Shown piece after piece: positions 1 to 64,000 of a DNA stretch of 64,000 bases. Position 1 is the stretch's first letter, and each line of letters opens with the position of its first letter. The notes beneath the pieces were generated by a model. It was not told the origin of the DNA. It saw nothing but the letters and a program-made list of their open reading frames with translations, and did no database searches. The translations under genes were made by a program, and so were the position numbers. The DNA is from Streptomyces caniferus (lineage in GTDB: Bacteria; Actinomycetota; Actinomycetes; Streptomycetales; Streptomycetaceae), in the NCBI RefSeq assembly GCF_009811555.1, contig NZ_BLIN01000003.1:1426001-1490000 (forward strand). The letters are read 5' to 3'.

Positions 1-1266
1 GCCTTCTGGGCCCCGGCCGAGGACCTCGACGAGTGGGCCGCGATGGGCTGTACGGGCTGGAGCGCGGCCGACTGCTTCCCGCTCTACCAGCGGCTGGAGA
101 ACAACGACGCCCCCGGCGACCACCACGGCCGCAACGGCCCGGTCACCCTGCGCACCGTCCCGCCGCACGACCCGTGCGGGGTGGCGCTGCTGGAGGCCTG
201 CGTGGCGGCCGGCATCCCGACCACGCCGTTCAACACCGGTAAGACCGTCGTCCGGGGCGCGAACTGGTTCCAGATCAACTGCCGCCCGGACGGCACCCGT
301 TCCTCCGCGTCGGTGTCCTATCTCCACCCCCTCCTGGGCACCCGCAAGAACCTGGAGGTGCGCACCGGGCTCCAGGCCAGACACCTGAACTTCGACTCCG
401 CCCGGCGCTGCACCGGCGTGGACTACCTCGCGCCCGACCTGATCCACACCCGCACCGTCAACGCCCGCCGCGAGACCGTCGTCTCCTGCGGCGCCATCGA
501 CTCCCCGAAGCTCCTCATGCTCTCCGGCATCGGCCCGGCCACCCATCTGCGGGCCACCGCCATCGAGCCGATCGTCGACTCCCCCGGCGTGGGCTCCCAC
601 CTCCAGGACCACCCGGAGGGCGTGATCATGTGGGACGCCAAGCAGCCCATGGTCGACACCTCCACCCAGTGGTGGGAGATCGGCATCTTCGTGAACACCG
701 AACCCGGCCTCGACCGCCCGGACCTGATGTTCCACTACGGCCAAGTGCCCTTCGACATGAACACCTACCGTCGCGGCTACCCCACCTCGGAGAACGCCTT
801 CTGCCTCACCCCGAACGTCACCCGGGCCCGCTCGCGCGGCACGGTCCGGCTGCGCACCCGCGACTTCCGTGACAAGCCCATGGTGGACCCGCGCTACTTC
901 ACCCACGAACACGACATCCGCGTCATGACCCACGGGCTGCGCCTCGCGCGCGAGATCGTCTCCCAGACGCCCATGGTCGAGTGGGCCGGTACCGAACTCG
1001 CCCCCGGGCCGTCCACGCACTCCGACGCCGACCTGTTCGAGTACGTCCGCGCCACGCACAACACGGTCTACCACCCCGCGTCCACGGTCCAGATGGGCGC
1101 CCCCGACGACCCGTCGACGCCCCTCGACCCCCACCTGCGCGTCAAGGGCGTTACCGGCCTGCGGGTGGCCGACGCTTCGGTGATGCCGTTCCTGCCGGCC
1201 GTGAACCCCTGTATCACCACGATGATGATCGGGGAGAAGTGTGCGGATCTGATGCGCAGCGACTGA
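1..1266 (+). CDS. GMC-family FAD oxidoreductase, C-terminal part (cut by window edge)
   Basis: The reading frame is open from base 1 (AFWAPAEDLDEW...), so the gene begins outside the window; about 421 residues remain of a usual 500-560. Visible are the substrate-domain region and the conserved C-terminus: the catalytic histidine segment (HNTVYHPASTVQMG), the VADASVMP block that closes the FAD site, and NPCITTMMIGEK. The family (choline dehydrogenase, glucose oxidase) oxidises alcohols with FAD. The N-terminal Rossmann GxGxxG lies upstream and cannot be checked. Substrate unknown. A riboswitch on the opposite strand points at its 3' end. Confidence 0.93.
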   Translation, partial: AFWAPAEDLDEWAAMGCTGWSAADCFPLYQRLENNDAPGDHHGRNGPVTLRTVPPHDPCGVALLEACVAAGIPTTPFNTGKTVVRGANWFQINCRPDGTRSSASVSYLHPLLGTRKNLEVRTGLQARHLNFDSARRCTGVDYLAPDLIHTRTVNARRETVVSCGAIDSPKLLMLSGIGPATHLRATAIEPIVDSPGVGSHLQDHPEGVIMWDAKQPMVDTSTQWWEIGIFVNTEPGLDRPDLMFHYGQVPFDMNTYRRGYPTSENAFCLTPNVTRARSRGTVRLRTRDFRDKPMVDPRYFTHEHDIRVMTHGLRLAREIVSQTPMVEWAGTELAPGPSTHSDADLFEYVRATHNTVYHPASTVQMGAPDDPSTPLDPHLRVKGVTGLRVADASVMPFLPAVNPCITTMMIGEKCADLMRSD

Positions 1267-1315
1267 TGCGCCCCGGCCGATCACGGATCGACGGAGCGCA
1301 CGGCAACGACCTACG

Positions 1316-1475
1316 AGGTGGGCTCCCTTCGCCGGCATGGTCCGGATCAGGTGCTTGGGGGTCGCCGTCCGGTCTTGCGACCTTCCGGCCTCTCAGCCCG
1401 GCCTTCCTTCACGTCCTCGGCGGCAACCAGAGCTGCCTTCCCCGAGGCCAGTCCGGTCGGACTCCCTCGCTCGCC
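1316..1475 (-). promoter_or_regulatory. TPP riboswitch (THI element), apparently orphan
   Basis: On the minus strand the two conserved TPP-aptamer blocks appear in order: CCGGGCTGAGAGG near 1390-1402, then ACCTGATCCGGACCATGCC followed by GGCGAAGGGAG near 1323-1354. This matches the THI-box consensus (CUGAGA ... ACCUGAUCYGGAUMAUGCCRGCGNAGGGA). The 5' helix is probably formed from the GGGAGTCC segment near 1463, with a long variable P3 insertion between. These elements normally control thiamine synthesis or transport genes, but reading on from here one meets only the 3' end of the convergent GMC oxidoreductase. The 5' boundary is approximate. Confidence 0.85.
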
Positions 1476-1561
1476 CCGTAGGCCTGCGTTCAGGATACTC
1501 CCGGACAAAGGGTATGGAACAGGCAATTCCGACTTTTTCTCGGCGCCGCCCGGAAATGCAG

Positions 1562-1586
1562 AAAACCCCTGCTGAGCAGGGGTTTT
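1562..1586 (-). terminator. Intrinsic terminator of tRNA-Leu
   Basis: A perfect palindrome, AAAACCCCTGCT then GAGCAGGGGTTTT, lies 7 bases past the 3' end of the tRNA. On the minus strand it gives a GC stem ending in a T run, a classic factor-independent terminator. Confidence 0.85.
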
Positions 1587-1592
1587 CGTCGG

Positions 1593-1677
1593 TGTCCGAG
1601 GGGGGACTTGAACCCCCACGCCCGATAAAGGGCACTAGCACCTCAAGCTAGCGCGTCTGCCATTCCGCCACCCGGAC
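1593..1677 (-). tRNA. tRNA-Leu (anticodon GAG)
   Basis: The minus strand folds as a class II tRNA of 85 bases. The acceptor stem pairs GTCCGGG with CTCGGAC (one G-T pair). The anticodon stem CTAGC/GCTAG holds the 7-base loop TTGAGGT with GAG at positions 34-36. A long variable arm (GTGCCCTTTATCGGGCGT) and the T-arm GGGGGTTCAAGTCCCCC follow. The 3' CCA is not encoded. It should read CUC and CUU leucine codons, CUC being very frequent in this genome. Confidence 0.95.
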
Positions 1678-1782
1678 TAGGTGTGATCTTCGCGGGGCGT
1701 TCCCCGCGGCGACATGGACAACAATACCAAGGTTTCGGAGTGCCTTTCACCTGCATATCCGTCCGCCACATAACCTCGATTT

Positions 1783-3117
1783 ATGGGCAATGATGGACAT
1801 GTCGCGCATATCAGTGGTCCACGCAGGCCACGAGCGCTTTCGCCGCTGCGGGAGCATCTGCGGGACACCTTCTGGTTCGCCCCGACCGCGGGGCTGCTGT
1901 GTGCGGTGCTGCTGTGGTGGGCGGCGTCGGCCATCGACCTCAAGATCATCGCGTTGCTCCAGCAGGCGCATGCGTACGAGGCGGTGCGGGAACTGGTCTC
2001 GATCGCCGAGGACACCAAGACGATCGTGACGACGATCAGCTCGGCGATGATGACCTTCATCGGTGTGGTCTTCAGCATCTCGCTGGTCGCGGTGCAGATG
2101 GCGAGCGGTCAGCTCACCCCGCGGGTGGTGCGGATCTTCATCAGGAGCCGGATCAGCAAGATCACGCTCACGGTCTTCCTGGCGACCTTCCTCTTCTCAC
2201 TGCTGGTGCTCACCTCGTACGAGAGCGAGACCGACGTCCGGCAGGTCACGTCGGTGCCCGTCGTGCAGAGCGTGCTGACGATGGTGTTGGTGGGGCTCAG
2301 CCTGATCCTGTTCATCGCGTATGTGTCGGCGACCTTGCGGCTGATGCAGGTGGGGCCGGTGGTCGACCGGATCACCCGGGAGGCGCTGCGGATGCTGGCG
2401 CGGCAGGGCACGGGAGGGGAAGGCGGGGAGGACGGGGCACGTCTCGCGCCGGAGACGGGGCGGATCGCGCACGAGGGGCGGGCCGGGGCCGTCCTGGACG
2501 TGCATGTGGCGCGGCTGGTGCGGGTGGCGCGGCGGCAGGGGGTCGTCCTGCGGCTGATCCCGCGGATCGGGGACTTCGTGATGCCGGGGACGCCGGTGCT
2601 GGCGGTGCACGGCGGAGCGCCGCCGCCGCGGCGGGCGCTGCGGTACACGGTGTCGGTCGGGGTGGAGCGCACCTTCCACCAGGATCTCGGGCTCGGGCTG
2701 CGGCAGCTGTCGGACATCGCGTTGCGGGCGCTGTCGCCTGCGGTGAACGATCCGACCACGGCCGTGCAGTGCCTGGACCGGATCGTGCAGATCCTGGCGG
2801 TGGTGGTGCGGCGACCGCTCGGAGCGGTCCACCACCGGGATCGCCGGGGTGCGGTGCGGCTGGTGCAGAACGTTCCCGGCTGGACGGATCTGGTGGACCT
2901 CGGGCTGACCGAGGTCCGGGGGGCCGCGGTGCACAGTCCGCAGGTGACCCGGCGGATCCTGGCCGGGATCGATGATCTGCTGCTGCTCGCGCCGCCGGAC
3001 CGGCGGGAACCGCTGCTGCGGCACCGCACGCTCCTGTTGCAGTCGGTGGAGCGTGCGGTGCCGGCCGCCGCGGACCGGCGGTTCGCCTCGTCGCCCGACC
3101 GGCAGGGGATCGGCTAG
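1783..3117 (+). CDS. DUF2254 membrane protein
   Basis: 444 residues. The N-terminal third carries four likely membrane helices (about residues 28-48, 80-105, 125-150 and 165-190) with the family signature SSAMMTFIGVVFSISLVAVQMASGQLTPR. A soluble C-terminal domain follows, including LSPAVNDPTTAVQCLDR, also typical of DUF2254. The function of the family is unknown. The ATG at 1783 is the first in frame; a Shine-Dalgarno site is not obvious. The gene stands alone, with a tRNA upstream and a convergent aldehyde dehydrogenase downstream. Confidence 0.88.
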   Translation: MGNDGHVAHISGPRRPRALSPLREHLRDTFWFAPTAGLLCAVLLWWAASAIDLKIIALLQQAHAYEAVRELVSIAEDTKTIVTTISSAMMTFIGVVFSISLVAVQMASGQLTPRVVRIFIRSRISKITLTVFLATFLFSLLVLTSYESETDVRQVTSVPVVQSVLTMVLVGLSLILFIAYVSATLRLMQVGPVVDRITREALRMLARQGTGGEGGEDGARLAPETGRIAHEGRAGAVLDVHVARLVRVARRQGVVLRLIPRIGDFVMPGTPVLAVHGGAPPPRRALRYTVSVGVERTFHQDLGLGLRQLSDIALRALSPAVNDPTTAVQCLDRIVQILAVVVRRPLGAVHHRDRRGAVRLVQNVPGWTDLVDLGLTEVRGAAVHSPQVTRRILAGIDDLLLLAPPDRREPLLRHRTLLLQSVERAVPAAADRRFASSPDRQGIG

Positions 3118-3157
3118 GGCGGGTCCGCAAAGGTCCCGCCGTCCGCCCGGAGGGCGG
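3118..3157. terminator. Pair of GC hairpins between convergent genes
   Basis: GGCGGG (3118-3123) pairs with CCCGCC (3135-3140), and a second compact stem CCGCCC-gga-GGGCGG follows at 3143-3157. They sit right after the DUF2254 stop and before the stop of the convergent aldehyde dehydrogenase, so they may end transcription from both sides. Confidence 0.6.
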
Positions 3158-3170
3158 GCCTGCCGTACGG

Positions 3171-4766
3171 CTACGGCATCAGGTGGTAGTCGGGGAAGTT
3201 GCCCGGCAGACGTTCGGACTCCGGGCCCTCGGTCACCGCGCGGACCAGGAGCTCACCGCCGACGAACGCGCCGCTCCAGGAGTTGCCGAAGCCGCCGAAG
3301 AGCTCATCGCGGTCGCCGCGGGACCGGGGCTTGCCGTGGCCGACCTTGAAGGCGCGGATCTGCGGGGCGAGACGGTCGAAGGTGTCCTTGTCGTCGCAGG
3401 ACAGGCTGGCGACCAGGGCACCGTTGCTGGCATTCATGGCGGCGAGGAGCTCGGCCTCGGTGTCGACGAGGACGAGGGTGTCGACGGGGCCGAAGGGCTC
3501 GGCGTGGTGGAGCGGGGAAGAGGAGGGCGGGGCCAGAAGGGTGGTGGGCGGGAAGTAGGCGGAGGTGTCCTGGGAGGGCAGGAAGTGGCCGTCGGCGAGG
3601 CTGCCGCGGTGCAGGGGAACGGCGCCCCGGGAGATCGCCTCGGTGGTGAGGTCGGCGAGTTCCTTGGCCTTGGCTGCGTTGATCAGCGGGCCGAAGTCGA
3701 GTTCGGGGAGCGGGTCGGCGGGGTCGGCGACGGCCAGCGGGTGGCCGAACCGGACGCTGCGTACGGCCGGGAGGTACGCGGCGAGGAAGTCGGCGAAGGC
3801 CTCGCGCTGGACGACGAAGCGGGGGTAGGCGGTGCAGCGCTGCTTGGCGTAGTCGAAGGTCTTGCGCACCAGGGGTGTCAGCGACGGCCAGTCGGTGTAG
3901 TTCCAGATGCCCCAGGTGTTGAGGCCCTCCTGTTCGAGGATGTGGCGTTTGCCGAGGTCGGCGACGGCGGTGGCGACGCGGGCACCGGTGTCGCGGCCGC
4001 CGACGAAGGAGACACAGCCGATTTCCGGCGAGCGGACGAGGGAGGGTGAGAGTTCCTTGCCGCTCCCGCTGACGAGGGTGGCCGGGACCCCCTCACGGGC
4101 GGCCAGCGCGCAGGCGAGCGTGAGACAGACCAGACCGCCGTCGGTGGGGGTCTTGGCGATCACCGCGTTGCCGGCCAGTGCCTGGACGAGCATCGCGTGG
4201 ATCAGCACCGACATCGGGTAGTTCCAGCTGGCGATGTTGCTGACCGGGCCGGGCAGCGGGGTGCGGTCGGCGATCATCCGGTCGATCTCGGAGACGTACC
4301 AGCGGACGCCGTCGATGGCCCGGTCGACGTCGGCCTGTGCCAGCTTCCAGGGTTTGCCGATCTCCCAGACGAGCAGCAGCGCGAGCAGTTCGCGGTGTTC
4401 GGTCAGCGCGTCGAGGGCGGCGGAGATCCGGGCCTTGCGTTCGGTCAACGGGACGTGGCGCCAGGCCCGGTGCTGGTCGAGGGAGGCCCGTACGGCGTGC
4501 AGTGCGGCGTCCGCGTCGAGCCGGGGCGGGCCGGCGACGGGGGTGCCGTCGACGGGGCTGGTGGCGGGCAGCGGGTCGCCGTCCGGGTGCCAGGCGGCGG
4601 CCCAGAGGTTGAGCGCCTGGTCGTCGCGGAAGGCTTCGGGGGCCGCGGCCAGGCTGCGCTGCCAGGCGTCCTGCCAGGACGTTCCGGGCTTGAGGCGAAG
4701 CGTCGGGGCGGGCGTGGGGTGCGCGTTCCGCTGCGAGTTCGAGGGGGATTCTGCGGTGGGGGCCAT
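3171..4766 (-). CDS. NAD(P)-dependent aldehyde dehydrogenase family protein
   Basis: 531 residues from the ATG at 4766, chosen because GGAG lies 7 bases upstream; a GTG four codons earlier overlaps that site. ALDH landmarks are present: WNYP in the cofactor domain, a glutamate in LEQEGLNTWG (equivalent of the usual ELGGKN) and the nucleophile cysteine in QRCTAYPRFVV. The family oxidises aldehydes to acids. The altered EQEGLN loop and long N-terminus place it in a divergent branch; I cannot name the substrate. It is monocistronic and convergent with the DUF2254 gene. Confidence 0.85.
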   Translation of the reverse strand: MAPTAESPSNSQRNAHPTPAPTLRLKPGTSWQDAWQRSLAAAPEAFRDDQALNLWAAAWHPDGDPLPATSPVDGTPVAGPPRLDADAALHAVRASLDQHRAWRHVPLTERKARISAALDALTEHRELLALLLVWEIGKPWKLAQADVDRAIDGVRWYVSEIDRMIADRTPLPGPVSNIASWNYPMSVLIHAMLVQALAGNAVIAKTPTDGGLVCLTLACALAAREGVPATLVSGSGKELSPSLVRSPEIGCVSFVGGRDTGARVATAVADLGKRHILEQEGLNTWGIWNYTDWPSLTPLVRKTFDYAKQRCTAYPRFVVQREAFADFLAAYLPAVRSVRFGHPLAVADPADPLPELDFGPLINAAKAKELADLTTEAISRGAVPLHRGSLADGHFLPSQDTSAYFPPTTLLAPPSSSPLHHAEPFGPVDTLVLVDTEAELLAAMNASNGALVASLSCDDKDTFDRLAPQIRAFKVGHGKPRSRGDRDELFGGFGNSWSGAFVGGELLVRAVTEGPESERLPGNFPDYHLMP

Positions 4767-5034
4767 CGTTTTCTCCACTCTCGGTGCACGGCCGGAGGGG
4801 CAGGGTGGTGGCGCTCGGCGGCTCCCGGGGGAACCGTGTTACTGGACGGTAGTGGGCATGGGGGCACCGCGGGACGGTCCGGCGTCAGGTATGGCGAGTG
4901 TCACTCGGCGCGGGCGACGGGGCCACCCGGGTGAGGCGACCGCGTGGCCCGGGGGGGCGGCGCGGATCGCCGGCCTCCTCGGCGTCCGGCATCAACACGC
5001 CGTGGCGGGCGCGCAGTTCCCGGGTGCCGGTGCG
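4767..5034. other. Intergenic region upstream of the aldehyde dehydrogenase
   Basis: No convincing gene. The minus strand between about 5032 and 4890 has high GC at third positions in one frame (reading RTGTRELRARHGVLMPD) but no start codon before the strong hairpin at 5035-5079, so it may be a decayed coding remnant. CTACCGTCCAGTAAC, on the minus strand near 4838-4852, could belong to the promoter of the aldehyde dehydrogenase. Confidence 0.4.
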
Positions 5035-5079
5035 CGACGAGGGTGGGCGGCGCCGCGACGGCACCGCCCACCCTCGTCG
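5035..5079 (-). terminator. Strong terminator of the original chorismate mutase gene
   Basis: A perfect 16-bp stem: CGACGAGGGTGGGCGG (5035-5050) against CCGCCCACCCTCGTCG (5064-5079), loop 13. It begins 15 bases after the stop codon of the displaced chorismate mutase 3' end, which supports that remnant being the original gene terminus. Confidence 0.8.
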
Positions 5080-5093
5080 GTCGTGGGTACGGC

Positions 5094-5201
5094 TCAGCCG
5101 GCCGCGGGTCCGGCCGGCTGCCCCGTCCCCTCCTGCGTCCGGTCGGCGATCGCCCGGTGGTGGCGGACGACCTCCCCGATGATGAAGTTGAGGAACTTCT
5201 C
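5094..5201 (-). pseudogene. Displaced original 3' end of the chorismate mutase gene
   Basis: The minus strand reads EKFLNFIIGEVVRHH and then RAIADRTQEGTGQPAGPAAG before a stop at 5094-5096. The first 15 residues are identical to the C-terminal region of the chorismate mutase at 12029-12415; the tail differs. There is no upstream part of the gene here. The simplest reading is that a 6.9 kb insertion separated this end from the rest of the gene and supplied a substitute tail. Function as a protein: none. Confidence 0.85.
5157..5201. repeat. Attachment-site repeat, left copy (attL-like)
   Basis: A 45-bp sequence running from GTGGTGGCGGACGACC to GAGGAACTTCTC, identical to 12101-12145. Identity stops abruptly after 5201, while on the other side weaker similarity (GCGATnGC) extends about 11 bases further into the substitute coding tail. 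This is the pattern expected when a tyrosine integrase crosses over inside the 3' end of a protein gene and the element carries a coding replacement. Confidence 0.85.
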
Positions 5202-5307
5202 TGGGCAGGATGCCCGGCGCCCGGACCAGCCACTGGAATCAATGGACGCCAGGTCAGGGAGGCCTTAGTGACGCCCCCTGCCGCCGTAGCCCCGTTCCAC
5301 TCACGGT

Positions 5308-5364
5308 CTCCCACGTTCTGCTCACGGCCTGAGCTCGGAAGCCCGTCTCCCAAATACCTCCCAC
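5308..5364. repeat. Three CTCCCA repeats near the left attachment site
   Basis: CTCCCAC (5308-5314), CTCCCAA (5347-5353) and CTCCCAC (5358-5364) lie about 110-160 bases inside the left repeat. Short directly repeated motifs beside a crossover site are typical of integrase arm-type or excisionase sites. This is inference from position only. Confidence 0.35.
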
Positions 5365-5404
5365 GGGCGCCCGCATAACTGCATGTCAGACCCCCAACGA
5401 AAGC

Positions 5405-5433
5405 GAGCCCCCTCCCGGAAGGGGAGGGGGCTC
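5405..5433. terminator. Intrinsic terminator-like hairpin
   Basis: A perfect 12-bp stem GAGCCCCCTCCC (5405-5416) pairs with GGGAGGGGGCTC (5422-5433) around a 5-base loop. It separates the attachment region from the XRE gene and may also catch leftward transcripts from the element. Confidence 0.7.
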
Positions 5434-5435
5434 AA

Positions 5436-5483
5436 GGCGCCGGGCAGTAACAAAGGTGCCACCTTCGGCTACCGCCCGGCGCC
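5436..5483. repeat. Inverted repeat GGCGCCGGGC / GCCCGGCGCC
   Basis: Perfect 10-bp arms at 5436-5445 and 5474-5483 enclose 28 bases that contain a smaller hairpin (AGGTGCCACCT). It follows directly on the preceding terminator hairpin. Possible protein-binding or structural site of the element; role unknown. Confidence 0.5.
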
Positions 5484-5514
5484 CACCCGTGGGGCGCAGC
5501 TGATCGGCGCCGGG

Positions 5515-5579
5515 GATCATGGGAACACGCATTCGATTCACCACGCAATCACCCAGAGGGTGACCCGCGTCCCATGATC
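5515..5579. repeat. Inverted repeat GATCATGGGA / TCCCATGATC before the XRE gene
   Basis: Perfect 10-bp arms at 5515-5524 and 5570-5579 flank 45 bases directly upstream of the XRE start at 5585. A further TGATCA occurs at 5609-5614. This could be a looping operator for the regulator next door. Confidence 0.5.
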
Positions 5580-5584
5580 AAAAA

Positions 5585-5878
5585 ATGTACCCTCCGTGGT
5601 ACAGACATTTGATCAAGGTCGGCAGAGCGTTGACAGGTCCGTCCGATCCGCTGCCCGACTGGGTACCCACCCGCCGCCGGGCGATCGGCGCGTCCATCAG
5701 AACTGCACGACTCCGCCGCAACCTCACCCAAGAAGCGCTGGCCGAGCGCGCAGGCGGGTTAAATCGGAAAACGATCTCGCGCATCGAGAACGGCATGATG
5801 AGCCTCATCCTCGATCACCTCCTGCACATCGCCGACGCGCTCGGCGTTCCGCTCTCGGTCCTCGTACGGGATCCGTAG
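5585..5878 (+). CDS. XRE-family helix-turn-helix regulator
   Basis: 97 residues. A Cro/C1-type HTH spans about residues 38-95: RTARLRRNLTQEALAERAG, then a recognition helix NRKTISRIENG and the tail LDHLLHIADALGVPLSVLVRDP. It would bind DNA as a dimer. No Shine-Dalgarno site precedes the ATG at 5585, so translation may be leaderless or start further in. Codon 59 is TTA (5760-5762), rare in Streptomyces and dependent on the bldA tRNA, so expression may be developmentally limited. It is the only rightward gene at this end of the element and is convergent with the methyltransferase gene. Likely a repressor of element functions. Confidence 0.82.
   Translation: MYPPWYRHLIKVGRALTGPSDPLPDWVPTRRRAIGASIRTARLRRNLTQEALAERAGGLNRKTISRIENGMMSLILDHLLHIADALGVPLSVLVRDP
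5586..5603. promoter_or_regulatory. Palindromic operator overlapping the XRE start codon
   Basis: TGTACC-CTCCGT-GGTACA has perfect 6-bp arms and lies over codons 1-7 of the XRE gene. A dimeric helix-turn-helix repressor bound here would block its own expression. The GTACC/GGTAC half-site also occurs upstream of the small-gene operon at 8625-8655. Confidence 0.5.
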
Positions 5879-5914
5879 CCGCGGGCCCAGCGGATTGGTG
5901 CGCGCCGAGCCCGC

Positions 5915-7090
5915 TCAAACGGCCCACGAATGGGCGATGTCGTCCAGCCACGCGCGCTCGCCCTCGGGCGTCACGGTCAGACCGAACCGTGATTGGTCCG
6001 GTCGGCCATGGCCGACCCACCACTGGAACGCTGCCTGCGCTTCGTCCCACATCTGGCGGGGACCGGACTGCCAGACCCTCGCTGTGTCCCCGTCGCGGAA
6101 CAGCACGCACGCCCAGGACCGGTCACTCAGACTGTAGAACCAGACCGGTCGCGCACCATCGTGCTTGTCCGCCACGACGTAGGAACACTGGGGGACGCGG
6201 AGGCCCATAGCGAACCGCTCCGGGCCGAATTGCTCCCCGACGAACTCCGCTTCGGTGATGGTCGTGGAGGACTCGACGCCATCCGCCACGCTCCCAGTGA
6301 CGTACTCGGAGTGGGGCCGGGGCGCGAACCGCTGCGCCCGGAGCTTCATGAACTCCACAGGGCCTGTAAACCTGCCGGACGCACTCGCGCCGTCTGGCGC
6401 TACCACCAGGCGGGCCACCGCGTCGGCGTGGCTGTAATCCGTCCCCCAAGGGGCGACGATGACACCCCCCGGCCGGCATTGCTCCACCCACGCGAACGGG
6501 ACGGCCCGGAGTCCGCACGTAGCGATGACCCGGTCATACGGCGCCCCGTCCTGGTAGCCCTGGAACCCATCACCGTGGACGACCTGGACAGCGGCGCGCA
6601 GCCGCTCCACCGTAGCCATGGCGGCGGTAGCAAGGGACCGGTCCACTTCGACCGTGGTCACGCACCCCGGCCCCGCACGGTGGGCCATGAGCAGCGCATT
6701 CCAGGCCGTGGCGGTGCCGATTTCCAGGGCCCGCTGCCCCGGCTGCAGGTCCAGGTCTTGGAGCATGCGGAAGACCACACTCGGCATGGACGCGGAGCTG
6801 GTCGGGACATGGCCCGGCTCGGTCCCGTTGTGCTGCCCATCGTCCCACTGGGTGACGATGGGCACGTCGGAGTCGGCGAACTCCTGCCACCTCTCCGGCT
6901 CCTCCGCCCTGGACACCGGCACACTTCGGCCAGCCGCCAGGTCGAACGGCCAGATCAGATCCGGCAGGACGATGGCTCGGGGTACGGCAGCGTAGGCAGG
7001 TGCCCAGTCGGAGGAGAGGGCACCCGCGGACATGAGGGCGCGCCCCAGCCCGTCGAGGCTGGGGCGCTCCTCGCGTGCGTTGGTGGTCAC
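5915..7090 (-). CDS. PIMT-like protein-L-isoaspartate O-methyltransferase homologue
   Basis: 391 residues. The first 210 follow the PIMT plan: RALMSAGALSSDWAPAYAAVPR at the N-terminus, a substrate loop with PTSSASMPSVVFRML, the SAM-binding LEIGTATAWNALLMAH (canonical LEIGTGSGY), VEVDRSLATAA, and YDRVIATCGLRAVPFAWVEQCRPGGVIVAPW. A C-terminal domain of about 150 residues, not found in housekeeping PIMT (about 220 residues), resembles the extension of PIMT homologues in peptide natural-product clusters. The GTG start is 4 bases after the stop of the 40-residue peptide gene and has no ribosome site of its own, so the two are probably translationally coupled. Expected chemistry: methylation of aspartate carboxyls, possibly leading to aspartimide. 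Confidence 0.85.
   Translation of the reverse strand: MTTNAREERPSLDGLGRALMSAGALSSDWAPAYAAVPRAIVLPDLIWPFDLAAGRSVPVSRAEEPERWQEFADSDVPIVTQWDDGQHNGTEPGHVPTSSASMPSVVFRMLQDLDLQPGQRALEIGTATAWNALLMAHRAGPGCVTTVEVDRSLATAAMATVERLRAAVQVVHGDGFQGYQDGAPYDRVIATCGLRAVPFAWVEQCRPGGVIVAPWGTDYSHADAVARLVVAPDGASASGRFTGPVEFMKLRAQRFAPRPHSEYVTGSVADGVESSTTITEAEFVGEQFGPERFAMGLRVPQCSYVVADKHDGARPVWFYSLSDRSWACVLFRDGDTARVWQSGPRQMWDEAQAAFQWWVGHGRPDQSRFGLTVTPEGERAWLDDIAHSWAV
7040..7067. repeat. Perfect hairpin inside the 5' end of the methyltransferase gene
   Basis: GCGCCCCAGCC (7040-7050) and GGCTGGGGCGC (7057-7067) form a perfect 11-bp stem with a 6-base loop, within codons 8-17 of the methyltransferase. It has terminator or attenuator strength and could make the upstream peptide far more abundant than the enzyme. 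It may also be a coincidence of GC-rich coding. Confidence 0.55.
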
Positions 7091-7094
7091 TGGG

Positions 7095-7217
7095 TCAGAC
7101 AGCCTTGGGCGGGTTGGGGACGCCGGGGCCGCCGTCGGGGCTCGGCGCCGGGTGCGGGCCGGGGTACGGCTCGCCGGGAAGCTTGTCGCCGCCGTCGTTC
7201 TGAAGAGTCGCGATCAC
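7095..7217 (-). CDS. 40-residue Gly/Pro/Asp-rich peptide, candidate RiPP precursor
   Basis: GTG start at 7217 preceded by a perfect AGGAGG 5 bases away, the best ribosome site in the element. The peptide begins MIATLQNDGGDKLPGEPY, continues PGPHPAPSPDGGPG and ends VPNPPKAV. It has no signal peptide, membrane segment or cysteine. It carries two Asp-Gly-Gly motifs (NDGG and PDGG); Asp-Gly is the classic site of succinimide and isoaspartate formation, the substrate chemistry of PIMT enzymes. The stop is 4 bases before the start of the PIMT homologue. The two-gene arrangement resembles aspartimide-forming peptides such as imiditides. The precursor role is inference. Confidence 0.7.
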   Translation of the reverse strand: MIATLQNDGGDKLPGEPYPGPHPAPSPDGGPGVPNPPKAV

Positions 7218-7270
7218 GGGTTCCTCCTGGTATCTCGAAGATGTTGCCCTGGTGACTGCTCTTTACGGCT

Positions 7271-7327
7271 GGCCCGTATCGGGCCGGTGTGCCGGCCGCC
7301 GCCGCGGTGAGGTGTGCGGCGGCCGGC
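7271..7327 (-). terminator. Palindrome and strong terminator between the two element operons
   Basis: GCCGGCCGCCGC (7291-7302) pairs perfectly with GCGGCGGCCGGC (7316-7327), a 12-bp stem ending the small-gene operon. Next to it GGCCCG-tat-CGGGCC (7271-7285) is a 15-bp palindrome suited to a repressor. Any promoter of the peptide/methyltransferase operon must lie between here and 7236. Confidence 0.65.
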
Positions 7328-7373
7328 GGGCCCGCGGCGCTGACGACGGGGGGGCGCCTACGCCACGGGGGCT

Positions 7374-7583
7374 TCAGGGGCGGAGGCGTCTCGGCTCGCC
7401 GGGCAATCGGACACCTTCTCTGCGGGCGAGAATGCGGGCCACGCCCGGGGGTACGGGCGGCGTCGCTCCGCGAGCGCACGGGCCGCACACCGTCACGACG
7501 TGCGCCGGGCCCGTCGCCGAGTCGATCTCAACGTCCCGCAAGTTGAGGGTGCTGCCGCAGTCGCAGCGGGGAGATGCCGTCAC
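7374..7583 (-). CDS. Small zinc-ribbon-like protein
   Basis: 69 residues from a GTG at 7583 that overlaps the upstream stop by 4 bases (GTGA), with GAGGGG shortly before. It begins VTASPRCDCGSTLNLRDVEID and carries a second pair in VVTVCGPCARG, so CxC plus CxxC could bind one zinc. The tail is basic (VARILARREGVRLPGEPRRLRP). It is the last of five overlapping small genes. The family is not recognised; such small zinc proteins are frequent on Streptomyces mobile elements. Confidence 0.6.
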   Translation of the reverse strand: MTASPRCDCGSTLNLRDVEIDSATGPAHVVTVCGPCARGATPPVPPGVARILARREGVRLPGEPRRLRP

Positions 7584-7675
7584 CGCTGCCCCCTCGTCAT
7601 GCCGACTGCCAGCACGACGGCGAGAGCAGCCAGGCACACCAGATAGGTCACCATGCGGCGCTGATCACGCGTCAT
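7580..7675 (-). CDS. 31-residue single-span membrane peptide
   Basis: ATG at 7675 overlaps the stop of the gene before it (ATGA), and its own TGA overlaps the GTG of the next. It has a basic start (MTRDQRRM), one hydrophobic helix (VTYLVCLAALAVVLAVGM) and a basic end (TRGQR). Tight overlap on both sides argues it is translated. Role unknown; it could be a small membrane partner for one of its neighbours. Confidence 0.55.
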   Translation of the reverse strand: MTRDQRRMVTYLVCLAALAVVLAVGMTRGQR

Positions 7676-8073
7676 GCCTGCCTCACCGCCGTGATGGCAC
7701 GGGCGGCGTGCTCGTCGGACTCCCCGAACGTGGTGACCGTCCAGCCACCCGCCTCGATGATGCGTTGCTGGAGTTGAAGACGGTGGGTGTCGTCAGTCGC
7801 GAGGCGGCCCCAGGTGTGCACCAGGCACAGCACTGGCCGCCGGCCAGCCTCCGCACGCATCGCCTCCGTCAAGGCGGCCACCGCCGGGCGGTGCGTGCCG
7901 AGCGCATGCGCACCGAGGTCGAGCCACCGTCGGCCGGCGAGCACCCACCTCATCCGGTCCACGTATGCCTGGCAGGCCAGCAGGCGCATGTCCAGGTCTC
8001 GGCGTGTTCGGCTGCTGGCGCACCGGTCGTAGACGAAAGCGAGCGGGGCCTGTGCATACAGGGATGCGGTCAC
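7672..8073 (-). CDS. Stand-alone serine-recombinase catalytic-domain-like protein
   Basis: 133 residues from the GTG at 8073 (GTGA overlap with the gene before). The sequence follows a resolvase N-terminal domain: an early FVYDRCASS strand (compare YxRxSS of resolvases), LLACQAYVDRMRWVLAGRRWLD (compare LxACRxYAxRxGWEVVGxYxD), HRPAVAALTEAMRAEAG, then VLCLVHTWGRLATDDTHRL (compare VVWKLDRLGR) and IIEAGGWTVTT. It lacks the DNA-binding domain that active recombinases need. Serine and arginine residues sit near the expected positions but are not clearly canonical. Probably a co-opted or accessory fold rather than the element's integrase. Confidence 0.6.
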   Translation of the reverse strand: MTASLYAQAPLAFVYDRCASSRTRRDLDMRLLACQAYVDRMRWVLAGRRWLDLGAHALGTHRPAVAALTEAMRAEAGRRPVLCLVHTWGRLATDDTHRLQLQQRIIEAGGWTVTTFGESDEHAARAITAVRQA

Positions 8074-8387
8074 GACCGGGCCCCCTCGGCCTGCTGATCC
8101 AGCAGCCACAGGCAGTTCCGAGCCAGAGCCCGCACCTGTTGATGCGCGGACACCAGCCCGGAGCCCAGACCGACAGCGGTCTGGTAACGGATCGCCGTCA
8201 GGCTGGACTGCTCCCGCGGGTCGAGCTGCTGCTCGGCGACCTCGGAGTACAGGTCCGCAATGATGAGGAGCAGAGCCTGCTCCAGCGCCACCAGCTCGTC
8301 GTACTGCGGAGGCGGACCAGGGCGCAGCGCTCGGTCTACGGTCTCCTGGATCTCGTCACGGCTCGGCGCGCCAGCGGTCGCAGTCAT
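8070..8387 (-). CDS. Small helical hypothetical protein
   Basis: 105 residues from the ATG at 8387, chosen for GGAGG 5 bases upstream; it also overlaps the preceding stop (ATGA). Predicted mostly helical and soluble (ALEQALLLIIADLYSEVAEQQLDPREQSSLTAIRYQTAVGLGSGLVSAHQQVRAL is amphipathic). No signature known to me. Second gene of the overlapping chain. Confidence 0.6.
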   Translation of the reverse strand: MTATAGAPSRDEIQETVDRALRPGPPPQYDELVALEQALLLIIADLYSEVAEQQLDPREQSSLTAIRYQTAVGLGSGLVSAHQQVRALARNCLWLLDQQAEGARS

Positions 8388-8578
8388 TGCGGCCTCCGGC
8401 CCTTGTGCTGCGGGCAGGCCACGATGAACCACTCGCGCACGCCGCCCTCAACCGGAGTGGTGACCGACCCGGCAGGGGTGAGGGGGCTATGCGCGGTTCC
8501 GCACCAGTAACATGCCTCGGCGTGCAGCCGGACGATACTCACGTCCGGATCTGCAGGTGGAGCTGTCGTTGCGGTCAC
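8384..8578 (-). CDS. Small CxxC/CxxH zinc-finger-like protein
   Basis: 64 residues from the GTG at 8578, with GGGAG 6 bases upstream; an ATG at 8584 is the alternative but sits directly on that site. One CYWCGTAHSP motif and one VACPQHKGRRPQ tail could form a CxxC...CxxH zinc site. First of five overlapping small genes and thus the operon leader. It lies just downstream of the GTACCCC repeats at 8625-8655. Confidence 0.55.
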   Translation of the reverse strand: MTATTAPPADPDVSIVRLHAEACYWCGTAHSPLTPAGSVTTPVEGGVREWFIVACPQHKGRRPQ

Positions 8579-8624
8579 GCTCATCTCCCTGTGCCGGTGG
8601 GCTTAGGAAGATGGTCGACCGCCG

Positions 8625-8655
8625 AGTACCCCTCAAGTACCCCTGCGAGGGGTAC
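8625..8655. promoter_or_regulatory. GTACCCC direct and inverted repeats before the small-gene operon
   Basis: AGTACCCCT occurs twice in tandem at 8625-8633 and 8636-8644 (period 11, one helical turn), and the second copy forms a perfect palindrome with GGGGTAC: GTACCCC-TGCGA-GGGGTAC (8637-8655). It lies about 45-75 bases upstream of the first small gene and beside the 3' end of the XRE/TPR regulator gene. Likely operator of an element regulator. Confidence 0.55.
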
Positions 8656-8658
8656 CGT

Positions 8659-9849
8659 TCAGGCGCCCGCCCCTGCGTGGCACCACTCAGCAAAGTTCGA
8701 CAGCGACTCGGCATCCGCCCGCTTCAATCGGCGCAGCGTGGCCGCGTCCTCCCTCACCCACCGGTGCTCCCGCGCATGCTGCGGCGCGATCCTCCGTGCC
8801 ACCTTCAGCGACTCGAACGCTGCATCTGGGCGGCCGGACCAGAGCTGTGCCCTCCCCAGCTCGATGTAGAAGCCGGACCGCCGCTCGGCCGGCAGGTCCC
8901 GCGGCGGCGCCCACTCGCGTGCCAGTTTCAGCGCCCTGCCCAGGTGATCTTCCCCAAGGCTGACCGCTACAGACACCTCGTGGATGCGGACACTGTCCGG
9001 GCCGAACGCCGTGCCGCCGTATACGCCCTCCGGGACCTGGTCGCCGAGAACGCGGGCGGCATCGAGGTGAGTCACGGTCGCGTCACCATCGCCAGCCCTG
9101 CCAGCGATCACAGCAGCCCGCATGTGCAGGGCTCCGCGCGCGGCAACGGCCTCGGCCGCCGAGGACGTTGGTGCCTGGTCCACGGCGAATTCGAGAGCGC
9201 GTAACCCAGCAGCATGTGCCCTGGCGGCGAAGAACGTCTCCGTCCGGACGTACGCCGTCGTTGCGTCCGCCACCGGGTCGTCCGCCTGTCGCACAGCCCA
9301 CCGCATCAGGTCGATGAGACGGGCCGACAGGTCCCGGGCGCCGTACTTGTAGGCGACGGCGTCCGCGGCCCGGCAAGCGTCCACCAGCAATCGGGCGACG
9401 GCGGGCCGGTCTCCCGGCTCTGCCCCCTGCAGCGCGCGGCACAGCTCGGCCAGTAGGTCCGGCGCAGCACGAGCCACTCGCACGTACTGCGCGCCGAGCC
9501 GCCACGCGACGACGGACGCGACAGCCTCGGCGAGGGCCGGCAGTGAGCGGTACGGTGCGTCTTCAGGCACGTCGTAGGTCGCGAGTACGGAGGAGAGTCC
9601 CGGCATGGCCCGGTGCACGCGGTCGTCCGGGCGCTCCTTATCGGGCAGCAGCCGGGCCGGGTCGATGTCGAGAGCATCCGCGATGGCATCCAGGACAGCG
9701 TCCGACACGCCGCGCTCGCCGCGCTCGATCTTTCGGATGGTCCCGAGGCTGGTCCCGGCGGCGCGCGCCAGCTCAGCCTGTGTGAGGCTGGCGATGCGGC
9801 GCTCGTAGGCGATGCGGGGCCCTACCCCGCGATACACAATGCTGGGCAT
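8659..9849 (-). CDS. XRE-family regulator with TPR-like C-terminal domain
   Basis: 396 residues. The N-terminal HTH (about residues 10-70: RIASLTQAELARAAGTSLGTIRKIERGERGVSD) is followed by about 300 helical residues rich in Ala/Leu with TPR-like repeats (ALEFAVDQAPTSS, GALHMRAAVIAGRAGDGDATVTHLDAARVLGDQ, GRAQLWSGRPDAAFESLKVARRI). This layout is common in Streptomyces regulators that sense peptides or partner proteins. It lies immediately upstream of the small-gene chain and the peptide/PIMT pair on the same strand, and so is the likely pathway regulator. An inverted repeat at 9860-9881 suggests autoregulation. Confidence 0.85.
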   Translation of the reverse strand: MPSIVYRGVGPRIAYERRIASLTQAELARAAGTSLGTIRKIERGERGVSDAVLDAIADALDIDPARLLPDKERPDDRVHRAMPGLSSVLATYDVPEDAPYRSLPALAEAVASVVAWRLGAQYVRVARAAPDLLAELCRALQGAEPGDRPAVARLLVDACRAADAVAYKYGARDLSARLIDLMRWAVRQADDPVADATTAYVRTETFFAARAHAAGLRALEFAVDQAPTSSAAEAVAARGALHMRAAVIAGRAGDGDATVTHLDAARVLGDQVPEGVYGGTAFGPDSVRIHEVSVAVSLGEDHLGRALKLAREWAPPRDLPAERRSGFYIELGRAQLWSGRPDAAFESLKVARRIAPQHAREHRWVREDAATLRRLKRADAESLSNFAEWCHAGAGA

Positions 9850-9859
9850 ACTGGTCTCC

Positions 9860-9881
9860 GTTCGGTGCAGCCACTCCGAAC
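9860..9881. promoter_or_regulatory. Inverted repeat GTTCGG-N10-CCGAAC upstream of the XRE/TPR gene
   Basis: Perfect 6-bp arms at 9860-9865 and 9876-9881, 11 bases before the start codon on the minus strand. The position fits an autoregulatory operator. Confidence 0.5.
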
Positions 9882-9913
9882 CGTACCCGCGCCGTCACGG
9901 TCCGGGAACAGAA

Positions 9914-9946
9914 ACGGCCCCGCCCCCATCACGCGGGCGGGGCCGT
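9914..9946 (-). terminator. Terminator after the HAD hydrolase gene
   Basis: ACGGCCCCGCCC (9914-9925) pairs perfectly with GGGCGGGGCCGT (9935-9946) around 9 bases. It starts 10 bases past the HAD stop codon. Confidence 0.8.
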
Positions 9947-9955
9947 GCAGTTCGC

Positions 9956-10597
9956 TCACTCGGCCCGCACCACGTCGACCAGCTCGGCGAGACTCCCCAC
10001 CCTCCAGTCCGCGGCCCGCGCCTCCTCGCCGTCCGCCCACAGATGCCCCAGCGGCCCGCGACGCAGGTGCGCAGTCCGTAGGCCAGCCGACTGCGCCGGG
10101 CCGACGTCGTTCTGCGGATGGTCACCGACGTACAGCACCTCGTCCGCCGCGACGCCAGCCAGCTCAACGGTGCGCGCGAAGAACTCGGGCGCAGGCTTCG
10201 CCACGCCCCACTCGCCGGACGTGGCCAGCGCATCCACCGGCAGGTCGAGAGCGCGCAGCAACTCCGCGGCGCGGGCCGTCTGGTTGCCAGCCACCACCAC
10301 GCGGACACCGCTCGCCCGGAGCGCGGCGAGCGACGGCCGGACGTCTGGGTACAGATCGGACTCGTCCAGAGCCTCACCCCGACCGGCCCGCTCCATCGCA
10401 GCCCGTTCCGCCTCCACATCGATGTCCGGCCGGACAAGCCGCAGTGCATCCGCGTTATCCCGGCCCTGCGCAACCACCGCACCGACCAGAGCCGACAGCG
10501 TGTGCCGGCTGACGCCCAACCAGTCCGCCCATGCGCCCCACCCACGGTCATCACTGATGAGGGTTTCGCCGATATCGAATACCACTGCACGGATCAT
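9956..10597 (-). CDS. HAD-superfamily hydrolase
   Basis: 213 residues with the HAD motifs in order: motif I VVFDIGETL (DxGxT form instead of the common DxDxT), motif II VVVAGNQT, motif III lysine in GVAKPAPEFF and motif IV YVGDHPQNDVGPAQSAG. The helical cap sits between motifs I and II, as in haloacid dehalogenase-like phosphatases. With motif I reading DIGE, the second aspartate (the usual acid/base) is glycine, so activity may be reduced or different. The gene lies inside the element, divergent from a small protein gene, and has no clear Shine-Dalgarno site. Confidence 0.85.
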   Translation of the reverse strand: MIRAVVFDIGETLISDDRGWGAWADWLGVSRHTLSALVGAVVAQGRDNADALRLVRPDIDVEAERAAMERAGRGEALDESDLYPDVRPSLAALRASGVRVVVAGNQTARAAELLRALDLPVDALATSGEWGVAKPAPEFFARTVELAGVAADEVLYVGDHPQNDVGPAQSAGLRTAHLRRGPLGHLWADGEEARAADWRVGSLAELVDVVRAE

Positions 10598-10661
10598 GCG
10601 AGCAGCCTACGGTTCGGCAACCCGTGTGCGTATGCCAGTACCCAGCCGTACGATTTGCGGC

Positions 10662-10823
10662 ATGGCGACCACCTGCGTCACCGGCGCCGCGAGCGCGAAC
10701 GAGGCGATCCGCCAGTTCATGGCCGCGCGCACTGGCCGGCCGCTGTGGCAGGACGAAGCCGAGGAGTACGAGCGGCTGCTCGCCGCATGGGCCTCCGCCG
10801 CGCACGCGCCCAAGGCCACCTGA
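10662..10823 (+). CDS. 53-residue conserved small protein
   Basis: It starts MATTCVTGAASANEAIRQFM and continues AARTGRPLWQDEAEEYERLL before a short Ala-rich end. The frame has strong GC at third positions and stops just before a terminator. The pattern of a short helical protein with a WQDEAxEYxRLLxxW core seems familiar from Streptomyces genomes; function unknown. No Shine-Dalgarno site is visible, so it may be leaderless. Divergent from the HAD gene. Confidence 0.55.
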   Translation: MATTCVTGAASANEAIRQFMAARTGRPLWQDEAEEYERLLAAWASAAHAPKAT

Positions 10824-10831
10824 AACGAAAA

Positions 10832-10863
10832 GACGCCCCGCCACCCGAAGGCGATGGGGCGTC
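10832..10863. terminator. Bidirectional terminator
   Basis: GACGCCCC (10832-10839) pairs with GGGGCGTC (10856-10863) between the convergent small gene and the metalloprotease pseudogene; AAACGAAAA precedes it, giving a T run on the minus strand. Confidence 0.7.
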
Positions 10864-10874
10864 CTTCCATGCGG

Positions 10875-11430
10875 CTACTTGATGCCCTGCGCCTTGGCGT
10901 TGGCCAGCAGTGCCTTGAGCCCGTTGACGTCGTAGCCGGTCAGACGGCCAGCGTTCGACGTCTTGTAGCCGCCGTTCGGAGAGCACATGATCGGGGTGTT
11001 GCCGTACGAGGTGGCCACGCAGTCGTAGGCGATCTCCTTACCGGCCGCGTCGAGGCGGTTGGGATGGTCGAGGCCGAGGGCGTGCAGCGGCTCGTGGACG
11101 ATGATGTTGCGCAGCTTGTATGTGGCCGACGGGTCCGCACTTCGCAGGGTTCACTGCTTCGACGCCGCCGATCGCCAGTCTCACGCCGGCGGCCTTGGCC
11201 TGGGCGACTGCTGCTGTCAGGTAGGGCGTGTAACGGGTCTTCAGTGCGGCGGCAGCAAAGGTGATCGTGTACTGGCGTGAGGGGCTGATGCTGGTGACGC
11301 CGAGCTGGGTGGTGAGCTTCCACCCGGTGCCCTTGGTCGTGATCGTCGCAGCGTCGGCGGGGGCGGCGGTGAGCGCGCACGCCGCAAGGGCAGTGGCGGC
11401 GGCGACGGCGACGGCGAGGGGCTTGCGCAT
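10875..11430 (-). pseudogene. Frameshifted secreted metzincin-type metalloprotease
   Basis: ATG at 11430 with AAGGAG 4 bases upstream. A clear signal peptide (MRKPLAVAVAAATALAACAL then TAAPADA) is followed by a mature N-terminal part ending near AVNPAKC. The rest is in another frame: DPSATYKLRNIIVHEPLHALGLDH and on to ANAKAQGIK. HEPLHALGLDH is an exact HExxHxxGxxH zinc motif. The switch falls near 11136-11142, where one base too many or two too few break the frame; repaired, the protein would have about 185 residues. A sequencing error is possible. If real, the protease is dead. Confidence 0.75.
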
Positions 11431-11500
11431 GGCTCTCCTTATGTAGTTGTGGGGGGAGTGTGATGGCCTGTTCACCAAACAGACGCACGACCCATGCGGA

Positions 11501-11518
11501 TAGTTACACTGTCAACTA
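11501..11518. promoter_or_regulatory. Palindrome TAGTT-N8-AACTA upstream of the metalloprotease
   Basis: An 18-base operator-like palindrome, AT-rich against its surroundings, about 70 bases upstream of the pseudogene start. A second small one, CTGTT-CACCA-AACAG, lies at 11469-11483. TTGACA on the minus strand within the palindrome would suit a -35 element. Confidence 0.45.
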
Positions 11519-11554
11519 GATCGTCTTCGCGATGAGTTGAAGGCACCTGCAAAG

Positions 11555-11586
11555 CGCCCCGCCCCTGCCGAAGCAGAGGCGGGGCG
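11555..11586 (-). terminator. Terminator following the coiled-coil pseudogene
   Basis: CGCCCCGCC-C-CTGC and GCAG-A-GGCGGGGCG pair over 14 positions with one mismatch, loop CGAA, 20 bases after the pseudogene's stop codon. Confidence 0.7.
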
Positions 11587-11605
11587 ATGGCCAGCGCGCC
11601 AGTCC

Positions 11606-11944
11606 TCACACGTCGATGTGGTGGATGTACTGCCGCGCCCGCTCCGACATAGGCGCCGGCGCCGGAGGCTCAAGGCCGGATTGCCGGATATAGCCCACGA
11701 GGACCCTCACCCGGGACAGGAGCCAGAGCCCAGGGCCAGATCCTGATCCCCGATGCGCTCCCGCTGCCGGGCGCTCTCCGTCTCTTGCTAGCCGATGCGC
11801 TGCTGGAGGCGGGCGATCTCCTTATCGGGCCGGTCAGCGATCGTGGCGAAATCGTCGCGGCGTACGGCGGGCGGAGCGAGCCGCCCACACACCGCCCCCC
11901 GTGACCGCCGACACCGCGATCGATGCCCATGTCTCAGGACTCAC
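11606..11944 (-). pseudogene. Decayed small membrane/coiled-coil protein gene
   Basis: From a GTG at 11944 the minus strand reads VSPETWASIAVSAVTGGGVWAARSARR, then leaves frame near 11863. The next frame reads DDFATIADRPDKEIARLQQRIG, meets a TAG (11788-11790), continues QETESARQRERIGDQDLALG, and after another shift near 11725 ends VLVGYIRQSGLEPPAPAP to HHIDV. Together this would be a 113-residue protein with an N-terminal helix, a coiled coil and a short tail, of a type seen next to phage or conjugative-element genes. Three lesions make it non-functional. Confidence 0.65.
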
Positions 11945-12028
11945 GGCGCCCCACCCTCTTGGGTCTCGGGTGCTCACGCCACCCGGCGAGGTGCCCCGGC
12001 GTACCGTCGAACACGTAACTATCCGAGA

Positions 12029-12415
12029 TCACTCAGTGGGATCTGGAGTGTCTTCACTCCGCTCATCGTTGCTGGTAGAAGCCTGATGAGCGATGGCTTT
12101 GTGGTGGCGGACGACCTCCCCGATGATGAAGTTGAGGAACTTCTCGGCGAACGCCGGGTCCAGCTTGGCGTCCTCGGCCAGCCGGCGCAGCCGCTCGATC
12201 TGCGCGGCCTCGCGGGCCGGGTCGGCGGGCGGCAGGCTGTGCCGGGCCTTGAGCTCGCCGACCTGCTGGGTGCACTTGAAGCGCTCGGCGAGCAGGTGCA
12301 CGAGGGCGGCGTCGAGGTTGTCGATGCTGCCGCGCAGATAGCCCAGCCGTTCACGGGCCGCCTCGTCGGCGACGGCGGCCGCTTCGCCGGCCGCCGGTGC
12401 TGTCCCCTCGCTCAT
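12029..12415 (-). CDS. Chorismate mutase, AroQ type, with element-supplied C-terminus
   Basis: 128 residues. The all-helical AroQ fold is evident: RGSIDNLDAALVHLLAERFKCTQQVGELKARHSLPPADPAREAAQIERLRRLAEDAKL, with the arginine and lysine positions expected to bind chorismate. It converts chorismate to prephenate for Phe/Tyr synthesis. After VVRHH the tail (KAIAHQASTSNDERSEDTPDPTE) is encoded by the integrated element; the ancestral tail lies at 5094-5201. Because the core ends before the junction, the enzyme should still work. ATG at 12415 with a weak GGCGAG upstream. Confidence 0.9.
   Translation of the reverse strand: MSEGTAPAAGEAAAVADEAARERLGYLRGSIDNLDAALVHLLAERFKCTQQVGELKARHSLPPADPAREAAQIERLRRLAEDAKLDPAFAEKFLNFIIGEVVRHHKAIAHQASTSNDERSEDTPDPTE
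12101..12145. repeat. Attachment-site repeat, right copy (attR-like)
   Basis: Identical over 45 bases to 5157-5201. It encodes FLNFIIGEVVRHH of the chorismate mutase on the minus strand. To its right lies the native gene body and to its left the element-encoded tail. Confidence 0.85.
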
Positions 12416-12780
12416 GTGCGTCTCGCCATTCGTGGTTCGGTTGCCTGGTGCGATGTCGTGCTGATGGTGCTTCCTCGATGATCGGATGCACATTACCCGG
12501 ACGGTGACCGGCGGCCGGGCCGGTCTCGCGGATCGGACCGGAGGCGATCCGTTCCGGCCACGGAGGAAGAGCCGCCTGCCGGAACCGGGGAGCCGTCCCG
12601 GGGTTGGCGGCCGGGGCGACGGTGTCATCGTGCTCGACGATCCACGACGGGGCCGGCCCGTGTGGCCGCGGTGGCGGTGGCCCGGGCACCCCCCGTCGGA
12701 CGACGCCCGGTGGCAGGTTCCCCCACAGAACCCGCCACCGGGCCGCTCTTCATGGGGCGCGGCGCTCGGCCCTCCCCGGC
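12416..12780. other. Non-coding region upstream of chorismate mutase
   Basis: No gene can be supported. Open frames here on the minus strand read as proline/arginine-rich noise in continuation of the chorismate mutase frame. The region must contain the promoter of that gene; no consensus stands out. Confidence 0.4.
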
Positions 12781-13155
12781 TCAGGCACATACCCAGGCCG
12801 CCGCCCCCTCACCCCTCCTTTTCGTTTTGGTGATCTGTCCGGCACGCTCGCCGGGCTCATGACCGCGCCCCGGTCCGCGGCGGTCGGCGTACTCGGCGTA
12901 CTCCAGGAGGACGCCGCCGGTAGTGCGGGTGAACAACCGCCCGGCACCGGAGAGTTCGAGCGTCGCCGCGGGCGCGGTGTGGCACAGGACGAGGCACCTG
13001 CCGGCGCTGCCGGTGCGGTCGGCCGGGTCCTCGCACCTCCCGAGCCCGTCCGCCTGCCGCCGGAACACACCGGGGAATCCGTCGCACGGACCGGGGCCGC
13101 GGGAGGGTGCCCCTGGGAGGATGTGCCCGTTCGCACCAGGCAGCCGACCGACCAT
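12781..13155 (-). CDS. Hypothetical protein (uncertain)
   Basis: Up to 124 residues in a frame where nearly all third positions are G or C over about 75 codons, e.g. the stretches CDGFPGVFRRQADGLGRCEDP and ELSGAGRLFTRTTGGVLLEY. That bias favours real coding. The N-terminal 20 codons look less convincing, so translation may start inside (GTG of VFRR). No family recognised. It is divergent from the FAD monooxygenase and would overlap nothing if the inner start is used. Confidence 0.35.
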   Translation of the reverse strand: MVGRLPGANGHILPGAPSRGPGPCDGFPGVFRRQADGLGRCEDPADRTGSAGRCLVLCHTAPAATLELSGAGRLFTRTTGGVLLEYAEYADRRGPGRGHEPGERAGQITKTKRRGEGAAAWVCA

Positions 13156-13187
13156 CGGCGCCGGACAACGCAGGGGGTTTCCGCCGT

Positions 13188-14510
13188 ATGAGCAGGGATC
13201 GCATCCGTATCGCAGGGGCCGATGTCGCCGTCGTGGGCGGCAGTATCGCGGGGTGCGCCACGGCGCTGGCCGCGCACCGGGGCGGCGCGGGCCGGGTCAC
13301 CGTCTTCGAACGCACCACCGGGCACCTCGCGGACCGCGGGGTCGGCCTCGTCGTGCACGACGCCCGGTACGCCGAGCTCACGTCCGCCGGGTACATGGAC
13401 ACCGGCATGCCGTGGGTGCAGCTGACCACCGGCCGCTGGTACGTACGCGACGGCGCCGCTCCGCTCGGCCGCCAGATCGGTGCGCGGCCCTTCCCGTTCC
13501 GCTCGTACTGCTGGGGGCCGCTCTGGCAGGAGTTACGGCGGCGGCTGCCCCGGGACACCGTCTTCCGGCCGGGGGTCCGGGTGGCCGCGGTCGGCGAGGC
13601 GGCGGACGGCGTCACGCTCCGCCTCGACGGCGCCGACGGGGACGAGGCCTCCGCGGGCAACGGCGAGCGGCACCGCACCGACACCGCCGCCGGCACCTCC
13701 GCCGGCCGTCATACGGAGCGCTTCGACCTGGTCATCGGCGCGGACGGCTATCGCTCGGTGGTCCGCGACACCGCGTTTCCCGGTGTGCGGCCCGACTACG
13801 CCGGCTATCTCGCCTGGCGCGGCGCGGTCCCGGCCGACCGGCTGACGGCGCTGCGCTTCCCCGGCCTGCCCGCCGACCCCTGGGCGGAGGAGGACTGCAT
13901 CTACGGCGTCTTCCCCGGCGGCCACGTCATCATCTACCGCATCCCGGACGGCCAGGGCGGCCACCGCGCGAACTGGGTCCTGTACACCGCCCCGCCCGCC
14001 GGCCTCGACCTGGGCCTCGACACCCCCACCAGCCTGCCGCCCGGCACCCTCACCGACGCCCTGCACGCCCACTTCACCTACGTCACGGACGAGTTGCTGC
14101 CACCCTACTGGGGCGGGCTGATGCGCCTGACACCACGTCACGAGCTGTTCATCCAGCCGATGTACGACTTCACCGCGGCGCGCTACACGGCGGGCCGGCT
14201 GGTGCTCGCGGGCGATGCCGCCACCGTGGCCCGCCCGCACACCGGCGCCGGCGCGGTCAAGGCGCTGCAGGACGCCGCCGCCCTGGAAGCCGCGTTGCGC
14301 GCCGTACCCGAGCGGCCCGACGCGCTGACGGCGTACGGCACCGGGCGCGGCGCGACCGGCCGGACGATGGTCGAGCTGGGACGCCGGCTGGGCCGGGCCC
14401 TGGTCCAGGACACCCCGGACTGGCGGACGCTGGACCAGGCCGGACTGGAGGCCGCCTGGGCCGCGGCCGACGGCTCGGGCACGTTCGGCGGCCGTGAGCT
14501 GAAGAACTGA
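13188..14510 (+). CDS. FAD-dependent monooxygenase (aromatic hydroxylase family)
   Basis: 440 residues. The N-terminal FAD-binding motif reads VAVVGGSIAGCATALA, followed by a DG motif region (DLVIGADGYRSVVRD) and the C-terminal LVLAGDAATVARPHTGAGAVKALQDAAAL that contacts the flavin. This is the PHBH/UbiH fold; the details recall 2,6-dihydroxypyridine 3-hydroxylase types. It would hydroxylate an aromatic or heteroaromatic substrate using NAD(P)H and O2; the substrate is unknown. ATG at 13188 fits the family start; a GGGGG lies about 11 bases upstream. Apparently monocistronic, ending at a strong terminator. Confidence 0.88.
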   Translation: MSRDRIRIAGADVAVVGGSIAGCATALAAHRGGAGRVTVFERTTGHLADRGVGLVVHDARYAELTSAGYMDTGMPWVQLTTGRWYVRDGAAPLGRQIGARPFPFRSYCWGPLWQELRRRLPRDTVFRPGVRVAAVGEAADGVTLRLDGADGDEASAGNGERHRTDTAAGTSAGRHTERFDLVIGADGYRSVVRDTAFPGVRPDYAGYLAWRGAVPADRLTALRFPGLPADPWAEEDCIYGVFPGGHVIIYRIPDGQGGHRANWVLYTAPPAGLDLGLDTPTSLPPGTLTDALHAHFTYVTDELLPPYWGGLMRLTPRHELFIQPMYDFTAARYTAGRLVLAGDAATVARPHTGAGAVKALQDAAALEAALRAVPERPDALTAYGTGRGATGRTMVELGRRLGRALVQDTPDWRTLDQAGLEAAWAAADGSGTFGGRELKN

Positions 14511-14519
14511 TGCCCCGGG

Positions 14520-14572
14520 GCACCCCGCACCGCCGGCCCGGCCGGGCCGATGGGGCATACGGTGCGGGGTGC
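14520..14572 (+). terminator. Terminator after the FAD monooxygenase
   Basis: Perfect 13-bp arms GCACCCCGCACCG (14520-14532) and CGGTGCGGGGTGC (14560-14572), starting 10 bases past the stop codon. Confidence 0.75.
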
Positions 14573-14739
14573 GACGCCGGCTGCCCGACCGCACCGCCGT
14601 GCAGGAGAATGGGAACGCCGAGGTCACCTCGCCGTACGCCCCGGTGACCACGGCGGCAACCTCCGCACCAAGGGCTTCGGCTCTCCGCACAGACAGCGCC
14701 GGGACCGAGCCGGCCCGGTGAGAACGGGACTGATCAGAC

Positions 14740-15600
14740 ATGGGACGGGTCACCGAGCGACGCCGCGTCATCCGCATCCGTGACGGTGCCGTGAGCACCC
14801 GCCCGGACACCCTCGTCGCCGAGGAACCGCTGGAGATACGGCTCGGCGGCAAGCCGCTGGCGATCACGATGCGCACACCGGGGGACGACTTCGCGCTCGC
14901 CGCCGGCTTCCTCGTCAGCGAGGGCGTGCTGGCGAGCGCCGACGAGCTGGCGAACATCGTCTACTGCGCGGGGGCGACGGCGGACGGGGAGAACACCTAC
15001 AACGTCGTGGACGTCCGGCTCGCGGACGGGGTCCCGGTGCCGGACATCACCCTGGAGCGCAACGTCTATACGACGTCGTCGTGCGGGCTGTGCGGCAAGG
15101 CCAGCCTGGACGCGGTGCGCACCACCGCCCGCTGGGCCCTGGACTCCTCCCCCGCCACCCCCGTCCGCATCGAACCGGCGACGCTCGCCGCCCTGCCCGA
15201 CCGGCTGCGGGCCGCTCAGCGGGTGTTCGAACGGACCGGGGGCCTGCATGCCGCGGCGCTGTTCACGACGGACGGTGAGCTGCTCGACATCCGGGAGGAC
15301 GTGGGGCGGCACAACGCCGTGGACAAGATCGTCGGGCGGGCGCTGCAGCAGGGGCGACTGCCGCTGTCGTCCAGCGTGCTGATGGTCTCCGGCCGGGCGT
15401 CGTTCGAGCTCGCGCAGAAGGCCGTGATGGCGGGCATTCCCGTGCTGGCCGCGGTCTCGGCGCCCTCCTCGCTCGCCGTCGACCTGGCCGCCGAGACCGG
15501 GCTGACCCTGGTCGGATTCCTGCGCGGCTCCTCCATGAACGTGTACGCGGGCGAGCACCGCCTCGCCCTGCCCGCGGAAGCCTCCACCCGTACGGACTGA
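14740..15600 (+). CDS. fdhD: FdhD, formate dehydrogenase accessory sulfurtransferase
   Basis: 286 residues, the normal length. The conserved cysteine loop [14 protein letters not shown] lies near residues 111-124 and transfers sulfur from a cysteine desulfurase to the molybdenum cofactor of formate dehydrogenase. Also present are [23 protein letters not shown] near the start, [15 protein letters not shown] and [11 protein letters not shown]. No formate dehydrogenase subunit lies nearby. ATG at 14740; no other gene in the transcript. Confidence 0.95.
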
Positions 15601-15727
15601 GCCCGCGCACCGCCGCACGGGCGAGCGCAGCGTCCGGCGCGGTAGACCCCGCGCGCCCACCGGCCCGGCGCCCGCCCATGGCTCAGCGGCCCCCCACGCG
15701 CCCACCGCGCCCGGCCCGGCCAGGTGT

Positions 15728-16171
15728 TCACTCCCCCGGCAGCGCGATCCGGGTCAGCAGCGCGACCAGCTGTTCGCGTTCGGCCGGGGTCAGGGCGGCG
15801 GTCAGTTCCGCGTTGGCCTCGTCGCCGAGCTGTTCGGTGCGGCGCAGCCGCAGCCGGCCGTCGGCCGAGATCTCAACGGCGTTCTTGCGGCGGTCCCGGG
15901 GGTCGGGGGTGCGGGTCACCAGCCCGTCCTGCTGCAGGTCGTTGACGATCGCGACCATGTCCTTGGGGTCGATCCGCAGTGTCCGGCCGAGCTCCGCCTG
16001 GGAGACCGGACCGATTTCCCCGACGGCCGACAGCACGGCGTGATGCATCATCCGCATGCCTTCGGCGGCGAGGGCGTCGGCGACCAGGCGGTGACCGCGG
16101 GCAGCGGCGCGGCCCAGCAGCCAGCTGGGGAGCGCGCGGATCCGGCTGGGGGCGTAGGGGGTGTCGGCCAT
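15728..16171 (-). CDS. MarR-family transcriptional regulator
   Basis: 147 residues from the ATG at 16171. The winged helix is clear: a recognition region VSQAELGRTLRIDPKDMVAIVNDLQQDGLV and the wing RTPDPRDRRKNAVEISADG. MarR dimers bind palindromes and release them on binding phenolic or oxidant ligands. It is divergent from an MDR-type oxidoreductase, and three similar palindromes lie between the two genes, so it very probably controls both. The C-terminus is short and helical, as usual. Confidence 0.9.
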   Translation of the reverse strand: MADTPYAPSRIRALPSWLLGRAAARGHRLVADALAAEGMRMMHHAVLSAVGEIGPVSQAELGRTLRIDPKDMVAIVNDLQQDGLVTRTPDPRDRRKNAVEISADGRLRLRRTEQLGDEANAELTAALTPAEREQLVALLTRIALPGE

Positions 16172-16193
16172 GGGGTCACCGTACCCAGAAATC

Positions 16194-16260
16194 CATTGGA
16201 GGGCCCCACGAAAACCGTTGGCGGAACCAATGAATGAGGCTATCGTTGGGGAGCCCAATG
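16194..16260. promoter_or_regulatory. Three tandem MarR operators
   Basis: Copies fit CRTTGG-N5-CCMAYG: CATTGGAGGGCCCCACG (16194-16210, one half imperfect), CGTTGGCGGAACCAATG (16216-16232) and CGTTGGGGAGCCCAATG (16244-16260). Each is 17 bp; starts are 22 and 28 bases apart. They fill the space between the MarR gene and the oxidoreductase gene. Confidence 0.75.
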
Positions 16261-16307
16261 AAACCCGGCCGGCGCACGCCGCTCGACGATCCCGGAGGTG
16301 CTCGCCC

Positions 16308-17249
16308 ATGCGCCGAGTCCGATTCCATACCTACGGCGGCCCCGAGGTCCTGCGCGTCGAGGAGGCCGAGGCACCGGTGCCCGGCCCCGGGGACCTGCTG
16401 GTGCGCACCGAGGCGATCGGCGTGACGCTGCCGTGCGTCCGCCGGGTGCGCGGGGACGGCAAGGGCGGCGGCGATCCCCTGCCCGCGACACCCGGCGGCG
16501 AGGTCGCCGGTACGGTCGTCGCGGTCGGCCCGGAGGTCACCGGCTTCGCCCCCGGCGACCGCGTCACCTCGCTCACCCTCACCGGCTCCTACACCGAACT
16601 CGCCCTGGCACCCGCCTTCCTGGCGAGCCGGATACCGGACGGGGCAGGCGCCGTGGAGGCGGTGGCGCTGGTGCGCGGCGGCCATGTCGCGCTCGCCGCG
16701 CTCAGCACCGCGGCACCGCAGGCCGCCGAGTCCGTACTGATCACCGGCGCGGCCTCCGGCACCGGGCACCTCGCCGTCCAACTGGCCAAGCTCCAGGGGG
16801 TACCGCGGGTGGTGGCCGCGGTCGGCTCGGCCGCCAAGGCGGAGTTCCTCTACGGGCTGGGGGCCGATGAGGTGGTGGTCTACGGCCAGGAGTCCTGGGG
16901 CGAGCCGGTCGATGTCGTCCTGGACGGCGTCGGCGGCGAGCTGCTGCCGCGCGCGCTGGCCGCACTGGCTCCCGGCGGCCGGCTGATCTTCTTCAACTCC
17001 GGCGGCGGGACGGTCCCGGCGTACGAGCTGCTGGCGGGCGCCAAGACCATCACGGGCCTGACGATGCGCCGCTTCTCCACCGTCCACCGGGAGCTGTACG
17101 AGCAGCACCGGGGGCAGCTGTGGGAACTGGCCCGGTCCGGCCGGCTGCGGGCCGCGGTCCATGCCGAACTCCCCCTGGACGAGGCCGCGAAGGCGCACGA
17201 GATCATCGAGGCCCGGACCAACCTCGGAAAGGTGGTGCTGCGGCCGTGA
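16308..17249 (+). CDS. MDR-superfamily NADP-dependent quinone/alkene oxidoreductase
   Basis: 313 residues. The N-terminal GroES-like fold (RFHTYGGPEVLRVEEAEAPVPGPGDLLVRTEAIGV) is followed by a Rossmann domain with VLITGAASGTGHLAVQLAKLQG, where NADP binds. The zinc-ligand cysteines of alcohol dehydrogenases are absent, so it belongs to the quinone oxidoreductase branch. The ATG at 16308 has GGAGG 10 bases upstream. It is divergent from the MarR gene, with three shared operators, and probably induced by a toxic electrophile or quinone. Confidence 0.88.
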   Translation: MRRVRFHTYGGPEVLRVEEAEAPVPGPGDLLVRTEAIGVTLPCVRRVRGDGKGGGDPLPATPGGEVAGTVVAVGPEVTGFAPGDRVTSLTLTGSYTELALAPAFLASRIPDGAGAVEAVALVRGGHVALAALSTAAPQAAESVLITGAASGTGHLAVQLAKLQGVPRVVAAVGSAAKAEFLYGLGADEVVVYGQESWGEPVDVVLDGVGGELLPRALAALAPGGRLIFFNSGGGTVPAYELLAGAKTITGLTMRRFSTVHRELYEQHRGQLWELARSGRLRAAVHAELPLDEAAKAHEIIEARTNLGKVVLRP

Positions 17250-17439
17250 GGCACGGCCGTCGTCGGCGGCACCTGCGGAGCACCCGCCACACCCGGCGCT
17301 CCCGGCCCTCGTACCGCACCGGGCGCACCCGGCGCAGCACTGCGGGCCGGGCGAGTGAATTACGGCCGCGGCGCGGAGAACCGGCGCACGCTCCTTGTCG
17401 CGGTCCGCACGCGGCAGTAGCTTCCGTCGCGATGCACAT

Positions 17440-17456
17440 AGGACGTGGGATGTCCT
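17440..17456. promoter_or_regulatory. Palindrome AGGAC-N7-GTCCT upstream of the sialidase
   Basis: AGGACGTGGGATGTCCT sits 39 bases before the sialidase start. It resembles a GntR- or ROK-type operator; I link it to sugar or sialic-acid control only by position. Confidence 0.5.
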
Positions 17457-17495
17457 GATGACCCGACGCCGATGCCTCGAAGGGCAGGCCGGACC

Positions 17496-19472
17496 ATGAC
17501 GTCAGTTCTCCGCGCACACCCCAGCCACCGCAGCAGACCCCGGCGTCCGCGCGCCGCGGCCCTGCTCGCCGCGCTGACTGCCACCGCCCTCGCCCTCCTG
17601 CCGACCGCCCCCGCACATGCCGCGCCCGACGGAGCGTCGGGACGTATCCGGGCCGCCGCCGCGGCGCCGTCCCCCGACGGCGGCTTCGACCAGCGGATCC
17701 TCTTCAAGGCCTCCCAGGAGCAGGGCTACTCCTGCTTCCGTATACCGGCCGTCGTGAAGACCGTGCGCGGCACCCTCCTCGCGTTCGCCGAGGGCCGGCG
17801 GCACGACTGCGGTGACGCGGGCGATATCGACCTCGTCCTCAAGCGTTCCACCGACGGCGGCCGGACCTGGGGCCCGCTCCAGGTCATCAACCACGGCAAC
17901 GGCGACACCCACGGCAACCCGGCGCCCATCGTGGACCGTCGCACCGGCCGGATCGTGCTCGCCGAGACCTACAACAAGGGCCGCGGCGACGGCCTCAGCT
18001 GCGACGTCCCCTGCGACCGCACCCCGCACCTCCAGTACAGCGACGACGACGGCGCCACCTGGTCCACCCCCCGCGACCTGACCACCGCCATCCGTCCCCC
18101 GCAGTGGAACTCCTGGTACGCCACCGGGCCCGTGCACGGCATCCAGCTCACCCGCGGACGGCATGCGGGCCGGCTGGTGTTCGGCATCAACTCCGAGAGC
18201 TTCGCGGGGGGCCGGGTCACCGCCAACCACGCCGCCCTGGTCCACAGCGACGACGGCGGCGCCACCTGGAAGGTCGGTGCGCTGGACACCTGGCCCGTCG
18301 CCGCCGACGGCACGTTCCGTCAAAAGCCCTCGGAGATGACGCTCCTGGAACGCTCCGACGGCACCGTCTACGTCAACGGGCGGGAACAGGACGGCACCGA
18401 CCTCGGCCATCGCACCGCGGCGGTCAGCCGCGACGGCGGCGACTCCTTCGCCGCGCCGTTCCGCGCCCTCCCCGACCTCTACTCCCCGATGGTGCAGGGC
18501 TCGGCACTACGGCTGCCGCACCCGCGCACCGGCCGCGGCCGCACCTTGTTCGCGGCCCCCGCCGACCCCGACCGGCGCCGGACCATGACCGTCCGCACGT
18601 CCTGGGACGAGGGCCGCACCTGGGAGGGCGTCGACCGGGGAGCCCGGGTCACCACCGACTGGTCCGGCTATTCGGACCTGGTCGCCGTCTCCGACGACGT
18701 CACCGGCCTGATGTACGAGGGCGGCGCGGTCGACGCCCGGGACGAGATCCGCTTCGCCCGTTTCACCGAGGACTGGCTCGGCCCGCGCCGCGGCCCGGAT
18801 CCCACGACGCGCGATGCCGCCCCGGGCGCCCGGCCGGCCCTCGTCCTGGGCGGCGCCCGGACCACCGCGGGACGCTTCGGCCGGGCGCTGTCCTTCGACG
18901 GCACGAACGACGCGGTGCGACTCCCCTACCGCGGCTCCCTCCCCCTGGGCACCGACGACTTCACCTGCAGCCTGTGGTTCCGCTACGACGCCACGACCGG
19001 CGAACAGCCGCTGCTGTGGATGGGCGGGGTGGGCGCCAGGGCCCCGCAGGTCGCGATCGAAGGCGACCCGGGCCATGACCGGATCGTCGCCCGCCTCACC
19101 ACCGTCAACGGCCCCGCCCCGGCCGCCAGTGCCCAGGCCGTGACCCACGACGGGTACAACGACGGCGGCTGGCACCAGCTGGCGCTGCGCCGCACGGGTG
19201 GCCGGCTGCTGCTCACCGTGGACGGCGGCGAGACCACCGTCGTCCCCGACGTCCCGGGGTCGGTGAGCCGCGGCTCGGTCTTCGGTGTGCACCTGGGCCA
19301 GAAGCCGGACAGCCGCGTCCAGTTCACCGGGGCGCTGGACGAGGTACGCGTCTACCGGCGGGCCCTGTCCGACGCCGAACTGTCCGCCGTCCGCAGTGAG
19401 AACGCCCCGGCGCACGGACCGCTGGTCCTGGGACTGTCGCTGGACCGGGTGCGCGGGGCCGCGAAGAACTGA
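17496..19472 (+). CDS. Secreted exo-alpha-sialidase (GH33) with LamG-like domain
   Basis: 658 residues from the ATG at 17496. A signal peptide (basic RPRRPRAAALLAALTATALA to AHAAP) directs export. The six-bladed propeller shows the N-terminal arginine motif CFRIPAVV and Asp boxes STDGGRTWG, SDDDGATWS, SDDGGATWK and SWDEGRTWE. Catalytic-domain features include the acid/base region around GDIDLVLKR. From about residue 465 a concanavalin-like (LamG) domain follows (LSFDGTNDAVRLPYRGSL to GALDEVRVYRRALSDAELSAV), probably binding glycans. It removes terminal sialic acids outside the cell. No sialic-acid catabolic genes are adjacent. Confidence 0.92.
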   Translation: MTSVLRAHPSHRSRPRRPRAAALLAALTATALALLPTAPAHAAPDGASGRIRAAAAAPSPDGGFDQRILFKASQEQGYSCFRIPAVVKTVRGTLLAFAEGRRHDCGDAGDIDLVLKRSTDGGRTWGPLQVINHGNGDTHGNPAPIVDRRTGRIVLAETYNKGRGDGLSCDVPCDRTPHLQYSDDDGATWSTPRDLTTAIRPPQWNSWYATGPVHGIQLTRGRHAGRLVFGINSESFAGGRVTANHAALVHSDDGGATWKVGALDTWPVAADGTFRQKPSEMTLLERSDGTVYVNGREQDGTDLGHRTAAVSRDGGDSFAAPFRALPDLYSPMVQGSALRLPHPRTGRGRTLFAAPADPDRRRTMTVRTSWDEGRTWEGVDRGARVTTDWSGYSDLVAVSDDVTGLMYEGGAVDARDEIRFARFTEDWLGPRRGPDPTTRDAAPGARPALVLGGARTTAGRFGRALSFDGTNDAVRLPYRGSLPLGTDDFTCSLWFRYDATTGEQPLLWMGGVGARAPQVAIEGDPGHDRIVARLTTVNGPAPAASAQAVTHDGYNDGGWHQLALRRTGGRLLLTVDGGETTVVPDVPGSVSRGSVFGVHLGQKPDSRVQFTGALDEVRVYRRALSDAELSAVRSENAPAHGPLVLGLSLDRVRGAAKN

Positions 19473-19528
19473 GCGGACCGGCCCGCGAGACCCGGGGCCT
19501 GCCCGGACGCCGACGCACCGGGCAGGCC

Positions 19529-20599
19529 TCAGCCGCGCGCTCCGCTCACCGCCGCCCCGGCCGCGCTGCCCGCCGCTGCCGCGCTCCCCGTGCCGGTGCC
19601 CGTCCCCGCCGGTTCGGCCGCCGCGGGCCCCCGTGCCGCGAAGCGCTTCGCCAGCACCGCACACACCATCAGCTGCATCTGGTGGAAGAGCATCAGCGGC
19701 AGCACCGCGAGCCCGGCCTGCGCGCCGAACAGCACGCTGGCCATGGGCAGTCCGGCCGCCAGGCTCTTCTTGGAACCGGCGAAGGTGATCGCGATCCGGT
19801 CCGCGCGGGGAAAGCCGAGCCGCTTCGCGCCGTACGAGGTGGCGGTCAGCATCACCGCGAGCAGCGCGGCCTCCACTCCCAGCAGACAGAGCAGCCGCGG
19901 GCCGGAGACCTGGTGCCAGATGCCCTCGACCAGGCCGGCACTGAAGGCGGTGTAGACGACCAGCAGTATCGAGCCGCGGTCCACCTGGCCGAGGACCTTC
20001 TTGTGGCGGAGGAGGAAACCGCCGATCCACCGCCGCAGCAACTGTCCGGCCGTGAACGGGACCAGCAACTGGCAGACGATCGACAGCAGCCCGTCGGCCG
20101 AGAAGCCACCGCCGTTCCCGTGCAGGACGAGACCCGCCAGCAGCGGGGTGACGACGATGCCGACGAGGCTGGAGAACGAGCCCGCGCAGATCGCCGCCGC
20201 GACATTGCCACGGGCGAGGGAGGTGAAGGCGATCGAGGACTGGATCGTCGACGGCACCAGGCACAGGAACAGCAGCCCGGTGTAGAGGGCGGGCGGCAGG
20301 ACGTGGGGGACCAGTCCGCGCGCGGCCAGTCCGAGCACCGGGAAGAGCACGAAAGTGCAGGCCAGGACCGTGAGGTGGAGACGCCAGTGGCGCAGTCCCG
20401 CCATGGCCTCGTGGGTGGAGAGCCGGGCGCCGTACAGGAAGAAGAGCAGCGCGACGGCGCCGGTGGACGTGCCCTCGGCGACGGTGGCGGCCGGTCCGCG
20501 GGCGGGTAGCAGGGCGGCCAGGGCGACCGTGCCCACCAGCGCCAGGATGTATCCGTCCACAGGCAGCCAGGACGGGAGCTTCGGCAAAGGGCGGCGCAT
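19529..20599 (-). CDS. Bile acid:sodium symporter family transporter
   Basis: 356 residues with about ten hydrophobic helices. The conserved core LFLCLVPSTIQSSIAFTSLARGNVAAAICAGSFSSLVGIVVTPL and the late GSKKSLAAGLPMASVLF belong to the SBF-like family also called YfeH. It should move an organic anion, with sodium or protons, across the cytoplasmic membrane. The extra C-terminal tail (about 35 residues, rich in Gly/Ala/Thr) is cytosolic low-complexity. ATG at 20599 with a weak AGAGA site. Divergent from a LysR gene that probably regulates it. Confidence 0.87.
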   Translation of the reverse strand: MRRPLPKLPSWLPVDGYILALVGTVALAALLPARGPAATVAEGTSTGAVALLFFLYGARLSTHEAMAGLRHWRLHLTVLACTFVLFPVLGLAARGLVPHVLPPALYTGLLFLCLVPSTIQSSIAFTSLARGNVAAAICAGSFSSLVGIVVTPLLAGLVLHGNGGGFSADGLLSIVCQLLVPFTAGQLLRRWIGGFLLRHKKVLGQVDRGSILLVVYTAFSAGLVEGIWHQVSGPRLLCLLGVEAALLAVMLTATSYGAKRLGFPRADRIAITFAGSKKSLAAGLPMASVLFGAQAGLAVLPLMLFHQMQLMVCAVLAKRFAARGPAAAEPAGTGTGTGSAAAAGSAAGAAVSGARG

Positions 20600-20741
20600 G
20601 GTCTCTCTTCGGTCGTTCGGCGGCTCGCGGGCGGTGTGGCCACGGCCCTCCAGGGTGCCGCCCGCCCGGCGATCGGGAAACCCTCTTACCGTGGTCACTG
20701 TTATTACGCTTCGCGATGTGCAGCACAGAGCCGGAGGGTCC

Positions 20742-21605
20742 GTGTTCGAACCCGCGCAGTTGCGCACCTTTCTCGCCGTGGCGCAGACCCTGAGCTTCAC
20801 CCAGGCCGCGCACCGGCTCGGGCTGCGGCAGTCGACCGTGAGCCAGCACGTACGGAAGCTGGAGGAGGCCGCCGGGCGCCGGCTGTTCGCCCGGGACACC
20901 CATGCCGTGGAGCTGACCGAGGACGGCGAGGCGATGCTCGGCTTCGCCCGCACGATCCTGGAGGCGAACGAGCGGGCCACGAGCTTCTTCGCGGGGACCC
21001 GGCTGCGCGGCCGGCTCCGCTTCGGCGCCTCGGAGGACTTCGTGCTGACCCGGATGCCGGAGGTCCTCGAAGGGTTCCGCCGGGACCACCCCGAGGTCGA
21101 TCTGGAGCTGACGGTCGAGCTGTCGGGAACCCTGCACGAACTGCTGGCGGCCGGGCGGCTCGATCTCGTCCTCGCCAAGCGGCGCCCCGACGAGGCGCGC
21201 GGACGACTGGTGTGGCGCGACCGGCTGGTGTGGGTGGGCGCCGAGCGGCTGCGCCTCGATCCGCAGCGCCCGGTCCCACTGGTGGTCTACCCGCCACCCG
21301 CCCTGACCCGCGCCCGCGCGCTGGAGGCCCTGGAACGGGCGGCCCGGGAATGGCGGATCGCCTGCACCAGCGGAAGCCTGAACGGACTGATCGCCGCAAC
21401 TCGGGCAGGTCTGGGCGTCATGGCACATACGAGGGGCATGATCCCGCCAGGTCTGGTCCGGATTTCGCCACGCGCCGGGCTGCCGGAACTCGGCGAAGTG
21501 GAGTTCGTTCTGCTCTACGGGCAGCGCGATCGCGCGGCACGGGGCCCGGCGGAGGCGCTGGCCGACGCGATCCTTGCGGGCGGCGACCGGCTGCAGCTCC
21601 CCTAG
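20742..21605 (+). CDS. LysR-family transcriptional regulator
   Basis: 287 residues from a GTG at 20742 preceded by GGAGG 4 bases away. The HTH is textbook: LRTFLAVAQTLSFTQAAHRLGLRQSTVSQHVRKLEEAAGRRLFARDTHAVELTEDGEAML. The effector domain begins around residue 88 (LRGRLRFGASEDFVLTRMPEVLEGFRRDHPEVDLEL). It is divergent from the SBF-family transporter, the usual layout for a LysR activator and its target. The ligand is unknown. Its stop codon overlaps the start of a 66-base palindrome. Confidence 0.92.
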   Translation: MFEPAQLRTFLAVAQTLSFTQAAHRLGLRQSTVSQHVRKLEEAAGRRLFARDTHAVELTEDGEAMLGFARTILEANERATSFFAGTRLRGRLRFGASEDFVLTRMPEVLEGFRRDHPEVDLELTVELSGTLHELLAAGRLDLVLAKRRPDEARGRLVWRDRLVWVGAERLRLDPQRPVPLVVYPPPALTRARALEALERAAREWRIACTSGSLNGLIAATRAGLGVMAHTRGMIPPGLVRISPRAGLPELGEVEFVLLYGQRDRAARGPAEALADAILAGGDRLQLP

Positions 21606-21669
21606 GGCCTGTCTTCAACGTCCCGCCCCTGCCTTGCGGGCGAACGACGGGACTTTGGAGACAGGCCCT
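21604..21669. repeat. 66-base near-perfect palindrome after the LysR gene
   Basis: The arms AGGGCCTGTCTTCAACGTCC (plus CG) at 21604-21625 and 21648-21669 match over 20 of 22 positions. The 22-base centre can pair further (CCCGC with GCGGG). The hairpin would serve as a strong terminator, yet its length and GGGCCTGT ends are those of a MITE or an insertion-sequence terminus. A similar AGGGCCTGT also directly follows the stop codon at 53335. Confidence 0.65.
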
Positions 21670-21957
21670 GCGCGGCCCGGCCAGAGCCATCGGACAAGCC
21701 CTGGTCACGGGCTCCGTACCGGCCGGTAGGCCGAACTCGTGCCAGGTGCAGAGATTTCGTGCAGATATGGTCCCGGCGTCGTGATCGTCCGGCGTTGAAC
21801 CAGCTGGATCATGTCCAAGCTTCTCCGAAGTAACCCGATTTCGACGGTTGGCCAGATCCCGTGCGGTCCGATTCACGACGTGGTACCGCTCTGCCGGATT
21901 CCGTCACGTTGGGGTACGGTCGCGGCCTTGTGAGCAACACCACGAGGAGCTGGGTCA
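21670..21957. other. Intergenic region upstream of the acyl-CoA synthetase
   Basis: No gene supported. It is somewhat AT-richer than its flanks around 21740-21850. It must hold the promoter of the acyl-CoA synthetase, whose ribosome site AGGAG lies at 21945-21949. No clear -35/-10 pair or riboswitch seen. Confidence 0.4.
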
Positions 21958-23784
21958 TTGCGCGAGTTCACCGTCCCGCCTTTGGCGACCGCGCCCCGGG
22001 TCGGCGGTCTGGCGGATGTCGTCTACGAGCAAGCCGAAGCCGATCCCGGACGCGTCGCACTGGCGCGTAAGGACGACGAGGGAAACTGGCAGAACGTCAC
22101 CGCCGGGCAATTCCGGGACGAGGTCCTCGCACTGGCCAAGGGCCTGCTCGCGCAGGGCGTCCGGTTCGGTGACCGGATCGGCATCATGTCCCGTACCCGC
22201 TACGAGTGGACCCTGTTCGACTTCGCGCTGTGGTCCATCGGCGTCCAGTCCGTACCGCTGTATCCGACGTCGTCGGCGGAGCAGGTCTTCTGGATGCTGC
22301 ACAACGCGGGCGTCTCGGCCTGTCTGGTCGAGCACGAGGACCATGCGATGACCATCGGCTCGGTCATCGACCGGCTTCCGCACCTGCGCAAGCTGTGGCA
22401 GCTGGACGCCGACCCGGTGGCCGAACTGAGCGCGGCCGGTGCGCATATCGACGACGACGTGGTGCACCGGCACCGCATGGCCGTCACCCCGGACGCCACA
22501 GCGACGATCATCTACACCTCCGGCACCACCGGCCGCCCCAAGGGCTGTGTGATCACCCACGCCAACTTCATGGCCGAGTCCGACAACATGGTGCTCCGCT
22601 ACGAGAAGGTCTTCCACTCCAAGCCGGACGACGAGGCGGCCACCCTGCTCTTCCTGCCGCTGGCGCATGTCTTCGGCCGGATGGTGCAGGTCGCCGCGAT
22701 CCGCGGCCAGGTCAAGCTGGCCCACCAGCCCGAGCTGGCAGCCCGTGCGCTCCTGCCCGACCTGCAGAGCTTCCAGCCGACCTTCATCCTCGCGGTGCCG
22801 TACATCTTCGAGAAGGTCTTCGCCGCGGCCCGGCGCAGGGCGGAGGCGGACGGCAAGGCCGGGCCGTTCGACAAGGCCGTCGAGATCGCCGTCCGCTATG
22901 CCGAGGCGCAGGAGCACAAGGCCTTCGGCACCGGCTCCGGCCCCAGTGCCTCGCTGCGGATGCAGCATCAGTTCTTCGACAAGGTCGTCTACAGCAAGGT
23001 CCGGGCCGCGATGGGCGGCCGGGTGCGCCATGCGATGTCCGGCGGCTCCGCGATGGAGCGCCGCCTCGGGCTGTTCTTCGCCGGCGCCGGTGTGCGGATC
23101 TTCGAGGGCTACGGCCTGACGGAGAGCACCGCGGCCGCCACCGCCAACCCGCCCGAGCGGACCCGCTTCGGCACCGTCGGCACCCCCGTCCCCGGCACCA
23201 CCGTGCACATCGCGGAGGACGGCGAGGTCTGGCTCTACGGCGGCCAGATCTTCCACGGCTACCACAACGACCCCAAGGCGACCGATGCCGTGCTGCACGA
23301 CGGCTGGTTCTCCACGGGCGACCTGGGCGCGCTGGACGAGGACGGCTATCTGACGATCACCGGCCGCAAGAAGGAAATCCTGGTCACCTCCGGCGGCAAG
23401 ACCGTCTCGCCGGTGGGCCTGGAGGAGCGGGTGCGGGCGCATCCGCTGGTCGCCCAGTGCATCGTCGTCGGCAACGACCGCCCGTTCATCGCGGCCCTGG
23501 TGACCCTGGACCCGGAAGCGGTCGCGCACTGGCTGGCCATGCGGGAGAAGCCGGAGATGCCGCCGACCGACCTGGTGCGCGACCCGGATCTGGAGACCGA
23601 GATCCGGCGCGCGGTGGTCGCCGCCAACACGCTGGTCTCGCAGGCCGAGTCGATCCGTACGTTCCGGATACTGGCCAACCAGTTCAGCGAGGACCACGGG
23701 CTGCTCACCCCGTCGCTGAAGCTCAAGCGCAAGGCGATCGAGACGGCGTACGAGGTCGAGGTGGACGCGCTGTACCGGTCGTGA
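21958..23784 (+). CDS. Long-chain fatty-acid--CoA ligase (AMP-forming)
   Basis: 608 residues from a TTG start at 21958 with AGGAG 8 bases upstream. Adenylation motifs are clear: the P-loop TIIYTSGTTGRPKGCVITHAN, then GYGLTESTAAATANPP, the STGDLG aspartate and the hinge/lysine region GRKKEILVTSGGKTVSP. The length and LFLPLAHVFGRMVQ place it with the FadD15-like (FACL) long-chain branch. It activates fatty acids to acyl-CoA for beta-oxidation or lipid synthesis. Monocistronic; the next gene starts 140 bases later. Confidence 0.93.
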   Translation: MREFTVPPLATAPRVGGLADVVYEQAEADPGRVALARKDDEGNWQNVTAGQFRDEVLALAKGLLAQGVRFGDRIGIMSRTRYEWTLFDFALWSIGVQSVPLYPTSSAEQVFWMLHNAGVSACLVEHEDHAMTIGSVIDRLPHLRKLWQLDADPVAELSAAGAHIDDDVVHRHRMAVTPDATATIIYTSGTTGRPKGCVITHANFMAESDNMVLRYEKVFHSKPDDEAATLLFLPLAHVFGRMVQVAAIRGQVKLAHQPELAARALLPDLQSFQPTFILAVPYIFEKVFAAARRRAEADGKAGPFDKAVEIAVRYAEAQEHKAFGTGSGPSASLRMQHQFFDKVVYSKVRAAMGGRVRHAMSGGSAMERRLGLFFAGAGVRIFEGYGLTESTAAATANPPERTRFGTVGTPVPGTTVHIAEDGEVWLYGGQIFHGYHNDPKATDAVLHDGWFSTGDLGALDEDGYLTITGRKKEILVTSGGKTVSPVGLEERVRAHPLVAQCIVVGNDRPFIAALVTLDPEAVAHWLAMREKPEMPPTDLVRDPDLETEIRRAVVAANTLVSQAESIRTFRILANQFSEDHGLLTPSLKLKRKAIETAYEVEVDALYRS

Positions 23785-23924
23785 CGGGCGGGCCGCCGCA
23801 GGTGCGGCCGTCCCTCCGCTCGACACCTTCCCTGTGCCCCGCCGTCCCGCGCTCCGCCGTCCGGCGGACCGGGATCGCCCGTGGGTCGGATGTCCACCGC
23901 GCCGGGGCCGATGAGGCTGCTGTC

Positions 23925-24995
23925 ATGAACAGCCGCCGCCTCACCCTCCTCGGCCGGACCGCGGTCGTCGCCTGCGTCCCCTACCTCGCCCTCAAGCTGC
24001 TGTGGGTGCTGGGCATCGACGTCGGCGTCGTCGACGCCTCCCGTTTCAGCCGCACCACATGGGTCGTGGGCAACGCCTTCACCCTGCTCCTCGACGCCGT
24101 CGCCGCCGTCGTGGCACACACCCTCACCCGCCCGGCCGGCCGCCGCGCCCCGGCCTGGCTGCTGGCCTTCCCCCTGTGGATGGCCACCGGACTGCTCGTC
24201 CCGCTGCTGATGGGCCTCCTCGGCGGCAGCCTGACCGGCCTTCTCACCGGTGCCCGCAACCCGTTGTCCGCCGGCGACTTCCTGGCCCCATGGGTCTTCG
24301 GCGTCGTCTACGGCGGCTTCCTCGTCGAGGCCGGCACGCTGCTCGGTGCCTTCGCGGTGTACGCACACCAGCGCTGGGGCGGTCTGCTGCGCCGCCCGCT
24401 GCGCGCGCTTCCCCGCACCGGTACCCGGACGATGCAGCGGATCTTCCTGCTGCCCGCCGCCGTGCTGCTCGCGGCGCTGGGCACCGTCCGCATCCTGTGG
24501 GGCACCGGCTCGACCCTGGGCGCGCCGACGGCCGGGGTACCGGCCCGCAACGTCCTTACCGCCGCGGCGGACTGGGCCCAGGGAAGCTGCTCGGTCGCCG
24601 GCGCCGCCGGGCTGGTGCTCCTGGTGCTGCCCGGCCTGCTGCCCCGGCTCCGGTTCCGTACGCCGCTGGCCCTGGCCTGGGCCGGCAGCGCCGCGGCGTT
24701 CGCCTGCGGGGGCTGCCTGTGGCTGGTGCAGACGGTGACCGGCGGTCTCTCCCCCGGCGCCACCGTGGTCCCCGGCGGCCTGCCCGAGCTGGTGGGCGCG
24801 CTGGAGCTGTGCACCGGGCTCGTGGTGCTGTGCGCCGGTGCGTTCACCCTCGGCGAACTCACCGCGGCGGCCTGCCCCGTACCGGCCTCACGACGGGACC
24901 GCCCGGCTCCGCCCACCGTGCACACCCGGGAAGACTCCGCGTTCTGTGCATCGCGTCGCGCTGTACGGGAATGCGCGACTCCGGATGATCGTTGA
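23925..24995 (+). CDS. Integral membrane protein of unknown function
   Basis: 356 residues with about eight predicted membrane helices (first at residues 8-32, last around 300-320) separated by short loops, then a cytosolic tail of about 40 residues. No catalytic motif or transporter signature is recognisable. ATG at 23925 (MNSRRLTLLGRTAVVACVPY). It runs to within a few bases of the aldo/keto reductase gene, so the two may be cotranscribed, but nothing else links them. Confidence 0.75.
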   Translation: MNSRRLTLLGRTAVVACVPYLALKLLWVLGIDVGVVDASRFSRTTWVVGNAFTLLLDAVAAVVAHTLTRPAGRRAPAWLLAFPLWMATGLLVPLLMGLLGGSLTGLLTGARNPLSAGDFLAPWVFGVVYGGFLVEAGTLLGAFAVYAHQRWGGLLRRPLRALPRTGTRTMQRIFLLPAAVLLAALGTVRILWGTGSTLGAPTAGVPARNVLTAAADWAQGSCSVAGAAGLVLLVLPGLLPRLRFRTPLALAWAGSAAAFACGGCLWLVQTVTGGLSPGATVVPGGLPELVGALELCTGLVVLCAGAFTLGELTAAACPVPASRRDRPAPPTVHTREDSAFCASRRAVRECATPDDR

Positions 24996-25036
24996 CATCC
25001 ATGACCGAGAAAGCCGACGTAAGGATCGATTCCCCC

Positions 25037-25870
25037 GTGAGCAAGGTTCCCTCCATCACGCTCAACAACGGCGTCACGATGCCGCAGCTGGGCTTCGGCG
25101 TCTGGCAGGTCGAGGACGACCAGGCGTTCACCACCGTCGGCCAGGCCCTGGACGCCGGGTACCGCAGCATCGACACCGCGGCCATCTACGGCAACGAGGA
25201 AGGCACGGGCAAGGCGCTCGCCGCTTCCGGGATCCCCCGTGACGAGCTGTTCGTCACGACCAAGCTCTGGAACTCCGAACAGGGCCACGACGCCACGCTG
25301 CGCGCCTTCGACACCTCCCTCGCCAAGCTCGGCCTGGATTACGTGGATCTCTACCTGATCCACTGGCCGCTTCCGTCGAAGGACCTCTACGTCGAGACGT
25401 ACAAGGCGTTCGAGAAGATCTACGCGGACGGCCGTGCCAAGGCCATCGGCGTCTCGAACTTCCTGCCCGAGCACCTGGAGCGGCTGGTGGGCGAGACGTC
25501 CGTCGTCCCGGCCGTCAACCAGATCGAGCTGCACCCGCAGCTGTCGCAGGCCGAGTCCCGCGCCTTCCACGCCCGGCACAACATCGTCACCGAGGCCTGG
25601 TCGCCGCTCGGCCAGGGCAAGGGCCTCCTGGAGCACCCGACGATCGCCGAGCTCGCCGCCAAGCACGGCAGGACCCCCGCCCAGGTGGTGCTGCGGTGGC
25701 ACCTCCAGCTCGGCAATGTCGTCATCCCGAAGTCCGTCACCCCCTCGCGCATCGCCGAGAACATCGACGTCTTCGGCTTCGAGCTGGACGACGAGGACCT
25801 CGCCGCCCTCGCCCGCCTGGACACCGGCACCCGCCTCGGCCCGGACCCGGCCACCTTCGACGTCGCCTGA
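25037..25870 (+). CDS. Aldo/keto reductase
   Basis: 277 residues from the GTG at 25037 (AAGGA 11 bases before), which matches the usual family start SKVPSITLNNG; an ATG at 25001 is an alternative. The AKR tetrad is visible: aspartate and tyrosine in GYRSIDTAAIYGNE, lysine in LFVTTKLWN and histidine in LYLIHWPLP. NADPH binding is indicated by VVIPKSVTPSRIAENIDVF. The (beta/alpha)8 enzyme reduces aldehydes or ketones, most like AKR5 2,5-diketo-gluconate reductases. Ends at a perfect terminator. Confidence 0.93.
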   Translation: MSKVPSITLNNGVTMPQLGFGVWQVEDDQAFTTVGQALDAGYRSIDTAAIYGNEEGTGKALAASGIPRDELFVTTKLWNSEQGHDATLRAFDTSLAKLGLDYVDLYLIHWPLPSKDLYVETYKAFEKIYADGRAKAIGVSNFLPEHLERLVGETSVVPAVNQIELHPQLSQAESRAFHARHNIVTEAWSPLGQGKGLLEHPTIAELAAKHGRTPAQVVLRWHLQLGNVVIPKSVTPSRIAENIDVFGFELDDEDLAALARLDTGTRLGPDPATFDVA

Positions 25871-25885
25871 CCGACGCTCCGTATC

Positions 25886-25914
25886 GGCGCCGCCCGGCTC
25901 GACCGGGCGGCGCC
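25886..25914 (+). terminator. Terminator after the aldo/keto reductase
   Basis: A perfect 12-bp stem GGCGCCGCCCGG / CCGGGCGGCGCC with loop CTCGA, 15 bases past the stop. Confidence 0.85.
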
Positions 25915-26073
25915 GTCGTCGTACCCGAGTGGCGGGCCCGGCGGACGGCAGGAAGTGTGGAAGGTGAGCGCGGGGCGGCACCGGCGGTGTGCCGACCGGA
26001 ACCGGTACCCCTGCGCTCCGCCCTTGCTCCCCCGTGCCCAGGCATGGGAGGTGCCCCCATCGAGGAGGCCACG

Positions 26074-26865
26074 ATGCCCGAAGTCACCTCTCCCTACCAG
26101 CCCGGGACGCCCTGCTGGATCGATCTCGCGGCTCCTGACCAGCAGGCCGCCATCGACTTCTACTCCGACGTCTTCGGGTGGGCCGGGGAGATCGGGCCCC
26201 CGGAGACCGGGGGCTATGCCGTCTGCACGCTGAACGGCAAGCCGGTGGCCGGAATCATGGCCGCGGTCCCGATGGGCGGCCAGCCCGCGCCGCCGACCGT
26301 GTGGACGACGTATCTGTCGGCCGCCGACGCGGACGCCACCTCCCAGGCGGTGAGCCAGGCCGGCGGCACGCTCCTGATGCCGGTCACGGACGTGATGACG
26401 CTCGGCCGGATGTGTATCGCGGCCGACCCCACCGGAGCGGTCTTCGGCATCTGGCAGCCCGTGGACTTCCCCGGCGCCGGCACCGTCAACGAGTCCGGCG
26501 CACTGATCTGGAACGAGCTCAACACCACCGAACCGTCCGCCGCCGCCACGTTCTACAAGGCGTCCTTCGGCATCGAGAGCGCCCCCATGGAAGGCGCCGA
26601 GAACTACTACGCCCTCACGGTGCAGGACCGGCCGGTGGGCGGCATGCAGCCGATGTCCGAGCAGATGCCGTCCGACACCCCGTCGCACTGGCTGGTGTAC
26701 TTCGCGGTGGCGGACACCGACGCCACCGTCGACAAGATCACCGCGGCCGGCGGCGCGGCGCTGCAGCGGCCCTTCGACATGGTCGCCGGTCGGATGGCGG
26801 TGGTGACCGATCCGCAGGGCGCGACCTTCGCCGTGATCCACCCGAAGCCGATGGACCAGGGTTGA
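26074..26865 (+). CDS. Two-domain VOC (glyoxalase-like) protein
   Basis: 263 residues from the ATG at 26074 with GGAGG 5 bases upstream. It has two similar VOC modules, residues about 8-125 (CWIDLAAPDQQAAIDFYSDVFGWAG ... DPTGAVFGIWQP) and 140-262 (IWNELNTTEPSAAATFYKASFG ... DPQGATFAVIHP). Such paired domains in Streptomyces are often labelled hydroxylase or glyoxalase; whether this is an enzyme or a binding protein cannot be told. Monocistronic. Confidence 0.88.
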   Translation: MPEVTSPYQPGTPCWIDLAAPDQQAAIDFYSDVFGWAGEIGPPETGGYAVCTLNGKPVAGIMAAVPMGGQPAPPTVWTTYLSAADADATSQAVSQAGGTLLMPVTDVMTLGRMCIAADPTGAVFGIWQPVDFPGAGTVNESGALIWNELNTTEPSAAATFYKASFGIESAPMEGAENYYALTVQDRPVGGMQPMSEQMPSDTPSHWLVYFAVADTDATVDKITAAGGAALQRPFDMVAGRMAVVTDPQGATFAVIHPKPMDQG

Positions 26866-26917
26866 CCGGACGGCTCCGGGCCGGTCAGGAGCGTCAGGGT
26901 CCGACATGACGTCATGA

Positions 26918-26951
26918 GCGCCGCCGCCCGCACCCGCGTGGGCGGCGGCGC
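26918..26951. terminator. Bidirectional terminator
   Basis: GCGCCGCCGCCC (26918-26929) pairs perfectly with GGGCGGCGGCGC (26940-26951) between convergent genes. Confidence 0.8.
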
Positions 26952-26986
26952 CGGGCCGTGGGCCACGGCCTCCGGGCCATGGGCGA

Positions 26987-27898
26987 CTACGCGCGTCCCG
27001 TGTGGACGGTCTGCGCGGACAGCAGGAAGACATCGGGGCGGCGGACCACACCGACGGCGTCATCGGGGTCGGCGAGACGGGCGAGGGTGGTGTGGTCGTC
27101 CTCGTCCAGACGGTCGCCGTACAGGTCGAGACCGAGGGCCAGGGTGTCCTGGACGTAGGCGCGCGCGGGGGCGGACAGCGGGGCCGGCAGGTCCAGCAGG
27201 AAGCTGCGGGTGCGCGGGGTGCGCAGGCCGGCGTCGGCGAGGAAGGCCGGCCAGTCCTCGATGTCGTCGACGGCGCCGGGCAGCGCCGCGCGCATCCCGG
27301 TGAACCACTCCTCGCCGGCCGCGTCCAGACGGGACTGCAGCCCCGGGCGCCCGAGGCCGATGTCGCGCGGCAGGAAGCGCGCGGCGAGTCCGCCCTCGGT
27401 GACGGCGAGCAGCCCGCCGGGCCGCAGGTGACCGGCGAGGGCGGCGACCGCGGCACGCTGGTCACCCACGTGGTGCAGGACCCTGGCGGACCAGATGAGG
27501 TCGGCGCCGCCGAGGGCGTCGAGTCCGTCCGGGAGTTCGGCGAGATGGGTGCGTACCCGGTCGCCGAGCCCGAGGCGCGCGGCGCGGGCGTGTGCCCGCT
27601 CCAGAAGCACCGCGCTCGCATCGACCGCGACCACTTCGGCGGCCGGGAACGCGTGGGCCAGCAGACAACTGACGACGCCCGGCCCGCTGCCGATGTCGAG
27701 CACCCGGTCCACCCCCTGGTCGCCGGCCGCGGCAGTGTCCACGAGCAGCTCCCGCAGCCAGGCCGCAGCCTGCTCGTAGAGCGGCAGGTGCAGCTCGGCG
27801 CCCCGTTCGAGGGCCGGGCCGAGCACCTCGAAGTCGATGTGCGCCCCGTTGTGGGGGCCCTGCCCGTGCCCGGGTCCGGGCCGTTCGTCGTTGCTCAT
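26987..27898 (-). CDS. Class I SAM-dependent methyltransferase
   Basis: 303 residues. Motif I is VLDIGSGPGVVSCLLA (near residue 67), followed by the acidic loop VVAVDASAVLL, the LHHVGD segment and LRPGGLLAVTEGG. The C-terminal third carries a regulatory or substrate region (FTGMRAALPGAVDDIEDWPAFLADAGL). The substrate is small and unknown. ATG at 27898. It is divergent from the DUF1266 gene, with about 100 bases between them. Confidence 0.88.
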   Translation of the reverse strand: MSNDERPGPGHGQGPHNGAHIDFEVLGPALERGAELHLPLYEQAAAWLRELLVDTAAAGDQGVDRVLDIGSGPGVVSCLLAHAFPAAEVVAVDASAVLLERAHARAARLGLGDRVRTHLAELPDGLDALGGADLIWSARVLHHVGDQRAAVAALAGHLRPGGLLAVTEGGLAARFLPRDIGLGRPGLQSRLDAAGEEWFTGMRAALPGAVDDIEDWPAFLADAGLRTPRTRSFLLDLPAPLSAPARAYVQDTLALGLDLYGDRLDEDDHTTLARLADPDDAVGVVRRPDVFLLSAQTVHTGRA

Positions 27899-27999
27899 GA
27901 CATCGAGCCTCCGTTACCGGTCGTACCCGTGCAATCTTCGTTGCCGCTCCGGTAGCCCCGGATTCCGGCGGGGGGAGGCGTAACCGTAGGGTCTGGCCC

Positions 28000-29100
28000 G
28001 TGGCTACTCCGGGATGGATGCCGCCGACGGATACCGAGCGGCGGCTGTGCGAAGCGACGGCGCGTGGTGACTGGGACGGTCAGATAGCGGCGATCGCCGG
28101 TGAGGATCTCTATCTGGCGGCACCGCAGCAGGGTCAGGACCCGCTGCCCGTCTACGACGACCCGGCCGCGGGTGGTAAGTGCATTCCCGTCCTGACCCGC
28201 GGCATGCTGCCGCCGTGGCAGCCGCAGCAGTTCTTCGACCGGGTGTCGCTGGAGGAGCTGGCCCAGGACTGGCCGAACGACAAATGGCGGCTCGCGGTCA
28301 ACCCCGGGACGCCGAGCGCCGCGTATCTGGCCGCCTCCCCCGCCCACCGGGCCGGCTGGCTGCACCGGCGTGCCCAGGTCGGGGCCCGGCCCGGCGGGCT
28401 GCTCGTCACGCACTTCGGCGGTCCGCTGCACGGCCCCGTGGCGCAGGGGCTGGCGTGCGGTGCGCCGATCGCGGTACATCACAGCGTGCCGTGGAACGAA
28501 CTCGGTACGGCCTTCCTCGACCACACCGCCGACGCGCAGACGCTGCGCGAACAGTGGTCGGTGACCGACCCCGCCAGTTGGCAGCAGCGCCTGGACCAGT
28601 TGCTCGGCGGGCAGTTCGTACCGGCGCAGACCGAGACGGCACTGCGTGCGCGGGCCCGCGGCCGGGGCGCCGGGGCCCCTGAGGACACCACGGGCAAGGA
28701 GGAGGCCGCGGGCTCTCCGGACGCCGGGGACGCGCCCGCCGTCCCCGAGCTCGTGACCAGGTACGAGGAGCGGTTCCGCGCGGACGGACTGCTGCCGGCG
28801 GAGGGCCGGGTCGTGTCCCTCGTCGCGCTGGACCATGCGCATGCCGTCAACCTCGTCCGCTGGGGCCTGGGCGCCCGGCTGTGCGCACCGCAGCAGGCCG
28901 AGCAGGCCGTGGCGCAGGCCCATGCGAAGGCCCGGGAGGTGTACGGCTCGTGGGAGGAGTTCGCCGCGGGCTATGCGCTGGGCCGGATGCTGGCCTTCGA
29001 CAACGGCTGGTTCGGCCCGCAGTACGCGGAGGCCGTCCACCTCCACCGTGTCCTCGCCCAGGACCCGTCCTCGCCGTGGCGCGCTCTGCCCTTCGCCTGA
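28000..29100 (+). CDS. DUF1266 domain protein
   Basis: 366 residues from the GTG at 28000 (MATPGWMPPTDTERRLCEATARGDW). The N-terminal half resembles an SseB-like domain (DLYLAAPQQGQDPLPVYDD, CIPVLTRGMLP, LAVNPGTPSAAYL). The C-terminal half is DUF1266 (HAVNLVRWGLGARLCAPQQAEQAVAQAH ... YALGRMLAFDNGW). Between them lies a Gly/Ala/Glu-rich linker (residues 225-250). Function unknown; cytosolic. It stands before the photolyase with a 60-base gap. Confidence 0.82.
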   Translation: MATPGWMPPTDTERRLCEATARGDWDGQIAAIAGEDLYLAAPQQGQDPLPVYDDPAAGGKCIPVLTRGMLPPWQPQQFFDRVSLEELAQDWPNDKWRLAVNPGTPSAAYLAASPAHRAGWLHRRAQVGARPGGLLVTHFGGPLHGPVAQGLACGAPIAVHHSVPWNELGTAFLDHTADAQTLREQWSVTDPASWQQRLDQLLGGQFVPAQTETALRARARGRGAGAPEDTTGKEEAAGSPDAGDAPAVPELVTRYEERFRADGLLPAEGRVVSLVALDHAHAVNLVRWGLGARLCAPQQAEQAVAQAHAKAREVYGSWEEFAAGYALGRMLAFDNGWFGPQYAEAVHLHRVLAQDPSSPWRALPFA

Positions 29101-29159
29101 CGGTCCGCGCCCGCCGCGGGGGGGGGTCGCGAGGCGCGGGTTCGGTGTAGACGTAGGGC

Positions 29160-30539
29160 ATGGATGTAGCGATTTGCCTGTTCAGCTCGGACCTCCGGCT
29201 GCACGATCAGCCGGTGCTGCATGCCGCGCTGCGCTCCGCCACGCAGGTGGTACCGCTGTTCGTCGTCGACACCGGGATCGCCGACGCCGGGTTCATGGTG
29301 CCCAACCGGGCGGCGTTCCTGGCCGATGCGCTGGCGGATCTCGATGCCGGTCTGCGCGGTCGTGGCGGTCGGCTGGTCATCCGTACGGGGGACGTGGTCG
29401 CCGAGACCTGCCGGGTGGCGGCGGAGACCGGAGCCGGGGAAGTGCATCTCGGGGCCGGGGTGAGCGGCTATGCGCTGCGCAGGGAGCGGCGGCTGGGCGC
29501 CGAACTGTCGGCGGCGGGGCGCGCGCTGGTGGTGCACGACGCGGTCGTCACGGCGCTGCCGCCCGCCGCCGTGCTGCCCTCCGGCCCGGACAAGGACCAC
29601 TTCGCGGTCTTCACGCCGTACTTCCGCTGCTGGCAGGCCGCGGGACTGCGGTCGGTGCTGCCCGCGCCGCGGTCCGTAGGGGTCCCGGCCGGGGTGCGGT
29701 CCGAGGACGTGCCGTCGGCGGCGGAGCTGTGCCCGGGCGGGAAGCCGTCGCCCGCGCTGCCGGAGGGCGGCGAGAGCGCGGGGCGCCGCCGGTTCGGGGC
29801 CTGGCAGCGCTCGGGCATGGCCGACTACCAGGACCGGCAGGACGATCTGCCGGGCGATGCCACCTCGCGGCTCTCGCCGTATCTGCACTTCGGGTGCCTG
29901 TCACCGGTGGAGCTGGTGCACAAGGCGTCGGCCCGCCAGGACGCCGGTGCCGAGGCGTTCGTACGGCAGCTGGCCTGGCGGGACTTCCACCATCAGGTGC
30001 TGGCGGCCCGGCCCGACGCGGCGCACGCCGACTACCGCAGCAGGGGCGACCGCTGGCGGCAGGACGACGCCGAGGTGACGGCGTGGAAGGAGGGCCGCAC
30101 CGGCTATCCCGTCGTCGACGCGGGCATGCGGCAACTGCTGCACGAGGGGTGGCTGCACAACCGGGCCCGGATGCTGGTGGCGAGCTTTCTGACCAAGACG
30201 CTCTATGTCGACTGGCGGGTGGGCGCCCGGCACTTCCTGGATCTGCTGGTGGACGGCGATATGGCGAACAACCAGCTCAACTGGCAGTGGATGGCCGGGA
30301 CCGGTACCGACACCCGGCCCAACCGGGTGCTCAATCCGCTCGTCCAGGCCAAGCGGTTCGACCCGCAGGGCGAGTACGTACGGCGCTGGGTGCCGGAGCT
30401 GGCCGGTCTCGCCGGCGCCGCGGTGCACCAGCCGTGGAAGCTGTCCGGGCCCGAGCGCGCGGCGTACGACTATCCGGATCCCGTGGTGGACCTGGCGGAC
30501 GGGCTGGGGCGGTTCAGGCGGGCGCGCGGGCTGGAGTAG
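29160..30539 (+). CDS. phr: Deoxyribodipyrimidine photolyase
   Basis: 459 residues from the ATG at 29160. An N-terminal antenna-pigment domain (LFSSDLRLHDQPVLHAALR) is followed by the FAD-binding helical domain: TSRLSPYLHFGCLSPVELV, RQLAWRDFHHQVL, GRTGYPVVDAGMRQLLHEGWLHNRARMLVASFLTK and NNQLNWQWMAGTGTDTRPNRVLNPLVQAKRFDPQGEYVRRW, the classic CPD photolyase signature. It repairs UV pyrimidine dimers using blue light. Probably expressed alone or with the YihY gene 85 bases downstream. Confidence 0.95.
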   Translation: MDVAICLFSSDLRLHDQPVLHAALRSATQVVPLFVVDTGIADAGFMVPNRAAFLADALADLDAGLRGRGGRLVIRTGDVVAETCRVAAETGAGEVHLGAGVSGYALRRERRLGAELSAAGRALVVHDAVVTALPPAAVLPSGPDKDHFAVFTPYFRCWQAAGLRSVLPAPRSVGVPAGVRSEDVPSAAELCPGGKPSPALPEGGESAGRRRFGAWQRSGMADYQDRQDDLPGDATSRLSPYLHFGCLSPVELVHKASARQDAGAEAFVRQLAWRDFHHQVLAARPDAAHADYRSRGDRWRQDDAEVTAWKEGRTGYPVVDAGMRQLLHEGWLHNRARMLVASFLTKTLYVDWRVGARHFLDLLVDGDMANNQLNWQWMAGTGTDTRPNRVLNPLVQAKRFDPQGEYVRRWVPELAGLAGAAVHQPWKLSGPERAAYDYPDPVVDLADGLGRFRRARGLE

Positions 30540-30624
30540 CGGGGGCGTGGCCGTCGCGGTGTCGTGGACGGCAGCCGTGCCGGGAGATGATGCAGGACGG
30601 ACCGACGGAGAGGACGGATACGAC

Positions 30625-31569
30625 ATGGGCGGGAGCGGTATGCGCCGCGGGCTCGACCGGACCCAGCTGGACCGCGCACTGGGGGCGGTGGGGCCGAGGA
30701 AGCCGGCCACGCTGCCGTCGTGGGCGCAGTGCCGCACCGCACTGCGCCATACACCGCTGTCGGTGTGGCACGACGATGTGACGGACTGGGCCGCGAGCCT
30801 GACGTACTACTCGGTGCTGGCGCTGCTGCCGTCGCTGATCGTCACGGTGTCGTTGATCGGGCTCGCCGATCCCGCGGCCACCGAGCAGCTCATCAACCAG
30901 ATCAGCTCGATCGCCCCGGCCCAGTCGGGCCCGACCGTGCACCGTGCGCTGGTCGGCATGGCGCACCAGCGCACCGCCGCATGGGTGGTGCTGGGCGGCG
31001 CCCTGATCAGCGCCCTGTGGTCGTCCTGCAGCTATCTGGCCGTCTTCCGCCGGGCACTGCACGCCATGAACCGCACCAAGGACGACCGCCCGCCGTGGCG
31101 CAAGGCCCCGCGGATCCTCATGACCGCGCTGCTGCTGATGGCGCTGCTGATCAGCAGTGCGGTGGCGCTGCTGGTGAGCGGGCCGATCGCCAACGCACTG
31201 GGCCGGGCCATCGGACTCGGCGAGGCGGGCGAGGCGACCTGGAACCTCATGAAATGGCCCCTGCTCCTCCTCCTGGCCACGGTCCTGGCGATGGTCCTCT
31301 TCCGCTCCGGACCGCCCAGCTCCCGCGGCGTGCGCCGAGCCGCGCCCGGCGGCATCGTCGCCGTCCTCCTCTGGCTGGTCTCCTCCGCCGGCTTCGCCGC
31401 CTACACCTCGTACGTCGGCACCTTCAACCGGCTCTACGGCTCGCTCGCCGGGCCGGTGGTGTTCCTGATCTGGCTGTGGTTCTCCCACCTGTCACTGCTG
31501 TCCGGCGCCCAGTTCAACGTGGAACTGGCCCGCGCGGGGCGGGTGGTACGGCAGCGAACGGGAAGCTGA
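30625..31569 (+). CDS. YihY/virulence factor BrkB family membrane protein
   Basis: 314 residues with about six membrane helices. The family signature is intact: VTDWAASLTYYSVLALLPSLIVTVSLIGL near the start, LGGALISALWSSCSYLAVFRRALHAMNR, and the end SSAGFAAYTSYVGTFNRLYGSLAGPVVFLIWLWFSHLSLLSGAQFNVEL. The biochemical role is not established (the old RNase BN label was wrong). ATG at 30625, with AGGACGGA a few bases before it as a possible ribosome site. Confidence 0.9.
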   Translation: MGGSGMRRGLDRTQLDRALGAVGPRKPATLPSWAQCRTALRHTPLSVWHDDVTDWAASLTYYSVLALLPSLIVTVSLIGLADPAATEQLINQISSIAPAQSGPTVHRALVGMAHQRTAAWVVLGGALISALWSSCSYLAVFRRALHAMNRTKDDRPPWRKAPRILMTALLLMALLISSAVALLVSGPIANALGRAIGLGEAGEATWNLMKWPLLLLLATVLAMVLFRSGPPSSRGVRRAAPGGIVAVLLWLVSSAGFAAYTSYVGTFNRLYGSLAGPVVFLIWLWFSHLSLLSGAQFNVELARAGRVVRQRTGS

Positions 31570-31675
31570 GGGGGCGGGGCGCGCCGCGCGTGGCCGGTCG
31601 TGGCGACCTGCTCCCTTTGCCCGGTCCGCGCGGGTGGTACGGCCGACCGCAGCCACGGGCACCGCCACCCCCGGG

Positions 31676-31987
31676 TCAGCGAGCCCCGTGCCCCGGTGCG
31701 ATCTCCTCGATCCGGTGGGCGAGGCCGAAGTCGAGATGGGTGATCCGGCCGCCGATGCTGTGCGTGTTGACCGAGACGGCGAGCCGGTTGTACCCGAGCG
31801 TCAGATCGGCGTGATGGCCCAACTCCTCCTGGATCTGCGCGATATGGATGACCATGGCGGCGGCCGGAAAGTGCCCGTGGAACGCGTAGCCCCGGCACAG
31901 CATCCCGCCCTCGACGGACCAGCCGGGCAGTTCCGCGAGGCGGTCCTCGATCTCCTTGAAGCTGAGCGGTTCCAGCTGAGCATTCAT
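31676..31987 (-). CDS. Pterin-4-alpha-carbinolamine dehydratase (PCD/DCoH)
   Basis: 103 residues, normal for the family. The active-site histidines lie in EELGHHADLTLGYNRLAVSVNTHSIGGRITHLDFGLA, with the two adjacent histidines and a later His and Asp. It dehydrates 4a-hydroxytetrahydrobiopterin after aromatic amino-acid hydroxylation. No such hydroxylase lies nearby. ATG at 31987. Confidence 0.93.
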   Translation of the reverse strand: MNAQLEPLSFKEIEDRLAELPGWSVEGGMLCRGYAFHGHFPAAAMVIHIAQIQEELGHHADLTLGYNRLAVSVNTHSIGGRITHLDFGLAHRIEEIAPGHGAR

Positions 31988-32177
31988 GGCGCTCGCCTCT
32001 CGCCGTGCCGGCTGCCGATGAGCCGGTTCCCGATACGCATGGCCGACCGGGCCGCCGCCCCCTGCCCCGACGGCCGCACCCCTTCCAGCCTGGCACGCCG
32101 ACGACCATTTCGCGCACCCACGGCACGCCCCCTCCCGTACGGCCCACCGCACCGGTCCCTCGGCTACCGTCCCTCCC

Positions 32178-32993
32178 ATGACAACTGCTGCGGCGTCCTC
32201 GCGGGAGACGACCACGGGCGTGGGTGCGTTACTGCGCGAATGGCGCGACCGGCGCCGGATCAGCCAACTGGAACTGGCGTTGCGCGCCGACTCCTCCGCC
32301 CGCCACATCAGCTTCATCGAGACCGGCCGCTCCCGCCCCAGCCAGGAGATGGTGCTCCGCCTCGCCGACCACCTCGACGTCCCCGTCCGGGAACGCAACG
32401 CCCTGCTGATCGCGGCGGGCTACGCCCCGACCTTCCCGGAGACACCGCTCGACGACCCGTCGATGGCCGCCCTGCGCTCCGGCATGGAACGCCTCCTGAC
32501 CGGCTACGAGCCCTTCCCCGCCCTGGTGGTCGACGGGACCTACGACGTCCAGGCGGCGAACCGCGGCATCACCATGCTGCTGGAAGGCCTCTCCCCCGCC
32601 CTCCTGCGGCCCCCGCTGAACGCCATGCGCCTCACCATGCACCCGGACGGCCTGGCCCCCCGCATCCGCAACTACCGGGAATGGCGCAGCCACCTCCTCG
32701 CCCAGATGGAGCGCCAGTTGGCCCTGATGCGCTCCTCGCCCCTGCGCGCGCTCTACGACGAGGTGAGCGCCTACCCCCTCCCACCGGGCGGCCGCGAGAC
32801 GGCGGCCTTCGGCGAGCACGCCCCCTTCGCCCTGCCCATGATGATCGAACACCACGACACCGTGCTGTCCTTCATCTCGACCATCGCCACCTTCAACACC
32901 CCGATGGACGTGACCGTCTCCGAACTGGCCGTGGAGACCTTCCTGCCGGCCGATCCGGAGACGGCCGCGTACCTACGAGGGGTAGACCTGTAG
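32178..32993 (+). CDS. XRE regulator with MmyB-like ligand-binding domain
   Basis: 271 residues. HTH at about residues 15-75 (LLREWRDRRRISQLELALRADSSARHISFIETGRSRPSQEMVLRLADHLDVPVRERN), then a PAS-like MmyB domain (LVVDGTYDVQAANRGITMLLEGL ... LRLTMHPDGLAPRIRNYREWRSHLL) thought to bind fatty acids in relatives such as MltR. In Streptomyces these genes usually sit beside a small enzyme they control. Here a SnoaL-like protein gene is convergent downstream, 129 bases away. ATG at 32178. Confidence 0.9.
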   Translation: MTTAAASSRETTTGVGALLREWRDRRRISQLELALRADSSARHISFIETGRSRPSQEMVLRLADHLDVPVRERNALLIAAGYAPTFPETPLDDPSMAALRSGMERLLTGYEPFPALVVDGTYDVQAANRGITMLLEGLSPALLRPPLNAMRLTMHPDGLAPRIRNYREWRSHLLAQMERQLALMRSSPLRALYDEVSAYPLPPGGRETAAFGEHAPFALPMMIEHHDTVLSFISTIATFNTPMDVTVSELAVETFLPADPETAAYLRGVDL

Positions 32994-33121
32994 CAGGGCA
33001 CCCGCCGCCCGTCCCGGCCGAGACGTACCGGCCGGCGTTCCCCGGGCGGCGGAACCGTGCGACCGGGCCGCCCCCGCGGGCGGGCCCGAGCCCACACACC
33101 GGACTCGGCCCGCACCGGCAC

Positions 33122-33535
33122 TCAGACCGCGGGCACCCGGTCCAGGAACCCGCACACGGACCGGATTCGCCCGTCCTCCGCCAGCCGCACCACATCGAAC
33201 CCGGCCACCGGCGCCGAACCGTCCGCCACACTGACCAGTTCCCACCCGAACCGCGCGATGTCGTGGTGCCCGTCCACGCCCCCCAACTGCCGGAACACGA
33301 ACCCGGGGAACTGCGCATGGGCCCCGGCAAGGGCAGCCACCAGCCCCTCGTGCCCCGCAACATCGACCAACGGATCGGTATACGTGGCGTCCTCGGCAAA
33401 AGCAGCCGCAACGGCCTTGCCCAACGCCCCTTCCCCGACCGCGTTCCACGCCTCGAAGTACCGCGCAACGGCCCCCTCGTACCGCGCTCCCGCTTCCCCG
33501 CCCTGCTGCCCGACCTGCTGCTCATGCTGCGTCAT
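33122..33535 (-). CDS. SnoaL/NTF2-like small protein
   Basis: 137 residues from the ATG at 33535 with GGGAG 7 bases upstream. The cone-shaped NTF2 fold is suggested by YFEAWNAVGEGALGKAVAAAFAEDATYTDPLVDVAGHEGLVAALAGAHAQFPGF and GFDVVRLAEDGRIRSVCGFLD. Family members are isomerases, dehydratases or binding proteins. The palindrome-like TTACGCGGGAGGTAA at 33660-33674 lies 125 bases upstream and may be its operator. Confidence 0.85.
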   Translation of the reverse strand: MTQHEQQVGQQGGEAGARYEGAVARYFEAWNAVGEGALGKAVAAAFAEDATYTDPLVDVAGHEGLVAALAGAHAQFPGFVFRQLGGVDGHHDIARFGWELVSVADGSAPVAGFDVVRLAEDGRIRSVCGFLDRVPAV

Positions 33536-33659
33536 GACGTACTCCCACTCCTGATGAGACCCGAACGGCACTGCTGTCACATGCACCGGCTCACGGACCG
33601 GAGTGCGCCGGCCCGTGAACCGATGCCTTCACCTTGCCCGGTGGTGAGGTGGGGGTCGA

Positions 33660-33674
33660 TTACGCGGGAGGTAA
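33660..33674. repeat. TTACGCGGGAGGTAA, left copy
   Basis: A 15-base sequence with TTAC/GTAA ends, repeated exactly at 36390-36404 in the same orientation. Weaker similarity continues to its right (AGAA/AGGAA then GGCCCGG). It sits upstream of the SnoaL-like gene, where it could be a regulator site, and also at the left edge of the AT-richer island. Confidence 0.6.
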
Positions 33675-33868
33675 TGGAGGAAGGGGCCCGGCACGTGCCT
33701 GCGATGCAGGTCAGCGATGACTTGCGCCGCAGGCACGGCTCAAGGAGAGCCAAACAGGGAGCCACGGGCCAGAGAGGTCAGGCGTTCAAGTCGGCTTCAG
33801 GGGCGTCTGAGCCCTCCGCTCCAAAGCAGCTCCAGCCCGAAGCCGCTCCACCGGCCTCGTCACGCGAC
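33675..33868. other. Left margin of the AT-richer island
   Basis: No gene is supported between the repeat and the end of the membrane protein gene at 33869. Open frames here are arginine/serine-rich noise. Confidence 0.4.
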
Positions 33869-34537
33869 TTACGGCATCTGGGGCGGCTCCGGGGTATCCC
33901 GTCGAACAATGGCCCTCGGTATGCGCGAAATCCGTCCAGTGTGGGCAGCTCTGGAGTGCAAGCGAGCATTGTCTTGCATTTGAAATGCCCGAACCGGCGG
34001 TACCTCCGGAGAGTCCCGACGGCGATACCAAGAGACACGCGTCGGGGTATTCCAACTGACACGAGCGATGCCGATAAGGTCATCCGCAGATATCTCATGC
34101 CTGCGCCCAAGAGCGTCTATAACTCCCATAGAGGAAACGCTATCCACCATGTCGATCACCTCTTTTTGAATGCTCATCTCAACTGAGCTAAGAGGTTCTA
34201 GGGTGACTGGCAGCGGGGCAGGAGTGAGTTCGAACGTTCGGAATGCCGATACTTGCAGTTCTTCGCAATACACGAAGGAAATCTGGACCGCTCGACGCCC
34301 GCGGTTGACGACGTTGAACGAGATGAGCATCTCCTCAGTAAGAACGACACCGCCCCTCTCCACCCGGCGCAGTGTGCCCCTAGTTGTCGACTGCCGGGCT
34401 TCCGAGGCAGCTGAGCAGGAGAAAGACGCGGTTACAGTAATTCTAGGGTTGTCCCGAAAGTGAGCAACTACCTGAAACGCCGCTACTCCGGTGGCAACGA
34501 CAGCACCATAGAGAGCGATCCAATCAGCCGCGGCCAT
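33869..34537 (-). CDS. Membrane-anchored protein of unknown function
   Basis: 222 residues from the ATG at 34537, chosen for AAGGAAGG 5 bases upstream. One N-terminal membrane helix (WIALYGAVVATGVAAFQVVA) is followed by a beta-rich soluble part (NPRITVTASFSCS ... LISFNVVNRGRRAVQISFVYC ... LEPLSSVEMSIQKEVIDMV). The layout suggests an immunoglobulin-like domain facing the cytosol or outside. Base composition is clearly AT-richer than the genome. Same strand and 84 bases downstream of another small membrane protein. No family recognised. Confidence 0.7.
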   Translation of the reverse strand: MAAADWIALYGAVVATGVAAFQVVAHFRDNPRITVTASFSCSAASEARQSTTRGTLRRVERGGVVLTEEMLISFNVVNRGRRAVQISFVYCEELQVSAFRTFELTPAPLPVTLEPLSSVEMSIQKEVIDMVDSVSSMGVIDALGRRHEISADDLIGIARVSWNTPTRVSWYRRRDSPEVPPVRAFQMQDNARLHSRAAHTGRISRIPRAIVRRDTPEPPQMP

Positions 34538-34621
34538 TACACCCTTCCTTACTGGAAAAGACCAAAGCGGGTGCAACTCGGCGGCAAACGTTCTGTGCTT
34601 GATCAACATACAGACCGAGGG

Positions 34622-35233
34622 TCACTGCCTCGCCCTACCGCGGCGTCGCTCCAAGAGCTCATGCGCGTCATTGATGAAGAGCCCTAGAAGGTCTCCCTCT
34701 TTGACCGCCTGCCCCTTGTGTCCATAGTCTCGCCGAATGGCAATAAGAAGCTTCTCGAGCTCGAAGAGTGCCGCCTCTGTTTCCGATTCAGTGGAGGCGG
34801 CCGCAATGGAGCGTTTGAATCGGGACCACTCGATCAGAACGTCATCCGAGGCCCAAGCGATAAGCTGAGGGGTGATCTCGCGGAGTTCCTCTGCGAACTG
34901 GTCAGCTCCAGCAGCGGCCGCATCACCTCGCAGGAGCATGCGCAACAGGCTCTCCACAAGGCGACTATAGATAGGAATCTTACTGGAGCGGATCTCTGCT
35001 TCGACCGCTGCTCGACGCTCGTAATAGCGACCAATGACTAGCGTCGCTACAGCCACGACCACTGTTGACATAGCTGCGACCGCAGCCGCCGAAACGGTGG
35101 GATTCACACCGTGAAATATCTGCCGCCCAATGCGACGGGCAAGGAATGCCACAACCTCCACGCCGCCGAGCAGAAGGGCCGCGAGGAGAGCAAAGGCTCC
35201 GAGCCCCTTGATGAAGACACGCATGTGCCTCAT
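34622..35233 (-). CDS. Two-span membrane protein with conserved cytosolic helical domain
   Basis: 203 residues from the ATG at 35233. Two membrane helices (residues about 8-30 and 45-68) are followed by a charged region, RYYERRAAVEAEIRSSKIPIYSRLVESLLRML, and a conserved-looking segment: AWASDDVLIEWSRFKRS, AIRRDYGHKGQAVKEGD and LLGLFINDAHELL. I recall this WxSDxV ... RxDxGH ... GDxLGLFIND pattern from unannotated proteins in many bacteria, often in genomic islands. The GC of the gene is visibly low (33 of 60 bases in 34741-34800). Function unknown. Confidence 0.72.
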   Translation of the reverse strand: MRHMRVFIKGLGAFALLAALLLGGVEVVAFLARRIGRQIFHGVNPTVSAAAVAAMSTVVVAVATLVIGRYYERRAAVEAEIRSSKIPIYSRLVESLLRMLLRGDAAAAGADQFAEELREITPQLIAWASDDVLIEWSRFKRSIAAASTESETEAALFELEKLLIAIRRDYGHKGQAVKEGDLLGLFINDAHELLERRRGRARQ

Positions 35234-35272
35234 TGTCCCCAACGCGCCCTTGCGTCGGGCACGTTTGACCAA

Positions 35273-35570
35273 TCTGAGGTCCGTTGATCATTCTGCATTC
35301 GATGCTCACGTACGAGCGTCGTCCCAGGCCGTCCTGGGACCGTGGGAGGGCGCCCGTTGGTGACCAGCGCTGACAACTGCCGACATCTGCACAGCAGTTC
35401 AGAGCGGTGATCCAGTGAACGGCCGCACGTCACGGCCGTCGGTGATCAGTTGTGGCTGTTCTGAAGAAGGCGCCTGTGCCCACGTCATGGCCGGATCGCT
35501 CCCTTGCGTGTGCTTTGTGTACGTGTCACACAGTTGAGAGGCGGGGTGATCGGGCGGAGGGGGACGCTGC
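35273..35570. other. Promoter region between divergent island genes
   Basis: About 300 bases separate the two-span membrane protein gene from the rightward gene at 35571. No gene seen. GTGTACGT...ACACAG segments near 35507-35530 (GTGTGCTTTGTGTACGTGTCACACAG) may form part of the rightward promoter or operator. Confidence 0.4.
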
Positions 35571-36197
35571 ATGTCCGTGTCGAGTGAAGAGCCAGTAACG
35601 CCGTCGGCCTGGGCGATCGAGAGGTTCGGGCGGCATGCCGACGCGCTGGCGGCGGCCGTGCCGGTGCAACTGGCCAATGCGCACGCGAAGGCTCATGCCG
35701 CACACCTTGCGGTGGGACTGAAGAAGCGGAGCCCCTACGGTGTCGCCCTCGCAGGATTAGTGCGGGAGTACCTGGCGCAGACGGCGCGGGAGCTGGAGGA
35801 GTCCGTGCGAGACGTACGCGGGTACGAGTACGCAGTGATCAACGATCACGCCTTCTTCCCCTTCAGGTACGCAGACAAGCCGAGGCCGCTTGATCGTGCT
35901 CGGTTGCCTTCAAACGCGTCGCCCACCCGGCGTCGACTGTTCCAGGCGCACGGACCCCAGCCGCCAGAGGGGTTATTCGACCTCGATGACGGCCTGGCTA
36001 CGGAGGAGTACCTGGGGCTGCGCGAAGCGTTCGAGGAGTTGGGAGCTTCTACGAAGCTGGTCTGCGTCTTCTTCACGGCCGATGCGGAGAACGGCATCCA
36101 TGCGATTCACTGGGGAGAAGCCCACCTCGAATCGGACCGAACGTTCACGTGGCTGTACAAGGAACAGCTCCCCGTCGCTCCCGTGCCGCTTGAGTGA
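35571..36197 (+). CDS. Hypothetical protein with a TTA codon
   Basis: 208 residues. An N-terminal helical half (SAWAIERFGRHADALAAAVPVQLANAHAKAHAAHLAVGLKK) is followed by a mixed half with NDHAFFPFRYAD and VCVFFTADAENGIHAIHWGEAHL, which reads like a beta-sheet core. No family recognised. Codon 63 is TTA (35757-35759), so translation probably needs the bldA tRNA. It lies inside the island but is less AT-rich than the two membrane genes. GGAGGGGG lies a few bases before the ATG. Confidence 0.75.
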   Translation: MSVSSEEPVTPSAWAIERFGRHADALAAAVPVQLANAHAKAHAAHLAVGLKKRSPYGVALAGLVREYLAQTARELEESVRDVRGYEYAVINDHAFFPFRYADKPRPLDRARLPSNASPTRRRLFQAHGPQPPEGLFDLDDGLATEEYLGLREAFEELGASTKLVCVFFTADAENGIHAIHWGEAHLESDRTFTWLYKEQLPVAPVPLE

Positions 36198-36389
36198 CCT
36201 GCGGGGTCCGCCGCTCCGGCTGAGAGTGTGGCTGACATCCCCAGCTGACATCAACGGCGCCGAACCAGGGCGGACAACGACGGCCTCAGCTGGGATGCCG
36301 GGCAACCACGAGAGCCCGTTCCGGGACCCAACTCCCGGCCTCGGCACCCCTTTCACTCTCCTCTTCTTGAGCCCCCGCTCAACGGCGTC

Positions 36390-36404
36390 TTACGCGGGAG
36401 GTAA
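36390..36404. repeat. TTACGCGGGAGGTAA, right copy
   Basis: Identical to 33660-33674. It lies past the 3' end of the hypothetical gene and near the 3' end of the DUF4239 gene, so an operator role is unlikely here; it marks the right edge of the AT-richer island. Confidence 0.6.
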
Positions 36405-36462
36405 GGGCAGAACGGCCCGGTGCTGCCTCCGTACAGGGATCTCGAGGGTCTCGCCGTCCCGT

Positions 36463-37254
36463 CTACCGAGGTGACGACAGGAACCGGACGACCTCGTTCA
36501 GTGGCTCCGGCGACGTGGAGAGCTCACCGACGTAGGGATAGGCCAGTTCTGTGACGAGGAACAGGTTGGCGCCGACGAGGACGCTCACCGCCGCGACCAT
36601 CCCGTAGTGCATCCAGGCCTGCTCGGTGCCGAAGATGACGGCGAACCCGAGGACCAGTCCGCTGTTCAGGAAGATCACCAGCCACAACGACAAGGGTGGG
36701 CCGGTGTTGGTGCGCGCCTGGAGCAGCCGGGCCGTTCGGGCACCATGCAGATCCCTCAGGGACGCAAGCGAACTGGTGAGGAAGGCTCGCTGGACATCGT
36801 TGTGCGGCTTGATGGCGTCGTAGGTGCTGCTCAGGCGGTTCAGCGCGTTCTCGGCCTCGGGCGTGGTACCGCCGCCCGCGGCGTGAGGCCACTCGGCCGC
36901 CGCCGCGCGTGCGTACGCCAGAAGGCTCTGCCGGATCCGCTCGCCATCAGTCTTGCCGAACGCATGGAGACCTCCGGCCATCTGCACCCCAGCGGCGCCC
37001 TCGGTGCGCGTCGTCTGGTCCGCCGAGTTCACCTGGCCCCAGAGCGCGAGGACCAGGAAGCCGATGAAGAACCCGTAGACGACGGCGACAACGGGAAAAA
37101 TGAAGTTCGCCATCTGGTTGTGCGCGCCCCGCTTGAGGCCGGGGAAGCAGTGCCGGACAAGCGCCTGGACGACCGCCGTCCCGACGGCGATGACCACGAC
37201 GAGCCCGGCCAGCAACAACCAGGGCGGAAGGTTGATCACGAACCAACGGGCCAC
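36463..37254 (-). CDS. DUF4239 membrane protein
   Basis: 263 residues from the GTG at 37254 with GGAG about 9 bases upstream. Four membrane helices: two near the N-terminus (LPPWLLLAGLVVVIAVGTAVV, FIFPVVAVVYGFFIGFLVLALW) and two near the C-terminus (LSLWLVIFLNSGLVLGFAVIF, MVAAVSVLVGANLFLVTEL), with a helical cytosolic domain between. This is the DUF4239 (bestrophin-like) arrangement. Function unknown. Monocistronic. Confidence 0.85.
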   Translation of the reverse strand: MARWFVINLPPWLLLAGLVVVIAVGTAVVQALVRHCFPGLKRGAHNQMANFIFPVVAVVYGFFIGFLVLALWGQVNSADQTTRTEGAAGVQMAGGLHAFGKTDGERIRQSLLAYARAAAAEWPHAAGGGTTPEAENALNRLSSTYDAIKPHNDVQRAFLTSSLASLRDLHGARTARLLQARTNTGPPLSLWLVIFLNSGLVLGFAVIFGTEQAWMHYGMVAAVSVLVGANLFLVTELAYPYVGELSTSPEPLNEVVRFLSSPR

Positions 37255-37494
37255 TGTTCCACGCTCCTGACGTACCTCACACCCGCCACCACCGGCGCGG
37301 TGGCCAACGACCGCGCCGGGCCGCGGACACGCCCCCTTCATCCCTTCGGCGCGCCTCCGGGCGGGCGGGGCTGGTGCGCCATCCCGCCGGAGGACCGGTC
37401 AGTACGGTCCGCGCGGGTCCACCGGCCCGGTGCGCGCCGTGCCACTCACCGGAGCTCACCCGACGCGGCCCGTTCTGCCGGCCGAGTTCCTAGG

Positions 37495-37944
37495 ATGGGC
37501 GGCATGGGTGGGGGGAGTCGACCGCGTTGGGCATGGTGGGTGTCGGCGTGGTACGTCGTGGGGTTCGCGGAAGGGGCGGGGGCGCACGCGTACTTCGTGG
37601 TCACGGGCGGTCTGCGGGCGTACGACTACGCGCCCGGGGCTACTCAACTGCTGTTCCATGGACTGCTCGTGCTCGATCCCCTCGTTGTCGCGCTGGTCGC
37701 CCGGGGCCGCGCCGGGGGGCCGCTCCTGGCGGCGGTCGTCATGGTTGCGGACATGCTGGCGAACTGGTGGGTGCGGTGGGATGCGGTTCTCGCGGACCCG
37801 GTCGCCCACCTGCGCCCCGTCGGCCTGTCGACGATCACCGTTTTCGGGGTTTTCGTCCTTGCCACCGCATTCCCCTTGCACCGCGCGCTCGTCTCGTCCG
37901 GGCAACAGCACCGCCGGACGCCGGAAGCCGAGTCGGACCCGTAG
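37495..37944 (+). CDS. Small four-span membrane protein
   Basis: 149 residues from the ATG at 37495; a second ATG at 37504 is equally possible and neither has a clear Shine-Dalgarno site. Four hydrophobic segments (WVSAWYVVGFAEGAGAHAYFV, LLFHGLLVLDPLVVALVA, LLAAVVMVADMLANWWV, STITVFGVFVLATAFPL). The aromatic pattern resembles small Streptomyces membrane proteins of unknown role. Confidence 0.72.
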   Translation: MGGMGGGSRPRWAWWVSAWYVVGFAEGAGAHAYFVVTGGLRAYDYAPGATQLLFHGLLVLDPLVVALVARGRAGGPLLAAVVMVADMLANWWVRWDAVLADPVAHLRPVGLSTITVFGVFVLATAFPLHRALVSSGQQHRRTPEAESDP

Positions 37945-38034
37945 CTGAGTCAGAGGTGGCCCCGGCACTCCCATGCCCCCTTGTGCCGAAGTGGAGGGGG
38001 GCATGGACTCGGCTGCGTGGTGTCGGGGCTCGGG

Positions 38035-38214
38035 TCAGGCGAGGGCGGCGGCGATCAGCTCCTCGGGGCCGGTCTTGCCGTTGGCTTCCTCGGCGCGAGA
38101 AGCCCAGGTCACGGATGGCGTCATCCCGACCGGCCGCTCGGTGGAGGTGTGATCGGTTTTCGACGCGCCGCAGAACGTGCACAGAACGTGGGGCCGCCTA
38201 GCCTGGGAGGTATT
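38035..38214 (-). CDS. Possible small CxxC protein, start unclear
   Basis: The minus strand reads RPHVLCTFCGASKTDHTSTER, then MTPSVTWASRAEEANGKTGP, and ends EELIAAALA with strong GC at third positions over the last 30 codons. One CxxC motif suggests a zinc ribbon half. No ATG, GTG or TTG is well placed before the CxxC, so it may be an N-terminally broken gene or begin at the inner ATG. Kept as a candidate only. Confidence 0.33.
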   Translation of the reverse strand, partial: NTSQARRPHVLCTFCGASKTDHTSTERPVGMTPSVTWASRAEEANGKTGPEELIAAALA

Positions 38215-38329
38215 GCCACGCCTGCCCCGGCCCCCTGTCGCTGGGCGGCATCCGGCGGCGGCCGCGGCAACGCGCGGTGGCCCGTGTCGAGCGGGTGGCC
38301 GGTGAGCAACGCCGACGAGAGGACACGCC

Positions 38330-38782
38330 ATGAGCACCCCGACCCCCGATGAAAATTCGCCCCCGACCGAGGTCGACGGCTCACAGTCCGCAGCGGAGGC
38401 GGCGGACACCCAGGCAGCTCTGATCGAGCTCGCGACCAGCATGGCCCTGCTGCCGCAGGCGCCACCGGCCCAGGGCGAGGAGGAGCGTCCCGAGGGCGCC
38501 ATCTCGCTGCCGGTGATCGAGCAGGACGGCAATCGTTACGTCCCCGTCTTCACGACCGAGGATGCGCTGGTGGCGGCCGGCGGAGACGTCGAGAGCGCGC
38601 TCCGCATCCCTGTCGTCGACCTGGCCGCGAACTGGCCGGCGGACGACCTGTGGCTGGCGGTGGACCCGTCCAGCGAGGAGGGCCTTGCCCTTCCCCCGGA
38701 CCTGGTGCGGGCGCTGCCCGTGTTCAGTCAGCAGGGTGGCGCCGCGGGCCCGCCCGGCGAGACCGGCGCGGAGGGAGCGTAG
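38330..38782 (+). CDS. SseB-like protein
   Basis: 150 residues from the ATG at 38330 (AGAGGA upstream). After an acidic N-terminal tail, the SseB N-terminal domain is evident: ISLPVIEQDGNRYVPVFTTEDALVAAGGDVESALRIPVVDLAANWPADDLWLAVDPSSEEGLALPPDLV. The domain is common in Streptomyces and in secretion-linked proteins; its role is not known. A 15-bp tandem repeat follows just after the stop in another frame. Confidence 0.82.
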   Translation: MSTPTPDENSPPTEVDGSQSAAEAADTQAALIELATSMALLPQAPPAQGEEERPEGAISLPVIEQDGNRYVPVFTTEDALVAAGGDVESALRIPVVDLAANWPADDLWLAVDPSSEEGLALPPDLVRALPVFSQQGGAAGPPGETGAEGA

Positions 38783-38810
38783 AGGACCCGGGGCGCTGGG
38801 AAGCCCTCGT

Positions 38811-38855
38811 AGAAGACCTGGGGGCAGAAGACCTGGGGGCAGACGACCTGGGGGT
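38811..38855. repeat. 15-bp tandem repeat, three copies
   Basis: AGAAGACCTGGGGGC, AGAAGACCTGGGGGC and AGACGACCTGGGGGT lie head to tail after the SseB-like gene. In the +2 frame relative to that gene they would encode an EDLGA pentapeptide repeat ending ENIWAA. Could be a frameshifted former C-terminus or simple repeat expansion. Confidence 0.75.
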
Positions 38856-38939
38856 CGCGGAGAACATCTGGGCGGCTTAGAAGGGCCGGGCACGTACACC
38901 GGCCGGCAGGCACGAGCACCGGCCGACAGGGCAAGCGCC

Positions 38940-38957
38940 AGGGGGCTGGCACCCCCT
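38940..38957 (+). terminator. Hairpin AGGGGG / CCCCCT
   Basis: A 6-bp perfect stem with loop CTGGCA, followed at 38972-38991 by another GC hairpin (CCCCCGCCCGG/CCGGGGG). Just upstream a 15-base unit ACCGGCCG[G/A]CAGG is repeated twice (period 20). Likely end of the SseB-like transcript. Confidence 0.5.
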
Positions 38958-39037
38958 TCCGGTAGTGGTGGTCCCCCGCCCGGACCGGGGGTGGACCGGC
39001 TGTCGGAGGCGGGCGCCGGGACAGAAGACTCGGCGGT

Positions 39038-40087
39038 ATGACGACGAGTCTTGAGACCTCTTGCCCGCCCTCCGGTCCGGCGGGGGCCACCGGCAGCGAT
39101 TTTGCGCGGCTGTCGCGGCGGATCGTGGCGGCGGGGCTGATGAAACGCCGGCCCGGGTACTACGCGGTGCGGCTGTCGGCCGTGAGTGCGGCGTTCGCCG
39201 GCGGCTGGGCGATGTTCTTTGTGCTGGGCGACAGTTGGTGGCAGCCGGCCGTGGCGGTGTTCCTGGCGTTCGTGTACGGGCAGGTGGCGCTGGTCACCCA
39301 CGATGTGGCGCATATGCAGGTGTTCCGCAGGCGTCGGCCGAGCGCGATCGGCGGGCGGCTGTTCGGCAACCTCGGGGTGGGGATGTCGTACGGCTGGTGG
39401 ATGGACAAGCACACCCGGCATCACGCCAACCCCAACCATGAGGAGCTGGACCCGGATGTCGCGCCGGACATCCTGGTGTGGTCATCGGAGCAGGCGCGGG
39501 CGGCCACGGGGCTGCCCCGCTTCATCGGCCGTTATCAGGCGCAGTTGTTCTTCCCGTTGCTGACGCTGGAGGGGTTCAATCTGCGGGTGTCGAGCGTCCG
39601 GGCGCTGCGGTCGCCGACCATGAAGCACTGGGGCAGCGAGGCGGCGCTGCTGCTGGCGCACATCGTGCTGTATCTCAGTGCGCTGTTCCTGGTGCTGTCA
39701 CCGGGGAAGGCGCTGGCCTTTCTCCTCGTCCACCAGGCCGTCTTCGGTGTCTACCTGGGGTGCACCTTTGCCCCCAACCACAAGGGGATGCCGACGCTGA
39801 CGGGCGACGCGCGGCCGGACTTTCTGCGCCGTCAGGTGCTGACCTCTCGCAATGTCCGGGGCGGAGCCCTGACCGATTTCCTTCTCGGCGGGCTCAACTA
39901 CCAGATCGAGCACCACCTCTTCCCGAGCATGCCGACGCCGCATCTGCGCCGGGCGCAGAAGATCGTGCGGGCCTACTGCGCCGAGATCGGTGTCCCGTAC
40001 CACGAGACGGGGCTGATCAGGTCGTACGCGGAGGCGCTGCGGCACTTGCGGCGGGTCGGGGAGCCTCTTCGTGGTCCCCGGGCGTAG
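39038..40087 (+). CDS. Membrane fatty acid desaturase
   Basis: 349 residues. The three histidine boxes of acyl-lipid desaturases are present: HDVAHMQ (near residue 87), HTRHHANPNH (near 124) and QIEHHLFP (near 288). They hold the di-iron centre that inserts a double bond into membrane fatty acids with O2 and a ferredoxin or flavodoxin donor. About four to six membrane helices surround them. ATG at 39038. Its last 71 bases overlap the 3' end of the convergent permease gene. Confidence 0.93.
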   Translation: MTTSLETSCPPSGPAGATGSDFARLSRRIVAAGLMKRRPGYYAVRLSAVSAAFAGGWAMFFVLGDSWWQPAVAVFLAFVYGQVALVTHDVAHMQVFRRRRPSAIGGRLFGNLGVGMSYGWWMDKHTRHHANPNHEELDPDVAPDILVWSSEQARAATGLPRFIGRYQAQLFFPLLTLEGFNLRVSSVRALRSPTMKHWGSEAALLLAHIVLYLSALFLVLSPGKALAFLLVHQAVFGVYLGCTFAPNHKGMPTLTGDARPDFLRRQVLTSRNVRGGALTDFLLGGLNYQIEHHLFPSMPTPHLRRAQKIVRAYCAEIGVPYHETGLIRSYAEALRHLRRVGEPLRGPRA

Positions 40088-41441
40088 CCGGCGCCGTCGT
40101 GGCCCCGTCCGCGGTCTCGGCCTCGGCCCGTCGCGCCGTACGCCGGGCCGCCATGAAGGCGTAGACGAGGATGCCGGCGAACAGGAAGAGCACACCCTGG
40201 TAGATCGCGGCGTACCCGGCGCCGGCGACGAGCCAGAAGGTGAAGCCGAAGGCGGTCAGGGCGAGGGTCAGATCGCGGGCGAAGTGGGCGGGGCGGACCT
40301 TGTCGCGGCGGCCGGTGAGCAGGAAGTAGACCTGGGCGCCGGCGGCGAGAAGGTAGGGGACGGTCGCCGAGAAGGTGGTGATCAGGACCAGGATCTCGAA
40401 GACGCCGCCGGCGCCGGTGAGGTAGTTGAGCACCGTCAGCGCACTGGCCAGCACCCCGGCGGCGAGGACACCGAACGTCGGGACGCCGCGCCGCTTGGTC
40501 AGGAACGGCGCGGGGAACAGCCCGTCCTTCGCGGCGGCGTACGGGGACTGGGCGCTCATCAGGGTCCAGCCGTTGAGGGCGCCGATGATCGAGACGACGG
40601 CGGCGAGCGCGACGACCGTGCCGCCCCAGTGGCCGCCGAACATGGCGTTCACCGCGTCGGAGAACGGCGCCTTGGACTTCACCAGCTTGTCGTGGGCGAC
40701 GGTGCCGAAGACGGCGACGGTGCCCAGGAGGTAGACCACGGCGGAGCCGATGGTGCCGAGGACGGTGGCCCGGCCGACGTTCCGCTCCGGGTCGCTGACC
40801 TCGCCCGCGCTCATCGCGGCGGACTCCACACCGACGTACGAGTAGAGGAGGATCGCGGCGGCCGCGGACATCCCGCCGACCGCGCTGCCGCCGCCTTCGT
40901 GGAACGAGCCGAGGTTGGCCGGGTCGAAGAAGAACAGGCCGACGACGGCGATGAAGAGGAGCGGGATGAACTTGAGGACGGTGGAGATCGTCTGGACCAG
41001 GCCGATGTAGCGGGTGCCGGCGAAGTTGGCGAGGGCCGGCAGCCACAGCGCGCCGAGGGCGATCGCGAGGTCGGTGCCGCCGGAGGGGTGGCCGGGGAGC
41101 AGGACGTGGACGTAGCCGACGATGGCGACCGCGAGCGCCGCGTTGCTGACCCAGGTCATGGTCCAGTACGACCAGGCGGAGAGGAAGCCGGCGAAGTCGC
41201 CGAACGCCTCGCGCGCGTAGACGTAGGGGCCGCCGGTGTCCGGGTGGCGCTCGGCGAGCCGTCCGAAGACCAGGGCGAGGGCGACGGCACCGATGGTCAG
41301 TACGCCGAAGGCGACCAGGCTGACGGTGCCGAACGGGGCCACCGAAGCCGGCAGCAGGAAGATGCCACCACCGATGATGTTGCCCATCACCAGGCAGGTG
41401 GCGGTTCCCAGTCCGAAACGGCGGGTGTGCCGGTCGTTCAT
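40017..41441 (-). CDS. APC-family amino acid permease
   Basis: 474 residues from the ATG at 41441. Twelve membrane helices with the APC glycine-rich first helix (TCLVMGNIIGGGIFLLPASVAPFG) and ERHPDTGGPYVYAREAFGDFAGFLSAWSYW. It most resembles the basic amino acid/polyamine antiporter branch (AdiC/YjeM type). The C-terminal tail is long and Ala/Arg/Thr-rich, and it is this tail that overlaps the desaturase gene on the other strand. Confidence 0.9.
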   Translation of the reverse strand: MNDRHTRRFGLGTATCLVMGNIIGGGIFLLPASVAPFGTVSLVAFGVLTIGAVALALVFGRLAERHPDTGGPYVYAREAFGDFAGFLSAWSYWTMTWVSNAALAVAIVGYVHVLLPGHPSGGTDLAIALGALWLPALANFAGTRYIGLVQTISTVLKFIPLLFIAVVGLFFFDPANLGSFHEGGGSAVGGMSAAAAILLYSYVGVESAAMSAGEVSDPERNVGRATVLGTIGSAVVYLLGTVAVFGTVAHDKLVKSKAPFSDAVNAMFGGHWGGTVVALAAVVSIIGALNGWTLMSAQSPYAAAKDGLFPAPFLTKRRGVPTFGVLAAGVLASALTVLNYLTGAGGVFEILVLITTFSATVPYLLAAGAQVYFLLTGRRDKVRPAHFARDLTLALTAFGFTFWLVAGAGYAAIYQGVLFLFAGILVYAFMAARRTARRAEAETADGATTAPATPGDHEEAPRPAASAAAPPRTT

Positions 41442-41794
41442 GACGTGGCGAGCCTCTCGTCGTGCGCTGTGCACCCGGGGTTACCGAGCAATGCACATGG
41501 TCGGCGATCGGCGGCGTCCGCCAAAATCAGCGGGTTTTGTCCTGCGGGGCGGGGTGCGACGACGGAAAACCTTCGGCTGGGGGCGCCTTGCGCCGGAGGT
41601 CGTTCATCACGGGTCCGGTCGGGGGCTGCGGACCCTCGGCCGCCCGGGTCGGACCCCGGCAGCTCGATCTCGCGGGACCACTCGGCGAGGGAGCGCCCGG
41701 TCCGTCGGTCATCGAGGGGCTCCTTGCCGTGGACGGAACCGGGGCGGGGCAGGCGGGCCGCGACGGACGAAGCGGGCAGGTCCGGAAGTGGCGG
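41442..41794. other. Gap with one candidate small minus-strand ORF
   Basis: A 61-codon frame at 41527-41712 (minus) has a good AAGGAG site 8 bases before its ATG and reads MTDGPGAPSPSGPARSSCRG, but its codon bias is weak. The neighbouring frame carries better bias (AEWSREIELPGSDPG), yet has no start and runs on from the aminotransferase stop. A frameshifted relic is possible; no firm gene. Confidence 0.35.
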
Positions 41795-43009
41795 TCAGCC
41801 GCCCGCGGACGTGATGAGCCCGGTCAGCGCGCGCGACAGGGCGGTCAACGCCTCGGTGACGTGCGGGAGTTCCAGCGGGTCCGGCGCGGTCAGGACGCGC
41901 TGTCGCAGCTCCCGGTCGGCGCCGAGCAGTGCCTCGGCGCCGAGGCGTACCCGCAGGGTGCCCGGCGCGTCGCCGAAGCGGTGTCCGCCACGTGCGCCCC
42001 AGGGCGCCAGCTTCCGTTCCAGGGCGTGGGACTCCACGATCCCGCGGGCCGCCAGCGGGCGGCGCAGGGGTTCGAGGTCGGCGTAGAGGTGGCTGCCGGA
42101 GTGCGGCGGGCGGCAGACGGCGCCGGCCTCGGTGACGGTGTGGTGCAGCGCGGCGGCGAGCGTGCCGTACACCCGGGCCATGGTGGCCGTCCTGGCGCGC
42201 ACCTCGTCGGATTCGCCGAGCGCATGGGTGACGGCGCAGCCGACCGGCCCGGGGATCGGCACCGGGATCGCGGTGAGCGCGTCCAGCGCGGCGGCCCGGA
42301 GGACGGTTCCCCGGTCGGTGGCGGGGAAGCGGGCGAGCGCGGCCGGCCAGGAGGCGGGCACCAGAGTGGCCCGCAGATCGGTGAGCACCACGACCTCGTC
42401 GGGGAGCATCTCGGCGGGGCTGACCAGCACGGTGTCGTGCGGATCGTGGAGCAGGTCGCGGCGTGTCTCGTCGCTGATGATCCACAGCCCCTCCTCCGCG
42501 GCCGCCTCGCAGACCTCGTGCAACTGCTCGGGCGCGGGGCAGGTGCCGGTCGGATCGTCGGCGACGGACAGGACCAGGACGCGCGGGCTGTCACCGTGCA
42601 TCCGGGCCCGGCGGACGGTCTCCAGCAGCGCGAACGGGTCGGGCACCCCGCCCGATTCCGCCGGTACCGGCGCGAGGTGCACCGGCCGCCCGAGCAGCCG
42701 GGCGGGCGGCGCGTACCACTCGGAGCAGGGGCGCGGCAGCACCACCGTGCCGTCGGCGGCGGCGTACAGCGCGAGGAGCAGGGCCGGTGCCCCGGGGGCG
42801 ACGAGGAGCCGGTCGGGGGTGGTGGCCTGGCCGCGGCGTGCCCAGTAGCCGCAGGCGGCGGTGCGCAGCGGTGCGCCGCCGCCGGGCGGCTCGGCTTCGG
42901 TGCGGTCCGCGGCCGCGGCGAGGTGCGCGGCGAGTTCCGGGAGGACCGGGAGGCCCACCGGCGGATCCGGGTCCGGCTCCCGCCGCGGATCCGGCGCGGT
43001 CCGCTGCAT
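41795..43009 (-). CDS. Fold-type I aminotransferase-like protein, PLP lysine apparently missing
   Basis: 404 residues from the ATG at 43009 with GGAGG 5 bases upstream; a GTG four codons earlier overlaps that site. The aminotransferase fold is visible: VLVLSVADDPTGTCPAPEQLHEV (domain glycine region), LWIISDETRRDLL (the aspartate contacting PLP nitrogen), then VVVLTDLRATLVPASWPAALARFP, where relatives have a Ser/Arg-Lys-Thr. Here the lysine is alanine, and the protein has a single lysine, far downstream (ERKLAPWG). Likely catalytically inactive or changed in use. Downstream on the same strand from the GNAT gene. Confidence 0.78.
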   Translation of the reverse strand: MQRTAPDPRREPDPDPPVGLPVLPELAAHLAAAADRTEAEPPGGGAPLRTAACGYWARRGQATTPDRLLVAPGAPALLLALYAAADGTVVLPRPCSEWYAPPARLLGRPVHLAPVPAESGGVPDPFALLETVRRARMHGDSPRVLVLSVADDPTGTCPAPEQLHEVCEAAAEEGLWIISDETRRDLLHDPHDTVLVSPAEMLPDEVVVLTDLRATLVPASWPAALARFPATDRGTVLRAAALDALTAIPVPIPGPVGCAVTHALGESDEVRARTATMARVYGTLAAALHHTVTEAGAVCRPPHSGSHLYADLEPLRRPLAARGIVESHALERKLAPWGARGGHRFGDAPGTLRVRLGAEALLGADRELRQRVLTAPDPLELPHVTEALTALSRALTGLITSAGG

Positions 43010-43134
43010 CCGTACCTCCACTCCACGACGGCGGGTCGATCGTGGGCCCTCGTCCGAGAGGCGGCCCCGTCCACCTTGGCAGATCGCGGGGGTGGCGACG
43101 GGGCCGACACGTCAGCGGAGAGGGGGACCGGCGC

Positions 43135-43584
43135 TCAATGCGCCGGGCGGGCGGCGGGGGCCTCGTAGCGGTGCACCGTCACCGTCTCGCCGCCGCCCCA
43201 CTCCTGCCGCTCGGTGGCGCGGCGGAGCCAGCCCAGCCGTTCGTAGAGGCCGATGGCCGCGGTGTCGGTGGCCTTCACGTCCAGCACGGGACGCAGTCCG
43301 CGGGCCGCCGCCTGCGCCGCGGCGGCGCGCAGCAGACGTCCGCCGAGGCCCGAGCCGCGGGCGGCGGGGGCGACACACAGCCGGCCGACCTCGGGGCCGC
43401 ACAGCGCCACATGGCCGACGACCGTGCCGTCCGCCTCGGCGACCCAGGCGGCGGTCAGTCCGTCCGGGGTGAGCCAGCCCGCCGGATCGTCCGGCCAGTG
43501 ATGGGGGTAGCCGCTGTGGGCGTGCACCTCGGCCAGCACGGCCACACAGGCGTCGAGGTCGGTGTCGCGCCGTCTCCTGATCAT
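43135..43584 (-). CDS. GNAT-family N-acetyltransferase
   Basis: 149 residues. The acetyl-CoA binding motif A reads GRLCVAPAARGSGLGGRLLRAAAAQAAARG, with motif B LYERLGWLRR near the end. N-terminal RRRRDTDLDACVAVLAEVHAHSGYPHHW is the variable acceptor part. Substrate unknown. ATG at 43584. The gene lies 125 bases upstream of the aminotransferase-like gene on the same strand. Confidence 0.9.
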   Translation of the reverse strand: MIRRRRDTDLDACVAVLAEVHAHSGYPHHWPDDPAGWLTPDGLTAAWVAEADGTVVGHVALCGPEVGRLCVAPAARGSGLGGRLLRAAAAQAAARGLRPVLDVKATDTAAIGLYERLGWLRRATERQEWGGGETVTVHRYEAPAARPAH

Positions 43585-43716
43585 CCGGGCAGCGAAGCAC
43601 AGACGGCCGGGGCGCGTCAGCCCGTTGTCCGCCGACGGGTGCGCCGTGACGCCGCGCGGGGCCCCTGAGCGGCTCGTTCCTGTCTGTGACGGGAAGTCTG
43701 GGGTACAAGGTGGCGC

Positions 43717-45198
43717 ATGCGATCGCTACTGACCCATCTCGACCGGCGGACCTTCCACCAGATTGCCGCCCGCGAATGGCCGGGCGCCCAGCGGGTGCTG
43801 CCCCGGCTGACCCGCAGCGCCAACCACGGGCTGCTGTGGTTCGGCATCGCGGCAGGCGCGGCCGCTCTGGGCGGCCGGCCGATGCGCCGGGCCGCGCTGC
43901 GCGGTGTGGCATCGCTGGCCGTGGCGTCGGCGACGGTGAACACGCTCGGCAAGCGCTCGGTACGGCGCGAGCGCCCGCTGCTGGACGCGGTGCCGGTCAT
44001 ACGGCAGCTCCACCGGCAGCCCATCACCTCCTCCTTCCCGTCCGGGCACGCGGCCTCGGCAGTGGCCTTCGCGACCGGTGTGGCCTTCGAGAACAAGTGG
44101 TGGGGGCTGGCGCTGGCACCGGTCGCCGCCTCGGTGGCGTTCTCCCGCGTCTATACGGGCGTGCACTATCCGGGTGATGTGCTGGCGGGTGCCGCGCTGG
44201 GGGCCGGCGCGGCGTTCGCGGTCCGGGGTTTCGCGCCGACCCGCGCCCAGCTGGCGCCGCCCGCCAGACCCCGCGCCGAGGCGCCCGCGCTGCCGGGCGG
44301 CCGGGGTCTGGTCGTGGTGGCGAACCAGGGCTCGGGGCAGCGCACGGGCCCCCGCCCGGACCGGACCGAGGAGGTGCACGGGGTACTGCCGCAGGCCGAG
44401 GTGACGCTGTGCGGCGGGCCGGACGGGGAGCCGCTGGACAGGGCCCTCGAGGATGCCGCGGAGCGGGCCAGAACGCTGGGCGGTGCGCTGGGGGTGCTCG
44501 GCGGGGACGGCACCGTCAACGCCGCCGCGGAGGTCGCGTTCCGGCACGGGCTGCCGCTCGCGGTGCTGCCCGGCGGCACCTTGAACCACTTCGCGTACGA
44601 CCTCGGGATCGAGACCCATGCGGCGGCGGCACGCGCCGTGGAGACCGGCGAGGCCGTCTCGGTGGACGTGGCGCGCTTCCGGGCCGGGCCGCATCCGGAG
44701 GCGCGGCACTTCCTCAACACCTTCTCGATCGGCGCGTATCCGGAGCTGGTGCGGATCCGCGAGCGGTGGGCGAGCAAGATCGGCGCCTGGCCCGCCGGGG
44801 TGCTCGCCGCGTGGGAGGTGCTGCGCACCGCCGAGCCGCTGACCCTGCGGATCAATGGCGAGCGGCGCGCCGTGTGGCTGCTGTTCGTCGGCAACTGCCA
44901 GTACCGCGGGCTGGGGTTCGCGCCCGTGCGCCGGCACGACCTGGCCGACGGGGTGCTCGATGTGCGGGTGGTGCACGGCGGCCGGCTGGCCCGCACCCGG
45001 CTGCTGGCCGCGGCCCTGATGGGCACTCCGCGCAGCTCTCCGGTGCTCGGCGAGGCGCGGCTGTCCCGGCTGCGGATCAGCGACCTCCCGGAGGGCACGA
45101 CGCTGGCCTTCGACGGTGAAGTGGTCCCCGCTCCGGCCGAGTTGACGCTCGACAAGAAGAACGAGTCGCTGACGGTCTACCGCCTGTTGCCCGAATGA
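43717..45198 (+). CDS. PAP2 phosphatase fused to diacylglycerol-kinase-like domain
   Basis: 493 residues. The N-terminal PAP2 domain (to about residue 185) has all three phosphatase motifs: KRSVRRERP, SSFPSGHAAS and SRVYTGVHYPGD, between membrane helices. The C-terminal lipid-kinase domain (from about 195) has the ATP-binding GGDGTVNAAAEV and LPGGTLNHFAYDLGI. The pairing would couple dephosphorylation of a lipid phosphate with phosphorylation of a lipid acceptor. It is a recurrent actinobacterial fusion. ATG at 43717; the stop overlaps an operator-like palindrome. Confidence 0.92.
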   Translation: MRSLLTHLDRRTFHQIAAREWPGAQRVLPRLTRSANHGLLWFGIAAGAAALGGRPMRRAALRGVASLAVASATVNTLGKRSVRRERPLLDAVPVIRQLHRQPITSSFPSGHAASAVAFATGVAFENKWWGLALAPVAASVAFSRVYTGVHYPGDVLAGAALGAGAAFAVRGFAPTRAQLAPPARPRAEAPALPGGRGLVVVANQGSGQRTGPRPDRTEEVHGVLPQAEVTLCGGPDGEPLDRALEDAAERARTLGGALGVLGGDGTVNAAAEVAFRHGLPLAVLPGGTLNHFAYDLGIETHAAAARAVETGEAVSVDVARFRAGPHPEARHFLNTFSIGAYPELVRIRERWASKIGAWPAGVLAAWEVLRTAEPLTLRINGERRAVWLLFVGNCQYRGLGFAPVRRHDLADGVLDVRVVHGGRLARTRLLAAALMGTPRSSPVLGEARLSRLRISDLPEGTTLAFDGEVVPAPAELTLDKKNESLTVYRLLPE

Positions 45199-45218
45199 TG
45201 AGACCTCACTCTCATGAT
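45195..45218. promoter_or_regulatory. Palindrome ATGATGAGA-N6-TCTCATGAT
   Basis: Arms match in 8 of 9 positions. It overlaps the stop codon of the PAP2/kinase gene and lies about 135 bases upstream of the methyltransferase start. Candidate operator for the methyltransferase gene. Confidence 0.5.
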
Positions 45219-45351
45219 GCGAGATTGCGGCGTACGGTGTGACCACCACGCCGCAGTGCGGCCGCGCCCTGGTGCGAGCGGCCGCCCGAGCGGCGACCGG
45301 GACGCCGTGCGCTTCCCGGTCACCGCTCCGAAGCATGTGAAGGAGCCGGCC

Positions 45352-46167
45352 ATGCCGCAGGAATCCGCCGTCTACACCCACGGCCACCACGAGTCCGTAC
45401 TGCGCTCCCACACCTGGCGCACCGTCGCCAACTCGGCCGCCTACCTGCGCGATTCCCTCCGGCCGCACATGCACGTCCTGGACGTCGGCTGCGGCCCCGG
45501 CACCATCACCGCCGATCTGGCGGCGCTGGTGCCGGACGGCCGGGTCACCGGCCTGGAGCACGCGCCGGACGTGCTGCGGCAGGCGCGCGCCACGGCCGCC
45601 GACCGGGGCCTGACGAACGTCCGCTTCGCGGTCGGGGACGTCCACGCACTGGACTACCCCGACGACACCTTCTGTGTGGTGCACGCCCATCAGGTGCTGC
45701 AGCACGTCGGCGACCCCGTCCAGGCGCTGCGCGAGATGCGCCGGGTCACCAGGCCCGGCGGGATCGTCGCCGTCCGGGATTCGGACTACTCGGCCATGAC
45801 CTGGTACCCGGAGGTCGACGGGATGGCCGACTGGCTGCGGCTGTACCTGCGGGTGGCCCGCGCCAACGGCGGCGAGCCGGACGCCGGACGGCGGCTGCAC
45901 GCCTGGGCGCGGCAGGCCGGTTTCGCCCCGGACGCGATCACCGCCACCACCGGCACCTGGTGCTACCGCACCCCGCAGGAGCGCGCCTGGTGGAGCGAGC
46001 TGTGGGCGGACCGCACGGTCAGCTCCTCCTACGCGCGGATCGCGGTGGACGGCGGGCACGCCACGACGGAGCAGCTGGACCGGATCGCGCGGGCCTGGCG
46101 GACGTGGGGCGCCGACGAGGACGGCTGGTTCGGCATCCTGCACGGCGAGATCCTGTGCCGCGTCTGA
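45352..46167 (+). CDS. Class I SAM-dependent methyltransferase (UbiE-like)
   Basis: 271 residues from the ATG at 45352 with AGGAG 7 bases upstream. Motif I VLDVGCGPGTITADLAALVPDG, motif II VGDVHALDYPDDTFCVVHAHQVLQHVGDPVQAL and RRVTRPGGIVAVRDSDYSAMTWYP mark the ubiquinone/menaquinone or small-molecule methyltransferase type. The C-terminal part is substrate-specific (AGFAPDAITATTGTWCY). The substrate is unknown. Confidence 0.9.
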   Translation: MPQESAVYTHGHHESVLRSHTWRTVANSAAYLRDSLRPHMHVLDVGCGPGTITADLAALVPDGRVTGLEHAPDVLRQARATAADRGLTNVRFAVGDVHALDYPDDTFCVVHAHQVLQHVGDPVQALREMRRVTRPGGIVAVRDSDYSAMTWYPEVDGMADWLRLYLRVARANGGEPDAGRRLHAWARQAGFAPDAITATTGTWCYRTPQERAWWSELWADRTVSSSYARIAVDGGHATTEQLDRIARAWRTWGADEDGWFGILHGEILCRV

Positions 46168-46260
46168 CGCCGCGTCCGGCGGCCGGGGCGTTCACCCTCC
46201 CCGGTCCGATCATCGCCAAGTGATCGCGCACCCGGTGGGCCCCCAACTAGGGTTGTCCGT

Positions 46261-46632
46261 ATGGACATTCTGGGGACCTCATTGCGGGTGTGCGTCGGCG
46301 ATCTCGATGCGGCGATCGGCGTCTACGAACGACTGACCAACGCCGAGGCGATCCGCTTCCAGCGCGGCGGGGTGGCGGTCGCGGCCGTCGGGCCCTTCTT
46401 CCTGATGAGCGGCCCCGAGGCGGAGCTGTCGGTACTGCGGAAGATCACGGCGACCATCGCGGTCAAGGATGTCGACGACGCGGTGGCCGATCTGACGGCC
46501 GTCGGCGCGGACATCATCGCCGGCCCCCTGCCGACGCCGATCGGCCGCAATCTGGTGGCCCGTCACCCGGACGGTTCGGTCTTCGAGTACGTGGACCGGA
46601 AGCAGGACGGGGAGGCCCAGGGCGTCGCCTAG
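46261..46632 (+). CDS. VOC-family (glyoxalase-like) protein
   Basis: 123 residues, a single VOC module: LRVCVGDLDAAIGVYERLTNAEAIRF, then DVDDAVADLTAVGADIIAGPLPTPIGRNLVARHPDGSVFEYVD. Dimers of such modules form the active or binding site. Metal ligands are not obvious, so it may be a binding protein. ATG at 46261; convergent with the next oxidoreductase. Confidence 0.87.
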   Translation: MDILGTSLRVCVGDLDAAIGVYERLTNAEAIRFQRGGVAVAAVGPFFLMSGPEAELSVLRKITATIAVKDVDDAVADLTAVGADIIAGPLPTPIGRNLVARHPDGSVFEYVDRKQDGEAQGVA

Positions 46633-46685
46633 GGAGACACGCCCTGGGGCCTCCCGCCGTGCTCACCGGTGGCCGTCGACCGCCG

Positions 46686-47609
46686 TCAGGCCACCTCGAG
46701 GACGATCTTGCCGCGGGTCCGCCCGGCCATGCTCCGCCGGAACGCCTCGGCGGCCTCGGCGAGCGGGAGGACCACCTCGACCGGCACGGTCAGCTTCCCG
46801 GCGTCCGCGAGGGCGCCGAGCGCGGTCAGGTCGGCGGTGTCCGGGCGCACCCACACCATGTGGCCGCCCTTGTCCGTGACCTCGCCGTCGGCGATGGACG
46901 CCACCCGGCCGCGGTCCTTGAGCAGCTCCTGCGAGACGTCGACGACGCCACCGCCGACGAAGTCCACGGCCGCGTCGACGCCTTCGGGCGCCAGCGCCCG
47001 CACCCGGTCGGCGAGACCGTCACCGTACGTCACCGGCTCGGCGCCCAGGGACCGCAGGAAGTCGTGGTTGCGCTCGCTGGCCGTGCCGATGACCCGGGCC
47101 CCCTGCGCCACTGCGATCTGGACGGCGAGCGAACCGACTCCGCCCGCCGCGGCGTGCACCAGGACCGTCTCGCCCGCCTTCCCGCCGACCCGCCGGAGCG
47201 ACTGATAGGCCGTCAGCCCGGCGAGCGGGAGCCCGGCGGCCTGCTGCCAGCTGAGCGCGGCGGGCTTGCGGGCCAGGGTCCTGACCGGCGCGGCGACCAG
47301 CTGGGCGTAGGTGCCGTGCTGCACCTCGTCCTTGCGGACATAGCCGATGACCTCGTCGCCGACCGCGTACTCGGTGGCGTCCGCGCCGACCGCCTCGACC
47401 ACACCCGCCACGTCCCATCCGGGAACGAGCGGGAAGTGACCGTCCATCATCGGGTCCAGATAGCCCGCGACGATCTTCCAGTCCACCGGGTTGACCCCGA
47501 TCGCCTTGACCCGGATCAGGAAGGAGTCCGGGCCCACCTTCGGATCGGGCCGGTCGGTGTATTCGAGGACCTCGGGGCCGCCGTAGCTCTTTGCGATGAT
47601 TGCCTTCAT
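46686..47609 (-). CDS. MDR-superfamily NADP-dependent oxidoreductase
   Basis: 307 residues from the ATG at 47609. MKAIIAKSYGGPEVLEYTDRPDPKVGPDSFLIRVKAIGVNPVDWKI is the GroES-like half; NADP binds at VLVHAAAGGVGSLAVQIAVAQGARVIGTAS. Zinc ligands are absent. The sequence pattern fits quinone or enone reductases. A TetR gene lies upstream on the same strand, 120 bases away, and could affect it. Confidence 0.9.
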   Translation of the reverse strand: MKAIIAKSYGGPEVLEYTDRPDPKVGPDSFLIRVKAIGVNPVDWKIVAGYLDPMMDGHFPLVPGWDVAGVVEAVGADATEYAVGDEVIGYVRKDEVQHGTYAQLVAAPVRTLARKPAALSWQQAAGLPLAGLTAYQSLRRVGGKAGETVLVHAAAGGVGSLAVQIAVAQGARVIGTASERNHDFLRSLGAEPVTYGDGLADRVRALAPEGVDAAVDFVGGGVVDVSQELLKDRGRVASIADGEVTDKGGHMVWVRPDTADLTALGALADAGKLTVPVEVVLPLAEAAEAFRRSMAGRTRGKIVLEVA

Positions 47610-47729
47610 GATCCGCCACAACGCGTGACGGCCGGCGATCATTCCATGGGCGCGAACGGTCACCGAAATGGCGTACGGGACTGCGGCGCGGGCGGCGAGC
47701 GGTGCACCGACGGGCGCCGGTCCTGCCGG

Positions 47730-48386
47730 TCAGCCGGGCTGCGCCCCGACCGCGCGCAGCAGGAACGGGAGGAGTTCGCGGATTGCCGCCTCGCCGGACG
47801 AGGGGCCGTCCGCCGGGCCCGGGTGTGCCGCGTCGGGGGTCAGGAAGAGGCGGCTGACCATCGAGCCGACGACCAGGTCGGCCAGCACATGCGCGTCCTG
47901 GAGCGGGGGGATGTCGCCGCGGGCGACCGCGCGGCGCACCACGGCGGCGGCGCGGTCGCGCACCGGCTGGATGATCGCGGTGTCCAGGACGCGGGCCAGC
48001 GCCTCGTTGTGCGCGGCCTCGCCGATCAGGACGTGCAGCAGCCGGCCGCCGGGGCCCTCCAGGGTTTCGGCCTTGTCCCGCAGCAGGGTGGCCAGGTCGC
48101 CTTCGAGGCTGCCGGTGTCCGGCTGGGGGCCGAGGTCGCTCGCCCAGCGGACGGCGGTGCCCACGACCAGGTCCTCCTTGGAGCGCCAGCGGCGGTAGAG
48201 GGTCGCGGTGGACACCCCGGCCCGCTTGGCGACGGCCGCGGTGGTCAGACGGCCGTAGCCGCTCTCCTGGAGGACCGCCACGGTGGCCTCCAGCAGCGCC
48301 CGGTCGCGTCCGGCGTCCCGCGGCCGGCCACGGGCGGGCTGCGGCTCGGCGGCTGCGGGCTGGTTGCTCTCGGTGCGTTCGGCCAC
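47730..48386 (-). CDS. TetR-family transcriptional regulator
   Basis: 218 residues. The HTH is [38 protein letters not shown], followed by a helical ligand-binding domain with the TetR_C type features ([19 protein letters not shown]). ATG at 48386. It is divergent from an aldehyde dehydrogenase gene, with the palindrome GAAACG-N9-CGTTTC between them, the usual layout of a repressor and its target. Confidence 0.92.
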
Positions 48387-48411
48387 GCCGGGAGTCTACC
48401 GGCAGACTTAC

Positions 48412-48432
48412 GAAACGGAATGTTTTCGTTTC
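48412..48432. promoter_or_regulatory. TetR operator GAAACG-N9-CGTTTC
   Basis: A 21-base palindrome with perfect 6-bp arms lies 17 bases before the aldehyde dehydrogenase start and 26 bases before the TetR start, where a bound repressor would block both genes. Confidence 0.7.
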
Positions 48433-48448
48433 ATGTAGCCTCGCCGCC

Positions 48449-49777
48449 ATGGCACCGCAGACCCTCACCACAGACCTGGACGCCGCCGCCGTCGCCGACC
48501 GGCTCCGCCGCACCTTCGCCACCCGCCGCACCACCACCCCGGACTGGCGGCGCGACCAGCTGACCGCCCTGCGCAGCCTGCTCACCGGCCACAGCGACGA
48601 GCTGCTCGGCGCGCTCGCCGCCGACCTCGGCAAGGGCCCCGAGGAGGCGTACCGCACCGAGATCGGGTTCACCCTCCACGAGATCGACCACACCCTGGCC
48701 CGCCTCGACGAGTGGCTGGCGCCCCGGCCCGCCGAGCTGCCCGACCGGCTGCTCCCGGCGACCGCCCAGGTGGTCCGCGAGCCGCTCGGCGTCGTGCTGG
48801 TGATCGCACCCTGGAACTATCCGCTGCAACTCGCGCTCACCCCGCTGGTCGGCGCGCTGGCCGCGGGCAACTGCGCCGTCGTCAAGCCGAGCGAACTCGC
48901 CCCCGCGACCTCGGCCGCCCTCGCCCGGCTGCTGCCGCGCTACCTGGACGGCGAGGCGGTGGCCGTCGTCGAGGGCGCCGTACCGGAGACCACCGCCCTG
49001 CTGGCCGAGCGCTTCGACCACATCTTCTACACCGGCAACGGGACCGTCGGCCGGATCGTCATGGCGGCCGCCGCGCGCCATCTCACTCCCGTCACCCTGG
49101 AGTTGGGCGGCAAGAGCCCGGTCGTCCTCGACCCCGGCACGGATCTGGCAGCGGCGGCCCGGCGGATCGTGACCGGCAAGTTCCTCAACGCCGGCCAGAC
49201 GTGTGTGGCGCCCGACTACGTCCTGGCGATCGGCGACACCGCCCGTGCCGTCGAGCCGCACCTCGCCGAGGCGGTGCACGAGGTCTACGGAGCCGATCCG
49301 TCCGGCGCCGGCGAGTACGGACGGATCGTCAACGAGCGGCACTTCGACCGGCTCACCGCCCTTCTCGGCAGCGGCCGCACGGTCGTCGGCGGCGCGCACG
49401 ACCGCGTCACGCGCTACCTCGCGCCCACCGTCCTCGCCGATGTCGCCCCCGACGCACCGGTGATGCAGGAGGAGATCTTCGGCCCGATCCTGCCGATCGT
49501 GCCGGTGCCCGACCTGGACGCGGCGATCGCCTTCGTCAACGGGCGCGACAAGCCGCTGGCGCTCTATGCGTTCACCGCCTCCGAGGCCACCAAGCACCGG
49601 CTGCTGACCGAGACCTCCTCGGGCGCGCTCACCTTCGGGCTGCCGGTCGCCCATCTCACCGCGCCCGGCCTGCCGTTCGGCGGGGTCGGCGAGAGCGGGA
49701 CGGGGCGCTACCACGGCGAGTACTCCTTCGACACCTTCAGCCACAGCAAGGCGGTGCTCGACAAGCCGCTGGGGTGA
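48449..49777 (+). CDS. Aldehyde dehydrogenase, class 3 type
   Basis: 442 residues. ALDH landmarks: [45 protein letters not shown], the glutamate in [14 protein letters not shown] and the nucleophile in [13 protein letters not shown]. Length and sequence fit the short class 3 (fatty or aromatic aldehyde) branch. It detoxifies aldehydes to acids and is probably repressed by the divergent TetR protein. ATG at 48449. Confidence 0.93.
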
Positions 49778-49781
49778 CCGC

Positions 49782-49819
49782 GGGCTGCACCGGTGGCGCC
49801 CGCGGGCCCGGTGCAGCCC
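49782..49819. terminator. Bidirectional terminator
   Basis: GGGCTGCACCGG (49782-49793) pairs perfectly with CCGGTGCAGCCC (49808-49819) between convergent genes. Confidence 0.8.
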
Positions 49820-49849
49820 CGGGCCGGGTACCGCCCGCGGGACCGGCGG

Positions 49850-51877
49850 CTACACCGGCCGCATCCGGTAGTCGTACCGCTCCGGGAGCGGATGCTCCGC
49901 CCTGGCCCGGGCGCGGACCTGCTCGGTGACCGGCCCGTCGCCGGCGACCAGCCGCTCGGCGATCGCGTACCAGGTGTCGGCGAGCACCTCGTCGCCCTCC
50001 CGCAGCACGGCGATCTCGAAGCCGGCGTCGAAGATCTCCCGGGCCGCGGCCGGCCGCCCCTGGGCGAGCAGCACCTGAGCGGTCAGCAGCCGGAAGCGGC
50101 CGTCGGCCGGATCGGCCCACGGCAGGTCCGCCAGCAGGTCCGCCGCCTCGTCGGTACGGCCGGCCGCGAGCAGCGCGGGCACCGTCTCCCGGGCGAGGGC
50201 GGGCAGCACCGGCCGCCAGTCCCCGGCGGGCGGTCCCCCTTCCGCCGCCGCCCGCGCCGCTTCGTCGCAGGCCTCCCGATAGCGGTCGGCGGCCCGCCCC
50301 GTCTCGCCCGCCACCGATTCGGCAACGGCCAGGCAGTACAGGGGCAGAGCACCGGCCCCGTGCCCGAGCGCACGCTCCCAGCTGCGGACGGCCTGGGCGC
50401 GGTCGCCGGCGTGCCATTGGGCGAGCCCCAGGTGGTAGTCGGTGGCCGGGCCCGACCGGGCCGACTCCAGCAGATCGCGCCAGGCCGGCGCGACGAGCGC
50501 CGCTCCGGGTACGGGGCGCTCAGCCGGCAGCTCCCCGGTGCGCAGCAGCGTCAGCCAGGGCTCCTGTTCCGCGCCCAGCGTGGCCGCGGAGAACGGCGTA
50601 CCGGGCAGGTCCAGGCCCGCGCGGGCGGACTCCAGCGCGCCCCAGCCGGAGCCGGTGGCCAGCGACTCCTTCGGTTCCTGGTCGGCACAGGGCAGCCAGG
50701 CCTCGTACGCGGCGTCGACGTCCGCCCGGGGCAGGGCGGCCTGCAGCCGGGCCGCGGCCTCTTCGCGGGCCGCGCCCCAGTCCGCGCCGTGCACCGTCGC
50801 GGGATCGGCGGCCAGCGGCCCGTACGCCTCCAGCCAGGTGAACTCCCCACCGGCGTCCAGCGGTACGTGCTCCAGTTGGGTACGGGCCAGACCTGCCTGG
50901 ATCTCGGCGTAGCCGCCGGTGCCCGGCTCGGTGAGCCACTGCTGCCAGCGCCGCCCGCCCCGGCCCGCGCCCCACAGGAAGAGCTTGCGGCCGCGCAGGG
51001 TGTCGGTGGAGGTCTGCACCAGGCCGCGGCCGTCGGCGTCGAGGGAGGCGATCCACCGGCGGGCGCCGTCGGGCACCTCGTAGAAGTAGTCGGCGGGGAA
51101 CTCGCTGCGCAGCGGGTAGGTCCGGTCGACGCCGTCGGCGTCGGGGACCGGGACGCGGCGCAGGCTCCGTTCGTAGCCGAAGTGCCAGGCCTCGTCGGCG
51201 GGGGCCAGGACCCGGGTGCGCTCTCCTTCGGGAACGGCGGTGTTGGACCACCAGTAGACGGGGACCGTGCGGTGGTGCGGATTGCGGATCCGGACGCCCA
51301 CGTGGAGGAAGTCGGAGCCGTCGGGCAGCCACAGGTCCACCTGGAAGGCCAGGTCGCGCAGCCGTTCCCACTCCCACAGCCGCAGCATCTCGCCGCCGTC
51401 CGGCGCCGGGACACGGGCGGCGTGCAGTGGGTCACAGGAGAGGGTGGTGTGGCCGGGCGCGCCGATGTTCCATTCGATGCCGCCGGAGAACCAGGCGCCG
51501 TTGAGGGCGAAGGCCGCGGGCTGGCACACCGGGTTGCGGTAGAGCAGTTCACGGCCGGTGGGCTTGTGGTGCAGGGAGTGCACCCGGCCGCCGAGGCCGG
51601 GCAGGACGGTGGCGCGCAGCCGGTCGTTCTCGATGACCAGCGCCTCGTGGTCGACGGCTCGGCGGGTGCGGCCGTAGCCGTCGCGCATCCGGGTCGGCAG
51701 GATCGAGCGCAGCGGCGCACGGCCGATCTGCCGTGCCATGTCGGCGGGCAGCCCGGCGTCCCGGGGGATCTCGATGCGGTGCCCGTCCTGGCCGTCGCGC
51801 AGCGCGGGGAGGGGGTTGTCGGGGCCGAGGGGGGCGGTGGGGAGGGTCAGGGTGGTGCGTCGCACTCTCGTGACCAC
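49850..51877 (-). CDS. DUF5107 protein with TPR-like C-terminus
   Basis: 675 residues from the GTG at 51877 with GAGG 5 bases upstream. The N-terminal two thirds resemble a galactose-mutarotase-like beta-sandwich (LPGLGGRVHSLHHKPTGRELLYRNPVCQPAAFALNGAWFSGGIEWN, VRIRNPHHRTVPVYWWSNTAVPEGERTRVLAPADEAW), the DUF5107 domain. The last third is helical, repeat-rich, TPR-like (YHLGLAQWHAGDRAQAVRSWERAL, LLTAQVLLAQGRPAAAREIFDAG). Relatives sit near carbohydrate genes; the function is unproven. Confidence 0.85.
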   Translation of the reverse strand: MVTRVRRTTLTLPTAPLGPDNPLPALRDGQDGHRIEIPRDAGLPADMARQIGRAPLRSILPTRMRDGYGRTRRAVDHEALVIENDRLRATVLPGLGGRVHSLHHKPTGRELLYRNPVCQPAAFALNGAWFSGGIEWNIGAPGHTTLSCDPLHAARVPAPDGGEMLRLWEWERLRDLAFQVDLWLPDGSDFLHVGVRIRNPHHRTVPVYWWSNTAVPEGERTRVLAPADEAWHFGYERSLRRVPVPDADGVDRTYPLRSEFPADYFYEVPDGARRWIASLDADGRGLVQTSTDTLRGRKLFLWGAGRGGRRWQQWLTEPGTGGYAEIQAGLARTQLEHVPLDAGGEFTWLEAYGPLAADPATVHGADWGAAREEAAARLQAALPRADVDAAYEAWLPCADQEPKESLATGSGWGALESARAGLDLPGTPFSAATLGAEQEPWLTLLRTGELPAERPVPGAALVAPAWRDLLESARSGPATDYHLGLAQWHAGDRAQAVRSWERALGHGAGALPLYCLAVAESVAGETGRAADRYREACDEAARAAAEGGPPAGDWRPVLPALARETVPALLAAGRTDEAADLLADLPWADPADGRFRLLTAQVLLAQGRPAAAREIFDAGFEIAVLREGDEVLADTWYAIAERLVAGDGPVTEQVRARARAEHPLPERYDYRMRPV

Positions 51878-51985
51878 GGCTGCCTCGCAATGCTGGACCG
51901 GGCCACCCCGGCTGCGGCGGCCTCCTGTTGACCATGGAACCGCGTGCCCGCCGGTCTGCACAGGGCGTCTTGCCGCCGGGGGAGG

Positions 51986-52891
51986 TCAGGGTTGCGCAAA
52001 GAGGTCCTCAAGGAGGCCGGCGAGCAGCGCGGCGCCGGTCCCTTCGGGGTCGCGGTCCGGGTCGTAGATGGTGACGTCGATGCCGACACAGCGCGGCGAT
52101 GCGGCCAACGGGGCCATCAGCGCGCGGAGTTCGCCGGTGAGCAGGCCGCCCGGGTCGGGGCTGTCGACGGCCGGCATGACGGACGGGTCGAGGACGTCCG
52201 CGTCGAGATGGATCCAGAAGCCGTCGAGCGGCGGGTGCGCGAAGTGGGTGAGGACGTCGCGGGCCACCGCCTCCGGACCGCGCCGCCGGATCTCGCCGAC
52301 CGGGACGTGGCCGATGCCGAGGGCGGTCAGCTCCGCCTGGTCCTCGTCCGCGTCGCGCAGGCCCAGTGCGCGCAGATCCTCGTCGCGGACGTACGGCCGC
52401 CGCCCCTCGATGTCGGTGAGATCCGCCTGCCCGCGCCCGGTGATCTGCGCCAGCCCCTCGCCGGCCGCGGCACCGAGCGGACCGGACACCGCGACATTGC
52501 CCGGGTGCCGGAAGTCGCCGTGGCCGTCGAGGTAGGCCACGCCGTACCGCCCCAGCCGCCGCAGCGCGAGCACCACCCCGAGCAGAATGCTGCAGTCCCC
52601 GCCCAGCACCACCGGGAAGTCGCCGCTGCGGACGTGCTCCTCGACGCGCGGGGCGAGCTTGCCCGTATAGGCGGCCAGGGCGGCGGCGTTGAAGTCCCCG
52701 TCGCCCTCCCGCCACTCCCCCAGGTCGTAGCGGGGCGGCACCACCACACCGCCCTCCAGCGCGCCCAGCCGGCGCAGCAGCCCCTGTTCGCGCAGGGCGC
52801 CCGCGAGCTTGTAGCAGCCGGGGACGGTGCCCGGCGCGGGCGGCCGCAGTCCCAGGTTGGAGGGGGCATCGATGAGTACGGTCCGGCGCAT
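51986..52891 (-). CDS. Arginase/agmatinase-family ureohydrolase with variant metal site
   Basis: 301 residues. Metal-binding blocks are PVVLGGDCSILLG, AYLDGHGDFR and IHLDADVLDP. In classical members the first reads GGDHS, with histidine as a manganese ligand; here it is cysteine, a variation I believe occurs in an uncharacterised actinobacterial group. It would cleave a guanidino or formimidoyl substrate. ATG at 52891 without a strong ribosome site; an ATG at 52909 is an alternative. Confidence 0.85.
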   Translation of the reverse strand: MRRTVLIDAPSNLGLRPPAPGTVPGCYKLAGALREQGLLRRLGALEGGVVVPPRYDLGEWREGDGDFNAAALAAYTGKLAPRVEEHVRSGDFPVVLGGDCSILLGVVLALRRLGRYGVAYLDGHGDFRHPGNVAVSGPLGAAAGEGLAQITGRGQADLTDIEGRRPYVRDEDLRALGLRDADEDQAELTALGIGHVPVGEIRRRGPEAVARDVLTHFAHPPLDGFWIHLDADVLDPSVMPAVDSPDPGGLLTGELRALMAPLAASPRCVGIDVTIYDPDRDPEGTGAALLAGLLEDLFAQP

Positions 52892-52999
52892 ACCGGGATG
52901 GTCACACATGCGCACGGAAAATGTGGAGGCCTCGGAAGACCGGCCGACATAGCCTGTCCGCTCGGCCCAACGGCGCACGGCAGAACGGAAGACGGCCCC

Positions 53000-53335
53000 A
53001 TGGCGACCCAGCACACCTACCGAGTCATCGTCCGCGGCAAGTGGGACGGCCTCACACCGCAGTCCCGCGCCGGACTGCTCGCCGACGTGGACCACCACGG
53101 TCTGGCACACATGCAGTTCACGCCCGAGGGAGCGCTGGCGTACGACAGGGCGCTGCACTGCTTCAGCTACCGCTTCGTCATCGTCTCGGATGCGGCGGAC
53201 GGTGAGGAGATGGCGGCCGCGCTCGCCGAGGACAAGGCGGAGCGCGCGCTGAAGGCCGCCGGCCTCGGCTTCAGGGAACTGCGGTCCACGGTCACCGACA
53301 TGGACACCATGAAGATCAATCACAAGTCCCGCTAG
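53000..53335 (+). CDS. DUF6204 family protein
   Basis: 111 residues from the ATG at 53000. The sequence TYRVIVRGKWDGLTPQSRAGLLADVDHHGLAHMQFTPEGALAYDRALHCFSYRFVI is the conserved core of a small Streptomyces family (DUF6204). Function unknown; predicted soluble and compact. It is followed by AGGGCCTGT directly at the stop codon, like the LysR gene. Confidence 0.82.
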   Translation: MATQHTYRVIVRGKWDGLTPQSRAGLLADVDHHGLAHMQFTPEGALAYDRALHCFSYRFVIVSDAADGEEMAAALAEDKAERALKAAGLGFRELRSTVTDMDTMKINHKSR

Positions 53336-53397
53336 GGCCTGTGGTGAAAGTGCTGGACGTAGATGCGGTTCCACGGGGTCTCTGCGACTCTGGGCGT

Positions 53398-53718
53398 ATG
53401 CCTCGACGCATCACATTTGTGCAGCTGAAGACGGGTTACGACATCGACCGGGGGCCTTCTTGGATCGGCTGGGTGAACTTCTCCAAGACCTGGAGCACCG
53501 CGTACTTCCACGGGCGGACACTGCGCCGGGGAGAGGGGATGTTCGATGCGAACTTCTACGACGCTGAGACCGGCGAGGAGTTCTGGGTCTCCGGTCCGAA
53601 GCGGGACCGTACCGACACCCGCTATGGCCCCTCCGCCCCCGAGGTCGAGTCGGACGCCGCCGATGCCTATCACGCCTTCCTGGACGGCGCACCGCTGCCA
53701 GGCCGGGAAAATGGCTAG
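53398..53718 (+). CDS. Small hypothetical protein
   Basis: 106 residues from the ATG at 53398. It is aromatic-rich in the first half: RRITFVQLKTGYDIDRGPSWIGWVNFSKTWSTAYFHGRTLRR. No signal peptide or membrane helix. There is no obvious ribosome site. The family is not named by me; similar short WIGWVxFSKTWxTAYFHGRTL proteins are, to my recollection, scattered in Streptomyces. Confidence 0.7.
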   Translation: MPRRITFVQLKTGYDIDRGPSWIGWVNFSKTWSTAYFHGRTLRRGEGMFDANFYDAETGEEFWVSGPKRDRTDTRYGPSAPEVESDAADAYHAFLDGAPLPGRENG

Positions 53719-53813
53719 CGTCTGGCGGGAAGATGCTGTTCGGAGCCGGATGCGCGGCGTCGCGCCACGGGGGCGAAGCGGTCGCGGGCCGTCCGCCCGC
53801 CCCCGGACACGCC

Positions 53814-54188
53814 CTACGCGTCGTCGGCCGACTCGTTGAAGCGCAGCCGGTTCCCGAACGGGTCGGTCAGGGTGAGCGAGGTCCCGGTCTCGTCCTGCTC
53901 CAGACCGGGACGCAGATACGGATAGCCCTTGCCGGCCAGTTCGGCGTGGAGCGCGCGCACCCCGCTCAGCTCCGTGCAGACCGTGGAGCCGGGGGTCGCA
54001 TCGCCGTGGTGCTCCGACAGATGCAGCACGAGGCCACCGCGCGAGACCTGCGTGTAGAGCGGCATACCGGGCTCGAAGCGGTGCTCCCAGTCGACCGTGC
54101 AGCCGAGGTAGTCGACGTAGAACTCATGGGCCTTGGCCACGTCGAAGATCCGGAAGACCGGCACGGTGCGGTGGAAGACGATGTCCAT
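53814..54188 (-). CDS. Bleomycin-resistance-like VOC protein
   Basis: 124 residues. HRTVPVFRIFDVAKAHEFYVDYLGCTVDWEHRF, GLVLHLSEHHGDATPGSTVC and LTDPFGNRLRFNES are typical of the bleomycin resistance/glyoxalase group, which binds drugs or catalyses small reactions as a dimer. ATG at 54188, 13 bases after the stop of the acetyltransferase upstream, so the two form an operon. Confidence 0.9.
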   Translation of the reverse strand: MDIVFHRTVPVFRIFDVAKAHEFYVDYLGCTVDWEHRFEPGMPLYTQVSRGGLVLHLSEHHGDATPGSTVCTELSGVRALHAELAGKGYPYLRPGLEQDETGTSLTLTDPFGNRLRFNESADDA

Positions 54189-54201
54189 GGCGGACAGGGA
54201 A

Positions 54202-54753
54202 TCACACCGCTTCCCCGCCGACCATCTCCGCGGTGATCGCCCAGCGCTCGTGGTCGCGCCAGGCGCCGTCGATGAAGAGGAAGTCCGGGGAGAACCCCTC
54301 CAGTCGGAACCCGGCCCGTCTGACCAGGGCGATCGACCGCTCGTTGGTCGGCTGGACGTTGACCTCCAGCCGGTGCAGCCCCATCGCCCCGAAGGCATGG
54401 CGCAGGACGAGCCGCAGCCCCTCGCCCATCAGTCCCCGCCCGGCGGCGTGCGCGAAGGCCCCGTAGCCGATCGCACCGCAGCGGAAAGCGCCGTGCACGA
54501 TGTTGTTGATCGTGAGGTAGCCGGCGATCCGGCCGTCGGCGAGCTCGCAGATCAGGAAGCCCGCACGCTCCGGCTCCTGGAGCCTGTGCAGATAGGCGTC
54601 GTAGGCACCGTCCTCGGCCGGCGGGAAGAGCCAGGGCCGGTGCAGCTCCACGCTCTCCCGCGCCAGCGCGGTGAACTCGTCCCGGTCGGCGGCGGTGAAG
54701 TGCCGGATGCCCACCCGTGGGCCACGTGCGAGGTAGCGGTCGTTGGTCGTCAC
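54202..54753 (-). CDS. RimJ/RimL-type GNAT acetyltransferase
   Basis: 183 residues. The RimJ/L pattern is clear: GYLTINNIVHGAFRCGAIGYGAFAHAAGRGLMGEGLRLVLRHAFGAMGLHRLEVNVQPTNERSIALVRRAGFRLEGFSPDFL. It acetylates a protein N-terminus or a small amine. First gene of a two-gene operon with the VOC protein, a pairing that may serve drug resistance. Confidence 0.92.
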   Translation of the reverse strand: MTTNDRYLARGPRVGIRHFTAADRDEFTALARESVELHRPWLFPPAEDGAYDAYLHRLQEPERAGFLICELADGRIAGYLTINNIVHGAFRCGAIGYGAFAHAAGRGLMGEGLRLVLRHAFGAMGLHRLEVNVQPTNERSIALVRRAGFRLEGFSPDFLFIDGAWRDHERWAITAEMVGGEAV

Positions 54754-54885
54754 CGGAGGATCGTACGGAGGGCGCGGACGGCGGGCCAGCGGTTTGCGGG
54801 AGTGCGGAAGCCCGCGTCTGCCGCCACACCGGCAGGTGGCCGTCGGCCCGTGGTTGCGCCCGGCTTGGGCAACAGCCCGCCGCCC

Positions 54886-55506
54886 TTACCGCCACACCGG
54901 CGCATCCGTGCCGCAGCGGCCGGGTGGGGTCGTCCAGGTGGCCGGGGCGCCGTCGAAGGAGACGGGCGGGAGGGCGTGGCGGAGCCGGCCGAGGGTGCTG
55001 TCGGTTTCCCCGAGGTGGCGCGCGGGGTCGTAGGCACCGGCGCCGGGCGTCTCCGGTCGTGGTCCGGACGTCTCCGGTCGCGGCCCGGGTCGCTCCGGTC
55101 CACTGGGCCGCTCGCCGTCGTCCGTCAGGTCGTCCAGCAGCCACCGCGCGGTGCGGGCGAGGGCGAGGGTGGCGAGGAAGGAGCCGCCCGTCCGGGACTG
55201 TTCGGTCAGGGCGCGGAGCACCGCGGCGGCCAGCAGGTAGCCGGTGCCGTGGTCGAGCGCCTGGGCGGGGAGGGCGCCGGGTGTGCCGCCGGGCCGCGCT
55301 CCGCCGCTGCTCTCCGGTGAGTCCTCGGACGCCGAGCCCGCGTCCGCCTCGACGGCGGCGATGCCGGTGGCCACCTGGACCAGGCTGTCGAAGCCGCGCC
55401 GGCCGCCCCACGGCCCGTCGTCGCCCCAGGCGGAGAGCCGGGCCACCACCCTGCGCACCGCCGCGTCGGTCCCCCATGGCAGCAGTCTGGCACGGGCCCG
55501 GATCAC
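54886..55506 (-). CDS. Half-length CaiB/BaiF CoA transferase-like protein
   Basis: 206 residues from a GTG at 55506 that overlaps the upstream stop by 4 bases. LSAWGDDGPWGGRRGFDSLVQVATGIAAVEAD and PAQALDHGTGYLLAAAVLRALTEQSRTGGSFL match the middle-to-late part of class III CoA transferases, which are about 400 residues. The N-terminal half with the usual catalytic aspartate is missing, and no remnant lies upstream. A Pro/Arg-rich linker carries a repeated GPRPET. Either a partner subunit, a degenerate form or a non-catalytic protein. Confidence 0.7.
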   Translation of the reverse strand: MIRARARLLPWGTDAAVRRVVARLSAWGDDGPWGGRRGFDSLVQVATGIAAVEADAGSASEDSPESSGGARPGGTPGALPAQALDHGTGYLLAAAVLRALTEQSRTGGSFLATLALARTARWLLDDLTDDGERPSGPERPGPRPETSGPRPETPGAGAYDPARHLGETDSTLGRLRHALPPVSFDGAPATWTTPPGRCGTDAPVWR

Positions 55507-56399
55507 GCCCGCGCCGCCTCCCGCTCCCCCGCGCTCGGTGCGGCGAGCGCCAGCCGGCGGTGGCAGCGGCGCAGCATCGCGCGGGCGAGGAAGGGGTGGA
55601 AGCGGCGGACGACGGCGAAGTAGAGGCGGCCGGTCGTGCGGTGGATGCGGACGACCGTGCCCAGCGTGACCCGGCCGTCCGCGACCTGCACCGAGGCGCG
55701 GAAGTCCAGGTGGCGGGCGTCCTCGCCGAGCAGGATCTCGTCCTGCGTGCGCCCGAGGACGGGGAAGCCCGACCGGCCCAGCACGCCCTGCCAGGCCTCC
55801 GGTTCCTGCGGCATGCCGGGCCGCAGTTCCATCTGCCAGGCGTCCTGGAAGTCCGTTCGCGGGAACGCGTCGTGCGCCAGGCGGGCCGTGGCGGGAAGAG
55901 GGACGGCCCGGGGCCGGTCCCAGAGCAGCCGGCTGAGCAGGCGTACGCGGGCGGAGCGGCGGGCCGGGGTCAGGGGGCGGCCGGTGGCGGCCCGCTCGAT
56001 GTTGTCGAAGGCCTCCTCCACGACGGCGCCGTGCACGAGGCGGATCCCCAGCAGCCACGTCAGGGCCACGACGGGCGACGGCCGGCTCTCCAGGACGTGT
56101 TCCACCCGGCAGCTGTCGGGCCCCACGGGCCGTACGCCGAACTCGTGCCAGCCGGCCTGTCCGGCGGTGAAGTCGAAGCGGACGCGGCGGCCCGGCTCGT
56201 AGGCGGAGACGCGGTAGCGGACGAAGGCGTGCCCGCCGTCGGCGCCGACGCCCAGCGGGCGGTCGAAGCGCATCGGCGGCCAGGCGGGCGTGGGGAAGAG
56301 CGGATCGTCCTCGCCCCGGCCGAGCCGGTCGAGCAGGGCACCGACGGTCTCGGCCGGGGCGCGGACCTCACGGCTGTGGACCTCGCGGATGGCACGCAC
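55503..56399 (-). CDS. SRPBCC-DUF2867 fusion protein
   Basis: 298 residues from a GTG at 56399 with GGAGG 6 bases upstream. The N-terminal half is a START/SRPBCC-like ligand cavity (FVRYRVSAYEPGRRVRFDFTAGQAGWHEFGVRPVGPDSCRVEHVLE). The C-terminal half is DUF2867 (DAFPRTDFQDAWQMELRPG ... GRTQDEILLGEDARHLDFRASVQV ... RLYFAVVRRFHPFLARAMLRR). Both bind hydrophobic ligands in other proteins. First gene of a TetR-controlled operon with the CoA transferase-like protein. Confidence 0.78.
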   Translation of the reverse strand: MRAIREVHSREVRAPAETVGALLDRLGRGEDDPLFPTPAWPPMRFDRPLGVGADGGHAFVRYRVSAYEPGRRVRFDFTAGQAGWHEFGVRPVGPDSCRVEHVLESRPSPVVALTWLLGIRLVHGAVVEEAFDNIERAATGRPLTPARRSARVRLLSRLLWDRPRAVPLPATARLAHDAFPRTDFQDAWQMELRPGMPQEPEAWQGVLGRSGFPVLGRTQDEILLGEDARHLDFRASVQVADGRVTLGTVVRIHRTTGRLYFAVVRRFHPFLARAMLRRCHRRLALAAPSAGEREAARA

Positions 56400-56409
56400 A
56401 GGGCACCTC

Positions 56410-56445
56410 CATACGGTGGCGTATGTATGACCGTACGGTACCGTA
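56410..56445. promoter_or_regulatory. Two TetR operators between divergent genes
   Basis: CATACG-GTGG-CGTATG (56410-56425) and TACGGTACCGTA (56434-56445) are perfect palindromes. The second reaches the TetR start codon itself, fitting a leaderless, self-repressed gene; the first faces the SRPBCC-DUF2867 gene. Confidence 0.7.
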
Positions 56446-57083
56446 TGGACATGGCATCACAACAGGCGAAGGCACCCCGCGACGGCGGCGCACGACAGCG
56501 GCTGACCGCAAAGGACTGGGCCGACGCCGCCCTGACAGCCATGGGCGAGGGCGGGCTCGCCGCGGTGGCCGTGGAGCCGCTGGCCGCCCGGCTGGGCACC
56601 ACCAAGGGCAGCTTCTACTGGCACTTCACCAACCGGAACGCGCTGATCGAGGCCGCTCTGGAGCGCTGGGAGGAGGTCGGCACGGAGGCCGTGATCACCG
56701 AGGTGGAGGCCGAGCCCGACCCCGGCGAGCGGCTGCGCCGGCTGCTCCTGCGGGCCACGAACTGGTCCGCCGCGGACCCACGGGACGCCTCACTGCTGGC
56801 GAGCGCCGCCCATCCGGGGGTGGCCGCCGCGCTCGCCCGGGTGACCACCCGGCGCCTCGGCTATATCGCCGCGCTCTTCACGGACATGGGCTTTCCCGAG
56901 GAGGAGGCCCGAAGCCGCGGCCTGCTGGCCTACACCGCCTACCTCGGGCACACCCAGCTCGGGCACGCCGTCCCGCAGAGCCTGCCGGCCGGTGCCGCGC
57001 GCGACCGCTACGTGGACGCGGTGGTCGAGACCCTCGTACGGCCGCTGAACGGAGGTGACGGTTCCGAAAATGAGCGAACCTGA
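56445..57083 (+). CDS. TetR-family transcriptional regulator
   Basis: 212 residues from the ATG at 56445 (or 56451). HTH: LAAVAVEPLAARLGTTKGSFYWHFTNRNALIEAALERWEE. The C-terminal domain is helical (RLLLRATNWSAADPRDASLLASAAHPGVAAALARVTTRRLGYIAALFTDMG). No Shine-Dalgarno site; probably leaderless. Two palindromes just upstream suggest control of itself and of the divergent SRPBCC operon. Confidence 0.92.
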   Translation: MDMASQQAKAPRDGGARQRLTAKDWADAALTAMGEGGLAAVAVEPLAARLGTTKGSFYWHFTNRNALIEAALERWEEVGTEAVITEVEAEPDPGERLRRLLLRATNWSAADPRDASLLASAAHPGVAAALARVTTRRLGYIAALFTDMGFPEEEARSRGLLAYTAYLGHTQLGHAVPQSLPAGAARDRYVDAVVETLVRPLNGGDGSENERT

Positions 57084-57228
57084 ACGAAGTTGGCCGAACT
57101 GCGCGTAGACGTGCCCGGCATCCGAGGCATGAGGTGAGATCAGCGCGGCGAAAACGACGCGCTTGAGCAGGGACATCTCACACCCGAGCGGCTCGACCCG
57201 ATCGAGCTCCTCGTACGGGAGGAATTCC

Positions 57229-58416
57229 GTGACCGAAGCCATCCCCTACTTCCAGGACCGCACCTGTCCTTACCATCCGCCCGCCGGCTACCAGCCGCTG
57301 CGGGAGACCGGACCACTGACCCATGTCACGCTCTACGACGGCCGAAAGATATGGGCCGTAACCGGCCACGGCGCGGCGCGGACGCTGCTGAGCGACCAGC
57401 GGCTCTCCGCCGACCGGCAGAACCCCGCCTTCCCGATGCCGTTCGCGCGCTTCGCGGCGATCCGCCAGGTCAGGACCCCGCTGATCGGGGTCGACGACCC
57501 GGAGCACAACACCCAGCGCCGGATGCTGATCCCCAGCTTCAGCGTGAAACGGGTCGCCGCACTGCGGCCGGACATCCACCGGATCGTCGACGATCTGCTC
57601 GACCGGATGCTGGCCGAGGGCCCGCCCGCCGAGCTGGTCTCCGCGTTCGCGCTGCCGGTCCCCTCGATGGTGATCTGCTCGCTGCTCGGCGTCCCGTACT
57701 CCGACCACGCATTCTTCGAGGGCGAGTCCAGCCGCCTCCTGCGCAGCCGTACGGCCGAGGAGGCGGAGGACGCCCGGATCAAGCTGGAGGACTACTTCAC
57801 CGAGCTGATCGCCCACAAGGAGAAGAAACCGGGCGACGGACTGCTCGACGAACTGATCGAGGACCGGCTGCGGACCGGCGACCTCGCCCACGAGGACCTG
57901 GTCCGGCTCGCCATGATCCTGCTGGTGGCCGGCCATGAGACCACCGCCAACATGATCTCGCTCGGCACCTTCACGCTGCTCGAACACCCCGAACAGCTGG
58001 CGCAGCTGAAGGCCGAGGAGAGCCTGATGCCGGCCGCCGTCGAGGAGCTGCTGCGGTTCCTGTCCATCGCGGACGGCATGCTGCGGGTGGCGACGGAGGA
58101 CATCGAGATCGGCGGGCAGCTCATCCGCGCCGACGACGGCGTCCTGTTCCCCACCTCGGTGATCAACCGGGACGAGACCACCTACCCGGCGCCGGACGAG
58201 CTGGACCTCGACCGCACCGCCCGCCACCACGTGGCGTTCGGCTTCGGGATCCACCAGTGCCTGGGCCAGAACCTCGCCCGCGCGGAAATGGAGATCGCAC
58301 TGCGCTCGCTGTTCGCCCGGATCCCCGATCTGCGCCTGGCCGTTCCGGCGGCCGAGGTGCGCTTCAAGCCGGGCGACACCCTGCAAGGAATGATCGAACT
58401 GCCGCTGGCCTGGTAG
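57229..58416 (+). CDS. Cytochrome P450 (CYP105-like)
   Basis: 395 residues from a GTG at 57229 with GGAGG 6 bases upstream. I-helix VAGHETTANMISLG, the K-helix ExxR in VEELLRFLS and the heme loop AFGFGIHQCLGQNLARAEMEI (cysteine thiolate) are intact. Length and sequence resemble the Streptomyces CYP105 group, which hydroxylates xenobiotics and secondary metabolites. A ferredoxin gene follows 35 bases later; both are probably cotranscribed. A leader of about 145 bases with several GAGCTC-type inverted repeats precedes it. Confidence 0.95.
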   Translation: MTEAIPYFQDRTCPYHPPAGYQPLRETGPLTHVTLYDGRKIWAVTGHGAARTLLSDQRLSADRQNPAFPMPFARFAAIRQVRTPLIGVDDPEHNTQRRMLIPSFSVKRVAALRPDIHRIVDDLLDRMLAEGPPAELVSAFALPVPSMVICSLLGVPYSDHAFFEGESSRLLRSRTAEEAEDARIKLEDYFTELIAHKEKKPGDGLLDELIEDRLRTGDLAHEDLVRLAMILLVAGHETTANMISLGTFTLLEHPEQLAQLKAEESLMPAAVEELLRFLSIADGMLRVATEDIEIGGQLIRADDGVLFPTSVINRDETTYPAPDELDLDRTARHHVAFGFGIHQCLGQNLARAEMEIALRSLFARIPDLRLAVPAAEVRFKPGDTLQGMIELPLAW

Positions 58417-58451
58417 CAGCCATGACGGCAGACGAACGAAAGGGGTCCGGG

Positions 58452-58646
58452 ATGCGGATCACCATCGACACCGACATCTGCATCGGCGCCGGCCAGTGCG
58501 CCCTGACCGCGCCGGGAGTCTTCACCCAGGACGACGACGGTTTCAGCGCCCTGCTGCCCGGCCGCGAGGACGGCGCGGGCGACCCGCTGGTGCGCGAGGC
58601 CGCCCGCGCCTGCCCCGTGCAGGCCATTTCGGTCACGGACGACTGA
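58452..58646 (+). CDS. Ferredoxin, 3Fe-4S type, partner of the P450
   Basis: 64 residues from the ATG at 58452 with AAAGGGG upstream, matching the usual start MRITIDTDICIGAGQC; an ATG at 58422 would add 10 residues. Cysteines in CIGAGQC and ACPVQAI fit a single 3Fe-4S or 4Fe-4S cluster. It passes electrons from a ferredoxin reductase to the P450. Confidence 0.93.
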   Translation: MRITIDTDICIGAGQCALTAPGVFTQDDDGFSALLPGREDGAGDPLVREAARACPVQAISVTDD

Positions 58647-58763
58647 GCCACCACCCTCGCGGACGGCCCGGCTGACGCGCGGCTCCCGGTCGACGCCCGG
58701 CGCCCACGGCGCGCCCGGCCCGTTCCGCCCTCCTTCTTGTCCCTACGGCATCCACCCCATCCG

Positions 58764-60587
58764 CTACCGCAACACCCCCTGCGTGACGGGCAGTTCGAGC
58801 ACCCCTGCCTCCGCGGGCGTACTGCTGACCGTCACCGGCTTCACCCCTCGGTTGCCCGCATAGGCGTCATCGCTCGCGGCGAGGACGAAGCGCAGTCGGT
58901 GCCCCGGCTCGTAGCGGTGCACGATGGCCGGGAGTTCCACCGTGAACCTCCGGGTCGCATCGGGCACCCGGGCCGGGGCCACCAACCGGTGCACCAGGGT
59001 CTTTTGGCCGTCCGGCGCGACGTCGTAGAGCTTGGCGAAGAGCACCAGCCGGTCGGCCGCGTCCGAGGAGCGCTGCGCCCGCCCGGCCTGCGGCGAGGAG
59101 ACCCTCAGCGTCACCCTGGGAGCCCCCACCACCTCCACCGGCCCGCCCGCCACCGGCTTCGAGGTCCAGTCCAGATAGGTGCCCCTGGCGTCGTACGGCG
59201 CCGCGTCCGGCAGGCCGAGCAGCCCGGCCAGCGAACTCTCGGAGTGACTGGTGGCCGTCCGCAGATTGCGGTACGCCCGGCTGCCGCGCACCACCTCGCC
59301 CCGGCGGCCGACGAGTGTGCCGTCCCCGGAGAGGTACAGCCGCCGGCTGCCGCCCGCCGGGAAGACGGACGAGGTGGCGTAGGCCGGCCCGCCGGCCACC
59401 CAGTCCCGGTAGTACGCGAAGGCCGGTCCGGTGCCGGTCGCCGTCCGATGCCGCAGATACCGGTCGAACCACGCAAGGATCCGGCGTCCGACATAGCTGG
59501 TGTCCAAGTTTCCCCGGGCCAGGGCGAGTTCGCCCCGGGCCGGTTTCCTCATCCCGCCACTGTGGCCCCAGGACTGCCAGATCATCTTCACCGGGGTGCC
59601 CTGTGCGGCCAGCGTCCGGTAGGTGGCGGCGGCCTCGTTGAGGTTGAACAGGGTGTCGTCCTCGCCCTGGACGAGCAGCGTCGGCGTCTTGACCGACGCC
59701 AGGTACGACACCGGGGAGACGCTGCGCGCGTAGGCGAGCACCTCACGGGTCCGCGCTTCCGGGTAGCTGCCGGAATCCAGCAGCCGCTTGGTGTCGCAGG
59801 CCCGCGCGACGAAGTGCAGGCAGCCGGCGCCGCCGGTCCGCGACGGGTCGAGGTTCGGGTGCAGCAGCCCCTGCGCCTCGCCGATCAGGAAGAACCCGTT
59901 CGTCCACTGCCACTTGTACGCACCGGGCAGCGGCCCGCCGACGCCCCTCGTACGGTCCGCGTTGTTGGGGTCGAGGGAGTAGGAGAGGTCGTTCCAGGTG
60001 ATGAGCGGGACCAGTGCGTCGACCCGGTGGTCGACGGCGGCGGTGGCCAGCTGGATCGCCCCGCCGTACGACCCGCCGATCATGCCGACCCGCGGATCGC
60101 GCGCTCCGTCCTTGGCGACATAGTCGATACGCGTCCCGTTGTCGGCCGTACGGGCCCCGGCCAGCAGGTCGACCAGCCCGCTCGCCGCCCTGCCGTCGAT
60201 CCGGGGGTCGTCGAGGGAGATCGGACAGCCGGTCCTGCCGAAGCCGAGCCCGGAGTAGGCCAGCGCCACATAGCCGCGGGCGGCGAAGGCCTTGGCGAGG
60301 GCGTCGGTGGACCCGTCCGCCTTGTCGCCGCCGAAACCGTTGGTGGTCAGCACGGCGGGCGCCGGGTGGGCGGCGTCCGCACCCGTCGGGCGGTAGACGT
60401 CCGTGTCGAGGGTGCACCTGCGGTCCCCGGCCCGGACGGTGACCTTCAGCGCGGTGACGGTGTACGGGTCGGCGGCGGCGACCGCGGGGGCGGTCAGGGC
60501 GAGCGGGGCGACGAGGGCCGGGCCGGCCAGCAGGGCGAGGGACATCCGGAGTACGGGGCGGAACCCGCGTCGGGACACGCTGCGCAC
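58764..60587 (-). CDS. Secreted CocE/NonD-type hydrolase (X-Pro dipeptidyl-peptidase family)
   Basis: 607 residues from the GTG at 60587 with GGAGG 5 bases upstream. A signal peptide (RGFRPVLRMSLALLAGPALV to APAVAA) is followed by an alpha/beta hydrolase with nucleophile GMIGGSYGGAIQLATAA, acid in VQGEDDTLFNLNEA and histidine in SWGHSGGM. The C-terminal beta-sandwich (VTLRVSSPQAGRAQ ... HRLRFVLAASDDAYAGN) is the X-Pro peptidase C-terminal domain. It cleaves peptides or esters outside the cell. Monocistronic; a TetR-like palindrome lies upstream. Confidence 0.9.
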   Translation of the reverse strand: MRSVSRRGFRPVLRMSLALLAGPALVAPLALTAPAVAAADPYTVTALKVTVRAGDRRCTLDTDVYRPTGADAAHPAPAVLTTNGFGGDKADGSTDALAKAFAARGYVALAYSGLGFGRTGCPISLDDPRIDGRAASGLVDLLAGARTADNGTRIDYVAKDGARDPRVGMIGGSYGGAIQLATAAVDHRVDALVPLITWNDLSYSLDPNNADRTRGVGGPLPGAYKWQWTNGFFLIGEAQGLLHPNLDPSRTGGAGCLHFVARACDTKRLLDSGSYPEARTREVLAYARSVSPVSYLASVKTPTLLVQGEDDTLFNLNEAAATYRTLAAQGTPVKMIWQSWGHSGGMRKPARGELALARGNLDTSYVGRRILAWFDRYLRHRTATGTGPAFAYYRDWVAGGPAYATSSVFPAGGSRRLYLSGDGTLVGRRGEVVRGSRAYRNLRTATSHSESSLAGLLGLPDAAPYDARGTYLDWTSKPVAGGPVEVVGAPRVTLRVSSPQAGRAQRSSDAADRLVLFAKLYDVAPDGQKTLVHRLVAPARVPDATRRFTVELPAIVHRYEPGHRLRFVLAASDDAYAGNRGVKPVTVSSTPAEAGVLELPVTQGVLR

Positions 60588-60607
60588 GAAGACCTCCACA
60601 CACGTCG

Positions 60608-60623
60608 TACCAACCAGTCGGTA
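60608..60623. promoter_or_regulatory. Palindrome TACCAACCAGTCGGTA
   Basis: Six of eight positions are symmetric, in the TACCRACYRGTYGGTA form often bound by TetR repressors. It lies 21 bases upstream of the CocE-type gene; no TetR gene is next to it. Confidence 0.5.
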
Positions 60624-60785
60624 TCGGCGCGCTCATGCTGCGACAGGCGTAATGGGAAGTCAACGGCCCTGACGTGCGTCGCCGTTCGGACGTGCGTTCA
60701 GCGGCGTCCGCCGGGCCGCACCGAACGGCACAGACGGCAAACAGGCTTCATGAAACGCTCTTTGACGCGCCATCAGGGCCGTCGC

Positions 60786-61718
60786 TCACACGGTCGCCGG
60801 CACCTCGAAGGTCAGCGTCCCGGCCGTCGCGTCCAGCTCCGCGGGGATGCCCAGCGGCACGGTCAGCGCCGAGTCGCCGTGCCCGAAGCCGAACTCCTCG
60901 GCCACCGGCACCCCGAGCCCGGCCAGGCGGTCCACCAGCACCGCCCGCACCTGGTCGTAGGGACCACAACGGGCCCAGGAGCCGAGCACGATCCCGGCGA
61001 CGCCGTCCAGCCGGCCGGCGCGCAGGAGCTGGGTGAGCGCCCGGTCGAGGCGGTACGGCGGCTCCCCGACATCCTCCAGCAGCAGGATTCCGCCCGCCGC
61101 GCCCCGCCCGGCCCCCGGGGTGCCCACCTCGGTGGCGAGCATGGTCAGACAGCCGCCGAGGGTCACGCCGCGGGCCCGCCCCGGCACCAGCGGCCGGGCG
61201 GACGGCGAGCTCAGGGTCCGGACGCTCTCCGGCGCGAAGAGGGTGCGCCGCAGATGCTCGCGGGTGGCGTCGTCCTTGAGGAAGATCTCCCCCGCAACGG
61301 CCGGTCCGTGCAGGGTGGACACCCCGGCACGCACCGCGAACGCCTCGTGCAGCACCGTCACATCACTGAAGCCGACCAGAGGTTTGGGGGCCGCGGCCCG
61401 GATGGCGTCCCAGTCCAGCAGATCGACCATCCGCTGGGCGCCGTAGCCGCCCCGCGCCGCGAACACCGCCTTGACGGACGGGTCGCACCACGCCTCCTGG
61501 AGATCGCGGGCCCGCTCCTCGTCGGCGGCGGCCAGATAGCGCAGAGTGGCATGGGTGTCCCTGGCGTGGGGCGCGGCGACCGGGTCCAGGTCCCAGCCCC
61601 GCAGCACGTCCAGCCCGCGGTCCAGTCGCTCCGGCGCGAGGGGGCCGCTGGGTGCCACCACCGCCACCCGGTCGCCGGGCCGCAGCCGCGGCGGCCTGAC
61701 GGGCACCGCCGGCGTCAT
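60786..61718 (-). CDS. S66-family LD-carboxypeptidase
   Basis: 310 residues from an ATG at 61718 that overlaps the stop of the S9 peptidase gene (ATGA). Catalytic blocks: nucleophile serine in PLVGFSDVTVLHEAFA, glutamate in GILLLEDVGEPPYRLDRALTQL and histidine in EEFGFGHGDSALTVPLG. Family members trim L,D-peptide bonds of cell-wall peptides or cleave microcin C-like adducts (MccF). Last of a three-gene leftward run of peptidases. Confidence 0.9.
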   Translation of the reverse strand: MTPAVPVRPPRLRPGDRVAVVAPSGPLAPERLDRGLDVLRGWDLDPVAAPHARDTHATLRYLAAADEERARDLQEAWCDPSVKAVFAARGGYGAQRMVDLLDWDAIRAAAPKPLVGFSDVTVLHEAFAVRAGVSTLHGPAVAGEIFLKDDATREHLRRTLFAPESVRTLSSPSARPLVPGRARGVTLGGCLTMLATEVGTPGAGRGAAGGILLLEDVGEPPYRLDRALTQLLRAGRLDGVAGIVLGSWARCGPYDQVRAVLVDRLAGLGVPVAEEFGFGHGDSALTVPLGIPAELDATAGTLTFEVPATV

Positions 61719-63742
61719 CCGCGCAGCTCCAGCGTGGGGACATCGGTCCTGGCGAGACCGAAGGTCTGGGAGTAGAGGGAGAGTTCGGCCTCCACGGCGC
61801 GCACGATGGTGTCCGCCCGGCGGAAGCCGTGCCCCTCCCCGGCGAAGGACAGGTAGGCGTGCCGTATGCCGCGGCCGGCGACCTCGGCGAGGAACCGTTC
61901 GCACTGCACGGGCGGGCAGATCACGTCGTCGAGGCCCTGGAGCAGCAGGAAGGGCGCGGTGATCCGGTCCGCGCGGTGCAGCGGCGAGCGGTCGCGGTAG
62001 CGGTCGGGGACCTCCGCGAGCGGGCCGACCAGCGATTCGAGGTACTGCGACTCGAAGTCATGGGTCTCGTCGGTGGCCCAGCCGGTCAGGTCGAGGATCG
62101 GGTAGCTGATGGTGCCGCAGGCGTAGAGATCGGTGGCGGTCAGCGAGGCGGCGGTGGTCCAGCCGCCGGCGCTGCCGCCGCGGATGGCCAGCCGGGCGCG
62201 GTCGGCGGTGCCCTCGTCGGCCAGGATCCGGGCGACGGCCGCACAGTCCTCGACGTCCACCACGCCCCACTGGCCGCGCAGCCGCTCGCGGTACTCCCGG
62301 CCGTAGCCGGTCGATCCGCCGTAGTTGACCTCGGCGATGCCGATGCCCCGGGAGGTGAAGTAGGCGATCTCCAGGTCGAGCACCATGGGGGCGTGGCCAG
62401 TGGGGCCGCCGTGCGCCCAGACCACGAAGGGCGGCAGCTCGCCGTCGGGTGCCACGTGGTCGGGGTTGTGCGGCGGATAAATGTGGGCGTGGATGTCCCG
62501 TCCGTCGGGGCCGGTGAAGGTACGGCTCCGCGGCCGGGGGTAGTAGGCCGGGTCCAGGACGTCGGCATGCCGGCAGGCGATCACCCGGGTGCGTCCGGTG
62601 CAGGTGTCCAGCTCGACGATCTCGTACGAGCTGTGCGGTCCTGCGGCGATGCCGAGGACGCGGCTGCCGTGCGCGGCGAGGGTGGGTGCCCACTCCGTCC
62701 ACGGCCCCGCGGAGTCGACGAGTTCGCCGCTCACCGGGTCGAGGATGCCCAGGGTGGTGGAGCCGCGGCCGTGGATCACCGCCAGCGTGCCGTTCTCCAG
62801 GGGCAGGAACCAGCGATGTCCGACGTTCCACAGCGGCCCGGCGAACTCCTCCTGCCGGGACGGGCACAGGCCGCGGCTCGCCACGACGCCGTCGTCGGCC
62901 GCGTCGGGATCGATGCGCTGCACCTCCCACCAGCCGCCGACGTCCGAGACGAAGAGCAGCGAACCGTCGGCCGCCCACTCGACCTGGGCGACGGACTCAC
63001 CGGCCGCGCCGCCGTCCGGCGCGCCGGTGCCGAGGTCGCCGACGAGCGGCCGTACGTCCTCGAACTCGCCCTCGGCGGTGATCCGGGCCACCATCGCCAG
63101 GGTGCCGTCCCAGGGCATCAGGGGGTGGTCCCAGGCGATCCAGGCGGCCCGCCGCCCGTCGGCCGAGATCCGGGGACCGGTCACGAAGCGGTGCCGGTCG
63201 TCGCTCAACTCCCTGATGGAGCCGCGGTGTTCGGCGGCGGAGCCGTCGAGCGGCACGGCGGCGATCACCCTGCGCACCTCGGTCGGCCGGGCGCCCGTGA
63301 ACTCCTCCAGGACGCACCACACCTCGCCGAGCTCGGGGCGCAGCACCGGGTCGACCCAGCGCAGTCCGGCACCGACATCGGACAGCGGGGTGAGCGGGCG
63401 CGGGGCATCGCCGCTGTCCGGCGTGCAGACGTACAGCCGCTGGTCGGCGAAGTTGCTGAAGACGACCAGCGGTCCGTGCTCGGTGACCGTTCCGGCCCAG
63501 GGCTGGCCGCCGTACTCCAGCACCCGGCTGCGGACGTTCCAGGGCGCGGGCAGCACCGACTCCTCGGCGCCGTCCGGCCGCCGGCGGACCAGCGCCCGCC
63601 GGCCGCCCTCGGCGGGCCGCGGCTCCGTCCACCACACCTCGTCGCCGACCACCCCGACGAAGCCGGGCCGGCCGTCGTGCGCGGCGACCGTCCGGGCCTC
63701 TATCGGGGACGTCCAGGCGCCGTAGGGAGCCGTGGTCACCAT
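61715..63742 (-). CDS. Prolyl oligopeptidase family (S9) peptidase
   Basis: 675 residues. A seven-bladed propeller-like N-terminal region (to about residue 410) precedes the alpha/beta hydrolase domain. That has PFVVWAHGGPTGHAPMVLDLEIAYFTSRGIGIAEVNYGGSTGYG, nucleophile IRGGSAGGWTTAASLT, acid LLLQGLDDVICP and histidine FAGEGHGFRRAD. It cleaves short peptides in the cytosol. ATG at 63742; overlaps the next gene by 4 bases and lies 42 bases after the M20 peptidase. Confidence 0.93.
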   Translation of the reverse strand: MVTTAPYGAWTSPIEARTVAAHDGRPGFVGVVGDEVWWTEPRPAEGGRRALVRRRPDGAEESVLPAPWNVRSRVLEYGGQPWAGTVTEHGPLVVFSNFADQRLYVCTPDSGDAPRPLTPLSDVGAGLRWVDPVLRPELGEVWCVLEEFTGARPTEVRRVIAAVPLDGSAAEHRGSIRELSDDRHRFVTGPRISADGRRAAWIAWDHPLMPWDGTLAMVARITAEGEFEDVRPLVGDLGTGAPDGGAAGESVAQVEWAADGSLLFVSDVGGWWEVQRIDPDAADDGVVASRGLCPSRQEEFAGPLWNVGHRWFLPLENGTLAVIHGRGSTTLGILDPVSGELVDSAGPWTEWAPTLAAHGSRVLGIAAGPHSSYEIVELDTCTGRTRVIACRHADVLDPAYYPRPRSRTFTGPDGRDIHAHIYPPHNPDHVAPDGELPPFVVWAHGGPTGHAPMVLDLEIAYFTSRGIGIAEVNYGGSTGYGREYRERLRGQWGVVDVEDCAAVARILADEGTADRARLAIRGGSAGGWTTAASLTATDLYACGTISYPILDLTGWATDETHDFESQYLESLVGPLAEVPDRYRDRSPLHRADRITAPFLLLQGLDDVICPPVQCERFLAEVAGRGIRHAYLSFAGEGHGFRRADTIVRAVEAELSLYSQTFGLARTDVPTLELRG

Positions 63743-63784
63743 GTGCAGTTCCTCTCCTCCACCGGCCGGGCTGGCGCCGGCCGG

Positions 63785-64000
63785 TCAGACGGTGCGCAGG
63801 AAGTGGTCGAGCACCCGGACGCCGAAGTGCAGTCCGTCGACCGGCACGCGCTCGTCCACGCCGTGGAAGAGCGCCTGGTAGTCGAATCCCTCGGGCAGTT
63901 TGAGCGGCGAGAAACCATAGCCGGTGATGCCCAGCCGGGAGAACTGCTTGGCGTCCGTGCCGCCGGACATGCAGTACGGCACGACATGGCCGTCCGGGTC
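63785..64000 (-). CDS. M20-family metallopeptidase, C-terminal end (cut by window edge)
   Basis: The frame is open to base 64000 and ends in 71 residues: DPDGHVVPYCMSGGTDAKQF, SRLGITGYGFSPLKL, FHGVDERVPVDGLHFGVRVLDHFLRTV. The GGTDA and HxxDERVPVxxL motifs are the end of the catalytic domain of M20/M25/M40 carboxypeptidase-like enzymes; the histidine of FHGVDE is a zinc ligand. Start lies outside the window. Confidence 0.85.
   Translation of the reverse strand, partial: DPDGHVVPYCMSGGTDAKQFSRLGITGYGFSPLKLPEGFDYQALFHGVDERVPVDGLHFGVRVLDHFLRTV

Follow-up and report, generated by a model that had tools for sequence, protein, structure and literature searches.

Cryptic ('grounded') prophages are an already known kind of element, with Rac and DLP12 of E. 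coli as examples in the accessible text of PMC6379469, and decay of such sort is ordinary. For integrative elements of Streptomyces, the accessible part of a survey counts 36 tRNA, 14 protein-coding and 1 intergenic attachment sites (PMC9513070); an earlier note on the DNA studied here had taken tRNA genes to be the main target and protein-coding targets to be less usual; the latter is only partly right at 14 against 36. Type I pamtides (SpaA/SpaM), as presented in the available portion of PMC10787088, consist of a ~45-aa Gly/Pro/Asp-rich peptide and a PIMT-like enzyme, with no other modifying enzyme. Here, we describe an element in the window (the whole 64,000-nucleotide stretch of Streptomyces caniferus DNA that was analysed) which is very probably a prophage at the 3' end of a chorismate mutase (CM) gene, shrunken by a large internal deletion.

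The element is a ~6.9 kb stretch between two copies of an exact 45-bp direct repeat, located where the earlier note had placed them. The chance expectation for such a pair is about 4e-17 (9 kb of the same composition). The site has the following features:

5035..5079, no strand: hairpin that follows the original end of the CM gene; a similar sequence is found beside CM in S. lydicus
5094..5201, minus strand: displaced original CM 3' end with its own stop codon kept (tails of relatives compared)
5157..5201, no strand: attL, one copy of the 45-bp repeat
12032..12100, minus strand: last 23 CM codons, phage-supplied and inside the element, KAIAHQASTSNDERSEDTPDPTE; counterpart in genome G437, KAIAHQASTSNDERSGETSAPIE
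12101..12145, no strand: attR, the other copy of the repeat; portion exactly repeated in G437 too, CCGATGATGAAGTTGAGGAACTTCTC
12032..12415, minus strand: live CM gene, aroQ type (PF01817, E 9.8e-24; TIGR01795 and PRK09239 above cut-off; Pfam, NCBIfam)

As had been proposed, the live gene thus takes a 23-residue tail from the element (codons 12032-12100), and the CM enzyme is presumably still functional. The displaced fragment was said to retain a stop and a terminator; the stop is there, but the terminator is only plausible, the hairpin being strong with no obvious T run. When the flanks were joined in silico, an intact CM gene resulted, ending in RAIADRTQEGTGQPAGPAAG with the tail RAIADRTQEG. 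An empty site running directly into this tail had been predicted for related strains, and the same kind of tail was indeed found at empty CM sites, syntenic on both flanks, in genome G064 (tail RAIADRTHEEATAEAAGQAGPAAG) and in Streptomyces lydicus (tail RAIADRTQEEAGEQPAGTAGPAAG). The element is therefore flanked by attL and attR, with an empty attB in relatives. That the gene end is present twice might also reflect an ancient duplication of this part of the CM gene with no insertion; the empty sites in the two relatives refute this, and a second CM end was found in none of 83 CM loci scanned, apart from chance matches of 14 to 18 bases (62 of the 83 had at least 7.5 kb downstream, and the window as a control gave both copies), which leaves duplication exceedingly improbable.

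A complete relative of the element was found in G437, where a ~54-kb prophage occupies the same CM site between exact 26-bp repeats 54,236 bases apart, with a tyrosine integrase adjoining the CM gene. Among 10 chosen ORFs, PHROG matches included an integrase, both terminase subunits, the major head protein, tape measure, endolysin and exonuclease. The window aligns with this prophage as follows:

5202..5568, no strand: left prophage arm, attP side (83% identity to G437:C3:1277726-1278089)
11552..11989, no strand: rightmost part of the cargo that survives on the attL side (80% identity to G437:C3:1282053-1282492)
~11990..12026, no strand: junction left by the deletion, where 49,348 bases present in the G437 prophage are missing
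12027..12100, no strand: right prophage arm, within the 12027-12559 match (90%) to G437:C3:1331841-1332395

Left arm, cargo and right arm are collinear with G437 and are interrupted by the single gap of 49,348 bases, which takes in the integrase and every virion gene identified in G437. In agreement with the earlier claim that the element lacks an integrase, two CM-site integrases used as tblastn queries against 4801-12900 found nothing better than E 0.4. The element hence descends from a complete prophage with virion genes and has lost its excision and lytic functions, so that the relic suggested earlier can now be specified as the product of a ~49-kb internal deletion. Three stretches of the window are absent from G437, i.e., 5569-7285 (XRE regulator and pamtide-like genes), 10801-11551 (protease) and ~37 bases at the junction, and G437 is therefore a relative and not the parent. 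Furthermore, a reverse-orientation match of 17 junction bases to the interior of the G437 prophage (E 7e-4) indicates that the deletion may have been more complex than a single step.

A decayed integrative conjugative element (AICE) could be envisaged instead of a phage, since Streptomyces AICEs use gene ends and decay in place, for example at a glycosyltransferase gene (accessible part of PMC9513070), and the regulator and HAD hydrolase pair of the element is found on plasmids too. The collinear complete relative in G437, which carries phage virion genes, largely refutes this reading; no TraB/FtsK or replication domain was found in the eight element ORFs (Pfam), and the intact relative is a phage. 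We regard an AICE origin as having next to no probability.

Comparison of the sequences establishes the insertion and where it took place, the descent from a phage and the segment that was lost, while the order of events and the role of the integrase in making the insertion are deduced. In the prophage model, a temperate siphophage-like Streptomyces virus would have recombined its attP with the EKFLNFII codons near the CM 3' end by means of its own tyrosine integrase. The int-side phage arm would have provided a new tail and stop, keeping the CM gene intact and pushing the old 3' end to the far end. One or more later internal deletions, ~49 kb in all, would have removed the integrase and all virion, lysis and recombination genes identified in G437, so that attL, attR and the cargo on the attL side stayed behind in a remnant no longer self-mobile.

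The surviving cargo comprises:

5585..5878, plus strand: XRE-type regulator just inside attL (PF01381)
5915..7090, minus strand: PIMT-like methyltransferase, PAMT (PF01135; TIGR04188 below cut-off; phrog_13505, E 8.9e-112)
7095..7217, minus strand: 40-aa Gly/Pro/Asp-rich putative precursor peptide (GTG start, RBS-like AGGAGG)
7672..8109, minus strand: 145-aa ORF with weak similarity to resolvases (Pfam, below cut-off; G437 has a protein 70% identical to it)
8070..8432, minus strand: DUF6415 ORF (PF19979; 84% identical protein in G437)
8659..9849, minus strand: 396-aa XRE regulator, phage family phrog_5823 (93% identical in G437)
9956..10597, minus strand: HAD-family hydrolase (PF00702; 85% identical in G437)
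10870..11430, minus strand: broken secreted-protease-like gene with an internal deletion and a frame shift

The small regulator showed 38% and 43% identity to the regulators that occupy the corresponding position in the prophages of G042 and G016, respectively (see below), and a weak match only in the G437 region (37%, E 1.6e-4). The break in the protease gene, whose ORF in the window has no Pfam family, is seen against an open paralogue (G000:C5, L016) and a gene of the G016 prophage. Of 14 loci compared, 13 have a peptide with the pattern of 7095-7217 in front of the methyltransferase. With the peptide beside the PAMT and no ATP-grasp (sought within the element), LanB or lasso enzyme, the layout is that of type I pamtides as characterized in the accessible text of PMC10787088; the two-gene cluster resembles them, and at most a conversion of Asp to isoAsp or aspartimide would be predicted from the sequence.

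For the large regulator, dN was 0.039 and dS 0.487 relative to G437 (dN/dS about 0.08), a ratio that signals purifying selection on the gene, although this is expected of phage cargo anyway. Selection of this kind would also suit an integrase-less passenger (a cis-mobilisable element or satellite) moved in trans by the integrases of CM-site phages, which are present in the genus. The earlier note had raised such an element, and structurally it is possible: both 45-bp att copies and both arms survive with no recombinase between them, and excision by the integrase of an infecting phage is possible in principle. Against it stand the broken gene inside the element, the fact that none of the other genomes (392 sampled) had this deletion, and a resident genome in which no integrase of the subfamily that includes the CM-site integrases was found. 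That genome gave 12 PF00589 matches, six above cut-off, all to other integrases; because PF00589 misses the CM-site type, the no-helper result comes from the subfamily search alone. We consider a passenger very unlikely. A phage satellite (PICI-like) was rejected, there being no integrase between the repeats and no satellite-type family in the PHROG matches of seven element ORFs.

Integrases next to CM 3' ends elsewhere, for which the earlier note had proposed a search, were found. G042 and G016 have complete prophages at the same CM site, of 59.7 kb and 64 kb (the latter spanning contig breaks), both with terminase, head and tape-measure matches; together with the empty sites, they support the view that insertion is site-specific, at the CM 3' end, and brings in a replacement tail. 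CM-adjoining integrases occurred in 3 of the 22 genomes with this subfamily (392 genomes searched). An att site with a CM end was present in 6 of 11 IMG/VR loci, five of the six being attP-like, and when viral sequences were scanned again with the G437 integrase as query, all four loci obtained lacked CM (two of them stop short of the att site, and the other two lie against tRNA-like ends). Tblastn with a single CM-site integrase as query, which detects only this subfamily and leaves room for other recombinases beside CM, gave no match at 83 CM loci (E 1e-4). A motif scan, with no integrase found in 80 CM loci, was not relied on, as the revised motif recovered 2 of 7 own-genome control loci.

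The CM-site integrases are related to the RP3 phage integrase. In a tree of 31 sequences (L159, L160 and L163 left out; L237-L240 came later and are outside it), all nine CM-site integrases fell into one clade with support 90/95, which is below the star mark of the tree tool, and the sister integrases sit at tRNA genes. The clade has 14 rows, with the G437 integrase as first branch, and a label count gave 6 changes for the CM label because five rows with unread site lie inside it; one of the five (L147, G421) has no CM gene next to it. For L149-L154 and L156-L158, the tRNA site was assigned manually from the 3' flank, and ARAGORN found whole tRNA genes only at L155, L159-L164 and the overlaps of L168, L171 and L172. 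The tRNA fragment of L154 is unlike those of the other loci.

No description of the CM 3' end as an attachment site was found in the literature searched, including the available portions of PMC11857848, PMC3483164 and PMC10465536; the present comparison identifies this site, with its integrases, for Streptomyces phages. The integrases are possible tools and a compact case of a lineage shift from tRNA to protein-coding targets. Pfam PF00589 gave no match for the two CM-site integrases scanned, and Pfam-based prophage scans may thus miss them. A CM gene next to viral DNA can belong to the host and mark where a prophage ends instead of being part of the viral cargo, a point of relevance to catalogues of viral metabolic genes. 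One could speculate that a single RP3-related lineage moved from tRNA genes to CM codons and founded the CM-site phage group, with remnants excisable in trans, so that infection could spread cargo including the pamtide-like cluster; as a whole, we think this improbable.

Actinophage RP3 (X80661) has the nearest named integrase by coverage (46% identical along the entire query), but its annotated attP core carries the sequence of the tRNA-Arg(CCT) site in L155, not of CM, and its integrase falls in a different clade. Streptomyces phage VWB carries the same regulator and HAD hydrolase pair (68.8% DNA identity in aligned pieces); the likeness is confined to this pair, and VWB is a complete phage. 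The remnant methyltransferase and peptide share the two-gene layout of SpaA/SpaM but, unlike these as far as the accessible text of PMC10787088 describes them, sit in a prophage remnant and have a predicted product. The G437 prophage has the same CM site, the same arms, a near-identical replacement tail and collinear attL-side genes; it differs in keeping integrase and virion genes and in having neither the pamtide-like pair nor the protease stretch. Like Rac and DLP12, as portrayed in the available part of PMC6379469, the remnant lacks its former excision functions and much of the phage and has kept accessory genes, whereas, unlike in these two, both of its att sites look intact and the grounding came about through loss of the integrase.

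The 45-bp direct repeat that an earlier note had placed in the chorismate mutase (CM) gene was exact at 5157-5201 (attL) and 12101-12145 (attR), where the chance expectation of such exact 45-base pairs in 9 kb is about 4e-17. The repeat covers the codons for EKFLNFIIGEVVRHH of CM. The live CM gene holds the 12101 copy and its final 23 codons are derived from the element, bearing out the 23-residue replacement tail proposed in the same note, while the 5157 copy is the start of the old CM 3' end. When the flanks were joined in silico, an uninterrupted CM gene ending in RAIADRTQEGTGQPAGPAAG was obtained. Both copies contain an inverted repeat (GAAGTT/AACTTC), a putative integrase binding site.

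The empty site that had been predicted for related strains was found in two relatives. In the Streptomyces genome G064, sequence matching window 1-4949 (89%) directly adjoins that matching 12101-17000, with no element between, and CM ends in RAIADRTHEEATAEAAGQAGPAAG; the flanks are likewise adjacent in S. lydicus. A scan of 83 CM loci (downstream reach at least 7.5 kb in 62 of them) found the CM end duplicated in none, apart from 14-18-base chance matches, and a CM-type integrase was found by tblastn at none of the 83; in the window itself, used as positive control, both copies were detected.

At a threshold of E 1e-30 or better, this integrase subfamily was present in 22 of 392 genomes of the genus and adjoined a CM gene in three (G016, G042, and G437), so that integrases beside CM 3' ends, suggested earlier as a check, do occur elsewhere. 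A query with the joined site against 120 relatives matched 109 and showed displaced second copies of the site in G042 and G016. The copies of a 30-bp exact repeat lie 59,678 bases apart in G042. For G016, a 64,004-base contig has the 30-bp core at both its start and its end, and of two further contigs one ends with the CM gene and one with the old tail; across these breaks we infer the order of prophage and CM flanks. The integrases adjoin the CM side in both genomes (72% identity between them), and both prophages gave PHROG matches to the large and small terminase, major head protein, and tape measure.

The third prophage, in G437, is bounded by exact 26-bp repeats 54,236 bases apart. Its ten scanned ORFs matched the terminase large and small subunits, major head protein, tape measure, endolysin, integrase, a DNA methyltransferase, and an exonuclease; the remaining two matched, respectively, one unknown-function family only, and such a family best, followed by regulators. 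The window was collinear with this prophage at 80-90% identity over 2940-5568, 7286-7393, 7549-10800, 11552-11989, and 12027-12559, and the CM tails were nearly identical (KAIAHQASTSNDERSEDTPDPTE in the window, KAIAHQASTSNDERSGETSAPIE in G437). Between the points matching window 11989 and 12027, G437 has 49,348 extra bases; homology stops at CACCCGGCGA on the left of this junction and resumes at GATCACTCA on the right, and 17 junction bases match the G437 prophage interior in reverse orientation. From this comparison we conclude that the element is a prophage shrunk by internal deletion, in agreement with the relic that had been one of the options raised. G437 is not the parent, because it lacks counterparts of window 5569-7285 and 10801-11551.

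Judging from these sequences and from what is known of tyrosine integrases, integration would have proceeded by integrase-mediated exchange between the phage site (attP) and the empty host site (attB) inside the CM codons; the new CM tail and its stop would have come from the int-side arm, and CM would thereby be retained in the lysogen. A deletion spanning the cargo end to just past the integrase stop would then have abolished excision and lysis. The remnant still has its two att sites and the bulk of its arm DNA, so trans action by a related integrase may be possible.

An integrase search of IMG/VR returned 11 loci, of which five stop short of the att site and six hold the CM end there; five of those six were attP-like, with CM similarity ceasing soon past the core and unrelated DNA following. 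The core of all CM sites examined contains ATGATGAAGTTsAGsA..TTCTC. Phage records gave 230 integrase matches, every one below 60% identity, with RP3 the best by coverage (46%). A tree built from 31 integrases grouped all nine whose CM site had been read within a single 14-member clade (support 90/95); users of tRNA-Val and tRNA-Arg fell outside it. A single target change from tRNA to CM is the simplest reading, although not a forced one. One integrase within the clade (L147, G421:C3:416899-418185) has no adjoining CM gene; elsewhere in that genome, the left arm of the window is matched at 71% at C5:298989.

The cargo of the remnant includes the following features.

5585-5878, XRE regulator near attL, with same-place counterparts in G042 (38%) and G016 (43%)
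5915-7217, minus strand, type I pamtide-like two-gene cluster (methyltransferase and 40-aa peptide) in the prophage remnant
10870-11430, protease-like gene, broken
396-aa regulator (phrog_5823), 93% identity to the G437 copy

Compared with G437, the 396-aa regulator had a dN of 0.039 and a dS of 0.487, and two smaller ORFs had dN/dS ratios near 0.3. The regulator and HAD hydrolase pair was also found in phage VWB and on plasmids, with 38 records matching some part of the element. L239, a viral contig whose integrase uses a tRNA site, carries the 7700-8614 segment (76%) beyond its att site, which would be expected of phage backbone genes. Intact relatives of the protease-like gene, which is perhaps a snapalysin, occur in the window's own genome (contig C5) and in G016; the G016 protein gave sub-threshold Pfam matches only, to metallopeptidases. 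The C5 paralogue (L016, G000:C5:1472835-1475993) adjoins a short integrase remnant (132-aa frame), perhaps marking another decayed prophage in this genome. A 179-aa integrase-like frame recurs near three contig ends, one of C3 and the two of the 24-kb C10 (L019, L020, and L021); C3 and C10 also share their final 2,712 bases exactly, which may reflect a split in the assembly or terminal repeats.

Cryptic prophages are a familiar kind of element (PMC6379469), and decayed elements in Streptomyces protein-coding sites have already been described for AICEs (PMC9513070). No CM attachment site was described in the titles and passages searched, which take in a minority of subscription papers, so a description may exist elsewhere. 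In a genome table (PMC3483164), the best match of integrase gp37 of Burkholderia phage AH2 is a Phaeobacter 'chorismate mutase family protein'; the protein may simply be misnamed, or the match may point to an independent CM site in a different phylum.

The 40-aa peptide has the core GGDKLPGEPYPGPHPAPSPDGGPGVPNPPK. Methyltransferase and peptide recur together, with a peptide of the same pattern in 13 of 14 loci viewed; that of the own-genome paralogue L002 departs from it. The place of the pair is taken in G437 by a 62-aa ORF (G437:C3:1278194-1278382, minus strand) whose end is rich in Asp, Gly, and Pro, perhaps a different small peptide cargo; this locus gave no methyltransferase match. Our literature search found no paper joining pamtides with phages. 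Phages may carry pamtide-like clusters, because a related enzyme (44%), preceded by a 47-aa Gly/Ser/Asp-rich ORF, is present in phage isolate Ididsumtinwong, and one IMG/VR contig encodes the methyltransferase at 79%. The pair in the remnant fits the description of type I pamtides in PMC10787088.
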